Below are positions 1 to 64,000 of a stretch of 64,000 nt of DNA, in pieces. The notes below the pieces were generated by a model. That model was not told the origin of the DNA, searched no databases, and saw only the letters and a program-made list of their open reading frames with translations. Where the stretch lies: contig CANMND010000006.1 of the NCBI GenBank assembly GCA_947499155.1, positions 124,001 through 188,000 of the forward strand, given 5' to 3'. Numbering within the stretch: the stretch's first letter is position 1; each line of letters opens with the position of its first letter. The position numbers and the translations under genes are program-made. This stretch comes from an uncultured Sphingomonadales bacterium (GTDB lineage: Bacteria > Pseudomonadota > Alphaproteobacteria > Sphingomonadales > Rhodothalassiaceae).

Positions 1-176
1 TTAATCACCATCTTCTTCAAGCCGGTAGGTACGTCGAATTCCGAGACCATGCCCAGCCCTGCCATTGCTTCCATGGTGGGCTCAATGTCCGGCAAGGTGA
101 CTCTCTCGACCTTGCCAATCAGGTCGCCCGTGCCGTCCAGATAAACATTGGCATTTGAGATCGTATTGATGCTCAT
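1..176 (-). CDS. Phage major tail tube protein (partial, 3' end outside window)
   Basis: The 58 N-terminal residues begin MSINTISNANVYLDGTG and fit the P2 FII / Mu-like tail tube family, whose hexamers stack to form the inner tube of a contractile tail. The reading frame is still open at base 1, so the C-terminal part lies outside the window. The gene follows the sheath gene by 11 bases on the same strand, the usual sheath-tube order in myophages. This is the last structural gene visible; the rest of the tail, the baseplate and the far phage end should lie to the left. Confidence 0.85.
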   Translation of the reverse strand, partial: MSINTISNANVYLDGTGDLIGKVERVTLPDIEPTMEAMAGLGMVSEFDVPTGLKKMVI

Positions 177-187
177 TGATAAGCTCC

Positions 188-1639
188 TTAAGACGCGACC
201 TGCGCCGCCACATTGTCGTAAAGTCGGATATCGATTTGCGCTTCATGCGTGATGCGTTCGGCAGGGGTTGGGGCCATATAGCGGCGGTTAATCGTCAAAT
301 GACCGTTCGCCAGTTCGGTCGCGGGATTGTTCGATGCTTCGAAAAAGGCGACAGAGCCGGGCAGCAGGCTGCCGCGCGCGATTTGCCGGTCAAGAAAGGC
401 GTTGACGCTAACTACCAGAGCATCAATCAGTGCTGCCGTAATCGGCTTATCCTGAAAATCGGACGCAATGCGTTCAATGCTTTCATCAATGATGGCGAAG
501 GTGCGGTTGATCGCCTCAAAGGTAGTTGCAGCACTTGAATTCGGGAAGCTGGAAGACCGGTTGCCGAAGGTGCGAAAGCCCGTGCCATGCGCGTTCAGCG
601 CCGTTAGAATACCCGCCGCGTTTAACAGATTGGCTTCCGAATTGGGGTCGCGACGATTGGCATAGACGGGGACTTCGAGGCCAACGACACCCGGCAGAAC
701 CTGATTTGAAATGGACACGTGATAGCCTTCTTCCCGGTCCACCCGCGCCCGCACACCGGCCAAACGCGCTGACATGCCCTCAAGCATCGTACCGCCTTTG
801 CCATCATCAACGCGGACATGCGGCCATGTCAGCACTGCATTGTCGCTTGAAATGTTGAAGTTGATCGTGCCTGCCGGACCGCGCCCTGTAAGGGCGGCCT
901 GAAATGACGTGCCCAAGGGCGCATCGATGAAGGCTTCCGCATCAAAGCTTTCCGCACTGGCGACCATGGCGGTGGCGACCGTGGGTAAGGTGCAATAGCC
1001 GGGTGCGATGATGATCTTAGGCGTGAAGCCGTAGAGCGCCTCCACGTCCTTCAAGGCTTGCAGGCCCGTGCGCTTGCCGTTTGCATCCACCCCGCCGATG
1101 ATATCGGACGACGTGATCAGGGACATGTCTGCATAGTCATAATCAACGGCTAATGTGGAATTGGCGGCAATTGCACCGGATGTGAGGCGCGTGATTGTGC
1201 CCGTGGCTTTATCGAGCGTGTAATCCGTTCCTGCAACATAGGTCGTATCGCCCGTTTGGTTTTTGACCACCGCGCTTATCACTTGTGCGTTCGCCAATTG
1301 CATGGCATCGCCGTCCAATGTCACGGCTTCGGCATTAACGCTTTGCTTATGGCTGGCGGGGTCAAAGACATTGACCATGATGACGATTTGCGCTGCCTGC
1401 GCATAAATGCCGCGAAAAGCCTGAGGGCCGGTGAAGCCGGGCGCATCAGGGCCGCAAAATTCGGCCACATTGCGCAGGCTGGTGATAAGCCTGGGTGTGT
1501 TCACCGATTGATTGTCTGCATCCAGCAAGTGGACAGGGGCCGTGCAGACAAGGCCGATGATGGCGGTCGCCACCACATTGACCGGCACGGGGCTGTTATC
1601 GATGCGGCGGGTCTCAACGCCATGGAAGAAGTCTGTCAT
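188..1639 (-). CDS. Phage tail sheath protein (Mu gpL / P2 FI-like)
   Basis: A 483-aa protein of typical sheath length. The N-terminus (MTDFFHGVETRRIDNSPVPV, then a hydrophobic ATAIIGLVCTAP stretch) matches the fold-starting strand of phage sheath proteins, and the C-terminal part has the conserved YMAPTPAERITHEAQIDIRL-type segment. The protein would polymerise around the tail tube and contract at infection. A strong Shine-Dalgarno (AGGAGG) lies 5 bases before the ATG. It lies between a DUF2635-like small gene and the tube gene, as in Mu (gp38-L-M). Confidence 0.93.
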   Translation of the reverse strand: MTDFFHGVETRRIDNSPVPVNVVATAIIGLVCTAPVHLLDADNQSVNTPRLITSLRNVAEFCGPDAPGFTGPQAFRGIYAQAAQIVIMVNVFDPASHKQSVNAEAVTLDGDAMQLANAQVISAVVKNQTGDTTYVAGTDYTLDKATGTITRLTSGAIAANSTLAVDYDYADMSLITSSDIIGGVDANGKRTGLQALKDVEALYGFTPKIIIAPGYCTLPTVATAMVASAESFDAEAFIDAPLGTSFQAALTGRGPAGTINFNISSDNAVLTWPHVRVDDGKGGTMLEGMSARLAGVRARVDREEGYHVSISNQVLPGVVGLEVPVYANRRDPNSEANLLNAAGILTALNAHGTGFRTFGNRSSSFPNSSAATTFEAINRTFAIIDESIERIASDFQDKPITAALIDALVVSVNAFLDRQIARGSLLPGSVAFFEASNNPATELANGHLTINRRYMAPTPAERITHEAQIDIRLYDNVAAQVAS

Positions 1640-1828
1640 TTAACCCTCCTGTGTTAGATGATTGGATGCGATCAGGCGCTGGACAGCCGCATCATTAACG
1701 GGCAAGTCGAGCGTCACATTGTGGCAAAGCAGCTTTTCCATGCCGCCCTCCAAAATCAGGCCCGTTGTCGGCCCTCGATAGCGGAAAAGCACTGTATCGC
1801 TTGTGTTTTTTGCGGATTTACGAGCCAC
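1640..1828 (-). CDS. Small phage tail-region protein (DUF2635 / Mu gp38-like)
   Basis: A 62-aa protein immediately before the sheath gene. I choose the GTG at 1828 rather than the TTG at 1846: an AGGAGG box sits just upstream of the GTG with about 8 bases spacing, while it would lie inside the coding region of the TTG form. The start overlaps no other codon, as the preceding gene stops at 1833. Position and size match Mu gp38 (DUF2635), whose exact role is unknown. The residues around RYRGPTTGLILEGG and LPVNDAAVQRLI are compatible with that family; assignment rests partly on synteny. Confidence 0.6.
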   Translation of the reverse strand: MARKSAKNTSDTVLFRYRGPTTGLILEGGMEKLLCHNVTLDLPVNDAAVQRLIASNHLTQEG

Positions 1829-1832
1829 GGGT

Positions 1833-2306
1833 TCAGGCCTCCTCAACTGTGGTTTGGCGAAGGATGGGGCCGGTGTCGCTGTCCAAAGCCCCTATGTGAC
1901 TGGTTTGCATCCGAAACACCTGATCAAAGCGCCAGACGCTGCCCATGCGTTTGACCAGCCCTTCGGACACCGGGTAGGTGCGCTGGCAGGCGGAAAAGCG
2001 CCTGCCGGTCAGGACGCGGCGTGTGTCTTCAAGCGCGCGGTAAATGCCGGCGTCAGCCGCTAAATCACGGGCAATGACGGTGACGACAAACTGCAATTCC
2101 CAGTCCTGCACTGTGTCGCCCATGGCGTCGCCGGTGAATTGGCTGCCGTCATAGCGCACCAGCAGCGCGCCATTGTCGTGGTAAAACTGGAACGCTTCCG
2201 GCTTGTCCGGCCAGTCCGCGACTTCAAAATCGGTGATGGCGGCGCGCAAGGCGTCCACCATTTCGGTGACGATTTGCTCAATGCGTCCATTAGCAGAATT
2301 GGCCAC
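1833..2306 (-). CDS. Phage neck/tail protein, Mu gp37-like
   Basis: A 157-aa protein matching Mu gp37 (PF09646, Gp37) by size, order and features such as the GALLVRYDGSQF and ELQFVVTVIARD segments. Proteins at this place in Mu join head to tail or complete the tail; the precise role is not established here. It starts at GTG 2306 with AAGGA 7 bases upstream and overlaps the end of the gp36-like gene by 17 bases, indicating coupled translation in the late operon. Confidence 0.7.
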   Translation of the reverse strand: MANSANGRIEQIVTEMVDALRAAITDFEVADWPDKPEAFQFYHDNGALLVRYDGSQFTGDAMGDTVQDWELQFVVTVIARDLAADAGIYRALEDTRRVLTGRRFSACQRTYPVSEGLVKRMGSVWRFDQVFRMQTSHIGALDSDTGPILRQTTVEEA

Positions 2307-2754
2307 GGCAATATCCTTTCAATCCGGGGCCGGTGCCGGAATAGACGGGCGGTTCGGCATGTATGGAAATGCGGCTGCCGGTTTGACCTGCGCGGGGCTT
2401 TGCGCCTTCCAGCAGGATTTTACCGTCGCGCATGCCCTCTAACGTGCGGATCGCGTCCTTGTATCTGTCACGCACCACGTCCGCCGCATTGCCACCCACC
2501 CCTTCCGCCCGGTTGCGCAGGCGATAGCGGGCGATATCAAGGGCGAGCGTCATCAGGCGGGGCGGTGTAGGCGCAACCGGCACCAGAAAGCGACGGCCCA
2601 GATAACCGTCAATTTCCGCACAGGCATCGGTGATCGCGCCCAGGACTTTACCTTGGTCAACAGCGCGGTTTGGCCGCTCGCCGGTTCCGGCGACGGCCAG
2701 AATTTCCGCCTCACCAAAGGCCTGGATCATGTCCTGGACGCCTGCGTAAGTCAT
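2290..2754 (-). CDS. DUF1320 head-tail protein (Mu gp36-like)
   Basis: A 154-aa protein beginning MTYAGVQDMIQAFGEAEI, with the family's AEIDGYLGRRFLVPV and LTLALDIARYRLRNR-type helices. DUF1320 (Mu gp36) proteins resemble head-completion/adaptor proteins that bind under the portal. Its ATG overlaps the stop of the gp35-like gene as ATGA, so the two are translationally coupled. The order capsid-gp35-gp36-gp37-gp38-sheath is that of Mu. Confidence 0.8.
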   Translation of the reverse strand: MTYAGVQDMIQAFGEAEILAVAGTGERPNRAVDQGKVLGAITDACAEIDGYLGRRFLVPVAPTPPRLMTLALDIARYRLRNRAEGVGGNAADVVRDRYKDAIRTLEGMRDGKILLEGAKPRAGQTGSRISIHAEPPVYSGTGPGLKGYCRGQFC

Positions 2755-3086
2755 TCGGCCTTACTCGCCTGAAATGCGTCCCAGGCTTTTGCCAGGTCGT
2801 CCGCTGTGATCTTGTCTTCGACAGCGGCCTGGACAACTGCGAGCTTAGGCGTACCTGCCCTGGTGAAGTCTTCAGGCGTCAACTGCGCAATAATGGGCAC
2901 AAGGCGGGTGGCGATATCCTCGCCCGTGACTTTATCCACGGGCCAGTCGGCAGGGGCCAAAGCCCCCACCTGCACCAGTTCATCCAAAGCTTTGGCCGCC
3001 TTATGTCCTTCAGGAAAACGCACCTGAATCAAGGTGCCTTCGGGCAAGGTGAAGCGGGCTTGTTGCATGACCTCAAAGGCGCTCAT
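2751..3086 (-). CDS. Mu gp35-like (HI1506-related) head-region protein
   Basis: A 111-aa acidic protein directly after the capsid gene; its ATG shares one base with the capsid TGA (TGATG). The C-terminal half (EDIATRLVPIIAQLTPEDF then KLAVVQAAVEDKITADDLAKAW) resembles the helical HI1506/Mu gp35 family, which carries a short helix-extension-helix module. No enzymatic motif is visible. A structural or assembly role is inferred from position only. Confidence 0.6.
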   Translation of the reverse strand: MSAFEVMQQARFTLPEGTLIQVRFPEGHKAAKALDELVQVGALAPADWPVDKVTGEDIATRLVPIIAQLTPEDFTRAGTPKLAVVQAAVEDKITADDLAKAWDAFQASKAE

Positions 3087-4039
3087 CAGACGGCCCCCAC
3101 AACATTAGAGAACAAAAAGCCTGCATCGGCAGAGGTGAGGATCGGCCGATATTCGTATTTGACCGGATAAATCCAGCTATCGGCGTTGTTTTCCATATAG
3201 GGCGTCATGACCAGAGGATGGCCGGTCTTGCGGTAGGTGTAGCCAAAAGATGGTACGCGGTAATTATTTCCTTCGGGCACATAGGCCAGAATGGCGACAT
3301 TGCCCCACACGTCGAGTGCATCAACATCGTCGCCCGCATCTTCGGGCAGATAAACCGCCTTACCGACAACCAGCTTGCTCACCTCAAACAGATTGGCCAG
3401 CATGTCCGCCGTAATCGAAGTCTGTGAGACGTATTTATAACGATCGACAATTTTGGGGTGCGTTTGCAGCGTCTTGAATACGGTTGCGCCAACAATCAGC
3501 TTATTCGGGTAGCGGCCAATGCGTTTGCGCACGTCCTCGCGCGCGTCCAGAATATCGCGCAAGGGGTCGCTTGCCTCATCACTCCATTGTGCCGCGCCCG
3601 CCAGCGCCATTTTGTTATTGGCGGCATAATTATTGGGGTCGGTGGCGATACCGGCGGCTTCCGCTTCCTTGCCCAGCATAATGACATCGAGGACCATATT
3701 GATGCTGGTTGCGGCCAGATCGATCCCCGGCACCAGGGCTGCATCTTCCATATGTTCGAACGGGACAAGTGCTTCCAGATCATGGCCGTGAAGGGCAACG
3801 CTGTCGGCCTCATAGCCATATTGGATGCGCTTTTTATTGCCACCGGGCGCTCGCCGCGTATTCAGCCTGCGAAAAGCCTCTTTGCCGAATTTGATAATCT
3901 TTGCACCACGTGCGGGAATATTGGCGAAGGGAAACAGCTCCGGCGCGATCATTTCAGCGTTGGCGTAGCCAAGCGCGTGGGTGGACAAGATAGGGTCGAT
4001 CACCCGCGCCTGGGCGGTGTTGTTGGCTCTTGTGGTCAT
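3086..4039 (-). CDS. Major capsid protein
   Basis: A 317-aa protein at the position of Mu gpT, between the decoration protein and the gp35-like gene. Sequence features such as PELFPFANIPARGAKIIKFG near the N-terminus, a long central helix with DILDAREDVRKRIGRYPNKL and a C-terminal beta-rich part fit HK97-fold major capsid proteins of transposable phages. GAAGGAG lies 9 bases before the ATG. It is expected to assemble the icosahedral shell with the help of the upstream protease/scaffold. Confidence 0.85.
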   Translation of the reverse strand: MTTRANNTAQARVIDPILSTHALGYANAEMIAPELFPFANIPARGAKIIKFGKEAFRRLNTRRAPGGNKKRIQYGYEADSVALHGHDLEALVPFEHMEDAALVPGIDLAATSINMVLDVIMLGKEAEAAGIATDPNNYAANNKMALAGAAQWSDEASDPLRDILDAREDVRKRIGRYPNKLIVGATVFKTLQTHPKIVDRYKYVSQTSITADMLANLFEVSKLVVGKAVYLPEDAGDDVDALDVWGNVAILAYVPEGNNYRVPSFGYTYRKTGHPLVMTPYMENNADSWIYPVKYEYRPILTSADAGFLFSNVVGAV

Positions 4040-4053
4040 CGGCTCTTACTCCT

Positions 4054-4401
4054 TCAGGCCAATTTGATGCGGACGAATGCGCCGCCAGCAGCGACGCTGT
4101 TCAGCGCCGTGCCAGCCTTGATTTCTGCGCCGCCGGGATGGGAAATGGCGCGGCCCTCCGCATCTGTAATCAGGTCATCGCCTGCCGTGATTGCCGCACC
4201 GGCTTCAACGCTTGCGACGCCGATAACGGTGACGGACACGTCTGCGCCCCCGCTCTGGTCATAACGGGAGACGCCTAGTACTTTTTCACCCTGAACCGAC
4301 GCCTGCGCGCCCGTGAACGTGACAAAGCGATTGGCCGCGATCGGGGCTTGTGTGGTGACGGTTTCGTCATAGAGGGAATTGAAAGGGCGGAAGCCACCCA
4401 T
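4054..4401 (-). CDS. Capsid decoration/cement protein (DUF2190-like)
   Basis: A 115-aa glycine- and alanine-rich beta protein between the protease/scaffold and the capsid genes. The pattern of ITAGDDLITDAEGRAI followed by a C-terminal GTALNSVAAGGAFVRIKL is characteristic of DUF2190 / lambda gpD-type cement proteins, which bind at the threefold axes and stabilise the shell. GAAGGAG precedes the ATG. Function is inferred from family resemblance and neighbours. Confidence 0.75.
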   Translation of the reverse strand: MGGFRPFNSLYDETVTTQAPIAANRFVTFTGAQASVQGEKVLGVSRYDQSGGADVSVTVIGVASVEAGAAITAGDDLITDAEGRAISHPGGAEIKAGTALNSVAAGGAFVRIKLA

Positions 4402-4418
4402 GGGTTTTCTCCTTCAGA

Positions 4419-5552
4419 TTAACGGCCGCCAACGGCCTTGACTGCGCTGAAATAATCGGTGCCGGGGTTTTGCGCCTGATGGGCAAGCGCCTTTGCATGC
4501 AGCGCCAGACCGCCCTGATCGACGCTCATGCCATCGGGCGCGGCAAAGGCAATTGGCGAGGCTTCTTTCGGGTCTTCCCCCTTATTGATTTCGCCGAATT
4601 CCACCACCTTGGGCAGGCGGGACAGGAAGGATTTAAAGGCCGTAAGCTGCGTTTGCGCACCACCCCCTTCACCGAATTCCAGCATGTCGGCGTCATCCAG
4701 ACTATCCATGAAGGCAAGGGCGGCTTCCCCAGCCTTGCCCGTCAATGGCCTGCCTTCACGTACCAGGCCTTCGACAAAAGACTTATTCTCGCTTTGGCGC
4801 AGGGCTGCTTCACGTTTGGCGATGGCCGCCTCGCGCGCTTTCAGTTCATCATCATCACTCACATGGGGTTCCTTTTGCTGTTGTGGTGCGGGGGTTTGGG
4901 CTTCAACCTCATGCCCCCTTTGTGCAAAGTCTGGCTGCGCGTCTTCACGGCTCCGCTCCACGCCGCGGACGGCGCGCTCATGAAGCCAGTTCACTTGTTC
5001 CTTTGGGAGCGCCGTATCGGCACTTTCGCGGCCGAATTGTTCGAGGATCACATCGCGCAGTTTTGAAAACAGGTCGGCAATGAGGCGGACGTTGTCTTCG
5101 GTCTCGCCCAGCTCCACTACCAGATCGGCAGGTTCGCCAAAGGCTGCTTCGGTGACGGGCTTCAGGCCCTTGACCGCCGGGGCCGCGCCACCAAGAAAGC
5201 CGACGTGGCGCAGGTAATATGCGCCGGATTTTGGATTGGATTTGTTGGCCGGGCCGTAAAAAGCCGCAGACACCTTCTTATAGCGCCCCGCGCTGACCGC
5301 TTCGGCAAAGTCGGGGTCCACCTCGTCCAGTTCGGCGACCAGGTGGCCACCTACGACCTGCAACCCCTTCACCCAGCCATAGGCAGGCGCATCCACCTTC
5401 GGGTGGCCCACGACAACCGGGGCGGCAAAGACTGCGGCGTCATAGTTTTCCGCAATAGCCGCAACATCGTCTTCCGAAAAGCTGATTTCGTCGCCGCCCA
5501 TCGCGGTGTGGGTGCCGGGCTTAAAAATTTGGATATGTCGCGCCAAGCTCAC
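4419..5552 (-). CDS. Head maturation protease/scaffold (Mu gpI-like)
   Basis: The N-terminal 150 residues carry the Mu gpI signature: IFKPGTHTAMGGDEISF, then VVVGHPKVDAPAYGWVKGL, then AAFYGPANKSNPKSGAYYL and LRHVGFLGGAAPAVKGL. In Mu, gpI cleaves itself and the scaffold; the C-terminal half here has a charged helical stretch (DDELKAREAAIAKREAAL) fitting a scaffold domain in the same chain. I choose GTG 5552 because GAGG lies 5 bases upstream; a TTG at 5585 is also open. It is separated from gpG by the oppositely oriented lipoprotein gene, which is unusual. Confidence 0.85.
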   Translation of the reverse strand: MSLARHIQIFKPGTHTAMGGDEISFSEDDVAAIAENYDAAVFAAPVVVGHPKVDAPAYGWVKGLQVVGGHLVAELDEVDPDFAEAVSAGRYKKVSAAFYGPANKSNPKSGAYYLRHVGFLGGAAPAVKGLKPVTEAAFGEPADLVVELGETEDNVRLIADLFSKLRDVILEQFGRESADTALPKEQVNWLHERAVRGVERSREDAQPDFAQRGHEVEAQTPAPQQQKEPHVSDDDELKAREAAIAKREAALRQSENKSFVEGLVREGRPLTGKAGEAALAFMDSLDDADMLEFGEGGGAQTQLTAFKSFLSRLPKVVEFGEINKGEDPKEASPIAFAAPDGMSVDQGGLALHAKALAHQAQNPGTDYFSAVKAVGGR

Positions 5553-5609
5553 AATTGCCTCGTTCAATAATCGAATTTGAGGCAATGTGATGGGAAATGT
5601 GCCGTCCGA

Positions 5610-5753
5610 TTAGCTGAAGCGCTTCAGGGCACATGAGAGAAGGCAAAATACCTGCCAATCGCCACGTGTCACGTCAAGGGCAATATCAATGGCGTCATAA
5701 TCGGATTCTAACGGGGGTCTAACGGGGGGTGCAATAAAGTCTGACCCCGGCAT
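5610..5753 (-). CDS. Possible small prophage protein, function unknown
   Basis: A 47-aa frame starting MPGSDFIAPPVRPPLESDYD and containing ALDVTRGDWQVFCLLSCALK, in the gap between gpI and the + strand lipoprotein gene. The amino-acid composition looks protein-like rather than random, and it reads in the direction of the late operon. The ribosome binding site is weak and I recognise no family, so it may be only a remnant of a gene damaged when the lipoprotein cargo entered. Confidence 0.25.
   Translation of the reverse strand: MPGSDFIAPPVRPPLESDYDAIDIALDVTRGDWQVFCLLSCALKRFS
5707..5728. repeat. Perfect tandem duplication of an 11-mer
   Basis: TCTAACGGGGG occurs twice without spacing (5707-5717 and 5718-5728). 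It sits about 115 bases before the lipoprotein ATG and inside the possible small minus-strand frame. It could be replication slippage or a pair of regulator sites; the sequence alone does not decide. Confidence 0.6.
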
Positions 5754-5791
5754 AGCCCGTGCAGATGGAAAGCCGCTCCACGATCCTTTAA

Positions 5792-5818
5792 ACGCCTTGT
5801 TAAGAGGCGTGCTATAAA
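5792..5818 (+). promoter_or_regulatory. Candidate promoter/operator of the prophage lipoprotein gene
   Basis: A perfect inverted repeat, ACGCCT and AGGCGT with a 7-base loop (5792-5810), lies directly before TATAAA (5813-5818). TATAAA would be a good -10 element, with transcription starting near 5825 and the gene's ATG at 5844. No good -35 hexamer is found at 17 bases, so expression may depend on a protein binding the inverted repeat. This is prediction only. Confidence 0.35.
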
Positions 5819-5843
5819 TCAGTTGTATGATGGGAGATTTTGC

Positions 5844-6800
5844 ATGCTGTGGTTTAAAGTTGGTCGTGTCTTGCATATCGGTGTTTTAGCGGGCGTATTT
5901 CTAAGTGTGGCGGCGTGCTCTTCAGAGGGTGAGACGCCCGACGAAAAGATGGAAGTCACACCAACGACCCGCCTTGTCGTTATACGACCGGAACCGCCAA
6001 TACCGCCGGAAGCATTCCAAAAACAGATGGACGCCTTCAGGTCCAGGGCAACGCAATATTTTGAAGAGTTGATGGCATTCAAAGACGACCCTCAATTCCA
6101 TCAGGTTGGATATGGACAGTGCTGTCGATATCACCAATGGGCGGAAGAAGTTGAAGCCTTAGGTAAGGAGTTGCATGAAGCCGACATGCCAAATGGCAGT
6201 GAATATTGGTACCGGCTCTTTATGCTTAAGCAGTCTGTTGGCAGGTTTTGGCAAATTGGTTGGGAATATGTAAGAAGTAATGGTGCTGAAACCGACCTGA
6301 CAAATGAGTTTATGCCCGACGTTCGCGCGGGTCTTTATGGTCCATGGCCCGAACGTGGTGACGGAAGAACACGGTCTGATAAATTCATAAAGGATAATCC
6401 GAATGTCCAGGGGCAGCCCGTTCAGGTCCAGCTCACGCCTGACATTCATAACGGCTTGCTGTTTTTCAAAGGCCTGACCAATCTTCCCGAAGGCACGAAG
6501 CTTGGCATTGTCCTGTTGAAAGGACAGACCAGCATTGACAGTGAGCTAAAAATCGAAGTCGCGAAAGACGGCAAATTCGAAAGTCGGGGGTTCGAATATA
6601 AGTGGCTGCCCAATGGCACTGGTTTGACGATTGAAGTTATCGTACGCGCCAATAAAGCCTGGCAATCAGAACCGATCATTAAACGGCTTGATGAATATGC
6701 GTTCTCGCATTTCGAAACAGGGCTAAAGGCCGCTGTCCATATCATCGAAATACCGTTGGAGCTTAAAGCTCCAACAAGTGATCCTGTAGCGTATCGATAA
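5844..6800 (+). CDS. Prophage-encoded lipoprotein of unknown function (moron candidate)
   Basis: A 318-aa protein on the strand opposite to all surrounding structural genes. The N-terminus is a lipoprotein signal peptide: MLWFKVGRVLHIGV, hydrophobic core, and a lipobox ending VAAC (Cys at about residue 25) followed by SSEG, so it should be lipid-anchored in the envelope. ATG 5844 has GGGAG upstream; an in-frame TTG at 5823 has none. The mature part is charged and mixed alpha/beta, with no family that I recognise. Its 3' end overlaps the gpG gene by 38 bases. Phage lipoproteins expressed from the lysogen can block superinfection; that role is possible but unproven. Confidence 0.75.
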   Translation: MLWFKVGRVLHIGVLAGVFLSVAACSSEGETPDEKMEVTPTTRLVVIRPEPPIPPEAFQKQMDAFRSRATQYFEELMAFKDDPQFHQVGYGQCCRYHQWAEEVEALGKELHEADMPNGSEYWYRLFMLKQSVGRFWQIGWEYVRSNGAETDLTNEFMPDVRAGLYGPWPERGDGRTRSDKFIKDNPNVQGQPVQVQLTPDIHNGLLFFKGLTNLPEGTKLGIVLLKGQTSIDSELKIEVAKDGKFESRGFEYKWLPNGTGLTIEVIVRANKAWQSEPIIKRLDEYAFSHFETGLKAAVHIIEIPLELKAPTSDPVAYR

Positions 6801-7218
6801 TATCTTCCTTGTCCTCGGTACTAAGGCCCAGATAGGGGCGCGCCGGGATTTTGACGGCCCTGTTCCGGCCTGCCTCACCCCCAAACTGGTGGATGGCGGC
6901 GTAGTCTTTGGGGGAACCGACTTCGACGCGGACATCATTTGCCTGATAGGCGATTGTGCCAAGCAGACCGCCGCCTTCGCCCAGTTCCTGCAAAATCTTT
7001 GGGTTGCGTTTGTGCATCAAAGTGGCGGGGGCGTTTTTTGACCATGGCTTGCCGTCGGGCCCTTTTTCATCGGTAAAGCGCTCTTTGGTGCTATCGAGAA
7101 GGATCTCACCAATATTTCTCATGGCGGATTTCGAAGCGCGCTGATTGCGCAGCAGCTTCTCAAAGGCGCGGCGGATATCGGTCTCGCTAAAATCGACTGT
7201 GATGGTGACACCGGTCAT
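6763..7218 (-). CDS. Phage virion morphogenesis protein (Mu gpG-like)
   Basis: 151 aa from ATG 7218 (MTGVTITVDFSETDIRRAFE). The middle contains the gpG family pattern: DSTKERFTDEKGPDGKPWSK, then LGTIAYQANDVRVEVGSPKD and AAIHQFGGEAG, ending with PARPYLGLS. Mu gpG acts in head-tail joining/tail completion. A longer frame up to 7308 exists but would overlap the neighbouring small gene and adds an unrelated cysteine-rich leader. The gene's end overlaps the convergent lipoprotein gene. Confidence 0.85.
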   Translation of the reverse strand: MTGVTITVDFSETDIRRAFEKLLRNQRASKSAMRNIGEILLDSTKERFTDEKGPDGKPWSKNAPATLMHKRNPKILQELGEGGGLLGTIAYQANDVRVEVGSPKDYAAIHQFGGEAGRNRAVKIPARPYLGLSTEDKEDIIDTLQDHLLEL

Positions 7219-7222
7219 TGGA

Positions 7223-7414
7223 TCAGGCTCCTTCGAGGTCAACGCCTTCAGACTTACGCCGCCACAGCACGAAACGGGCCAGCTCCTGCTGCAATCGAAA
7301 GAAAACAATCAGCTTTTTATAGGTTTGTTGCACCAACCAGATCGTTGACATAATGCCGCAGCTTATCGAGATTGTGACGCCAATCAGGTAAAATAAAAAC
7401 TCGGTCGAAGTCAT
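7223..7414 (-). CDS. Small single-span membrane protein in the gpF-gpG interval
   Basis: 63 aa from ATG 7414, which overlaps the previous small gene's stop as ATGA, with AAGGA-type pairing upstream. Residues 4-25 (EFLFYLIGVTISISCGIMST) form one membrane span, followed by a basic, helical cytoplasmic-type tail with RLQQELARFVLWRRK. The size and topology recall small lysis or holin-like accessory proteins, but no family is recognised. The coupled start codons argue that it is truly translated. Confidence 0.55.
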   Translation of the reverse strand: MTSTEFLFYLIGVTISISCGIMSTIWLVQQTYKKLIVFFRLQQELARFVLWRRKSEGVDLEGA

Positions 7415-7596
7415 TCCCTTGTCCTTTCTTTGCGTTGTGCTACATTGCCACGATGCGGTCCCGGCATGGTCACCCGGGATGTAGGGTTTTCCCGACACTC
7501 ACACTGGCTCCCTATCAGTATGCCAGCGGTGAGGGCCACCAAAGGGATAGGACTTTGGGTTCGGCACAGGCCCGACGGGCGGGGATGCGCAAGCAT
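7411..7596 (-). CDS. Small protein coupled to gpF, unknown function
   Basis: 61 aa, starting MLAHPRPSGLCRTQSPIPL with a short hydrophobic stretch LVALTAGILIGS and a very basic C-terminus (QRKERTRE). Its ATG overlaps the gpF stop as TAATG and its TGA overlaps the next ATG as ATGA, so it fits exactly between two genes. That precision is the main evidence. It has no good lipobox, so I do not call it an Rz1-type spanin, though the tandem of two tiny hydrophobic proteins is suggestive of lysis or envelope functions. Confidence 0.5.
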   Translation of the reverse strand: MLAHPRPSGLCRTQSPIPLVALTAGILIGSQCECRENPTSRVTMPGPHRGNVAQRKERTRE

Positions 7597-8822
7597 TAAG
7601 TCCCGCCCTTTTCTTTTCTGCCATAAACAAGAACCCCGTTGCGGATGGATTGCATAACCCTGGATGAGGGGAAGAATGTCAATGCAACCCACACTCCATT
7701 CACAGCTTCGGCGACCAGGTGAACCGATTTATCGCGGCTCAACGCAATGTTCTTCACGTATTTGCGCCGGATACCATATTGGCCGGTCAGTTCATTGACG
7801 GCGAATGCCGCCCATATTTCAAAGGGGTCTTCGACAAGTTCTTTGATAAACGGCAAATATTGTTCACGTCCATCAAGCCTGCCTTCCGCCAGATGTGCAG
7901 CAAGTGTCTTGTCCAGTACGATACCATCGCCAGCGGCATCGACCAGTCGCACGGTCTTGCCGCCAATGGCACGTTCAAAAAGACGTTCAAAGTCTTCGGT
8001 TTTTTGGGCGCGTGGGCCCGGCTTCGCTTTAGGCCTGTCGATGGGCACAGCGCCGCGTCCGTAATCGGCCGGGCCTTTGCCTTCAATAGCCTTCCATCGC
8101 CCGCCGCGCGATTTCTCAATCACGCTTTGTGCTAGTGGCCTGCCAAAAGCGGCCTCACCAATATTGTGCCCAAAGCCGGGGTCTATGCCTTTGGGTACCC
8201 GGCGCATTTCACCCGTCGCTTTATCGGTCCAGTTGACTAACGTCAGGGGTGGGGCTTTATCCGGCCCGTCTTTGCCTAAGCGTGACAACTGGCGACGTGA
8301 CAGCGAACGGACGCGGCAGCTACAGCCCCAGCCGTTTGGGGTATAATGCGTCTGCCACCATGGGTCATCCGCTGCCAGAACAAGACCGTCCCATGCCAAA
8401 TGTTCCGGCCTTGGGTGCTGGCTATCACCGTGCACATATTGCCAAAAGGGGCGGTGGTGCAGCACGTCCGGGTCCGTCATTTGACGATAGCGCCCGGCCT
8501 GATAGGCGGCGCGCATATTGGTGCGGTAAATGACGCGTGTGCGCCAGTCCCGCCCACCATTATAATTCCAGCCGTGCTTATCGACGATGGCATCAAAGTC
8601 TTTTTGAAAATTCCGGAAGCTGCCACCGGTCACTGCATGATCAACTGCACCGCGCAGGTCGGTTAATAAGTCCGCCTTCATCGCGCCTGCCACCATGAAA
8701 GCGCGGGCGTGCGCGCCCTGCCAGATATCAGTCCAGCGGCGCGTGGGCACATTCATCTTTTGCCGAAAAAAATCGATGGCTTCCTTGAATTGCAGTCCCG
8801 ATCCCTTGATTTCAGGCTGCAT
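7596..8822 (-). CDS. Minor head protein gpF with C-terminal PBECR2-like nuclease domain
   Basis: 408 aa. Residues 1-210 are Mu gpF-like (head morphogenesis): TRVIYRTNMRAAYQAGRYRQ, then HPRPEHLAWDGLVLAADDPW and the PNGWGCSCRVRSLSRRQL cysteine pair. Residues about 275-400 form a second domain with GREQYLPFIKELVEDPFEIW, then RRKYVKNIALSRDKSVHLV and SIRNGVLVYGRKEK, which resembles the PBECR2 (phage Barnase-EndoU-ColicinE5/D-RelE-like) nuclease modules found at the ends of phage head proteins. Such a domain could be carried in the virion and act on host nucleic acid. The domain call is from pattern memory. Confidence 0.85.
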   Translation of the reverse strand: MQPEIKGSGLQFKEAIDFFRQKMNVPTRRWTDIWQGAHARAFMVAGAMKADLLTDLRGAVDHAVTGGSFRNFQKDFDAIVDKHGWNYNGGRDWRTRVIYRTNMRAAYQAGRYRQMTDPDVLHHRPFWQYVHGDSQHPRPEHLAWDGLVLAADDPWWQTHYTPNGWGCSCRVRSLSRRQLSRLGKDGPDKAPPLTLVNWTDKATGEMRRVPKGIDPGFGHNIGEAAFGRPLAQSVIEKSRGGRWKAIEGKGPADYGRGAVPIDRPKAKPGPRAQKTEDFERLFERAIGGKTVRLVDAAGDGIVLDKTLAAHLAEGRLDGREQYLPFIKELVEDPFEIWAAFAVNELTGQYGIRRKYVKNIALSRDKSVHLVAEAVNGVWVALTFFPSSRVMQSIRNGVLVYGRKEKGGT

Positions 8823-10287
8823 CGTCTTCGGCCTCCACTATCCCTTGCAGGTCTGCCAGTGCAAAAGCGGCAGTTAGGGCATTAATAAGCTCTTCGCTGT
8901 CCAAACGATGAGCGTAGGCCTCCATGAACATGGTTTCCAACTCGCGCGGGTCTTTAGCTTGGGTTACCAGCGGGCGCACCACGTCCAGCCATTTGTCAAT
9001 ACCGGGTCCGGTTACATCATTCACTTGATCGGCCAGCAGTTCGGGCGTGGTTTTGTCAGCTTCCGCAAAGGCGGGCGCGGGTTGTGCGGGTAAAGCAGTT
9101 GGCCGTTTGGACCACCCTTCGCCGTAGGTTGCGGCAATGACGTCTCCGCCTGGCTCCCAGCCCATCTGATAAAGGCGTTGATGGGTCTCACTGCGTCTGG
9201 CTTCCAGATCCGCTTCAGCGGTTTCATTGGCAAGGCCCTTGCGGTGAATTTTGGGTAAGGGCGCGTCCGGCATGTTGATATCAATCAGCCAGCGCACCAA
9301 TGTGTCGTTCAGACAATCATTGAGCAGGTCGCAGTCCGCATCGGTCAGTTCCTTTCGCACCTCATTATGTGTGTCCGATGCGGCGCGGCTGCCCGATTGC
9401 CCGATATTGGTGGAGAGAGTTTCGCCCAACACGGCTTCGCTGATTTGCTCATCCATGTACCGGCACAGATCCTGATATGTGCCCGCATTCCCCGCGCGTG
9501 TCGCCTCCAGCAGGCTTAGTTCGGTGCCCGATGGCACCAGGACCGCCGACTGGCTGGCGATATTGCGCACGGCATAGAACAGTTTGTCCTGATCCGCTTC
9601 CGACATGGCTTCGGGATATTCGGCAATCGCTGTGGGGGCGGCGAATTTCTCGACGAACACAAGCCACTGCTTAATGCCATTGCGCTTGAAATAGACAGGC
9701 CAATAAAGCCGCGTGCCCAGTCCTAAGCCAAACGGGTTGCCATTTTTGGAGCCGAAGCGGTGGATGATGAATTTCCGTTCGGGAAGCTCTTCTCCTTTCA
9801 AGGGGTTCTGAAGAGTTTTAAGGCGTGGGCGGCGCGTCGCATCAAAGCCGATGCGGCGTTGGTCAATCGGTACGTGACGGTCCACCATGAAATGACGTCC
9901 GTCTGCGTCCCACACCAGTTCGACGGTTGCAAAACCCTTCAAAACCGCGTCCATTAAATCCAGACACAGACTATCGAAGTTGATGCGGGCGAGTTGGCTT
10001 TCCACCAGTTCCGCCGCCGCCATGGCATTTTTATCATCGCTTGCGGGAATGACATCCCAATTGCGCGCAACGACTGCCATTTTGCGCTTTTGCAGGACGG
10101 CATAAGCATGGCAGTCACGTTCGATATCGTCGTAAAGCTGATAGGCGAACGCGCCCCCGCGCGTATAAAGCGTATCGTCCTGGTGACGGAATACATCACC
10201 CCAAAGCGGGAATGTAATGTCATTCTTCGCACCAGCTATTAAATTCCTGGTAATCAGCCTTTTCGATTCGGGCTTAACATCTGCCAT
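8812..10287 (-). CDS. Portal protein (Mu gp29-like, DUF935)
   Basis: 491 aa from ATG 10287 (MADVKPESKRLITRN), preceded by AGGTGA; a longer frame to 10395 overlaps the terminase and looks artefactual. The DUF935 features include RYVGAYAVLQKRKMAV-like N-terminal helices, RHVPIDQRRIGFDATRRP, then KFIIHRFGSKNGNPFGLGLG and the ETLSTNIGQSGSRAASDTH segment. The portal forms the dodecameric ring through which DNA enters the head. It lies 5 bases after the terminase stop and overlaps gpF by 11 bases, as in Mu (gp28-gp29-gp30). Confidence 0.9.
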   Translation of the reverse strand: MADVKPESKRLITRNLIAGAKNDITFPLWGDVFRHQDDTLYTRGGAFAYQLYDDIERDCHAYAVLQKRKMAVVARNWDVIPASDDKNAMAAAELVESQLARINFDSLCLDLMDAVLKGFATVELVWDADGRHFMVDRHVPIDQRRIGFDATRRPRLKTLQNPLKGEELPERKFIIHRFGSKNGNPFGLGLGTRLYWPVYFKRNGIKQWLVFVEKFAAPTAIAEYPEAMSEADQDKLFYAVRNIASQSAVLVPSGTELSLLEATRAGNAGTYQDLCRYMDEQISEAVLGETLSTNIGQSGSRAASDTHNEVRKELTDADCDLLNDCLNDTLVRWLIDINMPDAPLPKIHRKGLANETAEADLEARRSETHQRLYQMGWEPGGDVIAATYGEGWSKRPTALPAQPAPAFAEADKTTPELLADQVNDVTGPGIDKWLDVVRPLVTQAKDPRELETMFMEAYAHRLDSEELINALTAAFALADLQGIVEAEDDAA

Positions 10288-10292
10288 TTTCG

Positions 10293-11978
10293 TCACCTGA
10301 TATAATCGTCGAGCGCACTGCCACTCGCCCCGCTCGCACGGGGGATGCCGCGTAAGCCCGATAGTGTGCCAACACGGGCAGGAGCGTGTTTCCAAAGAAT
10401 TTCAAGGGCGTCCGGCCCATCGTCATGCGCGCCTTTGGGCCATTGTTTTAACTGGTCCAAAAGCGTGCGTTGACCGGGCTGAAATTGGATTAGTCCCGCC
10501 GCAATCGGCGGCTGAAGCGTCTGGATGCGTAGATCTTTGTCTGCAATCGGCTTTACCGGAAAACACGGCAGGGAGACACCGTCCTTCAGCGCATCTTTCA
10601 TCGCCTGCGTGCGGAAAAATTCCTGGAATTGGACGCTTTCCACAAACCAGCCCAGGCACTGCCATTCGCGCTGCAATGCGATCATGTCGGCAATAATGCT
10701 GTCAGGCAGGCGGCGGCGGATATCGGCGGCGACGATGTGGATATATTTGGTCTCCCGATCGATGCCGCCAATGAGCAATGCACTGGGGTCGCCCTTATTC
10801 CCGCCGCCGAGTGAAGGGTCGCATGCGCCAAAGAACAACCAATCCCGCTTCACGCCGACAAAATAATGAAAGTCATCATCCTTGAACGCAGCGTCTTTGG
10901 ACGTGGGGTTTTGCTGATATTCGGAATTGAAGGCATCTTCGCCCACGTCCGCGCGAATGCGCATCAGGGTGAGAAGGGGCCGCTTGTCCGGCCAGCTTAC
11001 CACCGCGCCCGCATTCATGGCTTTAGCGTTAGACTGATAGAAAGCCGCCGCCTTTTCTAACGCTTTGGGGTCGTGATCCTTAGATAAGATGATTTCCAGC
11101 CATTCATCCCATAAGTCCATGCGGTCTGGATATTTGATAATAGCCGGGATAATGACTCTGGTCCAAAGCGGATTGCGTTGGATGCGGGCCAGCACGCTGT
11201 CATGATGCAGCATTGTGCCGACCATCAGGATATCGAATTTTTCACCCGCTTCGCCCAGATTGGCGACGGCCTTTCGTATCCAGTTTTCCAGCTTGTCACG
11301 CTGCGCCGGGCTTTCGACATTTTCATCATTTTCAATATCGTCAATCAGTGCCAGGTCAGGCCGGTATGCGCCATATTTCAGGCCGCGTACGCGCTGCCCT
11401 GCACCCCGCGCCATCAGCTTTACTTTATTGCGCGTGACAATTTCCCCGTGTCGCCAGATGCGGCCCCGTCCGCAGGCATGTGCGAAGTCGGTGGCCAGAC
11501 GGCTGTTCAGTTCCAGTTCAATAGCGACGGCCTCGACCACACTGGCCGCCTGTTCAAACACGTCCATAATATAAAGCATGAAGCGCTTCGTGCGCCGTAC
11601 GATGCACCAGATCACATAAATCAACAGCCAGGTCGATTTCGCGTCACCCCGCGCGGCGGCAAGTGCGATATTATGGCTTTGGCTGTCTTTTTGCGCCGCT
11701 GTGAATTCTTCGGCCAGCCACTTGTGCAATTTGCCGGGACGTACGGGCACGGCCCTTCCATCCACGTTTCTGTCGCGAATATAATGGGGAAAATATGTTT
11801 TCCCAAACCACAGCAAATCGTCAATTTGCTTAAGGCGGTTTTTGCGAGCTTTTGTGCTTGTATCAAATCCGTCGCGAATTGCTTCCAGTTCTGCTGCCAG
11901 CGCTTCGCGTAATTCGCCCAGATCGGCGAGGAATTCCCGTTTTGACTTTTTCTGAAGCAGTTCATCAAGGTCAGCCAT
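10293..11978 (-). CDS. Terminase large subunit (Mu gp28-like)
   Basis: 561 aa, the packaging motor. The ATPase part has a Walker A-like AAARGDAKSTW, a Walker B DLALIDDIEND and a coupling-type ILMVGTMLHH. The C-terminal part has the nuclease-like acidic segments FFGACDPSLGGG and GPDALEILWKHA. The gene overlaps the DUF1804 small-subunit-like gene by 8 bases. Mu-type phages package from the integrated genome by headful, so this protein would cut in flanking host DNA. Confidence 0.9.
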   Translation of the reverse strand: MADLDELLQKKSKREFLADLGELREALAAELEAIRDGFDTSTKARKNRLKQIDDLLWFGKTYFPHYIRDRNVDGRAVPVRPGKLHKWLAEEFTAAQKDSQSHNIALAAARGDAKSTWLLIYVIWCIVRRTKRFMLYIMDVFEQAASVVEAVAIELELNSRLATDFAHACGRGRIWRHGEIVTRNKVKLMARGAGQRVRGLKYGAYRPDLALIDDIENDENVESPAQRDKLENWIRKAVANLGEAGEKFDILMVGTMLHHDSVLARIQRNPLWTRVIIPAIIKYPDRMDLWDEWLEIILSKDHDPKALEKAAAFYQSNAKAMNAGAVVSWPDKRPLLTLMRIRADVGEDAFNSEYQQNPTSKDAAFKDDDFHYFVGVKRDWLFFGACDPSLGGGNKGDPSALLIGGIDRETKYIHIVAADIRRRLPDSIIADMIALQREWQCLGWFVESVQFQEFFRTQAMKDALKDGVSLPCFPVKPIADKDLRIQTLQPPIAAGLIQFQPGQRTLLDQLKQWPKGAHDDGPDALEILWKHAPARVGTLSGLRGIPRASGASGSALDDYIR

Positions 11979-12471
11979 AGGATTTGCTCAACTGCTTGCC
12001 GAAGGGCTCCAGAATTTCGATGAACGCATCGCCGTATTCGGGGAATTCCTTCACAATAAATTCGCCAAGGCGTAGGATAACGTCCTGAGCTACTGCGAGT
12101 TTGGAGACTTCCGGGCTAGCCCGGCCTGCTGCATTCATGGTCTTGGTGAAGGCGTCCGCCAGCATGGCCAGCATCTGTACCTTTTGCTGCGGCTTAAGAT
12201 TCTGGCTGGCCTTGATATCATCCATCACCGATTGATGCAGGACGACAAAATCTTCAACCAGCATAAGCACAATATTGCGATTGCCTTGCCCCATCATCGA
12301 GGCCACGACACGTGCTTTATCCCAATCGTCGCCTGAATTTGCCGCGTCCGATTTCCAGCGCCGCAGGGTGGCCGCGCTTACACCCAGACGGCGTTTAATC
12401 TCGCTCCAGGGCAGGCGTTCATAAATATATAAGGCGCGGGCGCGCTGCCTTGTTTCCGGATCATGGGCCAT
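11971..12471 (-). CDS. DUF1804 protein, probable terminase small subunit (Mu gp27-like)
   Basis: 166 aa. The N-terminus is a helix-turn-helix (WSEIKRRLGVSAATLRRWKS) as in small terminase subunits that bind packaging signals. The rest is helical with QVLAMLADAFTKTMNA-type segments. It follows the previous stop without a gap (TGA then ATG) and overlaps the large subunit gene. DUF1804 is the usual family at this place in Mu-like prophages. Confidence 0.8.
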   Translation of the reverse strand: MAHDPETRQRARALYIYERLPWSEIKRRLGVSAATLRRWKSDAANSGDDWDKARVVASMMGQGNRNIVLMLVEDFVVLHQSVMDDIKASQNLKPQQKVQMLAMLADAFTKTMNAAGRASPEVSKLAVAQDVILRLGEFIVKEFPEYGDAFIEILEPFGKQLSKSYG

Positions 12472-12735
12472 TCACGTATGACCCCCGTTCATGACCGATT
12501 TAACCGCCATGGTCACAAAAGTGACGGCCAGAGCCATTACGCCACCCGCGACCATGCCATGTTTTGCGTTTGAGACTTCCAACTCGCGCAGGCGGTCATC
12601 CATCTTTCCAAGACCCGCCCGCATCTCGTTGCGCAGCTCTCCCATATCTTCATGGTTGCGGTCGCAGGTGCTTTCAATCTTCTCCAACCGGCCTTCCAGA
12701 CGGCCAATGGCGCGCAGGATTTCAGTGTCAGCCAT
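12472..12735 (-). CDS. Small coiled-coil membrane protein in the lysis/packaging region
   Basis: 87 aa from ATG 12735, which overlaps the holin stop by 8 bases. Residues 5-55 form a charged coiled coil (LRAIGRLEGRLEKIESTC and GLGKMDDRLRELEVSN), followed by one membrane span (VAGGVMALAVTFVTMAV) and a short tail. The design recalls XhlA/hemolysin-type and Mu gp25/gp26-type proteins. A supporting role in lysis is likely but not shown. Confidence 0.6.
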   Translation of the reverse strand: MADTEILRAIGRLEGRLEKIESTCDRNHEDMGELRNEMRAGLGKMDDRLRELEVSNAKHGMVAGGVMALAVTFVTMAVKSVMNGGHT

Positions 12736-13213
12736 GGCGTTTTCCAAATACTTGCGTAATAAGGGGGGACAGGTTTCTAACGGTGCGCTCTCCAAACAAA
12801 AACCCCAGTACGAGGGTATTAATGACAATCAGCGCCGTTTGCTGTTGTTCAGACCCCACATCCCATTGCCCGGAAAACCACAGCCAATCCATGGCCAGCG
12901 CAGCAAATCCCCACAAGGGTCGCTGCACACCACGCAGGAACAAGACGATGGGGCCAAGAATGGGAAGCGATTTCAGATCGTTTGCCGTACCTTCCAATTG
13001 CGCGATGCGTTCGTTAAAGACCGCCTCTGCTTCTCGCGCTACCTGCTCCAGGTCCATTTGAATATCATGCTCAAGACTGTGCATCTGTCGGCGCAGGTCT
13101 TCTCGTTCGACCTCAGAAAGCGTCTCCGGCAGGATGCGGTCAACAACCCGATCAACGGCTTTGGAGAGCGGGTTGTCACCGAAAAACGTTTTAACGGCAC
13201 TTAAAAGGCCCAT
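12728..13213 (-). CDS. Putative holin (3-TM, GTA-holin-like)
   Basis: 161 aa. The N-terminal half is charged and helical (VDRILPETLSEVEREDLRRQ), then there are hydrophobic spans near residues 85-105 (LGPIVLFLRGVQRPLWGFAA) and 125-145 (ALIVINTLVLGFLFGER). The pattern matches the 3-TM holins linked to gene-transfer agents and alphaproteobacterial phages. It lies directly between endolysin and small coiled-coil genes, making a lysis cassette. The holin role is inferred. Confidence 0.65.
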   Translation of the reverse strand: MGLLSAVKTFFGDNPLSKAVDRVVDRILPETLSEVEREDLRRQMHSLEHDIQMDLEQVAREAEAVFNERIAQLEGTANDLKSLPILGPIVLFLRGVQRPLWGFAALAMDWLWFSGQWDVGSEQQQTALIVINTLVLGFLFGERTVRNLSPLITQVFGKRHG

Positions 13214-13214
13214 G

Positions 13215-13691
13215 TCAGCTCACCCCGCGAAGATAACGCTGGCCGTCATAGCGCAGGATTTCATGACGGTTTTCGACTGCCGATACATAAGACACATGCA
13301 CCCAGCCGAAATGCGGATTGTCCGGGCTCCAATGCTCTAAAATAAGCTGGTCAAAATCGAGCGTGGCGGCGATGAATTCGAATAAGTCAGACATGGGCAC
13401 GCCCGGCACCTTGATATCAACGGCTTGCCCCTTAACGTGCTGGCTATCGTCTTTCGAATTCAGCGCACGGTTGAGCGCGAGACAGCGGTACCAGGACGTG
13501 GGTGAAAAGGGTCTTCCATACTGCGTGCGGATGGGCTCCAGGATATGTTCCGCAATACGGATTAATGGCGCTATCGCGCTTATGGGCGGCGTATTGTCTA
13601 TCCCACGCCGTTCCGCCTCATAACTTGCCATCGCTTCGCCAAATGTGAAATGAGGGCTTAAGCGTAAATTGGGGTCCGTATTTTGAGACAT
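13215..13691 (-). CDS. M15-family peptidase, phage endolysin
   Basis: 158 aa from ATG 13691. It has the peptidase M15A features: TSWYRCLALNRAL, then the zinc-ligand motif SQHVKGQAVDIKV (H and D ligands) and the later histidine in HFGWVHVSYV. M15A enzymes cleave peptide cross-links of peptidoglycan, so this is the likely endolysin. No signal peptide is seen, so the neighbouring holin would release it. The ribosome binding site GAGG lies inside the 3' arm of the terminator hairpin that ends just before the ATG. Confidence 0.88.
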   Translation of the reverse strand: MSQNTDPNLRLSPHFTFGEAMASYEAERRGIDNTPPISAIAPLIRIAEHILEPIRTQYGRPFSPTSWYRCLALNRALNSKDDSQHVKGQAVDIKVPGVPMSDLFEFIAATLDFDQLILEHWSPDNPHFGWVHVSYVSAVENRHEILRYDGQRYLRGVS

Positions 13692-13723
13692 AAAAAAACC
13701 TCGCATCAATTGGATGCAAGGTT
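13692..13723 (-). terminator. Intrinsic terminator between early/middle and late genes, overlapping the endolysin RBS
   Basis: On the minus strand an 11-bp stem (AACCTTGCATC with GATGCGAGGTT, one G-U pair, 5-base loop) runs into seven T's that end directly at the endolysin ATG. It would stop transcription coming from the Mor gene side. The GAGG that serves as the endolysin ribosome binding site is in the stem, so the same hairpin could also hide the start site. Confidence 0.7.
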
Positions 13724-13758
13724 AAGGGATGGCTGGAAACTTTACTGGCTGAAGTGGT

Positions 13759-14181
13759 TCAGACCGGATTGTCGTTCGCAGCGTTATCGAACATATCAAG
13801 TTGCCTGTCATCGCCGTTGCGGCGATTGCGGCGCATGACATAATAGACCCAGCGTTCCGTGACCCCAACCGCGAGAGCGATTTCGGCGATCTTCTTGCCG
13901 CTTTTATGTAAAGCCATAATCCGTCGCGCCTTATCCGCCCCCGCACGCAAATTGGCCGACGCTTTCCCCGTCGGGATGGTGACGTGATCGCCGCCGAAAT
14001 AATCCCCCAAAGCCTGCGCCGCATGAAGGCCAATGGTTTGGACAAGTGTGCTGTCGGGGTCGGGCTTTAGTCCGAAATAAATTCGCACACCAGGGAATTC
14101 AAGCCGCAAGGCGCGCACAACGTCCGCGCCTGCGATTTCCTCGATCTCATCCAGCACACTGCCAATATCATCATGCGACAT
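13759..14181 (-). CDS. Mor/C-family transcription activator
   Basis: 140 aa with a Mor-type dimerisation N-terminus and a C-terminal helix-turn-helix (AEIALAVGVTERWVYYVMRR). In Mu, Mor switches on the middle promoter and C the late promoters; here only one member is seen. It is the last gene before the terminator at 13.7 kb, so it closes the early operon. It overlaps the gemA-like gene by 11 bases. Confidence 0.85.
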   Translation of the reverse strand: MSHDDIGSVLDEIEEIAGADVVRALRLEFPGVRIYFGLKPDPDSTLVQTIGLHAAQALGDYFGGDHVTIPTGKASANLRAGADKARRIMALHKSGKKIAEIALAVGVTERWVYYVMRRNRRNGDDRQLDMFDNAANDNPV

Positions 14182-14602
14182 CGGGCTGCTCCAGCCGCGC
14201 TAACCAGTCTTTCAGCGCTTCAATGATGGGGCTGGCCTCGGATGGCGTTAGCCAGGACAGTTGTCCGGCGTTGCGGTACTTGGTTCCCGCCATCCGATTG
14301 ACATAGCTCACCAGCGCCGCCCGCTTATCCGTAGCCCGGATCGCCCCTTGCCGCCCCAGTTCCCCCCACAGCGCAAAAATCTTACGCACATACCCTTTAT
14401 GGGACGCTTTGAATGGGCGCGGGTGACGTGCTTCAATAGCCGCAAAAACCTTGCGCATTTCAGCAACATTGCAATCGCCAAGGCTTGCCTTACCCGTTGC
14501 GCTCAAGACTACGTCTTCATGATCCGCCCGCGTCATAGCCGCCGCTTTTTCCGCCGCGCGGATGCGTTTGTTAAGGACCGTCCATTCAGTGGATTTGGCC
14601 AT
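14171..14602 (-). CDS. GemA-like regulatory protein (Mu gp16)
   Basis: 143 aa fitting PF06252 (DUF1018/GemA): central AAIEARHPRPFKASHKGYVRK-like region, then IFALWGELGRQGAI and YVNRMAGTKYRNAGQLSWL. In Mu, GemA affects host DNA topology and gene expression during early growth. It immediately precedes the Mor gene, as in Mu-like prophages generally. Confidence 0.82.
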   Translation of the reverse strand: MAKSTEWTVLNKRIRAAEKAAAMTRADHEDVVLSATGKASLGDCNVAEMRKVFAAIEARHPRPFKASHKGYVRKIFALWGELGRQGAIRATDKRAALVSYVNRMAGTKYRNAGQLSWLTPSEASPIIEALKDWLARLEQPDVA

Positions 14603-14614
14603 GATGCTATTCCT

Positions 14615-15088
14615 TCACTGCTCCACTGTGGTGAAGCCGTCGTCTTCAATTTCAGGCTGATTTTCATTGGCGGCGAGGCCATAGCGGGCAACGAAGACCG
14701 CAAGGCTGGTCTGCCCACGCTCCACACCTTTGAGATCATTGGCGACTTCGTCCAGAATATCGCCGAAATGCTGACCCATGGATGGCATGGGGGCGCGGCA
14801 GTAACTGGCCACATTGCGCAGGAGCTTTTCGAGACTGAAACGTTGTACATTCATTGGTTTATCCACTTGTGAATTTATGTGCAGACGATTGAAAAAACGG
14901 CGCAGGGCGTAGCTGCGCGCAAAACTTATGGCTGTGAAAATACCGGTCATGCCCGCTGCTTCATGGGCCTGCACCTGATAGCCATAAAGCGGCAGAACCA
15001 CCATATTGGCTGCGAAGGCCACACCGATACCCACGGCGATATTGGCAGTAGCCTCAATCATGGACGCTTTTTTGCTTTGGCCATTCAT
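14615..15088 (-). CDS. Two-part early protein: small membrane module plus phage helical region
   Basis: 157 aa from ATG 15088. Residues 1-68 (starting MNGQSKKASMIEATANIAVG) look like the small DUF7220-type membrane protein of prophages, with two hydrophobic stretches. Residues 77-157, starting at an internal Met (MNVQRFSLEKLLRNVASYC), are soluble and resemble a separate small early phage protein. They are fused in one frame here, unless the inner Met is a second start. An upstream extension of the frame to 15310 overlaps the DUF3164 gene and is ignored. Confidence 0.5.
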   Translation of the reverse strand: MNGQSKKASMIEATANIAVGIGVAFAANMVVLPLYGYQVQAHEAAGMTGIFTAISFARSYALRRFFNRLHINSQVDKPMNVQRFSLEKLLRNVASYCRAPMPSMGQHFGDILDEVANDLKGVERGQTSLAVFVARYGLAANENQPEIEDDGFTTVEQ

Positions 15089-15095
15089 ATCTGCC

Positions 15096-15710
15096 TCACG
15101 CAGCCGCAACGTCGAGGGAGATCGGGCGATAGTGATCACTCTCACCGACCCGTTCATAAACGCGAATATATGACTTTCTGCCCGACACTTGCATGCTGTC
15201 GGCAATGGCCTCCATGGCGGAAAGCCATTCCTTATCTTTAATGTCAAGGCGACGAAGGCCGAGAATGCGGGTTGTGGAAACCTTGCCTTCTTTATCGACC
15301 TGAAAGGCATGCTCTACGAGAGCGCGGATTTCCATGGCGCTGCCTTCCGCCCATCGGTGAATACAGTTGTCAATCAGTTCTTTTGCGACCTGAAGGCGCT
15401 CATCAAAGACCAGATGTTCGGCAATAGCGCGCTGCACTTTATAGCGACCATCAAAGGATAGCAGGGTCACATTGCCTTTTTTGCCGCCCAGTTCGACACC
15501 ATATTTTTCAGCCGACAATTCAAGAAAGGCCTGAATATCGTCCATGGCGCCTGCTTTGAAATCACGAAGCTGGCTGGATTGCGTTTTTGCGCGCGTGGCG
15601 ATTTCCCGGACCAGATCATCACGGGCCAGATCGATTTCTTTAATCGTTTCAACGGGGACTAAATGCCCTTGTGTATTGCGCTTATAACCCTGAGGCATCA
15701 TCTCGTTCAT
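15096..15710 (-). CDS. DUF3164 early protein
   Basis: 204 aa from ATG 15710 (AAGGA upstream). It matches DUF3164, a family common in early regions of Mu-like phages: an N-terminal PQGYKRNTQGHLVPVETIKE, a middle VTLLSFDGRYKVQRAIAEHL and a C-terminal GRKSYIRVYER segment. Its biochemical role is unknown. It occupies the place where other Mu relatives have Gam-like end-protecting proteins; I see no Gam homologue here. Confidence 0.8.
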   Translation of the reverse strand: MNEMMPQGYKRNTQGHLVPVETIKEIDLARDDLVREIATRAKTQSSQLRDFKAGAMDDIQAFLELSAEKYGVELGGKKGNVTLLSFDGRYKVQRAIAEHLVFDERLQVAKELIDNCIHRWAEGSAMEIRALVEHAFQVDKEGKVSTTRILGLRRLDIKDKEWLSAMEAIADSMQVSGRKSYIRVYERVGESDHYRPISLDVAAA

Positions 15711-15723
15711 AGCTGTATCCTTT

Positions 15724-15951
15724 CTATGCTGCACCGTCACCGGGCGCGACGCGCAGGCGCGGGCGGAAGGGGGCGATGTTGTCGGGGCTGCTGGTATTTA
15801 TGGGGGTGCAATTGCATTCTATCTCGCGCACGGCTTCAGCGCATGCTGCCAGTTCGGCCATGAAATGCGGCCAAAACAGCGGGGTCGCGCCACTTTTGCG
15901 CATCAAAACATCGGCTTGGTTTGTGGCGTTTTCTATTTTTTCAGACAGCAT
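15724..15951 (-). CDS. Small early phage protein, unknown
   Basis: 75 aa beginning MLSEKIENATNQADVLMRKS, with AAAGGA at proper distance. It overlaps the preceding HTH gene by 11 bases, which supports translation. One amphipathic helical half is followed by a proline-rich tail (NTSSPDNIAPFRPRLRVAPG). No known family is recognised. Confidence 0.5.
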   Translation of the reverse strand: MLSEKIENATNQADVLMRKSGATPLFWPHFMAELAACAEAVREIECNCTPINTSSPDNIAPFRPRLRVAPGDGAA

Positions 15952-16261
15952 TTTTCAGTCCTTTCCTGTGATTGGGGCAGCGCTGACAGGCGCGCCAGAA
16001 TTTCAGTTCCTGGGGGTTCCCGGTGGGCATGGGCCGATTTGCATTATCCCGGCACTTCACACCCTCGATCTCGATACCGAGATGGGGGCAATGCAGCCGT
16101 TGCAGCTTCAAAAGAACAGCGGTTTTGAGTTTGTCCGTGCCGCCTGGATAGCGACCTGCAAGCGCCAGACTTATGGCTGACCGGCTATAGCCGAGCTTCG
16201 CCGCTGTCGCCGTGATGCTGGTTGCATCTGCTTGCGATCGCAAAAGCATCAGCCAATCCAT
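15941..16261 (-). CDS. Small HTH early regulator with Cys-rich tail
   Basis: 106 aa. The N-terminal 40 residues (ITATAAKLGYSRSAISLALA) form a helix-turn-helix of the kind found in Mu-like prophage early genes. The C-terminal part has Cys residues arranged C-H-P-H and CRDN...CQRCP, possibly a small metal-binding site. It overlaps its neighbours at both ends by about a dozen bases, showing a compact operon. Confidence 0.6.
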   Translation of the reverse strand: MDWLMLLRSQADATSITATAAKLGYSRSAISLALAGRYPGGTDKLKTAVLLKLQRLHCPHLGIEIEGVKCRDNANRPMPTGNPQELKFWRACQRCPNHRKGLKNAV

Positions 16262-17082
16262 GGCACAAGCTCCTGCAAATTATGGTCGAACATGCCGCTC
16301 TGTCGTTTGGTGGGGGCAATCGGCCCGGTGTGGCGCAGCCGCGTATAGCGGACAAGGCCGTTAGATGTGGGCACGCCGTCCCGTTCTCTAACAGCCATGC
16401 GGCGCAGATATCCGGCGCGGCACAGGTCTCTCAGATACCGTCCCGCATTGTTCAGGGCGTCACGTTCACCGCCGTGGGCGGTGACGCTGACCACGTCGCG
16501 GATCGTAAATTTGTCCATGACCGCAAGAGCCCGCCAGATACGGGTGCGCATGGATTTTGGGCGGCGCTTATAATGACCGCTTTTCGGTCTGATTGGACCA
16601 CTGTTAAGCGGCGCACCGCTTGCCTTAAAATCAACCCCGGCACCGGTAAGCTGATAGCAGCCGATTTCCACCCGCTCCAGCAGTCCGCGAAATATAAGTG
16701 CCGTTGCGGCCTGGCTAATCGCCCGACGGCTCAACGGCGTGACCGCTTCCAGATCATCAACCGTTAAGCAAAGACCGGGGCGCAAGGCGTCCATAAGCGC
16801 ATGCTGTCGAACAGCGACCCCCCTCATAGCATTTTCTCCAAAGCATTGAATGAATTTGTCTAAAGCCTCTAGGGCTTCTTCATCGTCTTCAGCTTCAGGA
16901 ATACCGGGCACCAAAAGGATTTTATCGAACCGGCCATGACGGGCGCGAACAGCGACCGCATCATGCAGCTTATCTTTAGATACATGCTTGGCGAGAACGA
17001 TCGTATCATCCGGTATTTCGCTCTCAGATGATGCAAAGCCAATGATGCCGGATCGCCAGCAATAAGCGTATTCAAAGCTCAT
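16249..17082 (-). CDS. Early phage protein with winged-helix domains
   Basis: 277 aa from ATG 17082 (MSFEYAYCWRSGIIGFASSE). Residues 1-85 resemble a small stand-alone phage protein (GDxxLxxAVxARARHGRFDK, LLVPGIPEAEDDEEAL). The rest holds two winged-helix-like segments (CLTVDDLEAVTPLSRRAISQ and DKFTIRDVVSVTAHGGER), so a DNA-binding or regulatory role is likely. It lies between the MazG-like and HTH genes. I know no exact function. Confidence 0.55.
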   Translation of the reverse strand: MSFEYAYCWRSGIIGFASSESEIPDDTIVLAKHVSKDKLHDAVAVRARHGRFDKILLVPGIPEAEDDEEALEALDKFIQCFGENAMRGVAVRQHALMDALRPGLCLTVDDLEAVTPLSRRAISQAATALIFRGLLERVEIGCYQLTGAGVDFKASGAPLNSGPIRPKSGHYKRRPKSMRTRIWRALAVMDKFTIRDVVSVTAHGGERDALNNAGRYLRDLCRAGYLRRMAVRERDGVPTSNGLVRYTRLRHTGPIAPTKRQSGMFDHNLQELVPWIG

Positions 17083-17461
17083 GATGTTTGCCCCCGTTAC
17101 TAAGACGCTCAGGGAAACCATGACGGACTGAGACAGCGTTGAATTTCCGGATAAGCGCAGCCTCTAAATCAATGTCGGCGCGTTCGGCTAACAAAGTCAG
17201 ATAAATGAGCGTGTCAGCTATTTCGTCGGCCAGATGGTCCGTCAACTCGTCGGCGCTTTTGGTGTTCCCAACTACTCCGTCACGGGAACGGTTCAGCTTT
17301 TTAATGACGTTGCAGACCTCTCCGGCCTCACCGAGTGCGGCGCATGCCCAGTCGGACAGGCTCCATGCGTTAAGGCTCCCGCCGTGCCATTTTTTTGCAC
17401 GTGAGACACTGGCCTGAACCAGTTCTTGAATGGTCAGTGCTGGAATGGGTTTAGGCTGCAT
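17072..17461 (-). CDS. MazG-like nucleotide pyrophosphohydrolase
   Basis: 129 aa from ATG 17461. It has the all-alpha NTP-pyrophosphatase motifs: AALGEAGEVCNVIKKLNRSR (first acidic EExxE-type helix) and LADEIADTLIYLTLLAERA (second, ExxD). These bind Mg2+ and cleave NTPs or (p)ppGpp-related nucleotides. Phages carry MazG to change nucleotide pools during infection. It overlaps the MuB-like gene by 11 bases, so it is expressed with the transposition proteins. Confidence 0.82.
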   Translation of the reverse strand: MQPKPIPALTIQELVQASVSRAKKWHGGSLNAWSLSDWACAALGEAGEVCNVIKKLNRSRDGVVGNTKSADELTDHLADEIADTLIYLTLLAERADIDLEAALIRKFNAVSVRHGFPERLSNGGKHHEL

Positions 17462-18233
17462 TGGCCGCCCCCCAGCTTTGCGAGACGATGATGGGCTTGC
17501 CGGTGGTGCGGTCATTCATCAACACTTGCCCGGCCATTTCCGCACAGCCGACTTCGCGAAGACCATTGCGGTGCGCCACACGCTCAACCGAGGCGATGGC
17601 CTCTTTGATTTCACGCACAAAGCCTTTGGAATAGTCATGGGTAAGGGCGATCAAATCGGCCTGAACGGTGACGTCGCACAGCCCGTTCACCATGCCGGCC
17701 ACATCATCGCGGGTGAGCGGCGTAAATTCGACATATTGCCCGATGCGGCTGGTCACTTGCGGGAAGTGCTTCAGCCCATGGCGAACCTTGCCCATACCGA
17801 CAAGCAGGAAGGGGATTTCCAGAAAGTCGGATAAGTCGCGTAAAGACGACAACATCTTGTCGGACCGCGCGATATAATCGACTTCATCGACAATAACCGC
17901 AAAGTTTTCCCCCGCCCGTGCCGCCGCATCCGCGCGGGCGGCAAGGGTCTCCAGACATAAGGCAAAGCGCTTTTCAAAGCTATGCGGCGGATGGGCGATA
18001 TTAAGCGCAGCCAGGAGTTCCGACAACATCCAGTTAGGCGTCCATTCCTTTTTGGCGCGGACAAAAGGGCAATCGTTTTGTGCCGCGAACCAGGACAGCG
18101 CCCTGGATTTTCCAAGACCGGGCAGGCCGTCAATCACCATCAGGCAGGCTTCCCCGGCACCGCGCCTTTCAAGGGCAGATAAGCCGACCATCAGCTTTTG
18201 CACATTTTCTGTTTTGACAAAGACAGGCTTCAT
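17451..18233 (-). CDS. MuB-like AAA+ transposition ATPase
   Basis: 260 aa. Walker A is DGLPGLGKSRALSW, Walker B is FAVIVDEVDYI, with a sensor-like IPFLLVGMGK and an arginine in the HFPQVTSRIGQYV region. In Mu, MuB coats target DNA, gives target immunity and delivers targets to MuA. The length fits the short MuB class of alphaproteobacterial transposable phages, lacking the long N-terminal HTH of Mu's 312-aa MuB. It lies just after the transposase gene. Confidence 0.88.
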   Translation of the reverse strand: MKPVFVKTENVQKLMVGLSALERRGAGEACLMVIDGLPGLGKSRALSWFAAQNDCPFVRAKKEWTPNWMLSELLAALNIAHPPHSFEKRFALCLETLAARADAAARAGENFAVIVDEVDYIARSDKMLSSLRDLSDFLEIPFLLVGMGKVRHGLKHFPQVTSRIGQYVEFTPLTRDDVAGMVNGLCDVTVQADLIALTHDYSKGFVREIKEAIASVERVAHRNGLREVGCAEMAGQVLMNDRTTGKPIIVSQSWGAANAA

Positions 18234-18266
18234 GCGTAGTTTTCCTCCTCTGTTTGCGGCTCGACT

Positions 18267-20420
18267 TCAGGCGGCTAGTTCCAATAACGGCCTGGGGTCG
18301 AGCCCTTCCAATTCCAGCATCTGCCGGAACGTTCTTTGATTCATCATGGTGGCAAGCTGCTTGCGGTCATGGCTGGTGACCTGACCCGTGTGCCCGATCA
18401 TCCAGCGCACCCACTCCAAATCATCCCGAAATATCGGGCGGCCATTGGTGGCTAAGGCTGGCGCCGACGCATTTTCCATCCGCGCCAGCATCGCGTCCGC
18501 TTTTTCGCGCTCAACCACGTTGAGCGTTTCAACATGCTGATAGTCTATTTCCAAAGGCGCGCCCTTGGCTTCGGCAATGATTTCCGCGCGTTTTTCCTCA
18601 ACCCGGCGTAAACGGCCTTTAGTCCGGTCTTCCAGAACCTTTTCCTGATAAGATTTGGCGGTACGCAGGGTGTGTGCATCGAAATAGGGTTGCCGGTTGC
18701 CATCCAGTTCAGCCACGGCAATCAAGCGCTGGTCGCGGATATCGCGTACCCACACCCGGCTGGCGTCATGGATGTCATAACCCACCAGCACCTGCTCACC
18801 GTGCCAGGCTTCCAAATCCTGACTGAAATACATGCCGCCTAAAATCTGCACTTCGCAGCGCGCGCATTTACGGCGCTCATAAGGCCGCATCAGGTCGGCG
18901 GCATCGTGATGGTCGATGGTGATAGCTTCGCCGCCTTCCGCTTCCCACTTGTCCCACATTTGCGTGGGCGTCAGATGTTGCCAGACTTTCGTCTGCGGGT
19001 TGCGAACCCGTGGCAGGCCGGAATGTGGTGTATGGTTGTAAGCGTCAATGGCGTCTTGAACGGCGGCCCGGAAATCTTCCCAGGTCACTTCAAAAGCAGC
19101 GCTCTGATTCGTACGATTTGCCAGGCGGCGCTCTTTATCCACAACGCGCAGATATTGCTTGTCCTGATCGGGGCCGACATAGGTGGGCAGTGATTTTGCA
19201 AGGGGCACCCACAGTGTTTTATTGAGACGTTCAATCAGCCCGCGCGCCTGCGAATTATAAGGTAAGCTGGCCTTGGGCGTGATACCCCAGCGGGCGTAAA
19301 AGCCTGTTGCCTGATCTTCAAACACATTGGCGCGGAAGCCTGCACCATTATCTGTGTACCAGATTGCGGGAAGGCCATGATGGCGGCCATCCTTGCGGTC
19401 GATCATGGCGGACGACAGTGCTTCTAAAACACCCATGGCATTTTCGGCCAGCCCCACTGACCAGCCAACGACATAGCGGGTATAGGCATCGATTACGGCT
19501 GTGATTTCCGGCCGGAAGGGCTGACCGTGGAAGGGGTGCTGCACCTTGGCCTTAAAGGTATGGCCGTCCGCACTGTAAATCGCTGTCGGCCATAATTCGC
19601 TTGTGTCGCGGCGGGTGAAGGCCTTCAGTGCCTTTAACTCCTGCGGCCCCATGCGCCCGCGCATCCGTTCGACAACAGACAATTTATCTTTCAGGAAACG
19701 ACGCGCCTTGTCATAGCTTGGCACAGCGATGTTGTCCGGCAGGACTGCGGGCAAATCTTCAATAACGGATTGCAAGCTGGGCTTGTTCGGGTTGGCCCAC
19801 AGGTCCAGCAGGAAGGGCACCCATTCCGGCATGGTTGCATCAGGCTTGCGGCTGTCGGGCGCCAAGGCTTTTGCCCCGCCGTTCTCGCAAGCCTTAATCC
19901 AGTTATAGATGGTTGCGCGGCTGACTACGCGCCCACCTTTCGCGGCCTTTACGCGCGTGCCGGATTTGGCATTGGCAACAGGCAGCAGTTCAGCCAGGTC
20001 CGGGCGCAACTCTCCAGCCTTGGCCAGTTCTATAAATTGGCCGATTGCGCGACTGCGCCCGACGGTTACAGCAAGTCGGTTGATTTCCGCAACAATGGCT
20101 GCACGTGCTTCCATGGTTGCGCACTGCCGCGCATTTAAATTGGTGGTCGCGCGCGTCACCTTACGACTTTCACGCACGACCGGTGCCGTGGTTTCCGGGC
20201 GCGTCGCCAACGTGTTGGCCGCCAGTCTGGAAAGCAGCGCCAATTGCTGGCTGCGGGATAGGTTGGATAGATGATATTCAAACCCGCCACCCCGGCCTTC
20301 ACGCGGGCGGGATTTCCAGCTTTCCGCAGCTATCCGCTTTTGAACGCCACGTTTCGTATCTGGAAAGTCTGGTAGTCTGAATTCCGCCAATTCTGCCGCC
20401 GTGAACCACTCATGCATCAT
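18267..20420 (-). CDS. MuA-like DDE transposase
   Basis: 717 aa from ATG 20420 with AAGGAG upstream. N-terminal Mu-type DNA-binding domain (EWFTAAELAEFRLPDFPDTK, GVQKRIAAESWKSR), middle HTH region, and an RNase-H-like catalytic core with the three acidic residues: D in IYSADGHTFKAKV, D in AIWYTDNGAGFR, and E in SQARGLIERLNKTLW. The C-terminal part after residue 560 would contact MuB. It catalyses replicative transposition and integration. The left end of the early operon is the Ner-like gene upstream. Confidence 0.95.
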   Translation of the reverse strand: MMHEWFTAAELAEFRLPDFPDTKRGVQKRIAAESWKSRPREGRGGGFEYHLSNLSRSQQLALLSRLAANTLATRPETTAPVVRESRKVTRATTNLNARQCATMEARAAIVAEINRLAVTVGRSRAIGQFIELAKAGELRPDLAELLPVANAKSGTRVKAAKGGRVVSRATIYNWIKACENGGAKALAPDSRKPDATMPEWVPFLLDLWANPNKPSLQSVIEDLPAVLPDNIAVPSYDKARRFLKDKLSVVERMRGRMGPQELKALKAFTRRDTSELWPTAIYSADGHTFKAKVQHPFHGQPFRPEITAVIDAYTRYVVGWSVGLAENAMGVLEALSSAMIDRKDGRHHGLPAIWYTDNGAGFRANVFEDQATGFYARWGITPKASLPYNSQARGLIERLNKTLWVPLAKSLPTYVGPDQDKQYLRVVDKERRLANRTNQSAAFEVTWEDFRAAVQDAIDAYNHTPHSGLPRVRNPQTKVWQHLTPTQMWDKWEAEGGEAITIDHHDAADLMRPYERRKCARCEVQILGGMYFSQDLEAWHGEQVLVGYDIHDASRVWVRDIRDQRLIAVAELDGNRQPYFDAHTLRTAKSYQEKVLEDRTKGRLRRVEEKRAEIIAEAKGAPLEIDYQHVETLNVVEREKADAMLARMENASAPALATNGRPIFRDDLEWVRWMIGHTGQVTSHDRKQLATMMNQRTFRQMLELEGLDPRPLLELAA

Positions 20421-20492
20421 GGCTCTCCTTGCGGCAGGGATAGTCTTTGGCAATAGTACCGCAGCCTTGACCATCACAAAGGAGGCATTGCA

Positions 20493-20912
20493 GTGTCGCT
20501 CTACACCTATTCCAAAGCCTCTTTGGCAATTGGCGAACAGTTAGCAGCCACCCTCGAACCAGAAGAATATGAGGATGTGTATAGAATAATGAGCCGGTTC
20601 TCCTATGCCGAATGGCAAGACTGGCGGACCCGGCATGCTGCCGCTGTAAAAAAGCTTGCAACCGCAACGCCATCCGCTCAGCGCATGCTGGTGAAAAAGC
20701 ATAGCCGGGAGGACAAAATGCTTCACGTATTTGCTGCGGTTCAATATTGCTTTGAAGCCTTTGAGATACTGGACGCGATTGCGCGGATTGAGATTGGTTC
20801 TTCTTATCGAGAGATGATCGGCATTGCGCATGACACACTTGGCCAGATAAACGACAATCGCGTTTCTCGTTGGCCGTGGAAGGGGCCAATGACATATCGG
20901 GACGACACTTAG
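20493..20912 (+). CDS. Unknown + strand gene inside the early operon
   Basis: 139 aa starting at GTG 20493, with a very good Shine-Dalgarno (AAAGGAGG, 8 bases spacing). It starts MSLYTYSKASLAIGEQLAAT and is helical and soluble, with KHSREDKMLHVFAAVQYCFE and AIARIEIGSSYREMIGIAHD. It points against the flanking early genes and overlaps the end of the next gene by 4 bases. I recognise no family. It may be lysogenic cargo such as an exclusion or defence factor; only position suggests this. Confidence 0.65.
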   Translation: MSLYTYSKASLAIGEQLAATLEPEEYEDVYRIMSRFSYAEWQDWRTRHAAAVKKLATATPSAQRMLVKKHSREDKMLHVFAAVQYCFEAFEILDAIARIEIGSSYREMIGIAHDTLGQINDNRVSRWPWKGPMTYRDDT

Positions 20913-21403
20913 GCATGGGCCATCCCCCTCATAAGTGGTAGACTTTCCATAACGACAAGCTGCTGTTCACGGGCTTGCGCAATGATGAATTGCAGTTGCC
21001 CCAGCCGTGCAAAGGTGGCTTGTCGCTGCTCCAATACCGCGCACCCCGCAGCAGCGCCGATCATTATCAACAGTTCGGGGCCTAGAATGGCGGAAAGGGC
21101 AGGCAACAAATCGGCGGGCAGCTTGTTGGGCCGCGACGCCCCTGTGTAGGTATCCAGCATCGCTTTGGTAATGCGCCGCCCGACACGCAGTGTCAGCATT
21201 GCGGCAATCTGTTCGCGGTCAAAGGGCGCGGCGTCAATTACGCGATTGAGGCAATCACGAACGGCGCGGTCATAATCCATCGCACCTTTTTCTTCGGACG
21301 GCGCTTGTGGCACTTCGATCAAGTCGGCCCCATCCAGCATGGCCAGAAAGTCCGACTGGGCGGGATGCGAAACGGTCCTGGAAGGCGTGCGGCGTCTGGT
21401 CAT
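20909..21403 (-). CDS. Early phage protein, possible DNA-binding regulator
   Basis: 164 aa between the Ner-like gene (overlap 4 bases) and the MuA-like gene. It has an RDCLNRVIDAAPFDREQIAA - LRVGRRITKAMLDTYTGASR segment that resembles the helix-turn-helix of phage CII/YmfL-type proteins common in Mu-like prophages of this class, and a C-terminal helical part ending in QAREQQLVVMESLPLMRG. Function unknown. Confidence 0.55.
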   Translation of the reverse strand: MTRRRTPSRTVSHPAQSDFLAMLDGADLIEVPQAPSEEKGAMDYDRAVRDCLNRVIDAAPFDREQIAAMLTLRVGRRITKAMLDTYTGASRPNKLPADLLPALSAILGPELLIMIGAAAGCAVLEQRQATFARLGQLQFIIAQAREQQLVVMESLPLMRGMAHA

Positions 21404-21708
21404 GCCGCCTCTCCAATTTGAACATTGTCGTTCGCCGCATTCGTGCTATGTTCTCTATTGGAACAGCGGAGAAACGGACGGCGCTGCCCGTTGGGAAAAT
21501 ATCGATCAGGCCATATGGCTTCGGGGGTGGTTCCAAGAAAGGCCGCCAGTTTGGCCTCAATCTTGGGAAAGGCAGGTCGCGCAAGGGTGACACTAACGGC
21601 CGCCTGTTCATACCCCCACCGCTTGGAGAGGGACCGCAATGTCTCTCCTTTCATGCGGATGGCCGCCTTGATTTCTTCCCGGTGCATGCCGCGTACAACC
21701 GCTTTCAT
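21400..21708 (-). CDS. Ner-like early repressor (Nlp/SfsB family)
   Basis: 102 aa. GGAGG lies 7 bases before ATG 21708. Residues 8-70 match the Ner/Nlp family: MHREEIKAAIRMKGETLRSL, then SKRWGYEQAAVSVTLARPAF and AAFLGTTPEAIWPDRYF. In Mu, Ner is the first early gene and turns down both the early promoter and the repressor promoter. Here it is also the first gene after the early promoter region and faces the S24 repressor, exactly as expected. Confidence 0.85.
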   Translation of the reverse strand: MKAVVRGMHREEIKAAIRMKGETLRSLSKRWGYEQAAVSVTLARPAFPKIEAKLAAFLGTTPEAIWPDRYFPNGQRRPFLRCSNREHSTNAANDNVQIGEAA

Positions 21709-21726
21709 GCTGCTTCCTCCAATTTG

Positions 21727-21750
21727 ACCGGCAGGCCCGCCGGTTTTTTT
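21727..21750 (+). terminator. Hairpin with T-run, + strand
   Basis: ACCGGC and GCCGGT with a 6-base loop, followed by seven T's (21744-21750). It would stop + strand transcription that enters the operator region from the left, such as from the gene at 20.5 kb, before the repressor gene. Confidence 0.6.
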
Positions 21751-21778
21751 GGGTGTTCAAGTTCAACTACTTGCATGA

Positions 21779-21807
21779 ACAATGAGCGAAATATCGCTAA
21801 CTGTCAA
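21779..21807 (-). promoter_or_regulatory. Candidate phage early promoter
   Basis: On the minus strand a perfect -35 (TTGACA, complement of 21802-21807) is followed after 17 bases by CATTGT (complement of 21779-21784), a weak -10 that keeps the conserved second A and last T. The leftmost operator palindrome fills the spacer, so a bound repressor would block it. It would drive ner and the early operon. Confidence 0.5.
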
Positions 21808-21839
21808 CGAAATAATGCTAATTCGAGCGTTATTTCGCT
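21785..21839. promoter_or_regulatory. Three operator-like palindromes between Ner and repressor genes
   Basis: Three related 14-mers: AGCGAAATATCGCT (21785-21798, perfect palindrome), AACGAAATAATGCT (21806-21819) and AGCGTTATTTCGCT (21826-21839). Their starts are 21 and 20 bases apart, two DNA turns, so bound dimers would sit on one face. They are the likely sites for the S24 repressor and/or Ner. Confidence 0.7.
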
Positions 21840-21874
21840 TTAAGCGACAAAGAATATTAAATATCAGGCGGTTA

Positions 21875-22531
21875 ATGAAGATGAGCGAAGGTTTTGTCGA
21901 GAGGTTAAGGCAGCTGATTGGCAAGTCGAGTGCGCGTTCCTTCGCTCAGAAGGCTGGTCTTAGCGATAGTACGCTCAGATCAATCTTAAGCGGTTCAAAG
22001 CCAACGCTTGACGTTCTCATCTCAATTGCGGCGGCCGGAAATGTTTCTATTGATTGGTTGGCTACGGGCAAAGGTGGCCCGAACGCTAAAATTATAGATA
22101 TGGATGAAGAAGTCACCTGCCGTGTGCCGATATATTCTGTCGAGGCTTCGGCAGGTAATGGCGCTTTAAACGCTTTTGAGCACGTCCATTCTTACATGGA
22201 TATCCCGGCAGCATATATTCGTGATCGACTGGGTGTGAGCAGCAAAAAAATTGAAGGCATATTTGTTGTAGGTGACAGCATGGAACCCACCTTGGTTGAA
22301 GGTGATATTGCGTTTGTAGACCGTTCGGCTATAGCGCAATCAGGAAGGGCTGAGGGTGTATATGTCTTTCGGTTTAATGATCAACTGTATATCAAACGCC
22401 TTCAGCATCAGGGGCCAAAGCTTGTTGTAAAAAGCGATAACGCCGCATATGACCCATGGGAGATAGAGGAAAAATTGCTGCCAGATTTGGTGATCCTGGG
22501 AAAAATTGTCGGCTCATTTCGCCGTACTTGA
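21875..22531 (+). CDS. S24-type phage repressor (CI/LexA-like)
   Basis: 218 aa from ATG 21875; the frame is open further up, but that part lies over the operators. Residues 1-60 hold an HTH (SSARSFAQKAGLSDSTLRSI). The C-terminal half is a S24/LexA peptidase domain: possible Ala-Gly cleavage site in VEASAGNG, nucleophile Ser in VVGDSMEPTLVEGD, and Lys in LYIKRLQHQG. It should keep the prophage silent and be inactivated through RecA upon DNA damage. It is divergent from the Ner-like gene. Confidence 0.88.
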   Translation: MKMSEGFVERLRQLIGKSSARSFAQKAGLSDSTLRSILSGSKPTLDVLISIAAAGNVSIDWLATGKGGPNAKIIDMDEEVTCRVPIYSVEASAGNGALNAFEHVHSYMDIPAAYIRDRLGVSSKKIEGIFVVGDSMEPTLVEGDIAFVDRSAIAQSGRAEGVYVFRFNDQLYIKRLQHQGPKLVVKSDNAAYDPWEIEEKLLPDLVILGKIVGSFRRT

Positions 22532-22673
22532 ACGGGCAAATGCAGTTCCCAGTTCGCTCACTTTGCAAAAGCTTAGCGCGTTGACACAAAATCAATTATT
22601 ATCAATATCTTATAGCTCTTTAAAGATACTTTTGGCACAACCTGCACAAGTTCCCACTTCTTTTGGCAGGTCA

Positions 22674-22815
22674 TTTTAGACAAAATCCTAACGCGCCATC
22701 CCGCAAGCCATAGAAACGCTCGCGTCCAGCATTGCGCAAGAACCGCTCATATCTGCGCAAACCTGTCTAAAAAATCGTGCATAAACCGCCCGAAAGCGCT
22801 CATTTTTGTCTAAAA
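22674..22815. repeat. Transposase-binding-site-like repeats near one end of the Mu-like prophage
   Basis: TGTCTAAAA occurs three times in the gene-free stretch after the repressor: inverted at 22674-22682, direct at 22764-22772 and 22807-22815. Mu-type ends have several MuA sites with uneven spacing and orientation next to the repressor gene. If the last copy is the outermost site, the phage end could be the CA at 22826-22827 (TG on the phage strand). The other end is outside the window, so the target duplication cannot be tested. The remainder of 22532-23001 shows no gene. Confidence 0.5.
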
Positions 22816-23001
22816 AGTAAAATGGCAGAAAAGGCGCCGAAACGCCCGGATTTCCGGGGCTTTCGTGGTCGTTCACCTCTTTATTTCACCGTCCAGAATG
22901 TTCCACTCCCCTACATGAATGACAGATGCCGGTTGCGCAAAAGCTACCCGGAAACTTCACCAGCAGGCCAGACTTCAGAATGATCCTGTTGCTGAAACAG
23001 G

Positions 23002-23415
23002 TTACAGGCGGTGCTCGAACAGACTTTCAATGATCGGGCAGTCAGGCACATCGCCACCCTCGCATTGTGAAGATATGTCCTTCAAAGTGCGCTCCAGTTT
23101 TCGCAGATCGGCAATCTTTTGCTTCACGCTTTCAATTTGTTTGCGCGTGAGCGCCAGAACGTCGCCGCAGCTATAGTCGTTGGAGTCGACGAGACTGAGC
23201 AGGCTGCGTAATTCATCGATGGAAAATCCAAGGTTTCGCCCGCGCAGAATAAAGCCCAGCCTTGCCTGATCCTGGGGTCCATAAAGCCTGTGACCTGCCT
23301 GCGTTCGTTCAGGCGGGTTGAGCAGACCGATGGTCTCGTAATACCGGATGGTTTCGATATTGCACCCTGAAGATTCGGCCAGTTTTCCACGTTTCATCAT
23401 CTTGCTTCCGGTCAT
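23002..23415 (-). CDS. merR: MerR mercury-responsive regulator
   Basis: 137 aa. N-terminal MerR HTH (AESSGCNIETIRYYETIGLL), then the dimerisation helix. The three mercury-ligand cysteines are visible: in SNDYSCGDVLAL, and in SSQCEGGDVPDCPIIESL. The last two are 8 positions apart, one fewer than in Tn501 MerR. It is divergent from merT, with the shared promoter between them, and should both repress without mercury and activate with it. Start codons at 23415 or 23400 are both possible. Confidence 0.93.
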   Translation of the reverse strand: MTGSKMMKRGKLAESSGCNIETIRYYETIGLLNPPERTQAGHRLYGPQDQARLGFILRGRNLGFSIDELRSLLSLVDSNDYSCGDVLALTRKQIESVKQKIADLRKLERTLKDISSQCEGGDVPDCPIIESLFEHRL

Positions 23416-23439
23416 TTTGGATTTGCCTGAAAAAATTAC

Positions 23440-23470
23440 TTGAACCTGTAGTTACTACAGAAATTATAAA
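23440..23470 (+). promoter_or_regulatory. MerR-type mer promoter/operator
   Basis: TTGAAC (23440-23445) and TATAAA (23465-23470) are separated by 19 bases, the overlong spacing typical of MerR-controlled promoters. The spacer holds a perfect palindrome CTGTAGTTACTACAG, the expected MerR site. Transcription should start around 23476-23478, at the merT ATG. Confidence 0.88.
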
Positions 23471-23477
23471 GATGTTC

Positions 23478-23837
23478 ATGGAAAAGAACATCAAACAATC
23501 AGGCGGCTTATTCGCGACCGCCGGCACGCTTGGGGCAGTCCTTGCATCCTCCTGCTGCATCGCTCCACTCCTGCTCGTTTCTCTCGGTATCAGCGGGGCG
23601 TGGATCGGCAATTTCACGGCACTGGACCCCTATAAATGGTATTTTGTTGCAGCGACGGTCGTGTTCCTGGGTGCTGGCTTCTGGCACGTCTATTTCAGGC
23701 GTGTGCCTGAGTGTGACGATGGTTCTTACTGTGCGCGGCCACATTCCTCACTACTCACCAAAATGGTGCTTTGGATTGGGACAATTCTTGTTGCCCTCAC
23801 AACCACAGTCGATTGGTGGGCACCATTATTTTATTAG
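23478..23837 (+). CDS. merT: MerT mercuric ion inner-membrane transporter
   Basis: 119 aa with three membrane spans. The first has the Cys pair (LASSCCIAPLLLVSLG) that takes Hg2+ from MerP, and the loop has a second pair (ECDDGSYC), as in classical MerT. ATG 23478 coincides with the predicted transcription start, so the mRNA may be leaderless; the in-frame ATG at 23472 would lie upstream of that start. It is first in the mer operon. Confidence 0.93.
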   Translation: MEKNIKQSGGLFATAGTLGAVLASSCCIAPLLLVSLGISGAWIGNFTALDPYKWYFVAATVVFLGAGFWHVYFRRVPECDDGSYCARPHSSLLTKMVLWIGTILVALTTTVDWWAPLFY

Positions 23838-23847
23838 GAGACTTGAG

Positions 23848-24192
23848 ATGAAGAAGACTGTCATGGCGATCATTGGCGTGCTGGCCCTGGGCACCGTTGC
23901 AGCGGGAGTCTCCAGCCTGTCATCATCGGATACCTCACTGATCTCCAGTCAGGCCCATGCAGCAACTTTAAGCCAGACCTTTGCAATTGAGAAGATGACC
24001 TGCGCGAGCTGTCCCATTACGGTCAGAAAAGCGATGCAGCGTGTGGATGGCGTAAAATCCGTGTCGGTTGATTTTGAGGCAAAAACAGCCACGGCAAGTT
24101 TTGATCCAGATATCACCGATATTTCCGCAATCGCTGCCGCTTCCACAAATGCAGGCTTTCCGGCGCATGCCAAAGCAGGGAAGGTGCAATGA
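23848..24192 (+). CDS. merP: MerP periplasmic mercury-binding protein
   Basis: 114 aa from ATG 23848, TAGGAG upstream. A signal peptide (MKKTVMAIIGVLALGTVAAG) is followed by an HMA domain with the metal site EKMTCASCPITVRKAMQ and the family-typical DGVKSVSVDFEAKTA strand. It collects Hg2+ in the periplasm and passes it to MerT. Its stop overlaps the merF start (ATGA). Confidence 0.95.
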   Translation: MKKTVMAIIGVLALGTVAAGVSSLSSSDTSLISSQAHAATLSQTFAIEKMTCASCPITVRKAMQRVDGVKSVSVDFEAKTATASFDPDITDISAIAAASTNAGFPAHAKAGKVQ

Positions 24193-24422
24193 ATGAGCGG
24201 TCACTTCTGCGCATCAGTATTATCGGTACGGTCATTACCGCTTTGTGCTGTTTCACACCTGTACTTGTCATTCTGGCGGCAGCAGTGGGTTTGTCTGCCA
24301 TCACTGGCTATCTGGATTACGTCTTGCTGCCGACACTTGTCTTTTTCGTTGGATTGACAGTTTACGCTGTCTCGAGGCGAAAGAATGATCAAAAACACCC
24401 CCGACAACAGGAAGACTCATGA
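24189..24422 (+). CDS. merF: MerF mercury transporter
   Basis: 77 aa with two membrane spans, the first with the vicinal cysteines TALCCFTPVLVILAA typical of MerF. It is an additional inner-membrane Hg2+ importer. Start and stop codons overlap the flanking merP and merA by 4 bases each (ATGA), so the three are translated as a coupled set. Confidence 0.9.
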   Translation: MNERSLLRISIIGTVITALCCFTPVLVILAAAVGLSAITGYLDYVLLPTLVFFVGLTVYAVSRRKNDQKHPRQQEDS

Positions 24423-25846
24423 ATACGTTAGATATGTCAGGCAATAGCGGGCGCTATGACCTTGTTATCGTGGGTGCCGGATCAGCTGGCTTTTCGGCTG
24501 CAATAACCGCAGCGGGGAGCGGAGCAAAGGTGGCCTTAATTGGCCATGGCACCATTGGCGGTACATGTGTGAATTTCGGGTGCGTCCCTTCCAAAACAAT
24601 GATACGCGCCGCAGAAGCCCTTCATGCTGCCAAATCTGCACGTCGCTTTCCCGGAATTGAAGGAGACGCCCGGCTTGTGAATTGGGCGGAGCTTGTGGCG
24701 TCGAAAGATGGTCTCGTCGGCGGGTTGAGGCAAAAGAAATATGCTGACCTGTTGCCGGAATATGAAAATGTCGATTATTTCGATGAAGGGCCGGCTCGTA
24801 TTGTTGAGGGCGGGGTTCATATTGGCGAACGCATAATCCTGGCAACGAAGATCATTATTGCGACAGGGGGTCGCCCGTCGCTGCCCCCGATCAAAGGGAT
24901 TAATGAGGTTTCAACGCTCGACAGCACCCAATTACTTGATCTGAAAGTACTGCCCAGGAGCATGATTTTCATCGGAGGCGGCTATATCGGGTCAGAATTG
25001 GCCTTGATGATGTCGAGAATGGGTGTGGATGTCACAATCATCTGCCGTTCACGCCTGTTGCCCGGTGCAGAGCCGGAAATTTCAGATGCATTGGCTGAAT
25101 CCTTCCGCGCTGAGGGAATAACAACATACTGCGGAAGTACCTATTATGCGTGCAGGCAAGATGCGTCTGACGTCTCAATCTGTATCGAACATAAAGGCGA
25201 AAGGCTGGATCTCGCCGCCGAAAGTCTGGCTGTGATGACAGGCCGGACACCAAACACTGAAGGTTTGGGGCTGGAAGAGGCAGGTGTAACGCTTGATAAG
25301 CGCGGGGCGATTGTCGTTGATGATTATATGCAAACGGCCAATCCAGATATTTATGCAGCAGGTGATGTGACCAACCGCGATCAATTTGTCTATATGGCAG
25401 CATATGGGGCAAAACTTGCGGCCATGAACGCGGTAGTAAAGGGGTCTGAGAGGTATGATAATTCGGCCATGCCATGGGTCGTGTTTACCGATCCTCAAGT
25501 CGCGGGCGTGGGGTTGAGTGAGGCAGAAGCCAGACAGGCGGGTTTTGATGTCAAAACATCACTTGTCCCATTGGATCAGGTGCCGCGCGCATTGGCAGCA
25601 CGTGATACCAGGGGCCTGATTAAGCTTGTAGCAGACAGGAAGACCGACAAGCTGCTGGGCGGTCAGATTATGGCTCCTGAAGGCTCGGACAGCATTCAGA
25701 CTCTGGCCATGGCATTAAAGTTTGGTATGACGGCAAAGAGGCTTGGGGAAACAGTTTTCCCTTATCTCACGACAGTTGAAGGATTGAAGCTTGCGGCCCA
25801 GACATTCGACAAGGATGTCGCCAAACTCTCGTGCTGTGCGGGTTAG
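24419..25846 (+). CDS. merA: Mercuric reductase MerA
   Basis: 475 aa flavin disulfide reductase that reduces Hg2+ to Hg0 with NADPH. FAD site DLVIVGAGSAGFSAA, redox-active cysteines GTCVNFGCVPSKTM, NAD(P) site FIGGGYIGSELALM, second FAD motif NPDIYAAGDVTN, and the C-terminal vicinal cysteine pair (LSCCAG). The N-terminal HMA domain found in many MerA proteins is missing, as in the short form. It overlaps merF by 4 bases. Confidence 0.96.
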   Translation: MNTLDMSGNSGRYDLVIVGAGSAGFSAAITAAGSGAKVALIGHGTIGGTCVNFGCVPSKTMIRAAEALHAAKSARRFPGIEGDARLVNWAELVASKDGLVGGLRQKKYADLLPEYENVDYFDEGPARIVEGGVHIGERIILATKIIIATGGRPSLPPIKGINEVSTLDSTQLLDLKVLPRSMIFIGGGYIGSELALMMSRMGVDVTIICRSRLLPGAEPEISDALAESFRAEGITTYCGSTYYACRQDASDVSICIEHKGERLDLAAESLAVMTGRTPNTEGLGLEEAGVTLDKRGAIVVDDYMQTANPDIYAAGDVTNRDQFVYMAAYGAKLAAMNAVVKGSERYDNSAMPWVVFTDPQVAGVGLSEAEARQAGFDVKTSLVPLDQVPRALAARDTRGLIKLVADRKTDKLLGGQIMAPEGSDSIQTLAMALKFGMTAKRLGETVFPYLTTVEGLKLAAQTFDKDVAKLSCCAG

Positions 25847-25849
25847 TAT

Positions 25850-26791
25850 ATGACTGGATTGGTATTTATGATTGGTTCGTCGATACTTGGCATTGAACAC
25901 AAATTGACCAGCACACGCCTTGCGGCCACACTGGGGATTGTCAGCGTTTTTGCTTTCTCATCACCTGAGTATGCATATGCCGCGCCTGTTACATTCAATT
26001 CCGGATTGCCAGTAAGCCAGGGCCATTGGGTGGGCCGCGAGCAGGTGATTTACGGCGAGGCGGGTCTTAATGGCGATAACATTCGGGAAATCAGGTCTGT
26101 AACAGTTCTTGGTTATGGTGTGACGCCGGACTTGGCGTTCTTTGGTATTTTGCCCGTCATAATCCGTGACATTGATTTGGCGTCTGGTGACGAACGCCAT
26201 GCGACCGGCATTGGCGATACACAGGCTTTTGCACGCTATACGGCATATAAGAAGGACTTTTCCGGCGGCACTTTTCGAGTTGCACCGTTTCTCGGGCTTG
26301 AGTTGCCAACTGGCAAAAACCGTAAATCCGACAGCATGGGGCTATTGCCGCCGGGCCTGCAGCCGGGATCAGGCTCCTGGGATGTTTTTGGCGGGGCGGT
26401 CGCTTCGTGGGCGACACTCGACTGGAATATGGACGGACAAGTTTCCTGGCAAGCCAATACGCGCGCCGATGGCGTAAATGGCGGTGATATGTTTGAAGTC
26501 GATCTTGCCATCTACAAACGCTTGCTGCCTGCGGAACTAAGTGCGGACACGTCCGGCTTTTTGCTGGGCGGTCTGGAATTCAATTACCAGGATGAAGGCC
26601 GTACCGGCATTGGCGGCGTCATTGATCCGAATTCTGGAGGGCAGCGGCTCTATGTGACGCCGGGCCTGCAATATGCCAGCAGGCTCTGGGTTCTTGAGGC
26701 CGCTGTGCAAATACCTGTAACCCAAAGCCTGAACGGAACGAACTATAGACGGGACTTTGCTTTTCGGCTCGGCTTGCGATTAAATCTTTAA
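25850..26791 (+). CDS. Outer-membrane channel-like protein in the mer operon (MetA-pathway/phenol-degradation transporter-like)
   Basis: 313 aa, 3 bases after merA. A signal peptide (AATLGIVSVFAFSSPEYAYA) precedes a beta-barrel pattern with VTPDLAAFF-like strands, LGLELPTGKNRKSD and a C-terminal DFAFRLGLRLNL ending in an aromatic/hydrophobic strand. It resembles the PF13557 transporter group. In this operon it could let mercury compounds cross the outer membrane; that is inference. ATG 25868 is an alternative start. Confidence 0.7.
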   Translation: MTGLVFMIGSSILGIEHKLTSTRLAATLGIVSVFAFSSPEYAYAAPVTFNSGLPVSQGHWVGREQVIYGEAGLNGDNIREIRSVTVLGYGVTPDLAFFGILPVIIRDIDLASGDERHATGIGDTQAFARYTAYKKDFSGGTFRVAPFLGLELPTGKNRKSDSMGLLPPGLQPGSGSWDVFGGAVASWATLDWNMDGQVSWQANTRADGVNGGDMFEVDLAIYKRLLPAELSADTSGFLLGGLEFNYQDEGRTGIGGVIDPNSGGQRLYVTPGLQYASRLWVLEAAVQIPVTQSLNGTNYRRDFAFRLGLRLNL

Positions 26792-26809
26792 AGGACAGTG
26801 GGGTTTATC

Positions 26810-27121
26810 ATGAAGAAATATCTGGCAACGTTTATGTTTTTGTTGCTGACGGCTGCACCCGCCCTCGCCCTCGCCAATGACGTGGAATACCTCATAAGCA
26901 TTGACGGCATTACCTGTCCGTTCTGCGTCGCAACGTCGGAAAAGGCTTTAATGAAAATCGATGGTGTGAAAGCCGTTTCGTCAAGCCTCAAAGAGGGCAC
27001 GATTACTGTCTGCGCCGATGATAAAAAGGTCTCGTTTACTGACGAGCAGCTGACTGAACTGTTCAAGAAGAAGGGCTTTACCTATCGCGGCATGGAAAAA
27101 GGCGGGATGTGTGAAGCGTAA
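26810..27121 (+). CDS. Second exported HMA protein (MerP-like)
   Basis: 103 aa from ATG 26810. Signal peptide (MKKYLATFMFLLLTAAPALA) and an HMA domain with SIDGITCPFCVATSEKAL and DGVKAVSSSLKEGTITV. It differs strongly from the first MerP and ends with a further cysteine (GGMCEA). It stands between the channel gene and a second MerT-like gene, suggesting a second periplasmic-to-cytoplasm metal relay. Confidence 0.8.
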   Translation: MKKYLATFMFLLLTAAPALALANDVEYLISIDGITCPFCVATSEKALMKIDGVKAVSSSLKEGTITVCADDKKVSFTDEQLTELFKKKGFTYRGMEKGGMCEA

Positions 27122-27199
27122 TGGGCACAGGGTTCATCATATGGGACCCCTGTGGTTCTTCAATTGGCCCGTCCATACAACAGGATATGGGGTGCGCCC

Positions 27200-27628
27200 A
27201 TGCCTGTGAATGATCCGCTTGTGAATAAAGTCGTAGACGACAATCAGCCCCACCCTCGTAAATGGGGCTGGTTCATCCTGTTCACCAGTACGACAACACT
27301 GGTTTGTTGTGTCTTGCCGATTGTTCTGGTCAGTCTCGGTTTTGGTGCGACTGTGGCGTTGATGTACGGCGAACTGCCATTTCTGGCCTTTTTGGGTATC
27401 CATAAGGAATGGACCTTTGCCCTGACGGCGCTGATCCTTCTTGCAGCCGCGTGGGCGCTTTATAGACCCGGTCGTACGTGCCCTGCTGATCCGGAGTTGG
27501 CTAGAGCCTGTCAGTCCGCTGACAAGTGGAACCGGCGGCTGTTTCTCGCAGCCTTGGGAATCTGGATTGTCAGTTTCTTTGCTGCTTATTTGCTCCTGCC
27601 CATAGCTGAACAGCTGGGACTTCTTTGA
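27200..27628 (+). CDS. Second MerT-like membrane transporter
   Basis: 142 aa from ATG 27200. Three or four spans; the first carries the cysteine pair in TTLVCCVLPIVLVSLGFG, as MerT does, and a loop has Cys residues (PGRTCPADPELARACQS). The N-terminal 30 residues are a longer hydrophilic tail than in MerT. With the HMA protein before it, it forms a second MerP/MerT-type pair at the end of the operon. The 106 bases after it hold no recognisable gene. Confidence 0.78.
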   Translation: MPVNDPLVNKVVDDNQPHPRKWGWFILFTSTTTLVCCVLPIVLVSLGFGATVALMYGELPFLAFLGIHKEWTFALTALILLAAAWALYRPGRTCPADPELARACQSADKWNRRLFLAALGIWIVSFFAAYLLLPIAEQLGLL

Positions 27629-27734
27629 AACAACTGCGTCTTTCGTTTTCCATTCAGGAAGCGCAGGCCAAGGGTGTAACCTCGACGCGCAACAAAGACG
27701 CGAAGATACAGGCTAGGTAAATACGGCTTTATTA

Positions 27735-28619
27735 TCAGTTGTTTGCCAGGGCCTTGAGATAGGCGGCGATGGCATGACGGTCTTCTTTGGGCAGATGTCC
27801 CATATTGGCGATCACTGACACCATCTGGCCGCCGGCACTGTCATAATCAGGGGTGAGGCCGGTTTCCAGATAATAGGCGATATCCGTCGCACTCCAGTCC
27901 ATTTTTTCGGGTGATATTGCCGGTATCCGGCCCTTGCCGGAGGGGTTTGGCGCGCCTGCCATCCACTGGCTGCGATCCAGCCCGCCAGTCGCGGTGCGGG
28001 GTGTGTGGCATTCGGCGCAATGGCCCAGTGCCTCCACCAGGTAGCGACCGCGTTCGAGTTCAGGGGTGTCTGCATTTTCCAGCACCCAGCCTGACGTCAT
28101 ATTCAGCCGTTTCCACAGCCCGATACCCCGCGTCAGGTTATAGGGGAACCTCACTTCATGAGGCAGGCTCGTCGCATCCGACGGGGGTAGGGTGTCCAGA
28201 AATGCTTTGAGATCAGCGATAGCCTGCGGCTGCATGTGCTGATAGCTGCCATAGGGAAAAGATGGATAGTAATGGCGGCCTTCGGGCGAGGTGCCGTGAA
28301 GAAGGGCGTTACCCAGATCCTCAACACTCCAACCCGCCAGCCCTTCGGCCGTTGGTGAGATATTAGGCGCTATGAAGGTACCAAAGGGGCTTTCAATACG
28401 ATAGCCGCCAGCAAGTACGAGCCGCGCATCGCCCTTGGCCTCTGGCGCTGCATGGCAACTGGCGCAGCCTCCAGCCCAAAAGATGGTTTCACCGCTTTCT
28501 GGATCACCCTGCAGGCCCGTGAACAGGTCAGCGTCCACACTTTGCGGGCGTGTCAGAAACCAGAATGCAACGGCCCCCAATAAGATCAGAATGAGCAGAT
28601 AGCGCAGCAGGGTTGCCAT
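27735..28619 (-). CDS. Membrane-anchored diheme cytochrome c
   Basis: 294 aa. N-terminal anchor (LLRYLLILILLGAVAFWFLT), then two heme-binding motifs: GGCASCHAAPEAKG and GHCAECHTPRTATGG, with Met ligands likely in the regions around FIAPNISPTAEGLAGWSVED and VSVIANMGHLPKEDRH. The layout resembles cytochrome c subunits of membrane dehydrogenases. It probably works in the periplasm with the cytochrome c' gene upstream on the same strand, 54 bases away; partner enzymes are not in the window. Confidence 0.88.
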   Translation of the reverse strand: MATLLRYLLILILLGAVAFWFLTRPQSVDADLFTGLQGDPESGETIFWAGGCASCHAAPEAKGDARLVLAGGYRIESPFGTFIAPNISPTAEGLAGWSVEDLGNALLHGTSPEGRHYYPSFPYGSYQHMQPQAIADLKAFLDTLPPSDATSLPHEVRFPYNLTRGIGLWKRLNMTSGWVLENADTPELERGRYLVEALGHCAECHTPRTATGGLDRSQWMAGAPNPSGKGRIPAISPEKMDWSATDIAYYLETGLTPDYDSAGGQMVSVIANMGHLPKEDRHAIAAYLKALANN

Positions 28620-28673
28620 AGTTTCTCCGTCAGGTGGGACAGCTACCAGCCGTCCCGCCCTTTATATGAGGTC

Positions 28674-29159
28674 TCAGTCCTTTTTGACCCTGTAGTCCTC
28701 GTGGCAGCCACCACATGACTTGGCCAGCGGTCCCATCGCGCCACGCAAGGAGTCCAGACCTGCACCTGCGGCTGTGGCCATGGCGGCACTGGTTTCAATC
28801 ATCCTTTGTGCACTTTCACCAATAGCGCTGTCTTCAGCCCAGATTTTGGCCAGTGCTTCAGTCCGTTCCACCCCCAGGGTTTCCATATCTGAACCTGATG
28901 GCCAGTAGCGGGATTCGTCCATCCGGGCGAGAGCGGCCAGATTTTCCGCAGCGGCAGTCGCGGCTTGTGCATCATAGCTGATTTCGCCTTTGGCCATGGC
29001 ACCCAGAAGACCCAGATTAAAGGCGTTTAGATGCATATGTGACTGACGTGCCTTGATGGCCGATGCGATGGCCGGGTCGATGTCGTCCTGGCTGAAGGCT
29101 GTTGTGGCCACAATGCCTGCAACCAAAAGGCCGCTGATCAAAAGAAGTACGGACTTCAT
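28674..29159 (-). CDS. Cytochrome c'/c-556 family protein
   Basis: 161 aa. Signal peptide (VLLLISGLLVAGIVATTAFS), a four-helix-bundle-like middle (ARQSHMHLNAFNLGLLGAMA, AAAENLAALARMDESRYWP) and one heme motif near the C-terminus, KSCGGCHEDYRVKKD. The late CXXCH is diagnostic for cytochrome c' type proteins (PF01322). Such proteins transfer electrons or bind NO. It is first of a two-gene unit with the diheme cytochrome. Confidence 0.88.
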   Translation of the reverse strand: MKSVLLLISGLLVAGIVATTAFSQDDIDPAIASAIKARQSHMHLNAFNLGLLGAMAKGEISYDAQAATAAAENLAALARMDESRYWPSGSDMETLGVERTEALAKIWAEDSAIGESAQRMIETSAAMATAAGAGLDSLRGAMGPLAKSCGGCHEDYRVKKD

Positions 29160-29660
29160 GGAAACTCTCCTATGAAACTTGAAAACCTGCTGGAACTATA
29201 ACAGGCGAATACAAAAGCGAAACTACCTAGATAATGCCATTTCACTCATAGACTCATATTTTTCAAAAATACACTCTAGAGTAAAAAACTCGTCAAAATA
29301 GTAGGCGTTTATACTAGAATGAATGCGGAAGATGCGACGCGATGGTCTTAACATAGAAATCAGGAAGAGGAATCATGGTCTGGATTAATCCAAGGACGTA
29401 TAACATGACTTGACAGTCCCATTTTGCTTATTTAGCTTATTATTATGTGAATTCGTTGTTTAATAATCATAGATAGGGAAATTGTATATATCAGTTAAAT
29501 AAAATCATATATGTTATTATTTTTTATTTTTAGTGTATGTTAATTGATAATATCTATTTTATTTGTGATTTTAGATAGTAATGATGTAGAAATTATAGAA
29601 ATTTTACTTTAAATAAGTTCGATTATTGGTATCAGTCTTAGTTGAAGTGGGGGAGCTGTT
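29160..29660. other. AT-rich gene-free leader of the giant-gene cluster
   Basis: About 500 bases with no credible ORF; the stretch from about 29430 to 29640 is extremely poor in G and C compared with the flanks. It separates the cytochrome genes from the giant operon and should hold its promoter(s). A TTGACA stands at 29410-29415, but the hexamer 17 bases on (TAGCTT) is a weak -10, so I do not assign a promoter. Such composition is typical of regions bound by silencer proteins. Confidence 0.6.
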
Positions 29661-32600
29661 TTGTCATTGATTTTCCAGCAATTGTCGCAGCAGGTGCGAA
29701 GTCAGGCTCTTCTTAAAACCTTGTATGGTGGTGCTGGAGCCAACACAGCCAGTCTTTCAAATTCCGGCGATGCTCTTTGTTTTTTTCCAGGGCGTCGCAC
29801 CAGAGATGACGGATCATTAGGCTCAAATAATGGGCGGGTGATACTAAAGACGTCTTCGCCTCTGGCAGACCAGGTTGTGCGATGGCGTATCGTCACAAGA
29901 GGCGGGGACGTGGTGGACGAAGTTGCCACATCCGCACCACATGAGATTGAACTTCTTGCAGCACATTCAGGTCGCTTCCGCCTGGAATTGACACTTGAAG
30001 GCGCGACGCTGGAGCCTTGCAGATATGAAGTATCGGCTCCCGCATTTGTGTCTGTTATGCTTGAACCCAATTCAATCGGTGTCGTTCTTGATGAGCTTGG
30101 GGTTGCAGCGGACGGGCAGCAGCGCCAGACTTTGGTCGATGGCCTGGTGGCAGTGGCGCGCAGGGTCGCAGCCCACGCTCTTCGCCCCATGAATGTAAGG
30201 CTGTTATGGCCGGACGATGATATTCCCGCCCACTTCTTGCCATCTGCTCCAGTCCAAGCCCCTATGACGCCCTGTCTTGCGACCGCAAAAGCTGTTGTAG
30301 AGGGCGAGGATAACAATTCCCTGCAGTACTATCCGGGTCTTCGCCTTCTCCATGTAGGCATTCCGCAAAAAGTTTTGCCCAGCATTCCGGTTTTTGAAGA
30401 GATTTCGAATATCCTTGATGCGCACTTTGTAGCCTTCAAAGATTCCATTCTGAATGATCTGCGTGCGCGGTTCGGCGGGCGTCTGAATGCAGCGCTTGAC
30501 GAACTGGATGCCATGTTTACGCCGGAAAGCGTCGATACGGGCTGGGGGACGTCCAGCCTGATGGAGGCTTATGGAATTGGCCAGGTGTTGTTTGGGGGCG
30601 GGGCCAGACAATTTGATGGTGAAGCCGTCGGTGCTGGCAGTTCAGTTGCACACCAGATTCTGGCCACTTTGGCTGATGCAGCACATACAGCAGCATGGGA
30701 CGTGGCCAGTGATGCCACCAGCCTTTATGTGGAAATGGCAGGCCGCATGCTTGGGACGCAGATTGCTGTGGCGACGCTCAGGCTGACTGGATTGCAGGCC
30801 CGCGAGGTCGCGCTGCCTGATCCGGAAAAACCCGTACAGACCTTGCACACAGACCTGCTTGATCCGGCACCTTCAGTGCCAGAGCGGGATTTTCTTGGCC
30901 TGTATCGCCCGGAAACAAATGGAATAGCCAGATCTTTGGATACGCTTGCAGGTGATCTGGCAACACAGGTCAGTCCTGCAGATTCGTCACGCTGGGTTGA
31001 TCTGTGCAAAACAATCACGGCACCTACTGCAACACTGATCGGGGCAGAGCCGACCACAAAATATGATGCGCTGGCCGGTCTGGTATCCGAACGGAGCTTG
31101 TCGGATGTAAATGCACTTGCCGGCACATTGCCGGCTCCATATGGGCCATACACATTGCGGTGGGGCGATCAGGACAGGCCGGACGATGCACATGGGGATG
31201 CCCTTCCTGTCTATGGCGGCAAGACGTTTTCGGCAGATGAAAGGCCAGTAGAGACGCGGGAAATTGAATTGCTGCAAGCGGACCTGTTGCGGGCAGGAAT
31301 TACGCTGGGCCAGCGCACCATTGGAAAATTTGGATACCGCAGATGGACGGCCAATGAGGATAAGTGGGATGGAGCGCTGGGGGCGCAGCCAGTCCGTGCC
31401 ACCTCTTGGGAGCGCAAACCCGATGACCCGGAAAGCTATCAAGTGAATATCAGGGCATCCCGTCCCCACTGGAATGAATTATGTGATGGCGATACCAGTA
31501 TCGCAGTTCGGGAGTTTCAGATCGCTGAAACCTATCCGCGGGGCGTGATGGAAGAGGTATCCCCTGAGCCGGTTTTCGTCAAAAGGCTTCGTGATGTCTT
31601 TCATGATGAAGAGCAGGTGAGGCCAGATGGTGACGCACTTGCCCAGCCCAATGGCAATGTGAATGGCATGCTGTCACCTGCCATGGCGGATAAGGTGAGG
31701 ACCTGGGCCTTTTCCCGACGGCGCATACCGGCAGTTGTCATAGGTGGATCGCGCAATGATGCTTATGGAGCTGTGGATGCAGACCATCCATTTATTCAGA
31801 CTGCCATGTCGGCGGCACTCGATGCGCACGCCAGGATAAGCAACAATTACCGGTTTTATTCTGTGGACAAGACAGGTCGTTTTGGTGCGACGGATGAGCC
31901 TGTCAAGCTTGGGCGTCCACAATATTCCGACGGTACAGCCCGTCGCGGATTTTGGGGCGGCCTGTGGCACCCGGATGATGATGAAATGCCTCAAAAGGCA
32001 TTTACGGCTGCACATACATTCGGCCCTGTCGACTGGGAGCTGTCTCCTGATCTTGCCGATGAAGACCGTTCACGGCTTAGAAGAAGGCAGAGCGCATTTC
32101 GTATGGTTGCTGCGCTGGCCAAGGTGGAGAGCATTTCGTACTGGGATGGCTTTAATGCATGGGACGATGCTATATTTTCCTGGCCTCCCTTTCATTATAC
32201 CTTGACCCTTCGCGCGAACAGTGGCGATGGCGGCGTAACGGCCAGTCCCAACCTGATGGGCGGCGTCATAGAATTCATGCGGAATCCTCCTGATGAGGTG
32301 CTTGAAGGTGCCTACCCGGCACCTGAATCATCTGGTGATCCTGATGCAGACGCCGCTGCACTGGCGGACGTTGTCGCGCATCGTCAGGCCTTAAAGACGC
32401 GTATGCGTGAGTGTTATTGGGATAATTTTGGTGTCTATGGTGTGGGTGCCAGTGCCATTACTTCGACGACTTCGCCAAACTCATTTGTAACCCTGTCCGG
32501 CCTGATTGAAGCACAGGACTCCAATCGGACGGTTGACATGAATCTGGTATGGCAGAGAAACGGAACCGGTCTGCCACAACAGGCTCTTTATCAGTCCTAT

Positions 32601-33116
32601 CAGCAGTGGTTCAGAAGTTGGAACTGGGGCCAGCGTTTTGCACTTCATTTGCGAAACAAGCCCCTACTTCGCGCCATGACATTTGCTTATTCTCTTCACT
32701 GGGCCCATGGGGTTCTTGCTCTGAATAGTCATTGGCGAGGCCAATTTGGCATCGCGACAAATGGGAATGCGGTTCTCAGGTCCGAGCGAGGGCGTGTTGT
32801 TTACATACGTCTTTATATTCGTGCGCTGGAACATGCCGCTGACGCTCGTCGGGCGCTTGGACGCCTACGCGGGAACGCTGCGTCCCTTGCACAATTCCAC
32901 AGAAATACGACGGAAGAGCAGATTGTTGATGCGATGGTCAATTCTGCGACAGGCGCACTGAGGAGAACAACGAGCACAGCTCGCGACTTTGACGTTCCTG
33001 ACGGCCTCGGGCGCCCCTCGTCTGAAGACCATGGGGATAACGCAGCTGCAGACTTTTCTCAGGTTCGCAATGAGCTTTTGAGAGATGTGATGACTGCAAA
33101 TTGGGACAATCCATGA
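29661..33116 (+). CDS. Giant-cluster protein 1 (1151 aa), peptidoglycan-binding-like segment
   Basis: Starts at TTG 29661 with GGGGGAG upstream. No signal peptide. Residues about 35-125 look like a beta-sandwich. Residues about 534-620 have the outline of a PG_binding_1 repeat (EIELLQADLLRAGITLGQ to SIAVREFQIAETYPRG), interrupted by an insert. Residues about 815-860 include ALAKVESISYWDGFNAWDDA and IFSWPPFHYTLTLRANSGDG, which recalls lysozyme/chitosanase-like modules of large bacterial proteins; catalysis is not shown. The C-terminus is helical and charged. The gene overlaps the next by 4 bases. I do not recognise a named family. Confidence 0.85.
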   Translation: MSLIFQQLSQQVRSQALLKTLYGGAGANTASLSNSGDALCFFPGRRTRDDGSLGSNNGRVILKTSSPLADQVVRWRIVTRGGDVVDEVATSAPHEIELLAAHSGRFRLELTLEGATLEPCRYEVSAPAFVSVMLEPNSIGVVLDELGVAADGQQRQTLVDGLVAVARRVAAHALRPMNVRLLWPDDDIPAHFLPSAPVQAPMTPCLATAKAVVEGEDNNSLQYYPGLRLLHVGIPQKVLPSIPVFEEISNILDAHFVAFKDSILNDLRARFGGRLNAALDELDAMFTPESVDTGWGTSSLMEAYGIGQVLFGGGARQFDGEAVGAGSSVAHQILATLADAAHTAAWDVASDATSLYVEMAGRMLGTQIAVATLRLTGLQAREVALPDPEKPVQTLHTDLLDPAPSVPERDFLGLYRPETNGIARSLDTLAGDLATQVSPADSSRWVDLCKTITAPTATLIGAEPTTKYDALAGLVSERSLSDVNALAGTLPAPYGPYTLRWGDQDRPDDAHGDALPVYGGKTFSADERPVETREIELLQADLLRAGITLGQRTIGKFGYRRWTANEDKWDGALGAQPVRATSWERKPDDPESYQVNIRASRPHWNELCDGDTSIAVREFQIAETYPRGVMEEVSPEPVFVKRLRDVFHDEEQVRPDGDALAQPNGNVNGMLSPAMADKVRTWAFSRRRIPAVVIGGSRNDAYGAVDADHPFIQTAMSAALDAHARISNNYRFYSVDKTGRFGATDEPVKLGRPQYSDGTARRGFWGGLWHPDDDEMPQKAFTAAHTFGPVDWELSPDLADEDRSRLRRRQSAFRMVAALAKVESISYWDGFNAWDDAIFSWPPFHYTLTLRANSGDGGVTASPNLMGGVIEFMRNPPDEVLEGAYPAPESSGDPDADAAALADVVAHRQALKTRMRECYWDNFGVYGVGASAITSTTSPNSFVTLSGLIEAQDSNRTVDMNLVWQRNGTGLPQQALYQSYQQWFRSWNWGQRFALHLRNKPLLRAMTFAYSLHWAHGVLALNSHWRGQFGIATNGNAVLRSERGRVVYIRLYIRALEHAADARRALGRLRGNAASLAQFHRNTTEEQIVDAMVNSATGALRRTTSTARDFDVPDGLGRPSSEDHGDNAAADFSQVRNELLRDVMTANWDNP

Positions 33117-36100
33117 AAACCAGCATTCTAGCCGATATTGCCCTGGCAGACACGGGCGTTTCGCTTGCCGGATTATTGCCGGCTTTTGGCTCGGCACAAT
33201 CCATAGGCCAGCTTCATTTCGCCAGCGAAACATGGAAAAATGAGACTGTCACAATTGCGGGCTTTCTTGAAATTTCAAGCGATAATTCGGTGAATGTTGC
33301 TGGTTTTTCCCTGCAATTGGGACTGCCGAGCGACGTGCCTCTGCATTTGCCATTTTCCGTTGTTTTGCCGCGTGTACCATTTGCGCTGGTCTTGTTTGTC
33401 CTGATGCACCGGTCCCGCATGCTGGAGCCGGAACAGCTGGCAAAGGCAGAGGTGGAACTTGCAATTGAACTGGGCATGGATGAAAGCACCGTTGCCGAGG
33501 AACTGAAATCCGGCCCGGAAGCTCTGATTGACAGTATAGTACAAGCCTCTGATCTTGCATCGGTTTCCCTGACGGTCGGCCCAATATCTGCGTGGATTTC
33601 GCCGCCGGAAGATTGGCTGATGGCCGGTCGGCATGTAAAAAATGCGGCGGGTGAGATTATAGGTGTAGAGCCTGCCCCTGGCATTCCGATCATGGTGCCC
33701 CTTGGCTCGGTCTCCTTGACGCTTTCTGCGCAAGGTGTCTCGCTGGATATGAATACGCCGGACTCCCTGACCTTCCCGCCGATCATGCTGGCTGACACCG
33801 GGCTTGCCATCGAATTGCGCGATCTTGTGTTGAAGCTGTCAGACGGCCCATTGCCACCTGCAATGGCGGGTTTTTCTGCCTCCGACGGCTTTGATGCTGA
33901 ATGGCGTGGCGTTTATGCCGGGCAGATTACGCTTTGGAATTTGGACAAGGTCTTTCCCGGTGGTCCCAAAGGAAACGCCAGTGCGGCGAATGGGGCACAT
34001 ATTGAGGCAACCGGCCTTGCTATTGATGAGCGTGGCCTGACAGGAAACCTGTCCTGGCAACGGCGTGTCCAGTCTGACGAAACGCTGGCGCTTCAAAGCG
34101 TGGATATTGGATTTGACCGCAACTGGTATCCGCTATCAGCAACGGGCAGGGGGCGTCTGGACCTGTCTGACGATGGCGGCGATATTCTTGAATATGTTGC
34201 GTCGCTTGAACTTGATCCGTTTGCGACCGATGGGCGGCCATGGCGACTGGATGTGGCCGTTCAGCATGACGATCCAACGAAGGCACTGATGGAAGCGTCC
34301 GACCCCGGCGCATTCTTGGCCTTGTCCTCAGTTGCGGCAGTTGCCCTTGGCGACGGGGACCTTGCTCTTTTATTGGCAGCACTGGCAGCAGGAAAACGGG
34401 CAAGGATTCTGGAGTGCAACAGTATTGCCCTCACATCTGCGTCTCTTTCAGGTGCACTTGGGCCTGATGGGTTTTCACTGTCATCCAGCCTGTCAGTAAG
34501 AACAGATCTTGAAATTATCGCGCTGGATGATCCTGTTCCACTGGCCCTTGGAGCGGGTGGGCTTGAAGTCGGCTATGACAGTTCGTCAGGCTTTTCTGCG
34601 CAGTGGAGCCTTTCAAAAGGACTTGATCTGGTCTTCCCCATGGAAGTGGATATCGCAGGGCAAGCAACCCTTAGCCGCATTGCTTTGCGCCGACGAGACA
34701 ATGGCCATCTGGTGATAGAGTTGGGCGTTGAGGCGGACGGTGCGGGTGATATGGCAATCGGTGGTCTGCCCAATGTCATGTCATTGGTCTATGACCCGGT
34801 AAACGACCGCTTTCTGCCACCAGAATTCAGCAGGGATGGTCAAGAACTCACTATTCTGGTTCCCGGCACCTTATATGCCAAGGGCCGATTGCGACAAAGC
34901 GAGAGCACATTCCCACAGGTCGGCCCACTTCGTTGGGGGGATACGCTAACCGCCAGCCTCACCGTGCATCTTATCGGCAATGGCCAGGCCATAAAGCCTG
35001 AGGACCATCTGGAGCCATCATCTTATCTTTATACACTGGATCTTGGCTTGCTGACGGCGACCCGCGAAGACGGGATGAAAGCGCTGGTGGTAACAGGTGA
35101 CTTGTCGTTCAGTCCTGGCCTGCCCCTTGGTTCCACGGGCGTTGCCCTTTATGGACTGGGGCTTACCTATGCCCAAAACGCCGAGCCATCAGCACAGAAC
35201 GGAAACTACACCGGCTGGTTTTTGGAGACTTCCCCAAAATTCAGCACTACGGCTACCAAATGGCGGCCCCAGGCGGATAATTGGGGCTTTGGGGCATCTG
35301 TAACTCTAGGGTCGCAACCTGATGATGGGCGCGCGTGGAACGTGGCTGCCGGACTGTTCCTGCTGCTTCCTGGCCCGGTTATCATGGTGACGGGAAAGGG
35401 ATCACTTTTCTCGCCACCGCCCGCACTTCCAACCGGGGATGAGGGGGCAAGCATTGATGCGCCATTTGGTGCGGCTGTCGCACTGGACATGCTGCGCAAC
35501 CGCTTTACAGCCGAACTGGATGCAAATCTCGATATTAGCGCTGCCGGTCAGGATATTCTGAAACTCCAGATTCCGGCCAAGGTTAATGCCAGCCTTACTC
35601 CGCCTTTGGACATGGAATTGTCCATTGGCAGCTTCATGCCTGAAGATGCACGGGTAAAGGGCAGGGCGCTTGGGCTATATGATATCGGCGCCTATATTGT
35701 CGTTTCCACCAGTGGCATTGACGACTTCCCAAAACCGGGAATGAGGCTGGCACCCTTTGCCATGGCTTATGGCGGCAGTGGTGGCCTCAGCGCCGGATTT
35801 TCATCCTCTATCGCGGAACTTAAGCTTAGCGTACAGGCAGGCTTTGATCTTGGAGTCAGCCTTGCCAATCCGCCCTTGATGGCCGGACGCGTCTATGTTG
35901 ATGGATCATTAATGGCGCGGATTGCCTGTGTCAGGCTGAATATTGGTCTGCGTACAGATTTGATGGTGGTGGCACCACAACCGTTTGAGCTTAGTGGGAC
36001 AGCCAAACTCCGTGTTAATCTGCCCTGGCCCATTCCGGATATCCGTTTTTCCGGTTCGTTCAGGATAGGCACGGACAGCGACTGGCCAAACGGCTATCCA

Positions 36101-38479
36101 AAGCCGGAAGACCCTACAGCCGATATTTCACTGTTTCCAAGGCCCAATGGCACAGCAACGCTCGCATCAGGCGAAAGTCTGGATGCGCTTGTGCTGAGCA
36201 ATAACAAGGCGATAACGGGCGTTCCACTTGATGCCGGTCTCCTTGTCGCCTTCCGTGCCCCAATGGGGAATGAGGACCCCCAGATCGGGATGACAGCGAC
36301 TCAGGCAGATGATCGCGCGGCTCCTGTGTGGGAAATAGCATCGGAAGGTTCCACCAAAGACGGCCAGACACTCCGTGTCGGCTGGCGGCATGTCTTGACG
36401 AAACTGGAATTGCGCGAAGCTGGCCAGCCAATCCCGGTCAAGGCAGGCTGGAGCTTTCAGGCAGCCGCAGGGACAACGCGTGACAGTGTGAATACAGCCC
36501 CTGGCGGGCAGGGTGACCGCAGGGCTGTCTACGTTATGGCGCCGCTGGATGCGCCTGTGGAACGCCGATACGGAACTGGGGCCGACGTTCTCGATGATAT
36601 GGTTGAAGGCTGGCAGCCCTGTGCGCAAGTGCCCAACATCAAGGACATGGAAAACGCATTTATTGTGCCCGATCACTCCAGTCTTGGCATTGACCGTCCC
36701 CATGAGCGTATCCCTGCCTGGCTACCGGCCGATAGCTGGCACCTTCTTGAACAGAGCGGGCTATTTGCGTCGGGCGATGTGCGAATTAGATATGAGACGC
36801 CGCCGCGCGGTATATCCATGGTTTATCCCGGTCATGACACCCATGCACCGCTTGTGCTTGGTCGGCCTGACGGCGTTACTTTTCGGGCAAAGTCGCCCCT
36901 TGATAAGCCGCCACGTGTTTTGACCCTGCCTTCGGCTGTTTTTTCCACTCAGCGCGATATTGACCATGTGCTTAAGATTGGCACTGCGTTTTCGCCACCT
37001 GCCGGGCGTTTGCTCATCGAATTTCCAGTGGATTCAGAGGTTCGGGCGCTTTACTTCCTTGTGCGTGATGGCACGCACCTTGATGTGCGAACGATTGATA
37101 ATCAAGCCATTGAAGCACATGAAATCTATAATAGCCGGGTCTATGCAGGCGATAATGAACGCTGGTCGTTGATGCGTATCATACCGGAAATGATGATCGA
37201 TCGTTTGTCGGTTGCAGCAATCATGATGCCTCATGAGGGTGGAAAGATATTCGGATCCGCTGGCGCTGTCCTGGTTGGTGCATCCTTCTTTGCTCATGAT
37301 CTGGGGGCAGGGGAAGCAGTCGCACGTCGTCGCGAATCCTCGCTTCAACTGGTGAGTGATCTGGCGCAGGACGCAGCTGGCTGGGCATCAGGCGGCAGTG
37401 ACGCACTTTTAAAGCCTGGCACCAATTATGAACTGGTGATTGCTGGCGAAAGCCATCACGCCCGTCAGATTGGCGAAGGCACGCTTGAGACCAAAGGGGC
37501 ACCAATTCCATTCACGCGAACGGTCAAATTCCGGACAGAAGAAGACATCTCCCAGCCGCTCCAGCCGCGCATGCCGGCGACCGTTTGGGCACCTGATAAA
37601 GCACCTTCATGGTCCGTGAATATGCTGCCGGGTGAGGGTGGCAGGCATTATCGGGCTGATCCTTTGAATGTTGTTTTTGCCGATGCGGTGACGGCAGGTC
37701 GGATTTCAGCCCATGGGCGGTCACTGCGTTTGGACCTTGTTCATGAAAGTGGGCAATTCGCTTCAGAACAAGCGGCACAGGTTCTGGCAGATGTGAAAAA
37801 GAAGCAGTCACGCCTTCAGGACATTGTTGCCGACTATATCGAAGGACAGCCCTGTTTTACCGACCATGACCCGATTTGGCTCTCGCTTGTTCACCGCTTT
37901 TCCACCGTGTTGAAGAAGGGACGTTATGAAGCGTCGCTTGTGGCGCAGGATGAAAGCGGTGGCAGAGAGCCGGTTGTCTTGCATAACTGGCGCTTTTATG
38001 CGTCTCAGTGGATGAATATCAGCGATCACCTTGATGATCACGAGATAAGAATTATCCCGCAAACAGGTGATGCGGATTCTGCTGCCCGTTCGGCATCACA
38101 ATTGATCTCTCTCATGCCTGAACGAATTGGTGACGGTTTGTTGGAAGACCTGCTTCATGGTCCCCTTGGCCATGCACCACTAGCACCATCTGCAAGCCCT
38201 GTAATTCTGATCCCTGTTCGTCAGGACGGCTTTGCATGGATCGTAATTGATGGCCCGGAACCACTTCTTAATGAAGGCGTCTCGGTTTTGGTTACTCAGG
38301 ATGGTCAAAACCTTGCTCAATCCGGTGTCATTACCAATGCTTCTGCGACCCGTGCGGTGATTTGCCTGAAGGCGGCTGTGAGTCCTGGTGCGCTCACGCT
38401 CCAGTTTTCTGTCGGAGCGACCTCATATCCCATCACCTTTGACGTCCCTGCATTTCAGACATTTCTGGAGCGTATATGA
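33113..38479 (+). CDS. Giant-cluster protein 2 (1792 aa), beta-rich, DUF6603-like
   Basis: ATG 33113 overlaps the stop before it (ATGA). No signal peptide; begins MKTSILADIALADTGVSLAG. Most of the chain alternates hydrophobic and polar residues in short strands joined by Gly/Asp turns, as in GLFLLLPGPVIMVTGKGSLF (residues about 750-780) and PGPVIMVTGKGSLFSPPPAL, resembling DUF6603 proteins and extended beta structures. One exception is an N-terminal helical insert (LEPEQLAKAEVELAIELGMD). Residues about 1240-1790 look like additional beta domains. The function is unknown; a structural fibre, scaffold or amphipathic groove are possible. Confidence 0.85.
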   Translation: MKTSILADIALADTGVSLAGLLPAFGSAQSIGQLHFASETWKNETVTIAGFLEISSDNSVNVAGFSLQLGLPSDVPLHLPFSVVLPRVPFALVLFVLMHRSRMLEPEQLAKAEVELAIELGMDESTVAEELKSGPEALIDSIVQASDLASVSLTVGPISAWISPPEDWLMAGRHVKNAAGEIIGVEPAPGIPIMVPLGSVSLTLSAQGVSLDMNTPDSLTFPPIMLADTGLAIELRDLVLKLSDGPLPPAMAGFSASDGFDAEWRGVYAGQITLWNLDKVFPGGPKGNASAANGAHIEATGLAIDERGLTGNLSWQRRVQSDETLALQSVDIGFDRNWYPLSATGRGRLDLSDDGGDILEYVASLELDPFATDGRPWRLDVAVQHDDPTKALMEASDPGAFLALSSVAAVALGDGDLALLLAALAAGKRARILECNSIALTSASLSGALGPDGFSLSSSLSVRTDLEIIALDDPVPLALGAGGLEVGYDSSSGFSAQWSLSKGLDLVFPMEVDIAGQATLSRIALRRRDNGHLVIELGVEADGAGDMAIGGLPNVMSLVYDPVNDRFLPPEFSRDGQELTILVPGTLYAKGRLRQSESTFPQVGPLRWGDTLTASLTVHLIGNGQAIKPEDHLEPSSYLYTLDLGLLTATREDGMKALVVTGDLSFSPGLPLGSTGVALYGLGLTYAQNAEPSAQNGNYTGWFLETSPKFSTTATKWRPQADNWGFGASVTLGSQPDDGRAWNVAAGLFLLLPGPVIMVTGKGSLFSPPPALPTGDEGASIDAPFGAAVALDMLRNRFTAELDANLDISAAGQDILKLQIPAKVNASLTPPLDMELSIGSFMPEDARVKGRALGLYDIGAYIVVSTSGIDDFPKPGMRLAPFAMAYGGSGGLSAGFSSSIAELKLSVQAGFDLGVSLANPPLMAGRVYVDGSLMARIACVRLNIGLRTDLMVVAPQPFELSGTAKLRVNLPWPIPDIRFSGSFRIGTDSDWPNGYPKPEDPTADISLFPRPNGTATLASGESLDALVLSNNKAITGVPLDAGLLVAFRAPMGNEDPQIGMTATQADDRAAPVWEIASEGSTKDGQTLRVGWRHVLTKLELREAGQPIPVKAGWSFQAAAGTTRDSVNTAPGGQGDRRAVYVMAPLDAPVERRYGTGADVLDDMVEGWQPCAQVPNIKDMENAFIVPDHSSLGIDRPHERIPAWLPADSWHLLEQSGLFASGDVRIRYETPPRGISMVYPGHDTHAPLVLGRPDGVTFRAKSPLDKPPRVLTLPSAVFSTQRDIDHVLKIGTAFSPPAGRLLIEFPVDSEVRALYFLVRDGTHLDVRTIDNQAIEAHEIYNSRVYAGDNERWSLMRIIPEMMIDRLSVAAIMMPHEGGKIFGSAGAVLVGASFFAHDLGAGEAVARRRESSLQLVSDLAQDAAGWASGGSDALLKPGTNYELVIAGESHHARQIGEGTLETKGAPIPFTRTVKFRTEEDISQPLQPRMPATVWAPDKAPSWSVNMLPGEGGRHYRADPLNVVFADAVTAGRISAHGRSLRLDLVHESGQFASEQAAQVLADVKKKQSRLQDIVADYIEGQPCFTDHDPIWLSLVHRFSTVLKKGRYEASLVAQDESGGREPVVLHNWRFYASQWMNISDHLDDHEIRIIPQTGDADSAARSASQLISLMPERIGDGLLEDLLHGPLGHAPLAPSASPVILIPVRQDGFAWIVIDGPEPLLNEGVSVLVTQDGQNLAQSGVITNASATRAVICLKAAVSPGALTLQFSVGATSYPITFDVPAFQTFLERI

Positions 38480-41400
38480 CTCGCATTACAACAGATTCCA
38501 GCCTGCTTTCCCTGACGGGGCTTTTACTGGAACAAGATGATCCATGTTTGCGAGCAGGTGCACATCTGCGCTGGTGGATGTCGCCCGAACTTGGGCTTCC
38601 GCGTACAGGCTTTCGGTTGCGGCGCAGGCCCGCCTCCCAGTGGCCCTGGCTAAAACATGAGACGCTGTATGCTCACTTCAACAAGAACACAATCGCCACC
38701 TCTGTAACCGGGATACATGTTCGGAACGCGCCGTTGCGTATCGAAAAGGCCGTTCTGACACCTGCTTTTTCATTGCGCTGTGAACGCCGGCGTCCGATGC
38801 GATTTCTGTATGAACAAAGGGAGCAAACCGATCCGCTGTTTCAGCCCTTCATCCGGTTTGCAGTCATTTTGAAATGCCCATCTCCATCCGCCATCATTGT
38901 GTTGCGGTCGTTTGTAAAGCGGGACGGGGCCGATATGATGATATCGGAAGAGCGGGTTCGATTTGGTTCCCTGCCTTACTATCATCGGCCGGATACGCCG
39001 GAACGTGCGATATTTGTCAGCGCCAGTGAAATTCATAGGGTGGAACTGGAAGCACCGGACAATGCAGAAGTGTTGCTGGTCCGTTTTGTTACACCTGAAC
39101 TTCTTCACAGGTTGGATGATTGGGAACAAATTGGCATTTTTCTGCCACTTTGTGAGCCGAATACACCAAATGTCGCAAGCCCTGACGATGTTCGCGCTTT
39201 GGCAGCCAGACGACTTGCTTCCAACCGGCCAAGAAGACGGCCAGGTGATCCCAGGTCTGCTGGCGCGGGACGACTTTTGAGCACAAGAGATCATAGCGAA
39301 TTCGAAAAAGCGCTGATGAATGATGCAGAACATTTATCCAAGAGCATTTCCCGCGCGTTCAGGATGGAGATGGAAAGACCGATACTGCCAGGCAAGATAA
39401 CTTTGGCCGATGTGGATGAGGGGCAGATATCAGGAGATGATGGTGTAAGTGAGGGCAGTATTGACCTCCCCTTCCATGGTGTGCTTCAGGCTGGCGCCTT
39501 TTCGCCTCACATAGCGGCCATGCTGGGTTTGGCTCATTATGATAGCAGTGTGAGGGCAAACCAGTCTTATGATTATGCAGTGGATGCACTGACGCCATCC
39601 ATGTGGCTTGCTCTGGGACTTTTGCCGCCAGAAGTCGCAGAAAATATGAAGATGCCACCGATCCCTAAGCTGGATTTTGGTAATTATCCTGATCGCAAAA
39701 CAGATATGGATAAAAGAAAGGGTGGAAGTGAAGGCGGTATTTTCAAGAAGGGGGATCAACGTCCGTTACCGCCTATATTCAAAGGACGCGTAGTCACACC
39801 AACCATTGCCGCCAAAGTCAATCAGACCCAGCCGACGATTACAGCACAGGTGAAGCTCAGACAAAAAGATAACAGAAAGACAACGGAGAGCTTGATCGAT
39901 GCGGTTAAAATGGCGACCAACCCCAAAGTTGGATCTGTTCGGGTTACCATTCCGCCAAAAATCCTTGAACGGATAAGGGTTCCGAAGTTTCCGGGACCTG
40001 TCATTCGGCCCCCGGTTACACCTCCTCCAGTGACCCCGCCGCCAGAAACTCCGGATCTGTGGGAAGTGGAGCCGGGAGGCTACCATCGCCTGATTGCCTT
40101 TATTCTCAACCAGGAGCCAGCACAACATGCGATGCCTGTGGCGCCCATGGCAAGCGGCCAATCCTTGCCGGACGCAGGTGCATCCCCTGTGCAGACCAGG
40201 GTTGCGCTAAAATCCCGCCCAGGCACGTTTGGCAGCAGGACCCTGATTTGGCGGAAAAATAGCACAAACTATAGTGCCCTTGGACCGATTGATCCCGTTA
40301 CCGGCTTGATGATCCCGGCTCTTCCTGCTGAAGACGGGTATTGCCGGTTCATGGATGAAGATGTTTCAACATTTGGCCATGTCCAGTATCGCGCCATAGA
40401 TGTGGACTGTTTCGGTCGCGCCAGTCGTTCTTCTGACGTCAGAGTAGATATACGCGATCTGGTTGCGCCGCCATCGCCATCAAAGCCGAACATCAATGAA
40501 GGAAATCCATCAACGTCAGGCGGCACGCATTTCCCCAGTGCTGAGCTAAGCACCACCTGGAGCACCGGGATGGTTGATGCCACCCCTGATCTGGCGGCTA
40601 TCCGTTTTATGTGGCGCAAGGGACATCATTCTGCTGACGATGTGCTAGCGTCTCATGACGGTGAAAATCGCATCGTCTGGCCGTCACCCACAGCACGTCA
40701 GCATCAAAATGGTACCGACATTTATGCAAAGGCGGCACTTGACCTTGGCCGGGACGGAAATCGCCGGGAAATTTCCGTTATCTGTGTGGCCGAAGACCAA
40801 AGTGGCAATATGTCCTTGCCATCCTCACCGGCACATCTGGTTCTGATTGACGAGATAAAGATACCATCGCCGGTTCAGCCGCCTGAGCCGCAATGGACAT
40901 CATGGCCTGACGCCAATGGTGACTGTCGCTGGACAGTCCGCTGGACACAGCCCGGCCAGGCGATCTCTGCCCGCGTATCAACGGCGTCTGAGTCACGGTT
41001 GCTTGCCTTGTCCGGTACGTCCCGTGCTTCTCATCTTGCCCTGTCCCATGCTGAACGGGCAGAGCGCTTGAAGCAATTGGCGATAGTGACGCCTAATGCC
41101 TTCGTACCGGAAGAGCTGGCTTACCCGATTCATATCGAAAAGCACGATGTCGTCTTGTCTGCAGACAGTGATGACCTGCGGGTTGTTGTGGTAGAATTCA
41201 TAGGAGAGACGGGGCAAAAAGCGCCCTGGCCTGCACAGAAAGACGCCTTTGCCGTGGTTCGCGCACGCTCTTCAGCGCCTGCCCCCGTTCCACGGTTGTC
41301 GGTGAAAAGTGAAAAGACCCAAGACCTTATAACGGCCACCTCTGACGCTGATGGGTTGATTGAAGTCTTCGTTCTAAAGTCTCCGGAACAGGTTGATCTC

Positions 41401-41574
41401 ATAGATATCATGACCCCTGTCATCACATTCAATCAGGGTATGGCACCATTTCGGCAGGACCGGACAGCCGGGGAGCGCTGGTTTGGGTATACAGCACGCC
41501 TGCGCGCAGCCGATGGCCGGGTATCTGCATTAACACCGATACTGTGGCGGCAGCAAAGCAGCGCTAATAATTGA
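38476..41574 (+). CDS. Giant-cluster protein 3 (1032 aa), FN3/Ig-like with proline hinge
   Basis: ATG 38476 overlaps the previous stop (ATGA). The N-terminus has CLRAGAHLRWWMSPELGLPR followed by TGFRLRRRP, a motif I associate with very large uncharacterised bacterial proteins. Near residue 515 is a proline-rich hinge (RPPVTPPPVTPPPETPDLWE). After it come beta-sandwich-like repeats with ISVICVAEDQSGNMSLPSSP and YRAIDVDCFGRASRSSD, which resemble FN3 domains. No signal peptide. The 3' end overlaps the convergent CDGSH-cupin gene by 11 bases. Role unknown; adhesion or assembly is a guess. Confidence 0.85.
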   Translation: MTRITTDSSLLSLTGLLLEQDDPCLRAGAHLRWWMSPELGLPRTGFRLRRRPASQWPWLKHETLYAHFNKNTIATSVTGIHVRNAPLRIEKAVLTPAFSLRCERRRPMRFLYEQREQTDPLFQPFIRFAVILKCPSPSAIIVLRSFVKRDGADMMISEERVRFGSLPYYHRPDTPERAIFVSASEIHRVELEAPDNAEVLLVRFVTPELLHRLDDWEQIGIFLPLCEPNTPNVASPDDVRALAARRLASNRPRRRPGDPRSAGAGRLLSTRDHSEFEKALMNDAEHLSKSISRAFRMEMERPILPGKITLADVDEGQISGDDGVSEGSIDLPFHGVLQAGAFSPHIAAMLGLAHYDSSVRANQSYDYAVDALTPSMWLALGLLPPEVAENMKMPPIPKLDFGNYPDRKTDMDKRKGGSEGGIFKKGDQRPLPPIFKGRVVTPTIAAKVNQTQPTITAQVKLRQKDNRKTTESLIDAVKMATNPKVGSVRVTIPPKILERIRVPKFPGPVIRPPVTPPPVTPPPETPDLWEVEPGGYHRLIAFILNQEPAQHAMPVAPMASGQSLPDAGASPVQTRVALKSRPGTFGSRTLIWRKNSTNYSALGPIDPVTGLMIPALPAEDGYCRFMDEDVSTFGHVQYRAIDVDCFGRASRSSDVRVDIRDLVAPPSPSKPNINEGNPSTSGGTHFPSAELSTTWSTGMVDATPDLAAIRFMWRKGHHSADDVLASHDGENRIVWPSPTARQHQNGTDIYAKAALDLGRDGNRREISVICVAEDQSGNMSLPSSPAHLVLIDEIKIPSPVQPPEPQWTSWPDANGDCRWTVRWTQPGQAISARVSTASESRLLALSGTSRASHLALSHAERAERLKQLAIVTPNAFVPEELAYPIHIEKHDVVLSADSDDLRVVVVEFIGETGQKAPWPAQKDAFAVVRARSSAPAPVPRLSVKSEKTQDLITATSDADGLIEVFVLKSPEQVDLIDIMTPVITFNQGMAPFRQDRTAGERWFGYTARLRAADGRVSALTPILWRQQSSANN

Positions 41575-42610
41575 TCCCCGGATTGTCGCCAGGATGGATG
41601 ATACCGACCACCATCATTCCCTCAGGGGAGGTGCACTCAAGGGAGTGATGGTGCTTTCGGGGGAAGAAAATCACATCACCTGCAGCAACGCGAGCGCGGG
41701 TGCCGTCATTCCATATCACCCCTTCGCCAGACAGGATGATCAGGGCTTCCTCATAAAGATGGCGGTGCATCTCGGCTTGGGATTGCGGAATATGGCCGAT
41801 GAATTGCGTTGCAGTTGTGGAGCCGATGGACTTGTCCACAAGCATCTGGAAAAAGCGTGGCCCCATTTCATTGCGCTGGCCAGCGTCAATCTGCACCATT
41901 CTTTCCGGCCATGCGTCGTCGAAATTAGTGGGCATCTGGCCAAGTTCCACAAGCTGGTCTGTCAAAGGGCAGGCGGCAATATAAACTGACAGAACGCCAT
42001 CGCCTTCTTGTTTGAATTGAAAAGCTTCACCGGCCCGAACATAGATTCCTGTGTGGGGCACCGAAGCAAAGTCACGTCCAGAAATTGATATCTGGCCCGT
42101 ACCTTCCATCGTCCACAGGACAATATCTCCGGCTGTTGATGTCAGAACAGGGGAGCACTCTTCTCGCAGCTCACCATAAAACTGAGCCATATGTTGAGAC
42201 CCTGAGGCTTGCTCGACAAGTGTACGCAGCCACCAGCCTGGGGGGGATGTTGGACGGGTGGCGGTGGGTTGGACAACATAGCAGTTGCCGTCCAATTGAC
42301 GGATACCCTGATCATCGGACGTTACCCATGGCAGATTGTCGGGTAATTGGCCTTCTTCATAGCCTCCCGGAAGGTTATTGTGAGTGCCGTCACAAAATGG
42401 TGGAGTTTTCGTCTGTTTGCAGCCGCAAAACAAAACTTCCTCGCCATCAGTGGTGCAGGCAAGCTCGACTGGCTCAATTCCGGTTCCCTTGTGACTGCCA
42501 TCACAAAATGGCTGGCGCCTGGACCGACCACAGGCACACCAGTAATACTTTCTGCCAATTTTTAGCTCTTTGTAATATGGCTTGTGATTCGCAATAATAG
42601 CGTCGGCCAT
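41564..42610 (-). CDS. Tandem CDGSH iron-sulfur + double cupin protein
   Basis: 348 aa. Two CDGSH motifs lie in the first 80 residues: CACGRSRRQPFCDGSH and CGCKQTKTPPFCDGTH, each the Cys3-His ligand set of a 2Fe-2S cluster. Then two cupin domains: residues about 120-215 and 250-340, the latter with metal-ligand-like EMHRHLYEEALIILSGEGVI and PRKHHHSLECTSPEGMMVVG. A redox sensor joined to a small-molecule or metal-binding barrel is likely. It is convergent with, and slightly overlaps, the giant cluster; whether they function together is unknown. Confidence 0.85.
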   Translation of the reverse strand: MADAIIANHKPYYKELKIGRKYYWCACGRSRRQPFCDGSHKGTGIEPVELACTTDGEEVLFCGCKQTKTPPFCDGTHNNLPGGYEEGQLPDNLPWVTSDDQGIRQLDGNCYVVQPTATRPTSPPGWWLRTLVEQASGSQHMAQFYGELREECSPVLTSTAGDIVLWTMEGTGQISISGRDFASVPHTGIYVRAGEAFQFKQEGDGVLSVYIAACPLTDQLVELGQMPTNFDDAWPERMVQIDAGQRNEMGPRFFQMLVDKSIGSTTATQFIGHIPQSQAEMHRHLYEEALIILSGEGVIWNDGTRARVAAGDVIFFPRKHHHSLECTSPEGMMVVGIIHPGDNPGINY

Positions 42611-42797
42611 GACTTGTCTCCGTCAAGAATGGGTTATTTTCACGGGTAGCTATATTATTTTAAGCTTATAAGATTGCGAGCATGTGTCAAACATGATGTT
42701 TCATGATCATATTGTTTTCTGCTTACTTATTTTCCAAACGGAAACCAGTCTCAACATGTTAAAAACAGTAAAATAAGCATATTTTACACAACAGGGC

Positions 42798-43031
42798 TTC
42801 AACTCATGTGTGAGGTGTATTATATTGCGCTCGAATCTGATGGTTTGCGTCAAAGGATTCACAGACTGCGGAATGTCGTCCGACGTGTTACGGTGTTCTG
42901 TCTGAAAGACAACAAGGCGTTCGGGATGTCCTGAACGAACACGTTAAAGAAGCAGCGACAGATCTGATTTTGGTTTCGCGCGATTACGACGCTACCGACT
43001 TCTGATACATCGCGTGAAAAGGATACGAAAG
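42798..43031 (+). promoter_or_regulatory. Cold-shock gene promoter and long 5' leader
   Basis: TTCAAC (42798-42803), 17 bases, TATATT (42821-42826) is a good promoter. Transcription from about 42833 would give a leader of roughly 200 bases before the ATG, as in cspA-type mRNAs whose leaders fold differently in cold. The leader contains a stem from GTTCGGGA and TCCTGAAC. The remainder of the 42611-43031 gap shows no gene. Confidence 0.55.
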
Positions 43032-43238
43032 ATGGCTAAAGGTACGGTTAAGTGGTTTAATTCCACTAAGGGTTTTGGTTTCATTCAGCCCGAAACGGGT
43101 GGCAAGGACGTTTTCGTCCATATCTCTGCAGTCGAGCGTGCCGGTCTTTCCGGTTTGGACGACAATCAGCAGGTAACTTATGACCTTGAGGAAGATCGCC
43201 GCGGTCGCACGTCCGCAGTGAATATTCAACTCGTCTGA
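43032..43238 (+). CDS. Cold-shock domain protein
   Basis: 68 aa from ATG 43032 (AAGGA upstream). The RNP motifs are intact: GTVKWFNSTKGFGFIQPE and DVFVHISAVERAG. It binds single-stranded nucleic acid and acts as an RNA chaperone. A leader of about 200 bases precedes it and a strong terminator follows it, so it is a single-gene unit. Confidence 0.95.
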   Translation: MAKGTVKWFNSTKGFGFIQPETGGKDVFVHISAVERAGLSGLDDNQQVTYDLEEDRRGRTSAVNIQLV

Positions 43239-43266
43239 TTGACATAAGTCATGTGACTTGACGGAA

Positions 43267-43290
43267 GGGAGGCTTAGGCCTCCCTTTTTT
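43267..43290 (+). terminator. Terminator of the cold-shock gene
   Basis: GGGAGGC (43267-43273) pairs with GCCTCCC (43278-43284), 4-base loop, followed by six T's. Confidence 0.92.
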
Positions 43291-43472
43291 GTGCGCATTG
43301 TTCAATTCTTGTCTGATGCGGGGAAAGTATAAAGTGGTGCGTAGTTTAAATCTGATCGACAACATATATAATTTATACATTTTACGACTGCGATAGTTTC
43401 AAATTATCTGTATTCTTGTATAATAAAAGGTGGAGAACGTTTTTATTGTCATGGACAGGTGGGGACTAACAG

Positions 43473-44552
43473 ATGCTTTTCGGCAAAAGCACAAGCGTAG
43501 CCGTCGTTGTGCTCTTGTTGTTATTGGCTCTTGAACTGGCGACACAGGCGCGCAGCCAATATCAGACCGGGCGATCAGTTTTTAATTTAGGCGAAGACAA
43601 CAGTACCTTTGTTTATCACAAGGAACTGGGCTTTTCGTTATTACGTCCAGATCACAAAGTCAGCGGAGTGGACGCGACCGTCCGATCCAATCGATTGGGA
43701 TTGCGCGGGCCTGACATCACACCGCTTCCGGAGCCAGGTGAATGGCGATTGGCGGTTCTTGGTGCATCCAGTATTTATGGTGCGACTACAGCCCGCAACG
43801 AAGATACGGTGCCTGCTCGCCTTGAAAGGTTGCTTTCCCTCCAGCGTGAAGGAAAAGTCACCGTTATTAACGCTGGCATTCCCGGAATGACGATTGGCCG
43901 CATGCAAAGGATGCTGGAACAGGTCGTTTTGCCACTTGGCCCGCAACTGGTTATTTTCTATCCAGGCTTTCAGCATATTTCTGGTGCCTGCCGCCAGCAG
44001 TCGGGAGAAGATCAAAGACACGGGCTACCTTGGCCGGACTTGCCAAAATGGGTTCAAGTGGACGACCTCATCATAAAGAATAGCGCTTTTTTGAGAGAAA
44101 AGCCCGATCTCCTGCACCCTGAGCCACCGGTGCTGTCAGTAAGTGACTATGTGGCTGGTTTGGAAAAGCTTCTGCAAACTGCATCCGATGGGGCAGCAGG
44201 TCTTATCTTGACGACAGCGGCGCGCGGTTATCGCTCTGAGCTTTCAGATGAGGAGAACAGAGCCCTGTCAAGCAATACCCGGATGTTTGCCCCGTGCTTT
44301 TCTCCACAGGCAGTGATCGAGGCAACGGCGCTGTTTAATGACACCATTCGTCAATTTGCCAAAGACCGGGGCGTCATGCTGGTGGATCTTGAAAAGATCG
44401 TGCCTGGTGGCTGGGCGTATTTCGATGACGGCAATCACTTTAGCGAAAAGGGTGAAGATCTTGCATCTGCTGCTTTGGCTGAGGCTTTGGCAGAAAAGTC
44501 TTCGGTGCTTTCACTGAATAGTCAGAAGTCATGCCATTTATACGCACCTTGA
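43473..44552 (+). CDS. SGNH-hydrolase-type membrane-anchored protein
   Basis: 359 aa. N-terminal signal/anchor (VAVVVLLLLLALELATQA). SGNH features: AVLGASSIYGATT (nucleophile Ser block), the block NAGIPGMT and catalytic Asp/His in DDGNHFSEKGEDLA. It is followed after 15 bases by an MBOAT gene. Such pairs acetylate or otherwise acylate exported polysaccharides, the SGNH protein acting in the periplasm on acyl groups delivered by MBOAT. The polymer is not evident here. Confidence 0.78.
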   Translation: MLFGKSTSVAVVVLLLLLALELATQARSQYQTGRSVFNLGEDNSTFVYHKELGFSLLRPDHKVSGVDATVRSNRLGLRGPDITPLPEPGEWRLAVLGASSIYGATTARNEDTVPARLERLLSLQREGKVTVINAGIPGMTIGRMQRMLEQVVLPLGPQLVIFYPGFQHISGACRQQSGEDQRHGLPWPDLPKWVQVDDLIIKNSAFLREKPDLLHPEPPVLSVSDYVAGLEKLLQTASDGAAGLILTTAARGYRSELSDEENRALSSNTRMFAPCFSPQAVIEATALFNDTIRQFAKDRGVMLVDLEKIVPGGWAYFDDGNHFSEKGEDLASAALAEALAEKSSVLSLNSQKSCHLYAP

Positions 44553-44567
44553 TCCGGCCAGCATATT

Positions 44568-45983
44568 ATGTCCTTTACATCATTTTCTTTTTTACTGTTT
44601 GTTGCGGTCACCATCCTGATTGCCAGCAGCTTTTCCCATCAGTCATGGAAAAAGAAGCTATTTTTACTTCTGGCCAGCTATTACTTCTACGCAACTTTTG
44701 ATATTCGCTTTTGCGCTATTCTCGCCTTTATCACGGTGCTTAATTATGCCGCTGGCTACGCTATCTCACGCGCTAGCACCGCTTTAGGGAAAAAAAGTCT
44801 GTTGGCCGCGGTCATTGGCGTGGACCTTCTAATCCTGTTTGGCTTCAAGTATTTCGACTTTTTCCTGGGGAGTTTGGCTTCAATATTGGGTGCTGGCCCA
44901 CTTCTTGATGTGGCCTCCTTTTTGATGCCGGTTGGTATTTCATTTTTTATCTTTCAGGCGATGACCTACCCGCTGGATTTGGCGCGAGGAGATGTGAAAC
45001 GCTGCGATTCTCTTTTGGATTTTGCTTTTTTCATTGCCTTTTTCCCGCAGCTTCTTGTGGGGCCTATAGTCAGGGCCTCATATTTCCTGCCTCAACTGGC
45101 CAAGGGCTACGAGGGCCTGTCACCTGAGACGCGTCATTCCGGTTATGTCCTGATTATGATTGGTCTGATCAAGAAGGTGGCCTTTGCAGATGTAATCGCT
45201 GCTCATCTTGTTGACCCTGCATATGCCAGTCCCGATGGCCTCTCTCCTGTATTTTTACTGGTTGCAACAATTGGATACAGCTTTCAGATCTATATGGATC
45301 TGTCAGGCTATACGGACATGGCGCGGGGGCTGGGACGCTTGTTTGGCTATGAATTGCCGATCAACTTTAATCGGCCTTACCACGCCCTGAGCATATCCAA
45401 TTTCTGGCAGCGCTGGCACATTACCATGTCGTCCTTTTTTAGGGATTATCTGTATTTTGGCGTTGGCGGCTCCAGAAGGGGCAATGTCTATTTTAATCTG
45501 ATGGTGACATTCATAGCGATAGGCCTTTGGCATGGCGCCGGTTGGAATTTCGTTCTCTACGGCTTTTGCCACGGTGCGATGGTTGGCTATGAGCGGTGGC
45601 GTAGGATCCGACGCAAACGGTTGGGGCTTACTGGCCTGCCAGAGAGTGGCATACCATATTGGTGGGCGCTTTTCTCTACATTCGCTTTTGTCAGTCTCAC
45701 ACGTGTTTTATTCCGTGGAGATGGCCTCGATGGTGCCTTGTCATACTTTGTTGCAATGGGCGAATGGCAGAATATGGCCAATCTTCCATTTTCCACTCTG
45801 GGGCTGGCGGCTCTTTTGGGCGCTATCGTGCTTCATATCGTGCCAGTGTGGGTAAGGGATGCAGTGATAGAGAAGGCTTCCAGGCAGGGTGTATTAATCA
45901 CAGCTGGTGCTCTTACCTGTACGATCCTGGGGCTTTTGATGGTGGCTGAAAGTGGCAGTGGATTTATTTATTTCCAATTTTAG
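44568..45983 (+). CDS. MBOAT-family O-acyltransferase
   Basis: 471 aa with about ten membrane spans. It has the conserved MBOAT signatures: FFPQLLVGPIVRASYFLPQL, then FWQRWHITMSSFFRDYLYF and the active-site His in IGLWHGAGWNFVLYGFCHG. The family includes AlgI, which passes acyl groups across the membrane to exported glycans. It pairs with the preceding SGNH gene. Confidence 0.92.
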   Translation: MSFTSFSFLLFVAVTILIASSFSHQSWKKKLFLLLASYYFYATFDIRFCAILAFITVLNYAAGYAISRASTALGKKSLLAAVIGVDLLILFGFKYFDFFLGSLASILGAGPLLDVASFLMPVGISFFIFQAMTYPLDLARGDVKRCDSLLDFAFFIAFFPQLLVGPIVRASYFLPQLAKGYEGLSPETRHSGYVLIMIGLIKKVAFADVIAAHLVDPAYASPDGLSPVFLLVATIGYSFQIYMDLSGYTDMARGLGRLFGYELPINFNRPYHALSISNFWQRWHITMSSFFRDYLYFGVGGSRRGNVYFNLMVTFIAIGLWHGAGWNFVLYGFCHGAMVGYERWRRIRRKRLGLTGLPESGIPYWWALFSTFAFVSLTRVLFRGDGLDGALSYFVAMGEWQNMANLPFSTLGLAALLGAIVLHIVPVWVRDAVIEKASRQGVLITAGALTCTILGLLMVAESGSGFIYFQF

Positions 45984-46076
45984 CGCAAAAGATGTGAGAG
46001 CAAGAGCGTCTGAACTTGCCTTGCTGGATGTTTCGCTTTTATGCTTGTAAAAATAGTGATCCAAAAAGGGGTGATC

Positions 46077-47597
46077 ATGTTCAAGACAGTCTTTGTAGCA
46101 GCCGTATTTCTGCTGGCTGCACCAGAAGTTTTTGCGCAAGATTCCGCAGCCAGTTCTCCAGCAAAGCAGGATATCCCAGAGCCGGCAATATTTGTAACCG
46201 AGCATAGTGGGCGTTTTAATGGTGCCAAGGTCGACTATACCGTAAGGGCGGGTGATACCTATATCCATGATGCCAAGGGAAAACCCACAGCCACATTTTT
46301 CAATGTCGCCTATGTCAGAAAGGGTGTGGCAGACAAAACCCGTCGTCCAGTAACATTCCTGTTTAATGGCGGTCCGGGGTCAGCATCCCTTTGGCTCCAT
46401 ATGGGTGCATTTGGTCCCAAGCGTGTGATAGTGCCAAGCGAACCGGACGATGATGGAGCGCCGCCTTATCCAATCGTTGATAATCCTGACACCATTCTGG
46501 ATGTGTCGGACCTTGTATTCATTGATCCGGTAGGTACAGGCTACAGTCATGCTCTGGGAGAGAGTGACAATGCGGACTTTTATGGAGTTCGCCAGGATGC
46601 GGACTCTATCGCGCGTTTTATTCACCAATGGATCGCAGACAATGGCCGCTGGAACTCCCCCATATATATCGCAGGGGAAAGCTATGGCACTTTGCGTATG
46701 GGGCCATTGCTTGATGCGTTGGGTGGTCGTGAACACCAGATTGGTGTGAATGGCGTCATGCTGATTTCGGCGGTACTTCACTATCAGAACAGCCGGTTCA
46801 ACCAGGGCAATATCATGTCCTATGTCAGCTTTTTGCCAACTTATGCAGCGACGGCCTGGTATCACGACATGCTGCCAAACAAGCCAGCAAACCTTGAAGC
46901 TTTTCTTGATGAAGTTCGGGACTTTGCGCGTACCGACTATGCGACCGCCTTGATCGCAGGGACCAGACTTGACCCTGAGACCCGTGCCTCAATTATTTCA
47001 AAACTTCATGCCTATACCGGCCTCAAGGAAGACTGGCTGGACAAGGCGAATATGCGCATCCACGTCTTTCGGTTTTTCAAGGAACTGATGCGCGATGCCA
47101 AAACAGTCGTTGGACGTCTTGATAGCCGCTACACCGGCGTTGAAACGGATGCAGTCGGAGAGTTTTACGAAACCGATCCAGCATCTGCGTCGATCAGCAA
47201 TGCGTATGTTGCCGGTGTAAGGGCCTATTTTCAGGACGATCTTGGCATTAACATGAAGCGTCCGTACTACATGTCCGCACTAGACGCATTTGGGAAATGG
47301 GACTGGAAGCTGGAAGACAAGGCACCCAACGGGGGACGCTTTATCAATGTGGTACCGTTCATCGGCAAGACCATGCGTTACAACAAGGATTTCCGGGTTC
47401 TGGTGACGTCAGGATATTTCGACTTCGCAACACCTTTCTTCGGTGCGGAAAATGCCTTGTCCGAAATGGGTCTGGTGCCTGAGCGCATCGAATACACCTA
47501 TTATCCGGCAGGACACATGATGTATCTCCATGATGAATCCAGGGCGCAGTTCCTGAAGGATATTCGTGGGTTTATTGAGGCCGGCGGCAAGAATTGA
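46077..47597 (+). CDS. Serine carboxypeptidase (peptidase S10)
   Basis: 506 aa from ATG 46077, AAAGGGG upstream. Signal peptide (MFKTVFVAAVFLLAAPEVFA). Catalytic elements of S10: oxyanion region FNGGPGSASLWLHMG, nucleophile GESYGTLRMG, Asp in TSGYFDFATPFFGAENAL and His in YPAGHMMYLHDES. It should work in the periplasm or outside, removing C-terminal residues from peptides. Confidence 0.93.
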   Translation: MFKTVFVAAVFLLAAPEVFAQDSAASSPAKQDIPEPAIFVTEHSGRFNGAKVDYTVRAGDTYIHDAKGKPTATFFNVAYVRKGVADKTRRPVTFLFNGGPGSASLWLHMGAFGPKRVIVPSEPDDDGAPPYPIVDNPDTILDVSDLVFIDPVGTGYSHALGESDNADFYGVRQDADSIARFIHQWIADNGRWNSPIYIAGESYGTLRMGPLLDALGGREHQIGVNGVMLISAVLHYQNSRFNQGNIMSYVSFLPTYAATAWYHDMLPNKPANLEAFLDEVRDFARTDYATALIAGTRLDPETRASIISKLHAYTGLKEDWLDKANMRIHVFRFFKELMRDAKTVVGRLDSRYTGVETDAVGEFYETDPASASISNAYVAGVRAYFQDDLGINMKRPYYMSALDAFGKWDWKLEDKAPNGGRFINVVPFIGKTMRYNKDFRVLVTSGYFDFATPFFGAENALSEMGLVPERIEYTYYPAGHMMYLHDESRAQFLKDIRGFIEAGGKN

Positions 47598-47632
47598 TTA
47601 GCCGGGCACTAAAAATGGGGAGCGAGGCGCTG

Positions 47633-48010
47633 ATGCGTCATGAAGTATTTCGTCTCATCAGACGCCTTGCTGCTATTCTCATAATCTTCAATATCGTTAC
47701 GGGATCGCTTTATCCGCTGGCTGAGGGGCTGGCGCTTGATATCCCCGACAAGCTTCAGCATTTCGTCGCCTATATGGCGCTTGCCTTTGTGCTTGGCTTG
47801 TCGTCGCGTCCCTTGGCTGTGCGCCTGTTTTATTTTGCTCTGGCGGCGGGATTGGGCGGCGCTATTGAAATTATTCAGCCTTATGTCGGGCGTCACATGA
47901 GCTTTTATGATTTCCTTGCAGACCTTGCTGGGGTCATTCTTGGGGGTGTACTTGGTGTTCTCATGAGGCCATTGCTCAAGCGTCTGCTTGAGCTTAAGCG
48001 CACCCGCTGA
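47633..48010 (+). CDS. VanZ-like membrane protein
   Basis: 125 aa from ATG 47633, with GGGAGCGAGGC upstream; the frame is open back to 47594 (TTG). Four spans, with the VanZ-type pattern DKLQHFVAYMALAFVLGL and GGAIEIIQPYVGRHMSFYDF. Function of VanZ-like proteins is poorly known (VanZ gives teicoplanin resistance). It follows the S10 gene closely, so it may be cotranscribed. Confidence 0.82.
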   Translation: MRHEVFRLIRRLAAILIIFNIVTGSLYPLAEGLALDIPDKLQHFVAYMALAFVLGLSSRPLAVRLFYFALAAGLGGAIEIIQPYVGRHMSFYDFLADLAGVILGGVLGVLMRPLLKRLLELKRTR

Positions 48011-48102
48011 TTTCATTCCCATCGCAGGGAATTAATTTCTTCTGCGTATAACTGTCAAGAGCGGCAGATGGCCGCGGACAAGGCGCTTAGGAGAAGTTTA
48101 TC

Positions 48103-48636
48103 ATGAAACATGCATTTATCGGACTGACAGCAGCCAGCTTTTTAATGGCATTGGCAGGCACTGCTGTGGCGAACGACCATCATATGAAGGATCATAGCCA
48201 CGGTTCATCAATGTTTGATCGCCTTGATACCAATCAGGATGGACGTGTCGATCGTGCTGAGATGGAAGCCGGATCTGCGGACCATTTTTCTCAAATGGAC
48301 GCAGACGGTGATGGCGTTGTCACCCAGGCTGAGATGAAAGCCTTTCATCAAAAGATGCGTGAAGAGCGCAGACAGCAGCGCGAAGATAAAATGTTCAAAA
48401 GTCTTGATACAAATGGTGATGGTGTCTTGAGCCCCGACGAGTTGAACGCGCGTGGACAGGCGATGTTTGATCGTATGGACAAGGACGGCGATGGTGTTGT
48501 CACCATGGAAGAGCGCAAGGCTGCCCGTATGGACATGAAGGAAATGAAGAAATCCGAACATGGCAAACATGACAAAATGGATCAGATGAGAAAAAAGATG
48601 GATGGCATGCGCAAAAACAAGGATGGCGGCCAGTAA
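48103..48636 (+). CDS. Exported EF-hand calcium-binding protein
   Basis: 177 aa. Signal peptide (FIGLTAASFLMALAGTAVA), His-rich start of mature chain (NDHHMKDHSHGS), then four EF-hand loops: DTNQDGRVDRAE, DADGDGVVTQAE, DTNGDGVLSPDE and DKDGDGVVTMEE. The C-terminal 35 residues are very rich in Lys and Met (MDMKEMKKSEHGKHDKMDQM). It would bind calcium in the periplasm, as a buffer or sensor. Confidence 0.9.
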   Translation: MKHAFIGLTAASFLMALAGTAVANDHHMKDHSHGSSMFDRLDTNQDGRVDRAEMEAGSADHFSQMDADGDGVVTQAEMKAFHQKMREERRQQREDKMFKSLDTNGDGVLSPDELNARGQAMFDRMDKDGDGVVTMEERKAARMDMKEMKKSEHGKHDKMDQMRKKMDGMRKNKDGGQ

Positions 48637-48674
48637 GCGCCAGTAATCGTCAATAGCTGCCTGTATCAAAAGTC

Positions 48675-48711
48675 ATGGCCGATGATCATAAAGTATCGTC
48701 GGCCATTTTTA
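48675..48711. terminator. Terminator between convergent EF-hand and slt genes
   Basis: A 12-bp stem (ATGGCCGATGAT with ATCGTCGGCCAT, one G-U pair) and 8-base loop is followed by T's. On the other strand the A-run is short, so it may act mainly on the + strand. Confidence 0.75.
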
Positions 48712-50883
48712 TCGTGTGGAGCTGTCAGAAGGCGTGCTGAATGGTATGTCGGTCGCAGCGGGGGCAAGGATCAATGGTGCGCCATTATCGCCTGTGCCAG
48801 CACGGCCACTATCAATCAATGAGTTGAGCGACATGGCGGATATCCCGTTATCAAGACGAAGACTGTAAACTGCCGCTGCTTCCAGCACGCGCTGGACGTA
48901 GTTCCGGGTCTCGCCATAGGGGATCATTTCGATCCAGTCGATGGGGTCTGCACCTTTTTTCCGAAGATCGCCATTGTCGCGGAGCCAGCGATTTACAGCT
49001 CCAGGTCCTGCATTATAGGCTGCCAGAGCAAGAATAGGGGAGTCATCGAAACGCTTTAAAAGCTGGCCAAAATAAGTGCTGCCCAATTCAAGATTATAAG
49101 CAGGATCACCCAGCAATCGTTCTTTGGAATAGGGCTTTTGAAGTTGCCGGGCCAAGCGATTGGCAGTTGCTGGCATCAGTTGCATCAGTCCAAGAGCACC
49201 TACATGGCTAACGGCGCGTGGGTCAAACTGGCTTTCCTGACGTGCGATGGACAAAATCAGGCTTTGGCGCAAGGCAGGCGTCCCATTCATGGCGATAACC
49301 GGATAACCGGTTTCAACCAGAAAGGCTCCATCTCGGCTAGCTGTTTTGGCTGCAATAACGCCGATATTCGGGCGCTCAAATTTCGTGCCCAGTTCTGCTG
49401 CCAGACGCATGTCCTGCGGGCTTTGTGCTGTTGTGACCAGATGGCGGATGATGTGACCCAGTGACCGGTCTTCTCCGAGCCGGGACAATAGATGTGCAGC
49501 TTTTACCAGATCCTTTGCGTCAAACGCTGCCCTGTCTTCAGCGCTTGGGTTTGCAGTGTTGTTTGAAAGGGCGCTGATGTCTTTACCCAGTCGCTCAATG
49601 GATAGTTGACCATAAAAAACTGTCGGATAAAGGCTGGCTTCACGATACCAGCGTGCAGCAAGTGCCACATCATTCATGGCTTCGGCTGCCCGTGCACTCC
49701 AATAGCTGCCGCGTGCAAGACTGACAGGATAACTGACGACCGAGAGCATGGATTGGAAATGTCCCATGGCGATGGCCGGGCGATTCTGGAAGCGGAGGGC
49801 GATCCATCCGGCCAGCCATTCGGCATCAGCAATTTGCGCCCGTGTCTGAAGGGGCAGGTCCTGGGTAAGGTCTTCTCCCTCTTCGGCATCTTCTGCCACG
49901 CCATCAAGCATGCCGTGTTCGGCTGCCAGACGATAGGCGGCATCAATCCGACCTTCTTTCAGGGCTCGCCGTGCCTGGAGATGTCTTTCGCGCCACCAGC
50001 GGTCCGAGCGCCCGATTTCCCTGCCATCGACTTTTGTTTCCAAAAGCAGGGTTTCGGCGCCCTCATCCTTGCCCTTGATCCGCCGCCAGTAAACGCGGTC
50101 ATAAACAAGTCCCGCGTTGTTCCTAAGGTCATGAGGGACCGCTGCGATGGCTCCATCCACATTATAGGCAAAGGACATCAGGGCACTTCGCGCCTTTACC
50201 AATGATTTATGGCCATCAGGCAACAGCGGTAAAAGACGGTGGGCCTGAACCCGTGCACGTTGCCACAACAGATGGTCAGCTCTTTGGATATGGTCTGCAC
50301 TGTCCAGAAACTTGCCATATTTTGACAGGATATGGCGCTCTTGCGGAGTGGACAGGCTGGCTGTGTGCCACCCCATTTTCAGGTTTTGTATGGCCTTGTC
50401 TTCAAGTCCTGCCCTGAACAGGGCCTCGGCGTAATCAAGGCGGCCCTGTCCTGTTTGAGGCGGGTGCTGGCCAAACCAGGAGAGAATATCTGCGTCCGGC
50501 GTTTTGGGGCCAATCGCCTCTTCCACGCGCCTGCGCAAGGTAGCTGGCAGTGGCCAGTCACTGCGGCGTTCATAGAATGACCGTGCCTCGGCAAAGGGCA
50601 CATGGCCGCCTCTGGTGAGGACAGTCCACCACACCAGATCTTTTACCATCTGATCTGTATCTGCCGGAAGAGCGGTCAGGGCGCTTTCCAGATGGCCTTT
50701 TGCAGCGCTTGAGAATGCATCGCTGTAACTGCGTCCCTTGGCACTTTGTAAAAATGCATCTGGCGGGTTGGGCTTGTCTCGTGGTATCGGAGGCTTTGCA
50801 ATTGATGCATTACCCAGCGGCGCATGCAGCGCACCGTAGGTAAGGATTAGAATATAAAAAACCAGTCTTGCCAACGGGTGCAT
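48709..50883 (-). CDS. Soluble lytic murein transglycosylase (Slt70-like)
   Basis: 724 aa, exported (signal [18 protein letters not shown]). A long alpha-superhelical U domain is followed by the catalytic SLT domain with Glu in [19 protein letters not shown], then [18 protein letters not shown] and [18 protein letters not shown]. The Glu cleaves the glycan strands to 1,6-anhydro-muropeptides. The C-terminal 50 residues are low complexity. The 214 bases between it and dapA hold the divergent promoters; no other feature seen. Confidence 0.92.
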
Positions 50884-51097
50884 GAAAGCCGAATCTACGG
50901 GTTACTATGGTGTACTGATCGTAAGGGGTCTTAACGACTATGTTCCGAAAACCGTAAACCAGCCTAACGTGCGATTCACTGTGCCGTCCAGTGGCATCGG
51001 CAGTGAGATCGCCATATAATCCGGTTTTTGCCATTTTCTTGTGATTGCATAGGGCCTGCGCTAAGGCCATGCTACCTGTGACCTGCTGGAGACTACG

Positions 51098-51991
51098 ATG
51101 AGACTGTCTGGATCAATGACGGCCCTGATAACCCCGTTCGCACGTGATGAGATCGACTTTGGTGCCTTTAAGACATTTTGTGACTGGCAGATAAAAGAGG
51201 GCACATCCGGATTGGTTGTCTGTGGCACCACAGGCGAGACCCCCGCTTTATCTGTTGATGAACAAGACAAGCTGATCGCAGCAGCCGTACAAACCGCATC
51301 GGGCAGGGTGCCTGTTATTGCAGGGGTGGGTACAAATGCGACGGTGACAACAATAGCCCGCGCCAAAATGGCTGAAAAGCTGGGGGCCGATGCCCTGCTC
51401 GTTGTTGTCCCTTATTACAACAAGCCGGGACAAGACGGACTGTATCTGCATTTCAAGGCCGTCCATGACGCCTGCGGACTGCCGATCATCATTTATAATA
51501 TTCCAGGCAGATCAGCCATCGACATGACAGTTGAGACCATGGCACGGCTGGCCGAACTGGAGCGGGTTGTGGGGGTAAAGGACGCAACAGGTGATCTTGC
51601 CAGGGTCGCGCGCCAAAGAGAGGCGATGGGACCGGCCTTTGTTCAGTTGTCCGGTGAGGACGCAACAGCCGTGGGCTTTAACGCTATGGGTGGTGTGGGC
51701 TGTATATCAGTGACAGCCAATGTGGCGCCCGCCCTTTGTGCTCAGATGCATGCAGCATGTCATGGTGGCGATTATGCTGGTGCCCTTGCCATTCAGGATC
51801 GACTGATCGGATTGCATCGGGCGATGTTTTGCGAGACTAATCCCGCTCCTGCCAAATATGGGGCGCACCTGCTTGGTCTATGTAGCCCTGAGCTGCGCTT
51901 GCCGCTGGCACCCCTTTCAGATGGTGGAAAAAGACGTGTCCGCGAGGCCATGACTCTGGCAGGGCTTCCTTTGGAGCCAGTACATGCGTAA
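51098..51991 (+). CDS. dapA: 4-hydroxy-tetrahydrodipicolinate synthase
   Basis: 297 aa. It condenses pyruvate with aspartate semialdehyde in lysine and diaminopimelate synthesis. The TIM-barrel markers are present: VCGTTGETPALSVDEQ near the active site, Tyr in VVPYYNKPGQDGLYLHF, IYNIPGRSAIDM and the Schiff-base Lys in VVGVKDATGDLARV. GGAG precedes the ATG. It is followed 9 bases later by smpB, an arrangement common in alphaproteobacteria. Confidence 0.97.
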   Translation: MRLSGSMTALITPFARDEIDFGAFKTFCDWQIKEGTSGLVVCGTTGETPALSVDEQDKLIAAAVQTASGRVPVIAGVGTNATVTTIARAKMAEKLGADALLVVVPYYNKPGQDGLYLHFKAVHDACGLPIIIYNIPGRSAIDMTVETMARLAELERVVGVKDATGDLARVARQREAMGPAFVQLSGEDATAVGFNAMGGVGCISVTANVAPALCAQMHAACHGGDYAGALAIQDRLIGLHRAMFCETNPAPAKYGAHLLGLCSPELRLPLAPLSDGGKRRVREAMTLAGLPLEPVHA

Positions 51992-52000
51992 ATATAAGGT

Positions 52001-52471
52001 ATGACAAAACAAGAGTTCACAGGCCGCCCGGTCGCAGAAAATCGCAAGGCGCGCTATAATTATGCTGTCGGCGAGACATTTGAGGCGGGAATTGTCCTCA
52101 CAGGTACCGAAGTCAAGGCACTGCGTGCGGGCACAGTAAACATTGCCGAATCATATGCTGAAGAAAAAAATGGCGAGCTGTGGCTGATCAATGCTCATAT
52201 AAACGAATTCTCCCATGGGAATATCCACAATCATGAGCCGCGCCGCCCACGGAAACTTCTGATGCATCGCCGGGAGATCAACAAGATTGCCGCCGCGATC
52301 CAGCGCGCGGGCATGACGCTGGTGCCCTTGAAAGTGTATTTCGACAATAATGGCCGCGCCAAGCTGCTGATCGGTCTGGCCAGGGGCAAGAAAGCCCATG
52401 ACAAGCGCGAAGACATCAAGCAGAGAGACTGGGACCGCCAAAAGCAGCGCCTGATGAAGGATTATGGTTAA
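52001..52471 (+). CDS. smpB: SsrA-binding protein SmpB
   Basis: 156 aa of normal length. It has the family motifs [23 protein letters not shown]-type N-terminus (with [20 protein letters not shown]) and a C-terminal tail [20 protein letters not shown] that becomes helical in the ribosome's mRNA channel. It brings tmRNA to stalled ribosomes. It is cotranscribed with dapA and overlaps the convergent CNNM gene by 4 bases. Confidence 0.97.
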
Positions 52472-53538
52472 AGGTCTTTTGGCGTGATGCTGTCGGGATC
52501 GATACCGATTGCTTTCATCCGCTCTCGCCAACGTTTGTTTGCAAAAGCCTGCATATCCTCGATGCTGTCCAGTTCGTCTGTGATCTCAAGGCCTATCAGG
52601 GTTTCGATAATATCTTCCTGGGTCACCAGACCCTGTATTGTCCCATATTCATCAATGACAAGGGCAATATGACTTTTTTCATGCATAAGGCGGTCATAGG
52701 TGCCGGAAGCTGAAAGGGTATCCGGTATTATAAGGAAACTGCGCCTGAACTCGGACAACTGGCGATCAAATTGATCCTTTGCCTGTGCCATGAGTAAATC
52801 GGATTTCAGAACGTAGCCCGTCACGTCATCGGGACCATGACCATAAACTGGAATGCGGGAGAATGGTATTTCTGAATGGTGGGAGAAAAATTCCTGAACC
52901 GTTGTGGAAACGGGGACGGAAAAGACCACAGGGCGAGGTGTCATGATATCTCGTACCGAAAGACGGCGAAGACGAAACAGATTGACGACAATTTTGAGTT
53001 CCTTGTCTTCCAGCAATCCTTCCCTGGCGCCTATTTTTGCCATGGCTGCCATCTCGTCACGGCTGAAGGTAAACGCGCTTGCGCCAGATGGTGAAAGCAA
53101 GCGCGTCAGCTTTTCTGACATCCAGACGAATGGGTGCAAAATCAGTGTGAGCTTGTCAATCAGCGGTCCAAATACAGGTGCAAGTTGTGGCCAGTATGTG
53201 GCCCCAAGTGTCTTTGGTATAATTTCAGATAAGACGAGAATAAGCAGTGTCAAAATGGCCGATGTTACGCCGAGATACTGATTACCAAACAGAATGGCAG
53301 CCTGTGCTCCCACTCCGGCGGCGCCCACTGTGTGAGCTATGGTGTTGGCTGTGAGTATAGCAGCAAGAGGTCGATCCAGTTTGTGGTGCAGCTTATATAG
53401 AATTTTGGCGCTGCGGCTGTTCTTCTGTTCCAATATCGCGATATAGGATGGACGGACGGACAGCAGAATGGCTTCCGAAATTGAACAGAAAAACGAAACA
53501 CAAAGGGCTAGAAGAAGGTAAAGAATTAACAATGTCAT
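52468..53538 (-). CDS. CNNM/CorC-type membrane protein with CBS domains
   Basis: 356 aa. N-terminal CNNM (DUF21) membrane domain with [20 protein letters not shown] and [13 protein letters not shown], followed by two CBS domains ([20 protein letters not shown] and [20 protein letters not shown]). Related proteins export Mg2+/Co2+ or alter cell-surface ion balance. The C-terminal CorC_HlyC domain is not seen, so this is the short form. Confidence 0.9.
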
Positions 53539-53661
53539 TTGTGTAGAGGCCTGACGGTTTCCATTGCCCTGATTGTGACTGTAAAACGATTTGCCAGCAA
53601 AGGGAAAATACCGTTTATATAGCGTTATAGATGAATCTGGGCAAAAGGGCAGACTCTCCTG

Positions 53662-53886
53662 TCAGACAAGTATGCCTGGGCCCTTTTCATTATCGGGTGC
53701 GGGGTTTCGTTTATTAAGGACATAGCTCAGCTTGGTTGCTGCAAGGCGGGATAATTCCGTTCGGCTGAGTTTGGGGTCGCCGACAATTGAGACTTCAAGG
53801 CCGGTGTCAGGATCAACAGCCGTCACCTTGAGGGCATGGCCCAAGGTAATGAACTCAATAATTATGGCACCTTTTTCTTCGGCCAT
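53662..53886 (-). CDS. Small conserved alphaproteobacterial protein (DUF6898-like)
   Basis: 74 aa, beginning MAEEKGAIIIEFITLGHALK, with VTAVDPDTGLEVSIVGDPKL and LSRLAATKLSYVLNKR. It resembles the DUF6898 family, which often lies beside hemA as here. Function not known to me. AAGGAC precedes the ATG. The 123 bases between it and the CNNM gene show no feature. Confidence 0.7.
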   Translation of the reverse strand: MAEEKGAIIIEFITLGHALKVTAVDPDTGLEVSIVGDPKLSRTELSRLAATKLSYVLNKRNPAPDNEKGPGILV

Positions 53887-53926
53887 GGCAGGTCCTTAGG
53901 CTCCGGCCATGACGGTTTCCTGATCC

Positions 53927-55141
53927 CTATGCGGCGCGTTGCAGATCCAGACGCGCCCAAACAGCGCTAAGCGCCTGGACAAGATCATCCATCATGGCGT
54001 CAGTATGCATTGGGCCTGGCGTCAGACGCAGGCGTTCGGTTCCGCGCGGCACAGTCGGGTAATTGATGGGCTGCACATAAATGGAATACTCATCCAGCAG
54101 CATATCGGTCACCTGTTTGGTCATCACAGGGTCACCCACCATCAAGGGTACGATATGACTTTCCGACATCATTACAGGCAGGCCTTGCTCTTGAAGGCGA
54201 CGCTTCAAGGTGGCGGCTCGTTCCTGTTGGCTATCACGCTCGCTGCTACTGATCTTTAAATGACGGACGCTGGCAACGGCACCTGCTGCAAGAACAGGAG
54301 CAAGTGCGGTTGTGAAAATAAAACCTGCGGCATAAGAACGAACCACATCGACCAACGTCTGTGACGCGGCGATATAGCCACCCATCACACCAAATGCTTT
54401 TCCGAGTGTTCCCTCGATCACGTCAATGCGGTGCATCAGACCTTCGCGGTCAGCAATGCCGCCACCGCGCGGCCCGTACATGCCAACGGCGTGGACCTCA
54501 TCCAGAAAGGTCATGGCATTATAGCGGTCCGCAAGATCACAGATCTGTTCAATGGGGGCCACATCGCCATCCATGGAATAGACCGACTCAAAGGCAATGA
54601 GCTTGGGGCGATCAGGATCAACGGACGCGAGAAGCTCTTCCAGATGCTCCACATCATTATGGCGGAAAATATGTCTCTCTGCCCCGGAATGACGAATTCC
54701 TTGTATCATGGAGGCATGATTGAGCTGGTCAGAAAATACGACACAGTTAGGCAGGATTTTCGGCAGTGTGGAAAGACTCGCCTCGTTGGAGATGTATCCG
54801 GACGTGAACAAGAGCGCGGCTTCCTTGCCGTGAAGGTCGGCGAGCTCTCTTTCCAGCTTTACATGATATTGGTTGGTACCGGCGATATTCCGCGTGCCAC
54901 CTGCTCCTGCACCACACACCTCAAGCGCTTCATGCATGGCATCAAGAACCGATCTGTGCTGGCCCATGCCAAGATAGTCGTTTGAACACCAGACAGTGAC
55001 CGGGCGGGCATTGTCACTGGCATCATGACGATCGGCACGTGGAAACTCTCCCTTGCGCCGGGAGAGATTGGCGAAGACACGATAGCGGCCTTCCGCCTTC
55101 ACGGTGGCGATGGCATCCGAGAAAATACGCTGATAATCCAT
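53927..55141 (-). CDS. hemA: 5-aminolevulinate synthase
   Basis: 404 aa from ATG 55141. PLP enzyme of the Shemin (C4) route of heme synthesis, condensing glycine and succinyl-CoA. Signatures: [38 protein letters not shown], the [15 protein letters not shown] turn and the PLP Lys in [19 protein letters not shown]. This route is typical of alphaproteobacteria, consistent with the assignment of the host. The 203 bases between it and the MarR gene hold no obvious gene. Confidence 0.97.
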
Positions 55142-55347
55142 CAAGAGGTCTCACTCGCTGTCGAAATCCCTGTAGCCACAATATAGTGACCACGCGAAAA
55201 GTTCGACTATTGCATATACCAAGGGTGAGTATGGCCCAAAAAAGTAGCTTGAGCCAATCCCATTTTCTAATACGGCATAGCAGCTTTTAATCTGCTGGCA
55301 AAGATTGTCCCAATTTGGTGGATCATATGTCGCAGTTTTTCGTTGTT

Positions 55348-55860
55348 TTAAGCCGAAAAACGCAGCTTATCACTCCAGAATCGTTCAAGATTGCGAAGAG
55401 TACGACGCAGGCTGGTCATCTCATCAGGCGATAAAAGTCCGTCGTTAAGCAGTTCGTCGAGCTGTTCCAGATACATTTCGTCGATCATAGTCCGGATTTT
55501 ATAGCCTTGTTCCGTCAAGGAAATGCGTACTGCACGGCGGTCATGTTCAGCGCGCTGGTGGTCGATATATCCCATTTCCACAAGCTTTTTCAGGTTATAA
55601 GAAACGTTTGAGCCCTGATAATAGCCGCGGCTTTTCAATTCGCCAGCGGTCATTTCATGGCCGCCGATATTGTATATCAGCAGAGCCTGAACAGGGTTGA
55701 GATCACTACACCCTACTTGCTCCAGCCGATCTTTTAGAACATCAAGAAGACGTCGGTGCAGTCTTTCCACAAGGCCAAGGCAGTCCAGAAACAACGCTTT
55801 GGTTTGTGCTTGTGGCGTTTCATCTCCCATGAGAGTCGATGAAGTTGAGCGGCTCGCCAT
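55348..55860 (-). CDS. LdtR-like MarR-family regulator
   Basis: 170 aa. Winged-helix with TAGELKSRGYYQGSNVSYNL and KKLVEMGYIDHQRAEHDRRA, matching the LdtR group of MarR regulators that control L,D-transpeptidase and osmotic/cell-wall stress in alphaproteobacteria. GGAG lies 8 bases before the ATG. No target site was recognised here. Confidence 0.85.
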   Translation of the reverse strand: MASRSTSSTLMGDETPQAQTKALFLDCLGLVERLHRRLLDVLKDRLEQVGCSDLNPVQALLIYNIGGHEMTAGELKSRGYYQGSNVSYNLKKLVEMGYIDHQRAEHDRRAVRISLTEQGYKIRTMIDEMYLEQLDELLNDGLLSPDEMTSLRRTLRNLERFWSDKLRFSA

Positions 55861-55961
55861 GATCCTATCTCCAAAATGGCCTGAATTTGGACATCAGATT
55901 ACGGAAGAAACGAAAAAGAAACATTAACTATTATGAAAATTAATGGTGTATTTCGTGAATT

Positions 55962-56864
55962 TTATCGGTCAGAACCTCCTAAGGAACTAAAAAGATAGGG
56001 AAAAATAGAGGAAAAATCTTTACCGCCATACCCTTCATTCGACAATTTCGTATAAATTTCCTCTGCCAGACGCCCTGAAGGCGTGTTGGCTTTCGTTGCC
56101 ATTGCCGCGTCTTTTGCCAATCGCAGGTCCTTGAGCATCATGTCGGTGGCAAAGCCGGGTTCATAATCCTTGTTGGCGGGGGATGTGGGTACAGGACCTG
56201 GTACCGGGCAATAACTCGTCATGGACCAGCACTGGCCAGATGATGTGGAGGCAACGTCGAAGAATTTCTGGTCATCAAGGCCCAGCTTGCGGGCCAGGGC
56301 AAAGGCTTCTGATACGCCAATCATGGAAATGGCCAGTAGCATGTTATTGCAGATTTTTGCAGCTTCACCATTTCCGGCACCACCGGTATGAATAACCTTG
56401 GCACCCATCACATCAAGGAAGGGTTTGGCGGCGTCGAAGGCATCATCGGGGCCGCCTACCATGAAGGTAAGCGTACCTGCCTCAGCGCCACTGACACCAC
56501 CTGATACAGGCGCATCAACCATGGGCAGGCCGCGTTCTGCTGCCTTGGCGGCAACGGTGCGGGCGGTTTCCACATCGATGGTGGAGCTGTCGATCAGCAA
56601 GGTGCGAGGAGCGACATTGGCGATGAGGCCATTATCACCCAGATAGACCTCAGAGACGTGACGCCCGGCGGGCAGCATGGTGATGACAATCTCAGTTTTG
56701 GCTATGTCATCCAGTGAACCTGCTTTTGTTCCGCCGGCACCAACAAGCTGATCCACCTGTTTTTCACTGAGATCATGGCCAATAACGTCATGTCCTGCCT
56801 TCAAAAGATTAAGCGCCATGGGCAGTCCCATATGCCCAAGTCCGACAAAACCGATTTTCGCCAT
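55962..56864 (-). CDS. mmsB: 3-hydroxyisobutyrate dehydrogenase
   Basis: 300 aa from ATG 56864 (GGGGAGAG upstream). NAD-binding GFVGLGHMGLPMALNLLKAG, substrate-site motif DAPVSGGVSGAEAGTL, catalytic Lys in GNGEAAKICNNMLLAISMIG. It oxidises 3-hydroxyisobutyrate in valine breakdown. The upstream gene, 71 bases away on the same strand, encodes the hydrolase that makes its substrate. Confidence 0.94.
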   Translation of the reverse strand: MAKIGFVGLGHMGLPMALNLLKAGHDVIGHDLSEKQVDQLVGAGGTKAGSLDDIAKTEIVITMLPAGRHVSEVYLGDNGLIANVAPRTLLIDSSTIDVETARTVAAKAAERGLPMVDAPVSGGVSGAEAGTLTFMVGGPDDAFDAAKPFLDVMGAKVIHTGGAGNGEAAKICNNMLLAISMIGVSEAFALARKLGLDDQKFFDVASTSSGQCWSMTSYCPVPGPVPTSPANKDYEPGFATDMMLKDLRLAKDAAMATKANTPSGRLAEEIYTKLSNEGYGGKDFSSIFPYLFSSLGGSDR

Positions 56865-56935
56865 TCTAGCTCTCCCCATACCGTGCGCCGGAGAATGGTC
56901 CGGTGTCTTTTTGTTAATTCAGGTTGTCTTGTCCG

Positions 56936-57997
56936 TCAAAATGTCAGTTCGTCCTCGCCCAGATCATCGAAATGGGCGGCAATAGCGTCGTGATCGATAT
57001 CTGCAAGCCGTGCCGGAGACCAGACCGGATTGCGATCCTTGTCGATCAGGATAGCCCGCACGCCTTCAAGAAAGTCCGGGTCCATCTCAAGAATACGATT
57101 GACGATGCGGTATTCCATTTGCAGGCACTGGTCGAGTGTAAGAGATGCGCCACGGCGGTGGGCTTCAAAGCTCAGTTCCAGTGATGTGGGGGACTTTGTC
57201 AGCAGGTCCTTATACGTCTCACGCGCCCACTCGTTGGAGCCGGCCATCAGTGAGTCGATAATGGCACCTACAGACTCATGAGAAAAATGAGTGTCGATTT
57301 GCTGTCTGATAGCGGCAAGAGGTGCCTGCTCCTCACGCTTTGCAGAAAAATCATCAAGAATGACGCCAACCTCTGCCGGACCCATGGGCAGGGGGGCTTC
57401 AACAAGGCGGGCCTTCATTTCAGTCAGCGCCTCAGACGGCACATAATGCGTGGCGATGTTGGTATAAAGGCAATCTGCAGCCCGGGCGCGATAGCCTGTG
57501 AGGGCCAGATAAAGGCCAAGTTTGCCCGGCAGGCGTGGCAGAAAATAAGAGCCACCTACATCCGGGATAAGGCCCAGATTGGTCTCTGGCATTGCAAACA
57601 TCGTACGTTCGGTCGTGACCCGATATCGGCCATGAATCGATATGCCAACGCCGCCTCCCATGGTGATGCCATCAAGCAGCGCCACATAGGGTTTGGGAAA
57701 ATGGAAAATGGCCGCATTCATTCGGTATTCGTCGCGAAAGAATAAACGTCCTTCATTGTCGCCGTCTTTTGCTGCTTGTGCGACTTTAAGGACATCGCCT
57801 CCTGCACAAAAACTTCTGTCGCCTTCGCCTTCAATAATCACGGCACCTACGGAGTCGTCCATAGCCCATTCATCAAGCTGTTTCTTGATTGTCACGCACA
57901 TATCGCGGGTGAGGGCGTTGAGTGCCTTGGGGCGGTTTAGAAGCAAAAACCCGATATGGCCGCGTTGCGATACGATAACGTCTTCAGTATGTGTCAC
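56936..57997 (-). CDS. 3-hydroxyisobutyryl-CoA hydrolase (crotonase family)
   Basis: 353 aa from GTG 57997 with GAGG 7 bases upstream; a longer frame to 58117 has no good start. Crotonase motifs: RPKALNALTRDMCVTIKKQL, FCAGGDVLKVAQAAKDGD, and the acidic active-site region GLIPDVGGSYFLPRLPGKLG. The substrate assignment follows the linkage to mmsB, since this class closes the valine pathway. Confidence 0.9.
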   Translation of the reverse strand: MTHTEDVIVSQRGHIGFLLLNRPKALNALTRDMCVTIKKQLDEWAMDDSVGAVIIEGEGDRSFCAGGDVLKVAQAAKDGDNEGRLFFRDEYRMNAAIFHFPKPYVALLDGITMGGGVGISIHGRYRVTTERTMFAMPETNLGLIPDVGGSYFLPRLPGKLGLYLALTGYRARAADCLYTNIATHYVPSEALTEMKARLVEAPLPMGPAEVGVILDDFSAKREEQAPLAAIRQQIDTHFSHESVGAIIDSLMAGSNEWARETYKDLLTKSPTSLELSFEAHRRGASLTLDQCLQMEYRIVNRILEMDPDFLEGVRAILIDKDRNPVWSPARLADIDHDAIAAHFDDLGEDELTF

Positions 57998-58182
57998 GTG
58001 TGTGCCTCGTCGTGGATTTGGGGACGGTCGATGGAAATTTGTCTTTAGCATAGTCTTAAGACGCGATGGGACAAGATCGGTGAGTCTGTCCGGCAAATAT
58101 GATTTCATAATATGCAAGGATTGTCCGACAGATAAAGGGCGTCAGTGTAAATATGAGGGTGGACGATGGTGTAGGGGATATT

Positions 58183-58770
58183 TCAGCCGACGATCGTTCC
58201 GCCAAACCAGATATAAAAACCAGCCACAAGTCCGTTGGATAGCAACATCAGTCCGGTGAATTTGAGGACAGAAAGGCCTCCCATTCCCGCCAGAACCACT
58301 GTCGTCTCGGCAAGAATCGGGACAGGGCGACAGATGAAAAGCGCCAGCGGACTGGATGCGTCCATGTAGCGTTCGACCTGTGCGCATGTTCGTGGGCTGG
58401 TCATGCGCGCCAGTGCAAAGCGCCCGGGATAACGGCCCAGATAATATCCAAAATAGGCGCCTGCCATGAAACCTGTGAACAAGACGGCAAAGCCCCATAC
58501 GCCGCCGATAAGCGTTCCCGCACCGAGGGCGACCAGGCTTGACGGTACGGGCAAGAGGACATCAAGCGTCAACGCTGCAATGATTATAAGCGACAGCAAA
58601 TAAACACCGGGATTCTTTGCTATCAAAAGGTCTCCTGCCGTCTCGAACCAATCCCCGGCGAGAAGGAAAGGCAGCATCACAAGGGTCACAATGATCACGG
58701 ACACCCAAAGTAAGGTCTGTTTGGGGTTGGCGCCTGACATTGGATTATGAGTGTGCTGCCTTTGTTGCAT
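58183..58770 (-). CDS. DedA/VTT-domain membrane protein
   Basis: 195 aa with about five spans. It has the VTT core: DVLLPVPSSLVALGAGTLIG, GGVWGFAVLFTGFMAGAYFG, YYLGRYPGRFALARM and FICRPVPILAETTVVLAGMG. DedA proteins are thought to flip lipids such as undecaprenyl phosphate or to support membrane homeostasis. It is followed (upstream on the strand) by the unrelated 588-aa gene. Confidence 0.88.
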   Translation of the reverse strand: MQQRQHTHNPMSGANPKQTLLWVSVIIVTLVMLPFLLAGDWFETAGDLLIAKNPGVYLLSLIIIAALTLDVLLPVPSSLVALGAGTLIGGVWGFAVLFTGFMAGAYFGYYLGRYPGRFALARMTSPRTCAQVERYMDASSPLALFICRPVPILAETTVVLAGMGGLSVLKFTGLMLLSNGLVAGFYIWFGGTIVG

Positions 58771-58782
58771 TTGGTCCTGCCT

Positions 58783-60549
58783 TCAGGAATTCAGATAGGC
58801 TTCAAGTACCGCTACGCGTTCAGGCGACATGGCCCGGGTCAGGGGCATGTAAAGTGCGGTCGGCCTGTATTCTTTTGACAATCGTTGAAGAATCACAGGG
58901 CCGGTGGCTTTTATGGTTCCCTCGTAATTGAGCGGAATGCGCATCGACATGGCAGGAAACACCACATAAAAATACCGCAGGATATTCTCATAAACATAAT
59001 CCCAGTCCGGCCCACCAGCCGGGATCGGTGGAAGGTCGCCTACAGGATATTTGCGGAAATTTATGAAAGTATCTGCGGTATTGCTCTGTTTTGAATCAAT
59101 GGTGATAGCCTCAAAGCCCGGTTTGCTTCCAGGGCGGTCTTTGACCTCGAACGTCAGGGATGTTGACCCGCCACGCACGTTGACGATTTCGGGAAAAGAC
59201 AGGAATTTCGGATTCTCCAGGATGCCCGACTTGCCGCTGGTCAGTGTGAACAGGGTGTCTTGTGATAACGGACCGCCCAGCCAACGCACCTGCATTGTGA
59301 TGGTCAGATCCTGCGAGGTTCCATCTTCATTGAAATATATGTTGCGCGGATCGCCATAAATGCGCAGTGGCTTTTCTTCGATCCGGACTGCGTTATTGCC
59401 ATTTTTGCCCGATATCGTGATAGGCGAGGATTTAAGAGCAGGTATCTGTTCTGAATTAACGGCCAGATCGAAAATGCCGCCATAGACATAATAGTTTTCA
59501 GGTAGCGGGTTAAATTTGGTCAGGCTCGCACCGTTGACAGAAATTGTCAGGTCGCCAAAGTCCACATTGGGGCCGATGGGTCCGGTGAAGTCTTTGCGGT
59601 CCGCTCGTAATTTGGCCTTGGGCAGAAGGCTGACCATATCGAGCGACAAAATTGCGTTTGTTTCATCCAGAAGTGCAACGCCCGATGCACCGCCCAATGT
59701 GGTGTTTTCAAGCCAGCGCCCAGGCGGCACCGTATCCGGTTCACCGTCAAGTGCGGCGCCGATGGTCCCGATGACATGGCCGCTTGAAGGATTGCTGCTG
59801 TTGCGGTTGTTTTTATAGTCCGCCTGCAGTTCAGGCGTGGACATATAAGGCAAGCATTCAAAGACCGAAAAGCGCATGACAATGCCGCGAATCCCAGGCG
59901 TGTTCATCAAGTCGTTCAAAATCGGGATAGACGAGTCATAGGACACGACGGACTCGATCGGGAACGTGACCTGAAATGTCCCATTGGCGGCGTATGAGCC
60001 AGGCGCATCCACGGTTTCTTCATTTGGCTGCATCCGCAGGCCCAGGAACTGGGAATCGCATTTGCTATCACCATGAATCAAGAGCGCCGGTTTGTCAGAT
60101 GCGCCGATCTGAAGCCCACCAATGAATATCTGTGTCGTCTGGCTGCTTGTGGGATCAAGGTCCACCATGACAGCGCTGCCGACCGGTCCTGCCCCGGTGA
60201 TGGGGTCCAGTGCTCCAAGGAGATAAACCGGCAATTCTGACATCCGTGTATCCGTTGTGACCTTGCCGGGATGGCCGGCTGAAGACACCTTGGCATTGTG
60301 AAAGGTGACACCATGATCGCCATAATAGTTCCAGCCACCCAGTGTATAATAGCTCACTCCGTCTCTGAGGGCCGGCTGCCTCAATTCATGTATGAGGTCT
60401 TCGTCTGATTTTGAGCTGGTGACCATAGTGTGGACGACATTGATCAAAGGGCCACCTGTGGCTTCTTCATAATCTTCGTTGTTGGTGGTATCCACATTGG
60501 TCTGGAATCCACCCCAGAAATTGATACGTGGTCCGTTCAGATAGCTCAT
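58783..60549 (-). CDS. Uncharacterised 588-aa protein coupled to a heme-motif lipoprotein
   Basis: Its ATG overlaps the lipoprotein stop as ATGA, so the pair is translated together. It begins MSYLNGPRINFWGGFQTNVD, with no signal peptide, then beta-rich segments (LPVYLLGALDPITGAGPVG, YYVYGGIFDLAVNSEQIPAL) and an Ig-like part near residues 400-500 (SFPEIVNVRGGSTSLTFEVK). The C-terminus is helical with ILRYFYVVFPAMSMRIPLNY. I recognise no family. It may be a cytoplasmic or surface partner of the lipoprotein. Confidence 0.8.
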   Translation of the reverse strand: MSYLNGPRINFWGGFQTNVDTTNNEDYEEATGGPLINVVHTMVTSSKSDEDLIHELRQPALRDGVSYYTLGGWNYYGDHGVTFHNAKVSSAGHPGKVTTDTRMSELPVYLLGALDPITGAGPVGSAVMVDLDPTSSQTTQIFIGGLQIGASDKPALLIHGDSKCDSQFLGLRMQPNEETVDAPGSYAANGTFQVTFPIESVVSYDSSIPILNDLMNTPGIRGIVMRFSVFECLPYMSTPELQADYKNNRNSSNPSSGHVIGTIGAALDGEPDTVPPGRWLENTTLGGASGVALLDETNAILSLDMVSLLPKAKLRADRKDFTGPIGPNVDFGDLTISVNGASLTKFNPLPENYYVYGGIFDLAVNSEQIPALKSSPITISGKNGNNAVRIEEKPLRIYGDPRNIYFNEDGTSQDLTITMQVRWLGGPLSQDTLFTLTSGKSGILENPKFLSFPEIVNVRGGSTSLTFEVKDRPGSKPGFEAITIDSKQSNTADTFINFRKYPVGDLPPIPAGGPDWDYVYENILRYFYVVFPAMSMRIPLNYEGTIKATGPVILQRLSKEYRPTALYMPLTRAMSPERVAVLEAYLNS

Positions 60550-61787
60550 TGTGCGTCTCCGGGATTGGCTGGCGCCTGTGCGTGCAAAAGAATGAAGCTG
60601 AAATCGGTCTTGACCAGCGTCCCTCCGGGCACTCTTGCGGTGAAGTGGCAGGCCATGCAGCTGCTTGTAGGCTGGATGTAGCTTTCAAGGGTTACATTGG
60701 CGGCAATATTGGGTGTTGGTGTTCCCATGGGATTGCCCGGATCTTGAGGGTCGAGCGGATACTGGGACGTCACCAGTTCATAATATTGAAAAGGCGTGCC
60801 CTTAAGTGCGCTTTGATAGGCTTCGTTGACGGCGACGGCTTCGGGATGCAAAGGCGTCACTCTGGTTAATTGATTGGGATCGCCAAAGGGCTGGCCGCTA
60901 TGTTCTGGCGAAATATTGGGTGTGCAATACTGGCCTGTGCAATTTGGATTGTAGAAGGATGTGTGGATACCGCCCGATACGGTGACATTATCCACCTGTT
61001 CGAACGTCGCCCAGACCCATTGCGGGAAGCCTTCGGCCTTGACGATGATGTGGAGGCCTACAAGTCCGGCCACGCCTTCCTTGAATTCACCCGTTGGCTT
61101 GCCGTTTGTACCATAAACCTCAAAGATGGCCGGGCGCGTAAAGTAGCGGCTGTGGTCGTCATCGGCCTGAAGCCAGCGCCATGCGGCTTTTACCTCTAGT
61201 GAGTTATCAAGGAACTCAATATCTGTCGCTGTTGTGACGGTATCCAAATTGTAAAAATCGTTCTGGCGGATATAGTCATAGGATATTTTGTTGATGGAGA
61301 TCTGGTAATAAACCGGATTGTTTTTCTGGTCGATCAGCCAGCCACCGACTGGTTGCATGATTTCATCCTTGATGTCGGACGAAACCTTGGAGATTTCGGA
61401 AAATTCCAATTCTGATTTTGCCGGACTTTCCCAAGGGCCGGGATCCACGGCGCCGGGAAGGAAGGTCTCATCGGTGGTTTTATAGCTGATCCATACGACC
61501 TTGGTGCTGTCCCCGATCATGCGGTTACAGTCTGGCACGCCACGAGCCTCTGCTTTGGCAGGCCAGTTGGCAGCAACAAACATCTGCCAGGCATAATCAT
61601 TGAAAGCCTTCAGCCCTGCCGATGGTGCAGGTGCGTGTTCAGGGTACTGGCACGACAGCGCCAGGTTGGCAGGCTCAGTCAGATTGTCGGGTGCATTTTG
61701 GGTCTCATCGTGAGTGCGAGGCGAGCATGCACTTGCGGTTAATGCAATGGCGGCAATGCCGCATGCCAGAATTTTGTAACGCATCAT
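60546..61787 (-). CDS. Lipoprotein with single c-type heme motif, unknown function
   Basis: 413 aa. Lipoprotein signal with lipobox ending LTASAC (Cys at residue 21). AAGGTGGG precedes the ATG. Mature part with SCQYPEHAPAPSAGLKAFND and AWQMFVAANWPAKAEARGV, ending with a heme c motif SSCMACHFTARVPGG 35 residues before the C-terminus. Cysteine pairs elsewhere (FYNPNCTGQYCTPN) may form a disulfide. It resembles uncharacterised heme proteins of several bacteria. It faces the TonB receptor gene across 138 bases. Confidence 0.82.
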   Translation of the reverse strand: MMRYKILACGIAAIALTASACSPRTHDETQNAPDNLTEPANLALSCQYPEHAPAPSAGLKAFNDYAWQMFVAANWPAKAEARGVPDCNRMIGDSTKVVWISYKTTDETFLPGAVDPGPWESPAKSELEFSEISKVSSDIKDEIMQPVGGWLIDQKNNPVYYQISINKISYDYIRQNDFYNLDTVTTATDIEFLDNSLEVKAAWRWLQADDDHSRYFTRPAIFEVYGTNGKPTGEFKEGVAGLVGLHIIVKAEGFPQWVWATFEQVDNVTVSGGIHTSFYNPNCTGQYCTPNISPEHSGQPFGDPNQLTRVTPLHPEAVAVNEAYQSALKGTPFQYYELVTSQYPLDPQDPGNPMGTPTPNIAANVTLESYIQPTSSCMACHFTARVPGGTLVKTDFSFILLHAQAPANPGDAQ

Positions 61788-61925
61788 TTCCCACCTTAAA
61801 GAGATTTAATTTTGATAAACACTTTTTAGTCGAATCGATGTTACTGATAATATAAAGATGAGAATAAATCATCATAAAATCTAGTGCAGGCTGTATATTT
61901 AATGAAAAAAAGCAAGGGTACCTGC

Positions 61926-63830
61926 ATGGTTGGCAGGATTGGGGCATGTGTGAATATCGCTGTGTTGGCTGTCCCGTTGTCTTTCATATCTGTTGCAGTA
62001 TCGGCGCTGGATAAAACCGGAATCGACGAACTGGTCGTGACCGGAAAGCCTTTGGTTGCATCAAATATCATGCAATCGGCAGGCTATGTGAGGCTGTCCC
62101 GTTCTGATATTGAGCGACTCAATCCCTTGTCAGCCGTTGACCTGTTGAACAGCATTCCAGGTCTTTATGTTTCGCAAAATGGTGGTCCGGGCGGCATCAG
62201 CAGTCTTCATATCCGGGGGGCGGAAGCGAATTTTACGCTGATTTTGCTGGATGGCATTCCAGTCAATGACCCGATGGACGCCCGTGGCGGCACCTTTGAT
62301 CTTGCTCGGATCCCCGTCCAGTCGATTGCCGCTGTCGAGGTGATTAAGGGCCCCTTGGCTGCGCTTCATCGGCAGGGCAGTGTAGCGGGTGTTGTCAATA
62401 TCATCACCCAGCTGTCGGGCGACCAGCCAACGCGGGTGAGGGCTTTTGCAGAAGGCGGAACAGACTCGTCCTATAAGGCGTCGGCTTCATTATCCGGCCA
62501 GTGGGGTAGTGGGCACGCATACCGCATATCAGGTGGCTATCAGGATCTGGGCCGGGCGGTGGAAGGCAGCCGATCCGACAGCGCCTTTGCTGAAGCGAAT
62601 CTAAGGTTTGCCATCGCAGATGAAGCCGAGCTTGCCTTTGGTGGGCTTTATATGGACGGGCAAAGAACCAGCTTTCCCGATGATAGTGGCGGCCCCATGT
62701 TTGCAGTTTTGCGCGAGCTTGACCGGGCAGACCAGTCGGACCTGACGCTTTCTGCGCGGTATAAACAGAATGTTACCGACAAGGCCAAAGTCCTCACAAC
62801 CCTCGTCTGGCATCGTCAGCGCCGGGATGAACAAAGTCCCGGTGTGTTCCCTAACATGGCCGTTCCTCCTAATGGGGCAGATAGCAGGTTCGATCGGCTT
62901 GAGGCCAATATTACCGGAAATTTTGAGCTGACCGAGCGTATCCAGCTCACAGCAGGCGGTGACTATATTCACGAAAACGGCACGAGCCAGGGCTTTTTAT
63001 TTGACCCTTCGATCTTCCCCGTTGATTTTTCTTTCTCGCGGGACACCTATGCCGGATTTTTTGACTTGCGGCTGAAGCCTCTGGAGCGGGTGACGTTGAT
63101 ATCGGGCTTGCGGATCAGTGATTGGCAGGGGCAAAGCGTCGTCCTGTCCCCATTTTTTGGCGCGGACATTGCCCTTGATAATCAGGGTACGGTCTTTGAA
63201 GTGCATTGGGGCGAGGCGGTGAAACCGCCATCTTTCTTTTCCCTTGGCCATCCTTTGGTCGGCAATCCCGATTTGCTGCCTGAGCGCGCCGACATGCTGG
63301 AATTCAGCCTTGTGACACCAAATGACCGCGCACTGTCTGCCTCGGTCACGGTATTTTTCAACGACTATCAGGATCTTGTGGATTTTGATTCCGCAGGATT
63401 TTCTCTGGTCAACAGGCCCGGTGTTTCGTCAGACGGTGTGGATATGAGCCTTCATGCGCGTCTTCATAAAACCCTTGATCTGTCTGCCAGTGCGACACGC
63501 GCAAAAACCCGGATTGACGGATCGAAAGAGCGCCTGCCACAGCGCCCGGACTGGCAGCAGCGTCTTGAGCTTACATGGCAGCCTGTGGACTCATTTTCCT
63601 TGGTAGTGGCAGGACTTCATATCGGAAAGCGTCTGGCGACTTCACAGGTGACAGGGGCTGTGATGCTTCCTGATGCGTTCAGGTTTGATGTGCGTGCGCA
63701 TCTCCGGCTGGACGAGAACTGGTCTATGGTCTTAAGCGTCGATAATGTGGCAGATCATCGCTATCAGGAAGCGGTTGGCTTTCCTGTTCCCGGCCTTCAG
63801 GCGCGGTTTGGTATCAGGGCGAGCTTTTGA
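61926..63830 (+). CDS. TonB-dependent outer-membrane receptor (BtuB-like)
   Basis: 634 aa from ATG 61926 (AAGGG upstream; ATG 61902 is also open). Signal peptide (VNIAVLAVPLSFISVAVSA), TonB-box-like DELVVTG, plug domain with VDLLNSIPGLYVSQNGGPGG, LLDGIPVNDPMDARGGT and IKGPLAALHRQGSVAGVVNI, then a barrel ending in a C-terminal Phe. The size fits cobalamin/siderophore-type receptors, but the ligand cannot be told. It is divergent from the heme lipoprotein pair. Confidence 0.9.
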   Translation: MVGRIGACVNIAVLAVPLSFISVAVSALDKTGIDELVVTGKPLVASNIMQSAGYVRLSRSDIERLNPLSAVDLLNSIPGLYVSQNGGPGGISSLHIRGAEANFTLILLDGIPVNDPMDARGGTFDLARIPVQSIAAVEVIKGPLAALHRQGSVAGVVNIITQLSGDQPTRVRAFAEGGTDSSYKASASLSGQWGSGHAYRISGGYQDLGRAVEGSRSDSAFAEANLRFAIADEAELAFGGLYMDGQRTSFPDDSGGPMFAVLRELDRADQSDLTLSARYKQNVTDKAKVLTTLVWHRQRRDEQSPGVFPNMAVPPNGADSRFDRLEANITGNFELTERIQLTAGGDYIHENGTSQGFLFDPSIFPVDFSFSRDTYAGFFDLRLKPLERVTLISGLRISDWQGQSVVLSPFFGADIALDNQGTVFEVHWGEAVKPPSFFSLGHPLVGNPDLLPERADMLEFSLVTPNDRALSASVTVFFNDYQDLVDFDSAGFSLVNRPGVSSDGVDMSLHARLHKTLDLSASATRAKTRIDGSKERLPQRPDWQQRLELTWQPVDSFSLVVAGLHIGKRLATSQVTGAVMLPDAFRFDVRAHLRLDENWSMVLSVDNVADHRYQEAVGFPVPGLQARFGIRASF

Positions 63831-63872
63831 TGGTGCCTGTGTCGGACCCTTTGATTCTTTGGCCCTTACCTC

Positions 63873-64000
63873 TTACCCCTTGCGGTAAGGGCTGTGCCTG
63901 CTGAGCATTTTGATGGCATCGTCCACGTCCTCGCGCTCGGACTGAAGATAGCGACGGACTGCATGATGAAAGCCGTCATCAGCCATCCAGTGTACGGACG
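63873..64000 (-). CDS. COG3146-type GNAT/peptidoglycan-related acyltransferase (3' end only)
   Basis: The last 41 residues read VHWMADDGFHHAVRRYLQSE followed by REDVDDAIKMLSRHSPYRKG and a stop at 63873. This is the typical C-terminus of the COG3146 (PF04339) FemAB/GNAT-like proteins of alphaproteobacteria. The rest lies beyond the window. The role is not well known. Confidence 0.7.
   Translation of the reverse strand, partial: SVHWMADDGFHHAVRRYLQSEREDVDDAIKMLSRHSPYRKG

Follow-up and report, generated by a model that had tools for sequence, protein, structure and literature searches.

A candidate soft-metal envelope cassette with its own outer-membrane barrel behind merA in an Iodidimonas mer operon

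Directly behind merA in the 64,000-nucleotide stretch of DNA analysed here (the window, from a genome of 2,814,840 bases), three genes encode a predicted outer-membrane barrel (OMP), a small metal-binding protein (HMA) and a MerT-like inner-membrane protein (T2), and the same OMP-HMA-T2 trio is found as a separate cassette of Alpha- and Gammaproteobacteria. The trio gives the impression of a portable kit for metal transport, joined in this genome to a mercury operon. We give nearly even chances to the reading that it is a portable, MerR-controlled envelope module for soft metals which, in its place behind merA, most likely widens the inward route of Hg(II) to MerA. That is, OMP, as a channel of the COG4313 type, would pass soft, thiol-loving metal species through the outer membrane, HMA, as a small Cys-rich carrier, would bind the metal in the periplasm, T2 would hand it from Cys pair to Cys pair across the inner membrane to the cytoplasm, and MerA would reduce the delivered Hg(II) there. 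The trio would be read here from the mer promoter PmerT along with merTPFA, the mer operon having captured it, and the cargo would be Hg(II), possibly in neutral or lipophilic form. The computed basis comprises the gene content, the predicted fold of OMP, the conserved cysteines, the position, the MerR-type promoters of free-standing cassettes and the recurrent mer neighbourhood; co-transcription, the inward direction, mercury as the cargo and a physical cooperation of the three proteins are what we infer.

In the table of Boyd & Barkay 2012, the mer genes comprise merR, arsR, P, T, C, F, E, G, H, B, D and the TRASH genes (PMC3466566), and the introduction of a 2021 survey gives a similar set (PMC8261052); neither that table nor that introduction names an outer-membrane mer protein, and the remark of the initial annotation that such a protein lies outside the standard mer set agrees with the tabulation. 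The mer scheme of the 2021 survey has mercury diffusing across the outer membrane (PMC8261052). We recognised no description of the trio in searches of the open-licence literature, and we rate as new here the joining of MerP/MerT-like transport to a predicted outer-membrane channel, in cassette form. Coupled to a MerP/MerT-like pair and governed by MerR-type promoters, such a channel would provide bacteria with an entire path for a metal, sensor included, and one may then ask which role MerT-like proteins have where MerA is missing. The features concerned are the following.

23002-23415, minus strand: merR, a MerR-family regulator with metal cysteines C83, C118 and C126 (best model TIGR02051, 120.6 bits, under its cut-off of 150.85)
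23440-23470, plus strand: PmerT, with TTGAAC, a 19-bp spacer holding the dyad CTGTAGT-T-ACTACAG, and TATAAA (read from the sequence)
23472-23837, plus strand: merT (PF02411, 99.8 bits, cut-off 32.9)
23848-24192, plus strand: merP (PF00403, 59.7 bits; TIGR02052, 81.4 bits, cut-off 92.55)
24189-24422, plus strand: merF (PF11431, 79.1 bits, cut-off 24.3; NF033565, 102.7 bits)
24419-25846, plus strand: merA, without an N-terminal HMA domain (TIGR02053, 523.8 bits, cut-off 454.45)
25850-26791, plus strand: OMP, predicted outer-membrane barrel of the COG4313/PF13557 type (AlphaFold2 model and fold match)
26810-27121, plus strand: HMA, small metal-binding protein with a CPFC motif and two more cysteines (PF00403, 32.8 bits, cut-off 24.8)
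27200-27628, plus strand: T2, MerT-like inner-membrane protein with cysteines C36/C37 in helix 1 and C94/C104 in a loop (hhalign to MerT)

The mer operon has a MerR-type promoter with a 19-bp spacer and dyad ahead of merT and a MerA that ends in SCCAG, and the solved structure closest in sequence to the merR product is 4ua1. The open reading frames behind merTPFA sit where the initial annotation had placed them, in the order OMP, HMA, T2, and the channel-like gene does lie 3 bases behind merA (25846 is the last base of merA and 25850 the first of the OMP frame). An alternative in-frame start of OMP is the ATG at 25880; the HMA frame spans 26798-27121, with the ATG at 26810 as the probable start, and the T2 frame (27152-27628) could start at the GTG at 27152 or the ATG at 27200. 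Sequence scans found no promoter of their own for the three genes on the plus strand behind merA, in line with the operon that had been proposed. Specifically, a sigma-70 scan of 22900-28000 gave a single plus-strand match, at 25118 within merA (five matches in total vs. 4.4 in shuffles), and a scan of the merA end and the two intergenic gaps gave no MerR-type site, under a strict -10 rule that also missed PmerT, which was identified by eye. Because the trio has neither a regulator nor a promoter of its own here and lies only 3 bases behind merA, it is expected to be read from PmerT; that is, judging from the spacing and the absence of a second promoter, OMP, HMA and T2 should be co-transcribed with merTPFA. 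The G+C content of the trio genes (49.0-53.4%) is similar to that of the mer genes (51.9%) and of the window (53.5%). As to the promoter itself, merT is possibly leaderless, with the -10 element of PmerT ending at 23470, the annotated ATG at 23472 and the next in-frame ATG at 23478 (by eye).

Taken alone, the OMP sequence finds no counterpart in Pfam at E ≤ 1 and just one NCBIfam model, at E 0.22, which is chance level, and it gives no match to PF13557 (cut-off 22 bits). The AlphaFold2 model built from 33 aligned sequences is nevertheless a barrel (pLDDT 86.1), and its best match among solved structures is 4rl8, a COG4313 channel of Pseudomonas putida (Z 26.2, rmsd 2.3 over 242 residues), although the secretion channel FapF ties with it within about one Z unit. 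The 14 strand elements of the model are interpreted as the 12 barrel strands of the 4rl8 fold, and OMP would thus share this predicted barrel with the COG4313/PF13557 channels (Pput2725, 4rl8; SphA; TcpY). PF13557 is also matched at E ≤ 10 by 24 of the 33 aligned homologues (best E 1.1e-14; the window's OMP is not among them), and its cut-off is reached by all seven barrels tested from other loci (including L057), which are homologous or functionally equivalent to OMP; of the two barrels of L123, L123-b reaches it and L123-a does not. On the strength of the fold match we predict a COG4313-type channel for OMP, and the outer-membrane channel of the initial annotation is borne out at the level of the predicted fold. 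The profiles of OMP and T2 matched nothing among PDB sequences at E ≤ 1, a result that says nothing about their folds. COG4313 channels have been implicated in the uptake of hydrophobic molecules (PMC4493636), and the members discussed there are tied to hydrophobic organic molecules, with no metal-linked one named. Given the hydrophobic-channel character of these proteins, neutral or organic mercury can reasonably be guessed as the cargo. The copper protein PcoB (7pge) is likewise an outer-membrane barrel of a metal system, but its match to OMP (Z 14.3) is much weaker than that of 4rl8 and in the range of many unrelated barrels.

HMA and T2 look as if built to work like MerP and MerT, yet neither is assigned to those families, so that the "second MerP/MerT pair" proposed initially stands as a divergent, MerP/MerT-like pair with relay cysteines, both members being under the family cut-offs. 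HMA shares with MerP an HMA domain with a CxxC motif and looks exported (the apparent signal peptide was judged by eye from the sequence), but it falls below the MerP cut-off (TIGR02052, 41.9 vs. 92.55 bits) and carries two extra invariant cysteines; all four (C36, C39, C68 and C101) are invariant in the ten aligned trio members. Against the PDB, copper-ATPase and CopZ domains match the HMA profile better than MerP does. T2 is far under the MerT cut-offs (PF02411, 16 vs. 32.9 bits; NCBIfam MerT, 16.4 vs. 150 bits), although profile comparison relates it to MerT (hhalign probability 96.9%, E 1.6e-10), with which it shares the Cys pair of helix 1 and the Cys pair of the loop. In the T2 model, a helix at residues 22-45 holds the vicinal pair C36 C37; a search of this model against the PDB gave 15 matches at E ≤ 10 and none at E ≤ 0.001, and says nothing about the fold. 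The cysteines of both pairs are invariant in 40 of 40 aligned sequences. Among the best 80 of 187 T2 loci (below), the helix-1 pair is present in all 80, which the search pattern partly imposed, and so is the loop pair between helices 2 and 3, with 7-11 residues in between, which the search did not impose; the loop cysteines are nine residues apart in 79 of these 80, as opposed to five residues between them in the MerT of the window. By position, HMA and T2 share one transcription unit here with the mer genes. MerT is known as an importer, and it is from this likeness that an inward direction would follow; an organomercurial cargo, too, is putative.

To place the trio among genomes, 84,980 named species, each represented by a single genome, were scanned with the T2 alignment; 187 relatives were confirmed and the best 80 kept. 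In 63 of these best 80 loci, OMP, HMA and T2 share a strand and lie within 2.5 kb, which makes the three-gene grouping more than chance; HMA and T2 occur together in 72, and a MerR gene lies within 3.5 kb in 40 (neighbour genes were called by profile matches at E ≤ 1e-3, some of them low-scoring). A barrel gene of either of two clusters is found on the same strand within 3.5 kb in 71 of 79 loci from this set. Four pairs of contigs were counted twice (L028/L049, L030/L053, L031/L113 and L037/L085, the last pair having shared but not letter-identical sequence). Among 99 relatives including the window's genome, 21 have an OMP match at E ≤ 0.001, and T2 matches are found in 15 at E < 1e-15 and in 20 at E ≤ 0.001, the T2 counts of the class and phylum searches being lower bounds because no more than 10 candidates were scored in each genome. 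When the loci of relatives were laid out, they showed OMP-HMA-T2 without merA nearby, frequently beside a MerR-family gene. In Gammaproteobacteria the trio is frequently enlarged by a further barrel, by a Thioredoxin_3 protein (23 loci) and by an ArsG/DsbD-like permease (18 loci); the MTH895/ArsE-like thioredoxin and the permease fall under the NCBIfam cut-offs in the representatives compared, and both genes are absent from the window's trio. Larger gammaproteobacterial clusters (the L068, L082, L112 and L123 type) hold two barrels, one or two HMA genes, the thioredoxin and the permease, and their MerR has Arg or Lys in place of the first metal Cys.

Upstream of trios, promoters of the MerR type (with a spacer of 19 or 20 bp and a dyad of six or more pairs) were found in 32 of 85 cases compared with 1.14 in single-base shuffles, or in 30 of 82 once three doubly counted contigs are left out. 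Two classes of dyad prevail, namely CTGTAG-NNN-CTACAG, as in PmerT, and TGGAGT-NN-ACTCCA. The operator of the free-standing trio of Iodidimonas muriae (I. muriae), a relative of the same genus, is identical to the window's PmerT at 89% over 28 bp and has the same dyad; its regulator has all three metal cysteines and scores equally with MerR (137.6 bits) and CueR (137.4 bits), both below cut-off. Among nine distinct alphaproteobacterial regulators adjoining a trio, seven keep the three cysteines (L028, L029, L035, L040, L048, L051 and L054), and the first one is replaced by Ser in L034 and by Arg in L030. The L062 regulator likewise has Ser at this position, and many gammaproteobacterial regulators near a trio have Arg or Lys there. 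Ser for the first Cys is a CueR-like feature and would go with copper-type sensing, and we take the L062 dyad to be of the CueR type as well.

The link to mercury genes is evident in the neighbourhood and weak at the level of whole genomes. A MerA ending in CC is encoded within 12 of the best 80 of 187 T2 loci, in six lineages at T2 identity ≥75%, where 0.03-0.05 loci would be expected at rough background rates (17 MerA copies in 99 genomes and 42 in 398, with assumed average genome sizes of 3.1 and 3.7 Mb, not matched for metal islands or Gammaproteobacteria). Because the orientation of the mer genes relative to the trio varies by lineage, this neighbourhood must have arisen more than once. 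In G025, the trio is preceded by a joined-on segment of merR, PmerT and a merT that breaks off after 22 codons; over 606 bp this segment matches the mer operon of G041 at 92% identity, and the G041 trio has a different regulator at the position of the G025 merR. An altered relative of the trio's own promoter persists in G025 between merT and OMP, so the trio there may use either promoter. In L066, from Marinicaulis, the neighbours of the mer genes are a truncated OMP and, behind it, HMA and T2. At the genome level, MerA over cut-off occurs in 5 of 15 T2-bearing relatives vs. 10 of 84 others (15 of 99 overall; one-sided p 0.049), which becomes p 0.11 without the window's genome, and in the phylum sample in 2 of 6 T2-bearing genomes (T2 in at least six) vs. 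37 of 398 overall (p 0.099, or 0.38 without the window's genome). Consequently, no genome-level dependence of T2 on MerA was found, 10 of the 15 T2-bearing relatives having no MerA over cut-off. We also considered the trio as a standard extension of alphaproteobacterial mer operons and rejected this, given that, of 16 regions around MerA, 13 were over the score limit (L184, L187 and L189 were not) and in none of these 13 operons does the trio lie within 3 kb, with the contigs of L178, L185 and L188 ending within about 1 kb behind merA. A protein of ~180 aa that starts with MATTDLKLE or similar follows merA in 8 of these 13 operons (L177, L179-L183, L185 and L186), and one representative of it has no Pfam match.

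These comparisons change what can be said of the proposal made initially. The "extended mer operon" fits the window, where the trio lies right behind merA, but most relatives have the trio as a cassette without merA, and often with a MerR-family gene of its own; for the same reason, its dedication to mercury is not supported as it was put. The gene order sought in related genomes does recur, sometimes with mer genes, while the 13 alphaproteobacterial mer operons are without it. The reading of capture and import is supported by the clustering of the trio, the kept Cys pairs, the OMP fold, the MerR-type promoters, the I. muriae operator, the MerA neighbours, and the arrangements in G025 and L066. 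Import, and mercury as the metal, are weakened by the weak co-occurrence with MerA, the regulators with Arg, Lys or Ser, the copper-like HMA profile, the copper neighbours and the tie between MerR and CueR scores, and capture by the mer operon is weakened by the relative of the trio's own promoter retained in G025. The main difficulty for import is the trios without MerA, since a metal-induced importer without the reductase is odd; with many such trios, an export route or another metal gains weight. Possible, if on the doubtful side, is a wider reading, in which the trio is a widespread and so far unnamed soft-metal conduit with its own outer-membrane channel that evolved apart from mercuric reductase, was repeatedly plugged into mer, and without MerA serves efflux or another metal.

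Alternatively, the trio might form an outward route, in which T2 would pass metal coming from the cytoplasm or the inner membrane to HMA in the periplasm and OMP would release it from the cell, serving behind merA as a second line of defence. Induction by MerR-family regulators would make sense under this scenario even in the ten T2-bearing relatives lacking MerA over cut-off, ArsG/DsbD-like permeases lie beside 18 of the best 80 of 187 T2 loci, and HMA-OMP pairs exist without T2, on a Marinobacter plasmid beside a P-type ATPase (OMP match over 34% of the query only), in L036 beside MerR, and in Acidibrevibacterium. However, T2 has the Cys layout of MerT, an importer, no energy source is visible, and uptake is what COG4313 channels are implicated in, even if one channel with this fold, FapF, works in secretion; on balance, we consider export unlikely.

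It is also conceivable, albeit distinctly unlikely in our judgement, that the trio serves for a different soft metal, Cu(I) or Ag(I) being the foremost candidates, and that its place behind merA merely lends it a metal-responsive promoter. The closeness of the HMA profile to copper domains in the PDB, the Ser-bearing regulators of L034 and L062 with the CueR-like dyad of the latter, and the frequent copper-type resistance genes near T2 loci (CusA-, CopA- and multicopper-oxidase-like, named by eye, as was the CopA-like ATPase adjoining the I. muriae trio) are consistent with this view. It is harder to reconcile with the I. muriae regulator and the six more alphaproteobacterial ones that keep the three cysteines (7 of 9 distinct), or with MerA neighbours ~200-fold above expectation, even though metal islands may cluster for general reasons.

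How the trio came to lie behind merA can be approached within Iodidimonas. The cassette stands alone in I. muriae JCM 17843 (contig NZ_BMOV01000013.1), where no MerA over cut-off was found, it is joined to mer in the window's genome, and a third member of the genus, G002, has MerA and gives no T2 match. With all three arrangements in one genus, a direct comparison is feasible. In a tree of 37 concatenated trios, those of the window and I. muriae are sisters (support 0.92), and at the DNA level they are 67-72% identical, much as other shared genes are (66-77%). A chance rearrangement that left the trio without a working link to mercury handling could draw on these data, which may reflect an old genus trait that merely moved, and on the shared 28-bp operator as a conceivable recombination site, but it is very unlikely given the intact frames, the kept conserved residues, the 3-base distance to merA, and the mer genes that adjoin the trio in other lineages in differing orientations. 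By the simplest history, a long-standing Iodidimonas trio with a MerR of its own ended up behind merA in the window's lineage, perhaps through recombination at the shared operator. In DNA comparisons with relatives, 46000-64000 of the window was matched (such matches favor conserved genes), and 1-18000 had no match in two relatives.

Finally, the surroundings of the operon offer a few observations of their own. Mu-like prophage genes lie beside merR (window 17451-22531):

17451-18233, minus strand: AAA/TniB-like protein
18267-20477, minus strand: Mu transposase
21782-22531, plus strand: CI/LexA-type repressor

On the other side, a gene pair for a diheme-type cytochrome c and a cytochrome c' (27735-29159, minus strand) lies directly behind the trio, the first of the two having no match in the four relatives searched. 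It is followed by three giant, overlapping or adjoining open reading frames (29661-41574, plus strand; 1151, 1792 and 1032 aa), which match nothing in Pfam or PADLOC at E ≤ 0.001, and by a gene for a protein with CDGSH iron-binding and cupin domains (41564-42610, minus strand).

Follow-up and report, generated by a model that had tools for sequence, protein, structure and literature searches.

Organization of the three-gene locus

The locus comprises three giant genes on the forward strand, W1 (29661-33116), W2 (33113-38479) and W3 (38476-41574), coding for proteins of 1151, 1788 and 1032 residues, respectively. All coordinates are those of the window, i.e. the entire 64,000-nucleotide stretch of DNA that was analysed. 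The genes are joined by two ATGA overlaps on the same strand: the first (33113-33116) holds the stop codon of W1 and the start codon of W2, and the second (38476-38479) the stop codon of W2 and the start codon of W3. The preliminary description of three coupled genes lacking signal peptides is therefore correct, except that its second gene, given there as 1792 residues, has 1788 when read from the ATG in the overlap; the longer form corresponds to an alternative in-frame TTG start at 33101. W1 itself starts with a TTG codon at 29661, with the sequence GGGGAG five bases upstream. The operon is preceded by an AT-rich leader of 500 bases (29160-29660, forward strand) with a GC content of 30% and a core of 22% GC from about 29381. 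The 250-base windows starting at 29381-29421 have the lowest GC content (22%) of the 64 kb, the mean of which is 53.5%; the AT-rich DNA reported ahead of the genes thus includes the GC minimum of the window. No RNA families or tRNAs were found within the window.

A simple hydropathy test, used in place of SignalP, recovered no Sec-type signal at the N-termini of W1, W2 or W3, while four exported or membrane proteins from the same window, taken as controls, were all clearly more hydrophobic at their N-termini. None of the three proteins has a match in Pfam, NCBIfam, PHROGs or PADLOC; W1 and W3 have none among the PDB sequences, and pattern scans using W2 or W3 alone retrieved no relatives. The families described below were traced with profiles.

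W1 combines a peptidoglycan-binding-like segment with a putative lysozyme-like module

W1 shows a tripartite architecture with an N-terminal part of uncharacterised type, a peptidoglycan (PG)-binding-like segment and a putative lysozyme-like module. The PG-binding-like segment (31248-31520, forward strand; residues about 530-620) is degenerate and contains an insertion. In the alignment it keeps the LQ..L...G and A.REFQ positions of its PG_binding_1 relatives; the PG_binding_1 model of Pfam (PF01471) does not match W1 and does match several of its relatives. These relatives form what we define in the present analysis as family A, with a PG-binding segment plus a lysozyme-like module. A family A profile built without W1 recovers its C-terminal half with an E-value of 1.2e-23. 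Moreover, the putative active site of W1, KVESISYWDGFNAWDDAIFSWPPFHYT (32121-32201, forward strand), preserves all seven residues of the family spacing E-x5-D-x2-N-x2-D-x4-S-x4-H-x-T, as E823, D829, N832, D835, S840, H845 and T847. The corresponding columns are invariant or nearly so across 20 family members, with the threonine being near-invariant. The earlier reading of this protein as PG-binding plus lysozyme-like is strengthened by both the profile match and these residues.

In an AF2 model of W1 (mean pLDDT 59), E823 closes a long helix and the remaining residues lie on or around the hairpin that follows. In lysozyme-type enzymes the catalytic glutamate and its partners are usually placed at the end of a helix and in the following hairpin. 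A Foldseek search with this model returned no match, so the lysozyme fold of W1 is to be taken as a prediction; likewise, PDB profile matches are confined to the PG-binding part, with none to the catalytic module. Judging from sequence, the C-terminal module is a putative muramidase that may be enzymatically active. W1 is the most divergent member of family A, placed on a very long branch of the family tree, and the support in this tree is too weak to tell whether the trio had a single origin. One further match to W1, to a TPR-bearing protein of genome G093, did not involve the conserved part and was set aside as a chance similarity. In a cyanobacterial MAG (L014, 5310-17252) a 3980-residue protein starts with the family A module, constituting a natural fusion of this module to giant parts.

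W2 is a remote relative of the DUF6603 proteins

W2 is a giant beta-rich protein with a DUF6603-like core (34730-36202, forward strand; about residues 540-1030). Relatives were recovered by tblastn on plasmids from an Azospirillum oryzae megaplasmid and from Mycetohabitans, where the protein is named DUF6603. A profile built from the Azospirillum and Mycetohabitans proteins and their counterpart on a prophage contig (see below), leaving W2 out, recovers W2 at 2.1e-28, and hhalign aligns W2 to this family B profile (99%, E=5.7e-18) and the profile in turn to canonical DUF6603 (94.5%, 7.8e-8). Comparison of W2 with canonical DUF6603 alone yields nothing (0.5%), and the Pfam model (PF20248) matches neither W2 nor any other protein of the window's genome. 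Since the link needs intermediates, W2 is a DUF6603 protein only in a remote sense, and it is at this level that the resemblance proposed in the preliminary description is upheld. What W2 shares with DUF6603, via the Azospirillum and Mycetohabitans intermediates, is the core pattern G.P.G.TG..LYG...AYN together with the strands that follow it; it differs in escaping the Pfam model. The AF2 model of W2 is poor (mean pLDDT 47), with long antiparallel strands visible.

Our literature search found no paper naming DUF6603. Three other loci from Pseudomonadota (L085, L086 and L088, about 3077-19900) each encode a DUF6603 protein of about 3250 residues and, after it, one of about 700 residues; L085 and L088 have in addition a protein of about 1270 residues on the same strand as the DUF6603 gene. 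No family A gene was recognised at these three loci.

W3 and its relatives

W3 displays two short motifs of a third family, family C: RWWMSPELGLPRTGFRLRR near residue 32 (38569-38625), which has the form RW...P..G[FY] and is shared with family C, and LGLAHYDSSVRANQSYDYAV near residue 350 (39523-39582), with the form LGL..D...Y. Both lie on the forward strand in the same order as in family C, followed by a proline hinge (39991-40053, forward strand). A family C profile built from the Azospirillum, prophage-contig and Mycetohabitans proteins without W3 finds it with E=4e-4, making it the best non-member among more than 1000 ORFs (the next scoring 1.2), and RW...P..G[FY], taken as a strict pattern, is confined to W3 and the family C proteins of Azospirillum and the prophage contig. 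Of the three family links, that between W3 and family C is the weakest. The motif and the proline hinge of the preliminary description are indeed present; its FN3-like parts are another matter: the fn3 model of Pfam has no match in W3, and this label derives solely from family C, the prophage-contig member of which matches the PHROG central tail fibre J at residues 821-954.

Recurrence and distribution of the three families

Outside the window, two loci carry members of all three families side by side in one coupled operon. On the A. oryzae megaplasmid (L006, L013) a 1572-residue W2 relative is joined by an ATGA overlap to a 1083-residue W3-like protein that carries the RW...PELG.P..GF motif of W3, followed by a 786-residue protein resembling the C-terminal half of W1. 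The prophage contig IMGVR_UViG_3300048579_000445 (L032, L033) encodes the same coupled series. In both cases the gene order is rotated, being B-C-A as against A-B-C in the window. This recurrence supports the suspected unity of the three genes and shows that their association is not a product of chance; the neighbourhood survey thereby disposes of the concern that they might never be found together elsewhere.

Partial versions of the operon also occur. In Mycetohabitans, a family C gene, a phospholipase D-like gene and a family B gene stand in a row. Family A adjoins family B in two Streptomyces, in Saccharothrix and in one MAG each of Solirubrobacterales, Acidimicrobiia and a gammaproteobacterium, and these A-B pairs outside the trio have up to three other giant families alongside. 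For instance, the actinobacterial operons (Streptomyces, Saccharothrix, Solirubrobacterales) resemble the window in having adjacent giant A and B genes, but include VCBS/FG-GAP and other giant genes, with C being replaced by the large families c2, c3 and c23. As far as our literature searches show, they have not been described as a system. Nor did we find an earlier description of the trio arrangement, which unites a known kind of enzyme with an uncharacterised family. In Novosphingobium, proteins of 1804 and 999 residues next to a family A gene proved on hhalign comparison to be neither B nor C.

A search from the Azospirillum protein retrieved family A in Rhizobium, Streptomyces and Nonomuraea, and a genome scan located it at 19 loci plus one IMG/VR contig, spanning Pseudomonadota, Myxococcota, Actinomycetota, Cyanobacteriota, Planctomycetota and Acidobacteria. 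Within the phylum of the window's host, family A is found in 2 of 399 genomes and DUF6603 in 8. A search for W2 in 61 genomes, its own included, returned its own plus one weak, broken fragment. Such a sparse distribution fits horizontal spread. Comparison with relatives showed the flanking genes to be present in scattered positions, with no clean empty site. In Rhizobium ruizarguesonis pRlX3 (L008, 17938-19537) the family A gene is split over two frames and is likely a pseudogene; the same island holds two uncharacterised genes of about 2500 residues.

Secretion-associated and phage-associated contexts

Several relatives of W1 are linked to components of type VI secretion systems (T6SS). In Corallococcus sicarius the family A gene begins where a VgrG gene ends, and in genome G516 (L090, 9233-16132) it lies directly behind VgrG in a tssK-tssL-vgrG-A cluster; the family A gene of Lysobacter psychrotolerans has VgrG and Tle1-like genes within about 10 kb. 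The G516 VgrG has a PG-binding domain of its own at the C-terminus, so that two PG-binding proteins are found in a row. Most simply, the VgrG-linked copies are T6SS peptidoglycan effectors. They thus invite comparison with VgrG-linked hydrolases such as the VgrG-borne muramidase VgrG3cp (PMC9927483), with which W1 shares the succession of a PG-binding segment and a lysozyme-type module, and to which the two genes directly behind VgrG conform in position. However, the catalytic module of W1 has no sequence match to a solved effector, two other giant proteins accompany it, and neither VgrG in the window nor a T6SS in its genome was found. TssK is absent from this genome, the completeness of which is rated at 100%, and the sole gpD and sheath genes are located within or at a Mu-like prophage (188-22531 of the window, with genes for a tail sheath, Mu portal, MuF-like protein, Mu transposase and CI-type repressor). 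Delivery of the trio by a T6SS is thus excluded in this host, unless the assembly has missed such a system. Genes for the sheath or baseplate of an extracellular contractile injection system are likewise absent from the trio locus. Of the functional suggestions made for the trio, that of an antibacterial effector system gains some support from the VgrG and T6SS neighbours of the W1 relatives, while injection by a known machine finds none in this genome.

The prophage contig provides a different context. It carries terminase, tape measure and tail-tip genes, and the trio begins 83 bases behind a tail-fibre gene (PHROG tail fibre), which we take to be DUF2793-like. Rhodobacter phages whose tail-tip protein is 65% identical have a holin and an endolysin in the slot filled here by the trio, and neither was detected on those pieces of the contig that were read. 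This placement, on one contig, suggests that the trio can participate in lysis or be carried along by it. Position and a putative muramidase are thus what it has in common with a holin-endolysin cassette; it differs in consisting of three giant proteins rather than small ones and in having no holin-like membrane protein. In the window, non-phage genes intervene between the trio and the Mu-like prophage, and a link between the two is not supported.

Competing explanations

These contexts bear on two of the ways in which the trio might be understood. Were it a T6SS module, with W1 as the injected antibacterial effector and W2 and W3 as adaptors, the VgrG-linked relatives would be explained, as would the presence of TssK in the trio-bearing Azospirillum. 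Yet delivery of this kind is rejected for the window's host, which offers a single prophage gpD protein, and no VgrG, PAAR or T6SS gene adjoins any of the B-bearing loci seen; families A and B, moreover, also occur in Actinomycetota without TssK. We consider such a module highly improbable. A phage-borne lysis or cargo module, which would aid lysis or travel with virions in place of holin and endolysin, leaving the window's copy as a stranded descendant, accounts for the slot behind the tail-fibre gene and would be in keeping with the Mu-like prophage lying 7 kb from the trio. As it draws on one contig, while 50,697 phage records have no match to either of the two trio proteins tested and no phage genes were seen around the Azospirillum trio, we regard it as unlikely.

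Two further readings place the proteins in or on the producing cell. Given that the trio proteins have no signal peptides, they could constitute an intracellular defence device, attacking the producer's own wall or blocking the phage upon infection (abortive infection). The neighbourhoods lend this some colour, with type I restriction and DUF262/HEC-06-like genes following the IMG/VR trio and Thoeris TIR-like, Shedu and SIR2 genes surrounding the Rhizobium family A gene. However, accessory islands gather defence genes in any case and most of the loci lie outside defence islands; PADLOC did not match W1-W3, and no sensor, nuclease or ATPase domain was recognised in them, and we regard a defensive role as quite unlikely. 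Alternatively, W2 might be a beta assembly of the membrane or surface, for which W1 opens the wall, with W3 as the outer part. The long antiparallel strands of the W2 model showed a weak Foldseek likeness to outer-membrane barrels, but with TM-scores mostly of 0.1-0.25 and a low-confidence model these matches were discarded. Along with the missing signal peptides, the occurrence of A and B in monoderm Actinomycetota and the very sparse distribution, this makes an envelope structure decidedly unlikely.

A candidate peptidoglycan-targeting complex

The explanation that we tentatively prefer, and consider plausible without calling it probable, is that of a rare, horizontally spread operon for a single PG-targeting complex of three proteins. 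In such a complex W1 would bind the cell wall with its PG-binding segment and cut the glycan strands with the lysozyme-like module, W2 and W3 might serve as scaffold, carrier or targeting parts, and translational coupling would hold the W1:W2:W3 ratio fixed. Given that the proteins have no signal peptides and that the genome encodes neither a T6SS nor a free-standing contractile injector, the likeliest course is that the complex remains in the producer and acts on peptidoglycan after lysis, such as a prophage might cause, or else that it gets out by some other route. Enzymatic activity, association of the three proteins, an antibacterial target and release by lysis are the inferred parts of this proposal. 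Against it stand the catalytic module, for which there is neither a solved nor a confidently predicted fold, the weak link of W3 to its family and the difference in gene order from the other trio loci; neither an immunity gene nor an export route was recognised for the trio.

A bolder form of the proposal, which strikes us as a minority prospect, is a cell-wall-attacking particle that dispenses with a secretion machine: the DUF6603-like scaffold and the FN3-like protein would carry the muramidase out upon lysis and onto other cells. Such a particle would employ an enzyme common to T6SS effectors and could replace a phage lysis cassette. If a complex of this kind indeed needs no secretion machine, it would represent a new use of muramidases, whether directed at other cells or serving phage lysis. 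Independently of this, DUF6603, a large family without a known function, gains a concrete partner in a putative peptidoglycan hydrolase with VgrG-adjoining relatives, and the presence of the operon in three unrelated settings renders the question of a single complex directly testable.

Other genes of the window

Two features upstream of the operon deserve mention in their own right. The MuF-like protein of the Mu-like prophage (7596-8822) has a C-terminal toxin-type nuclease domain, PBECR2. Beside cytochrome c genes there is a mercury-resistance-like group (23002-27121), with a MerR-like regulator on the reverse strand (23002-23415), a MerA-like reductase (24419-25846) and a MerP-like small protein (26798-27121), the mer names being given from the look of the sequences.
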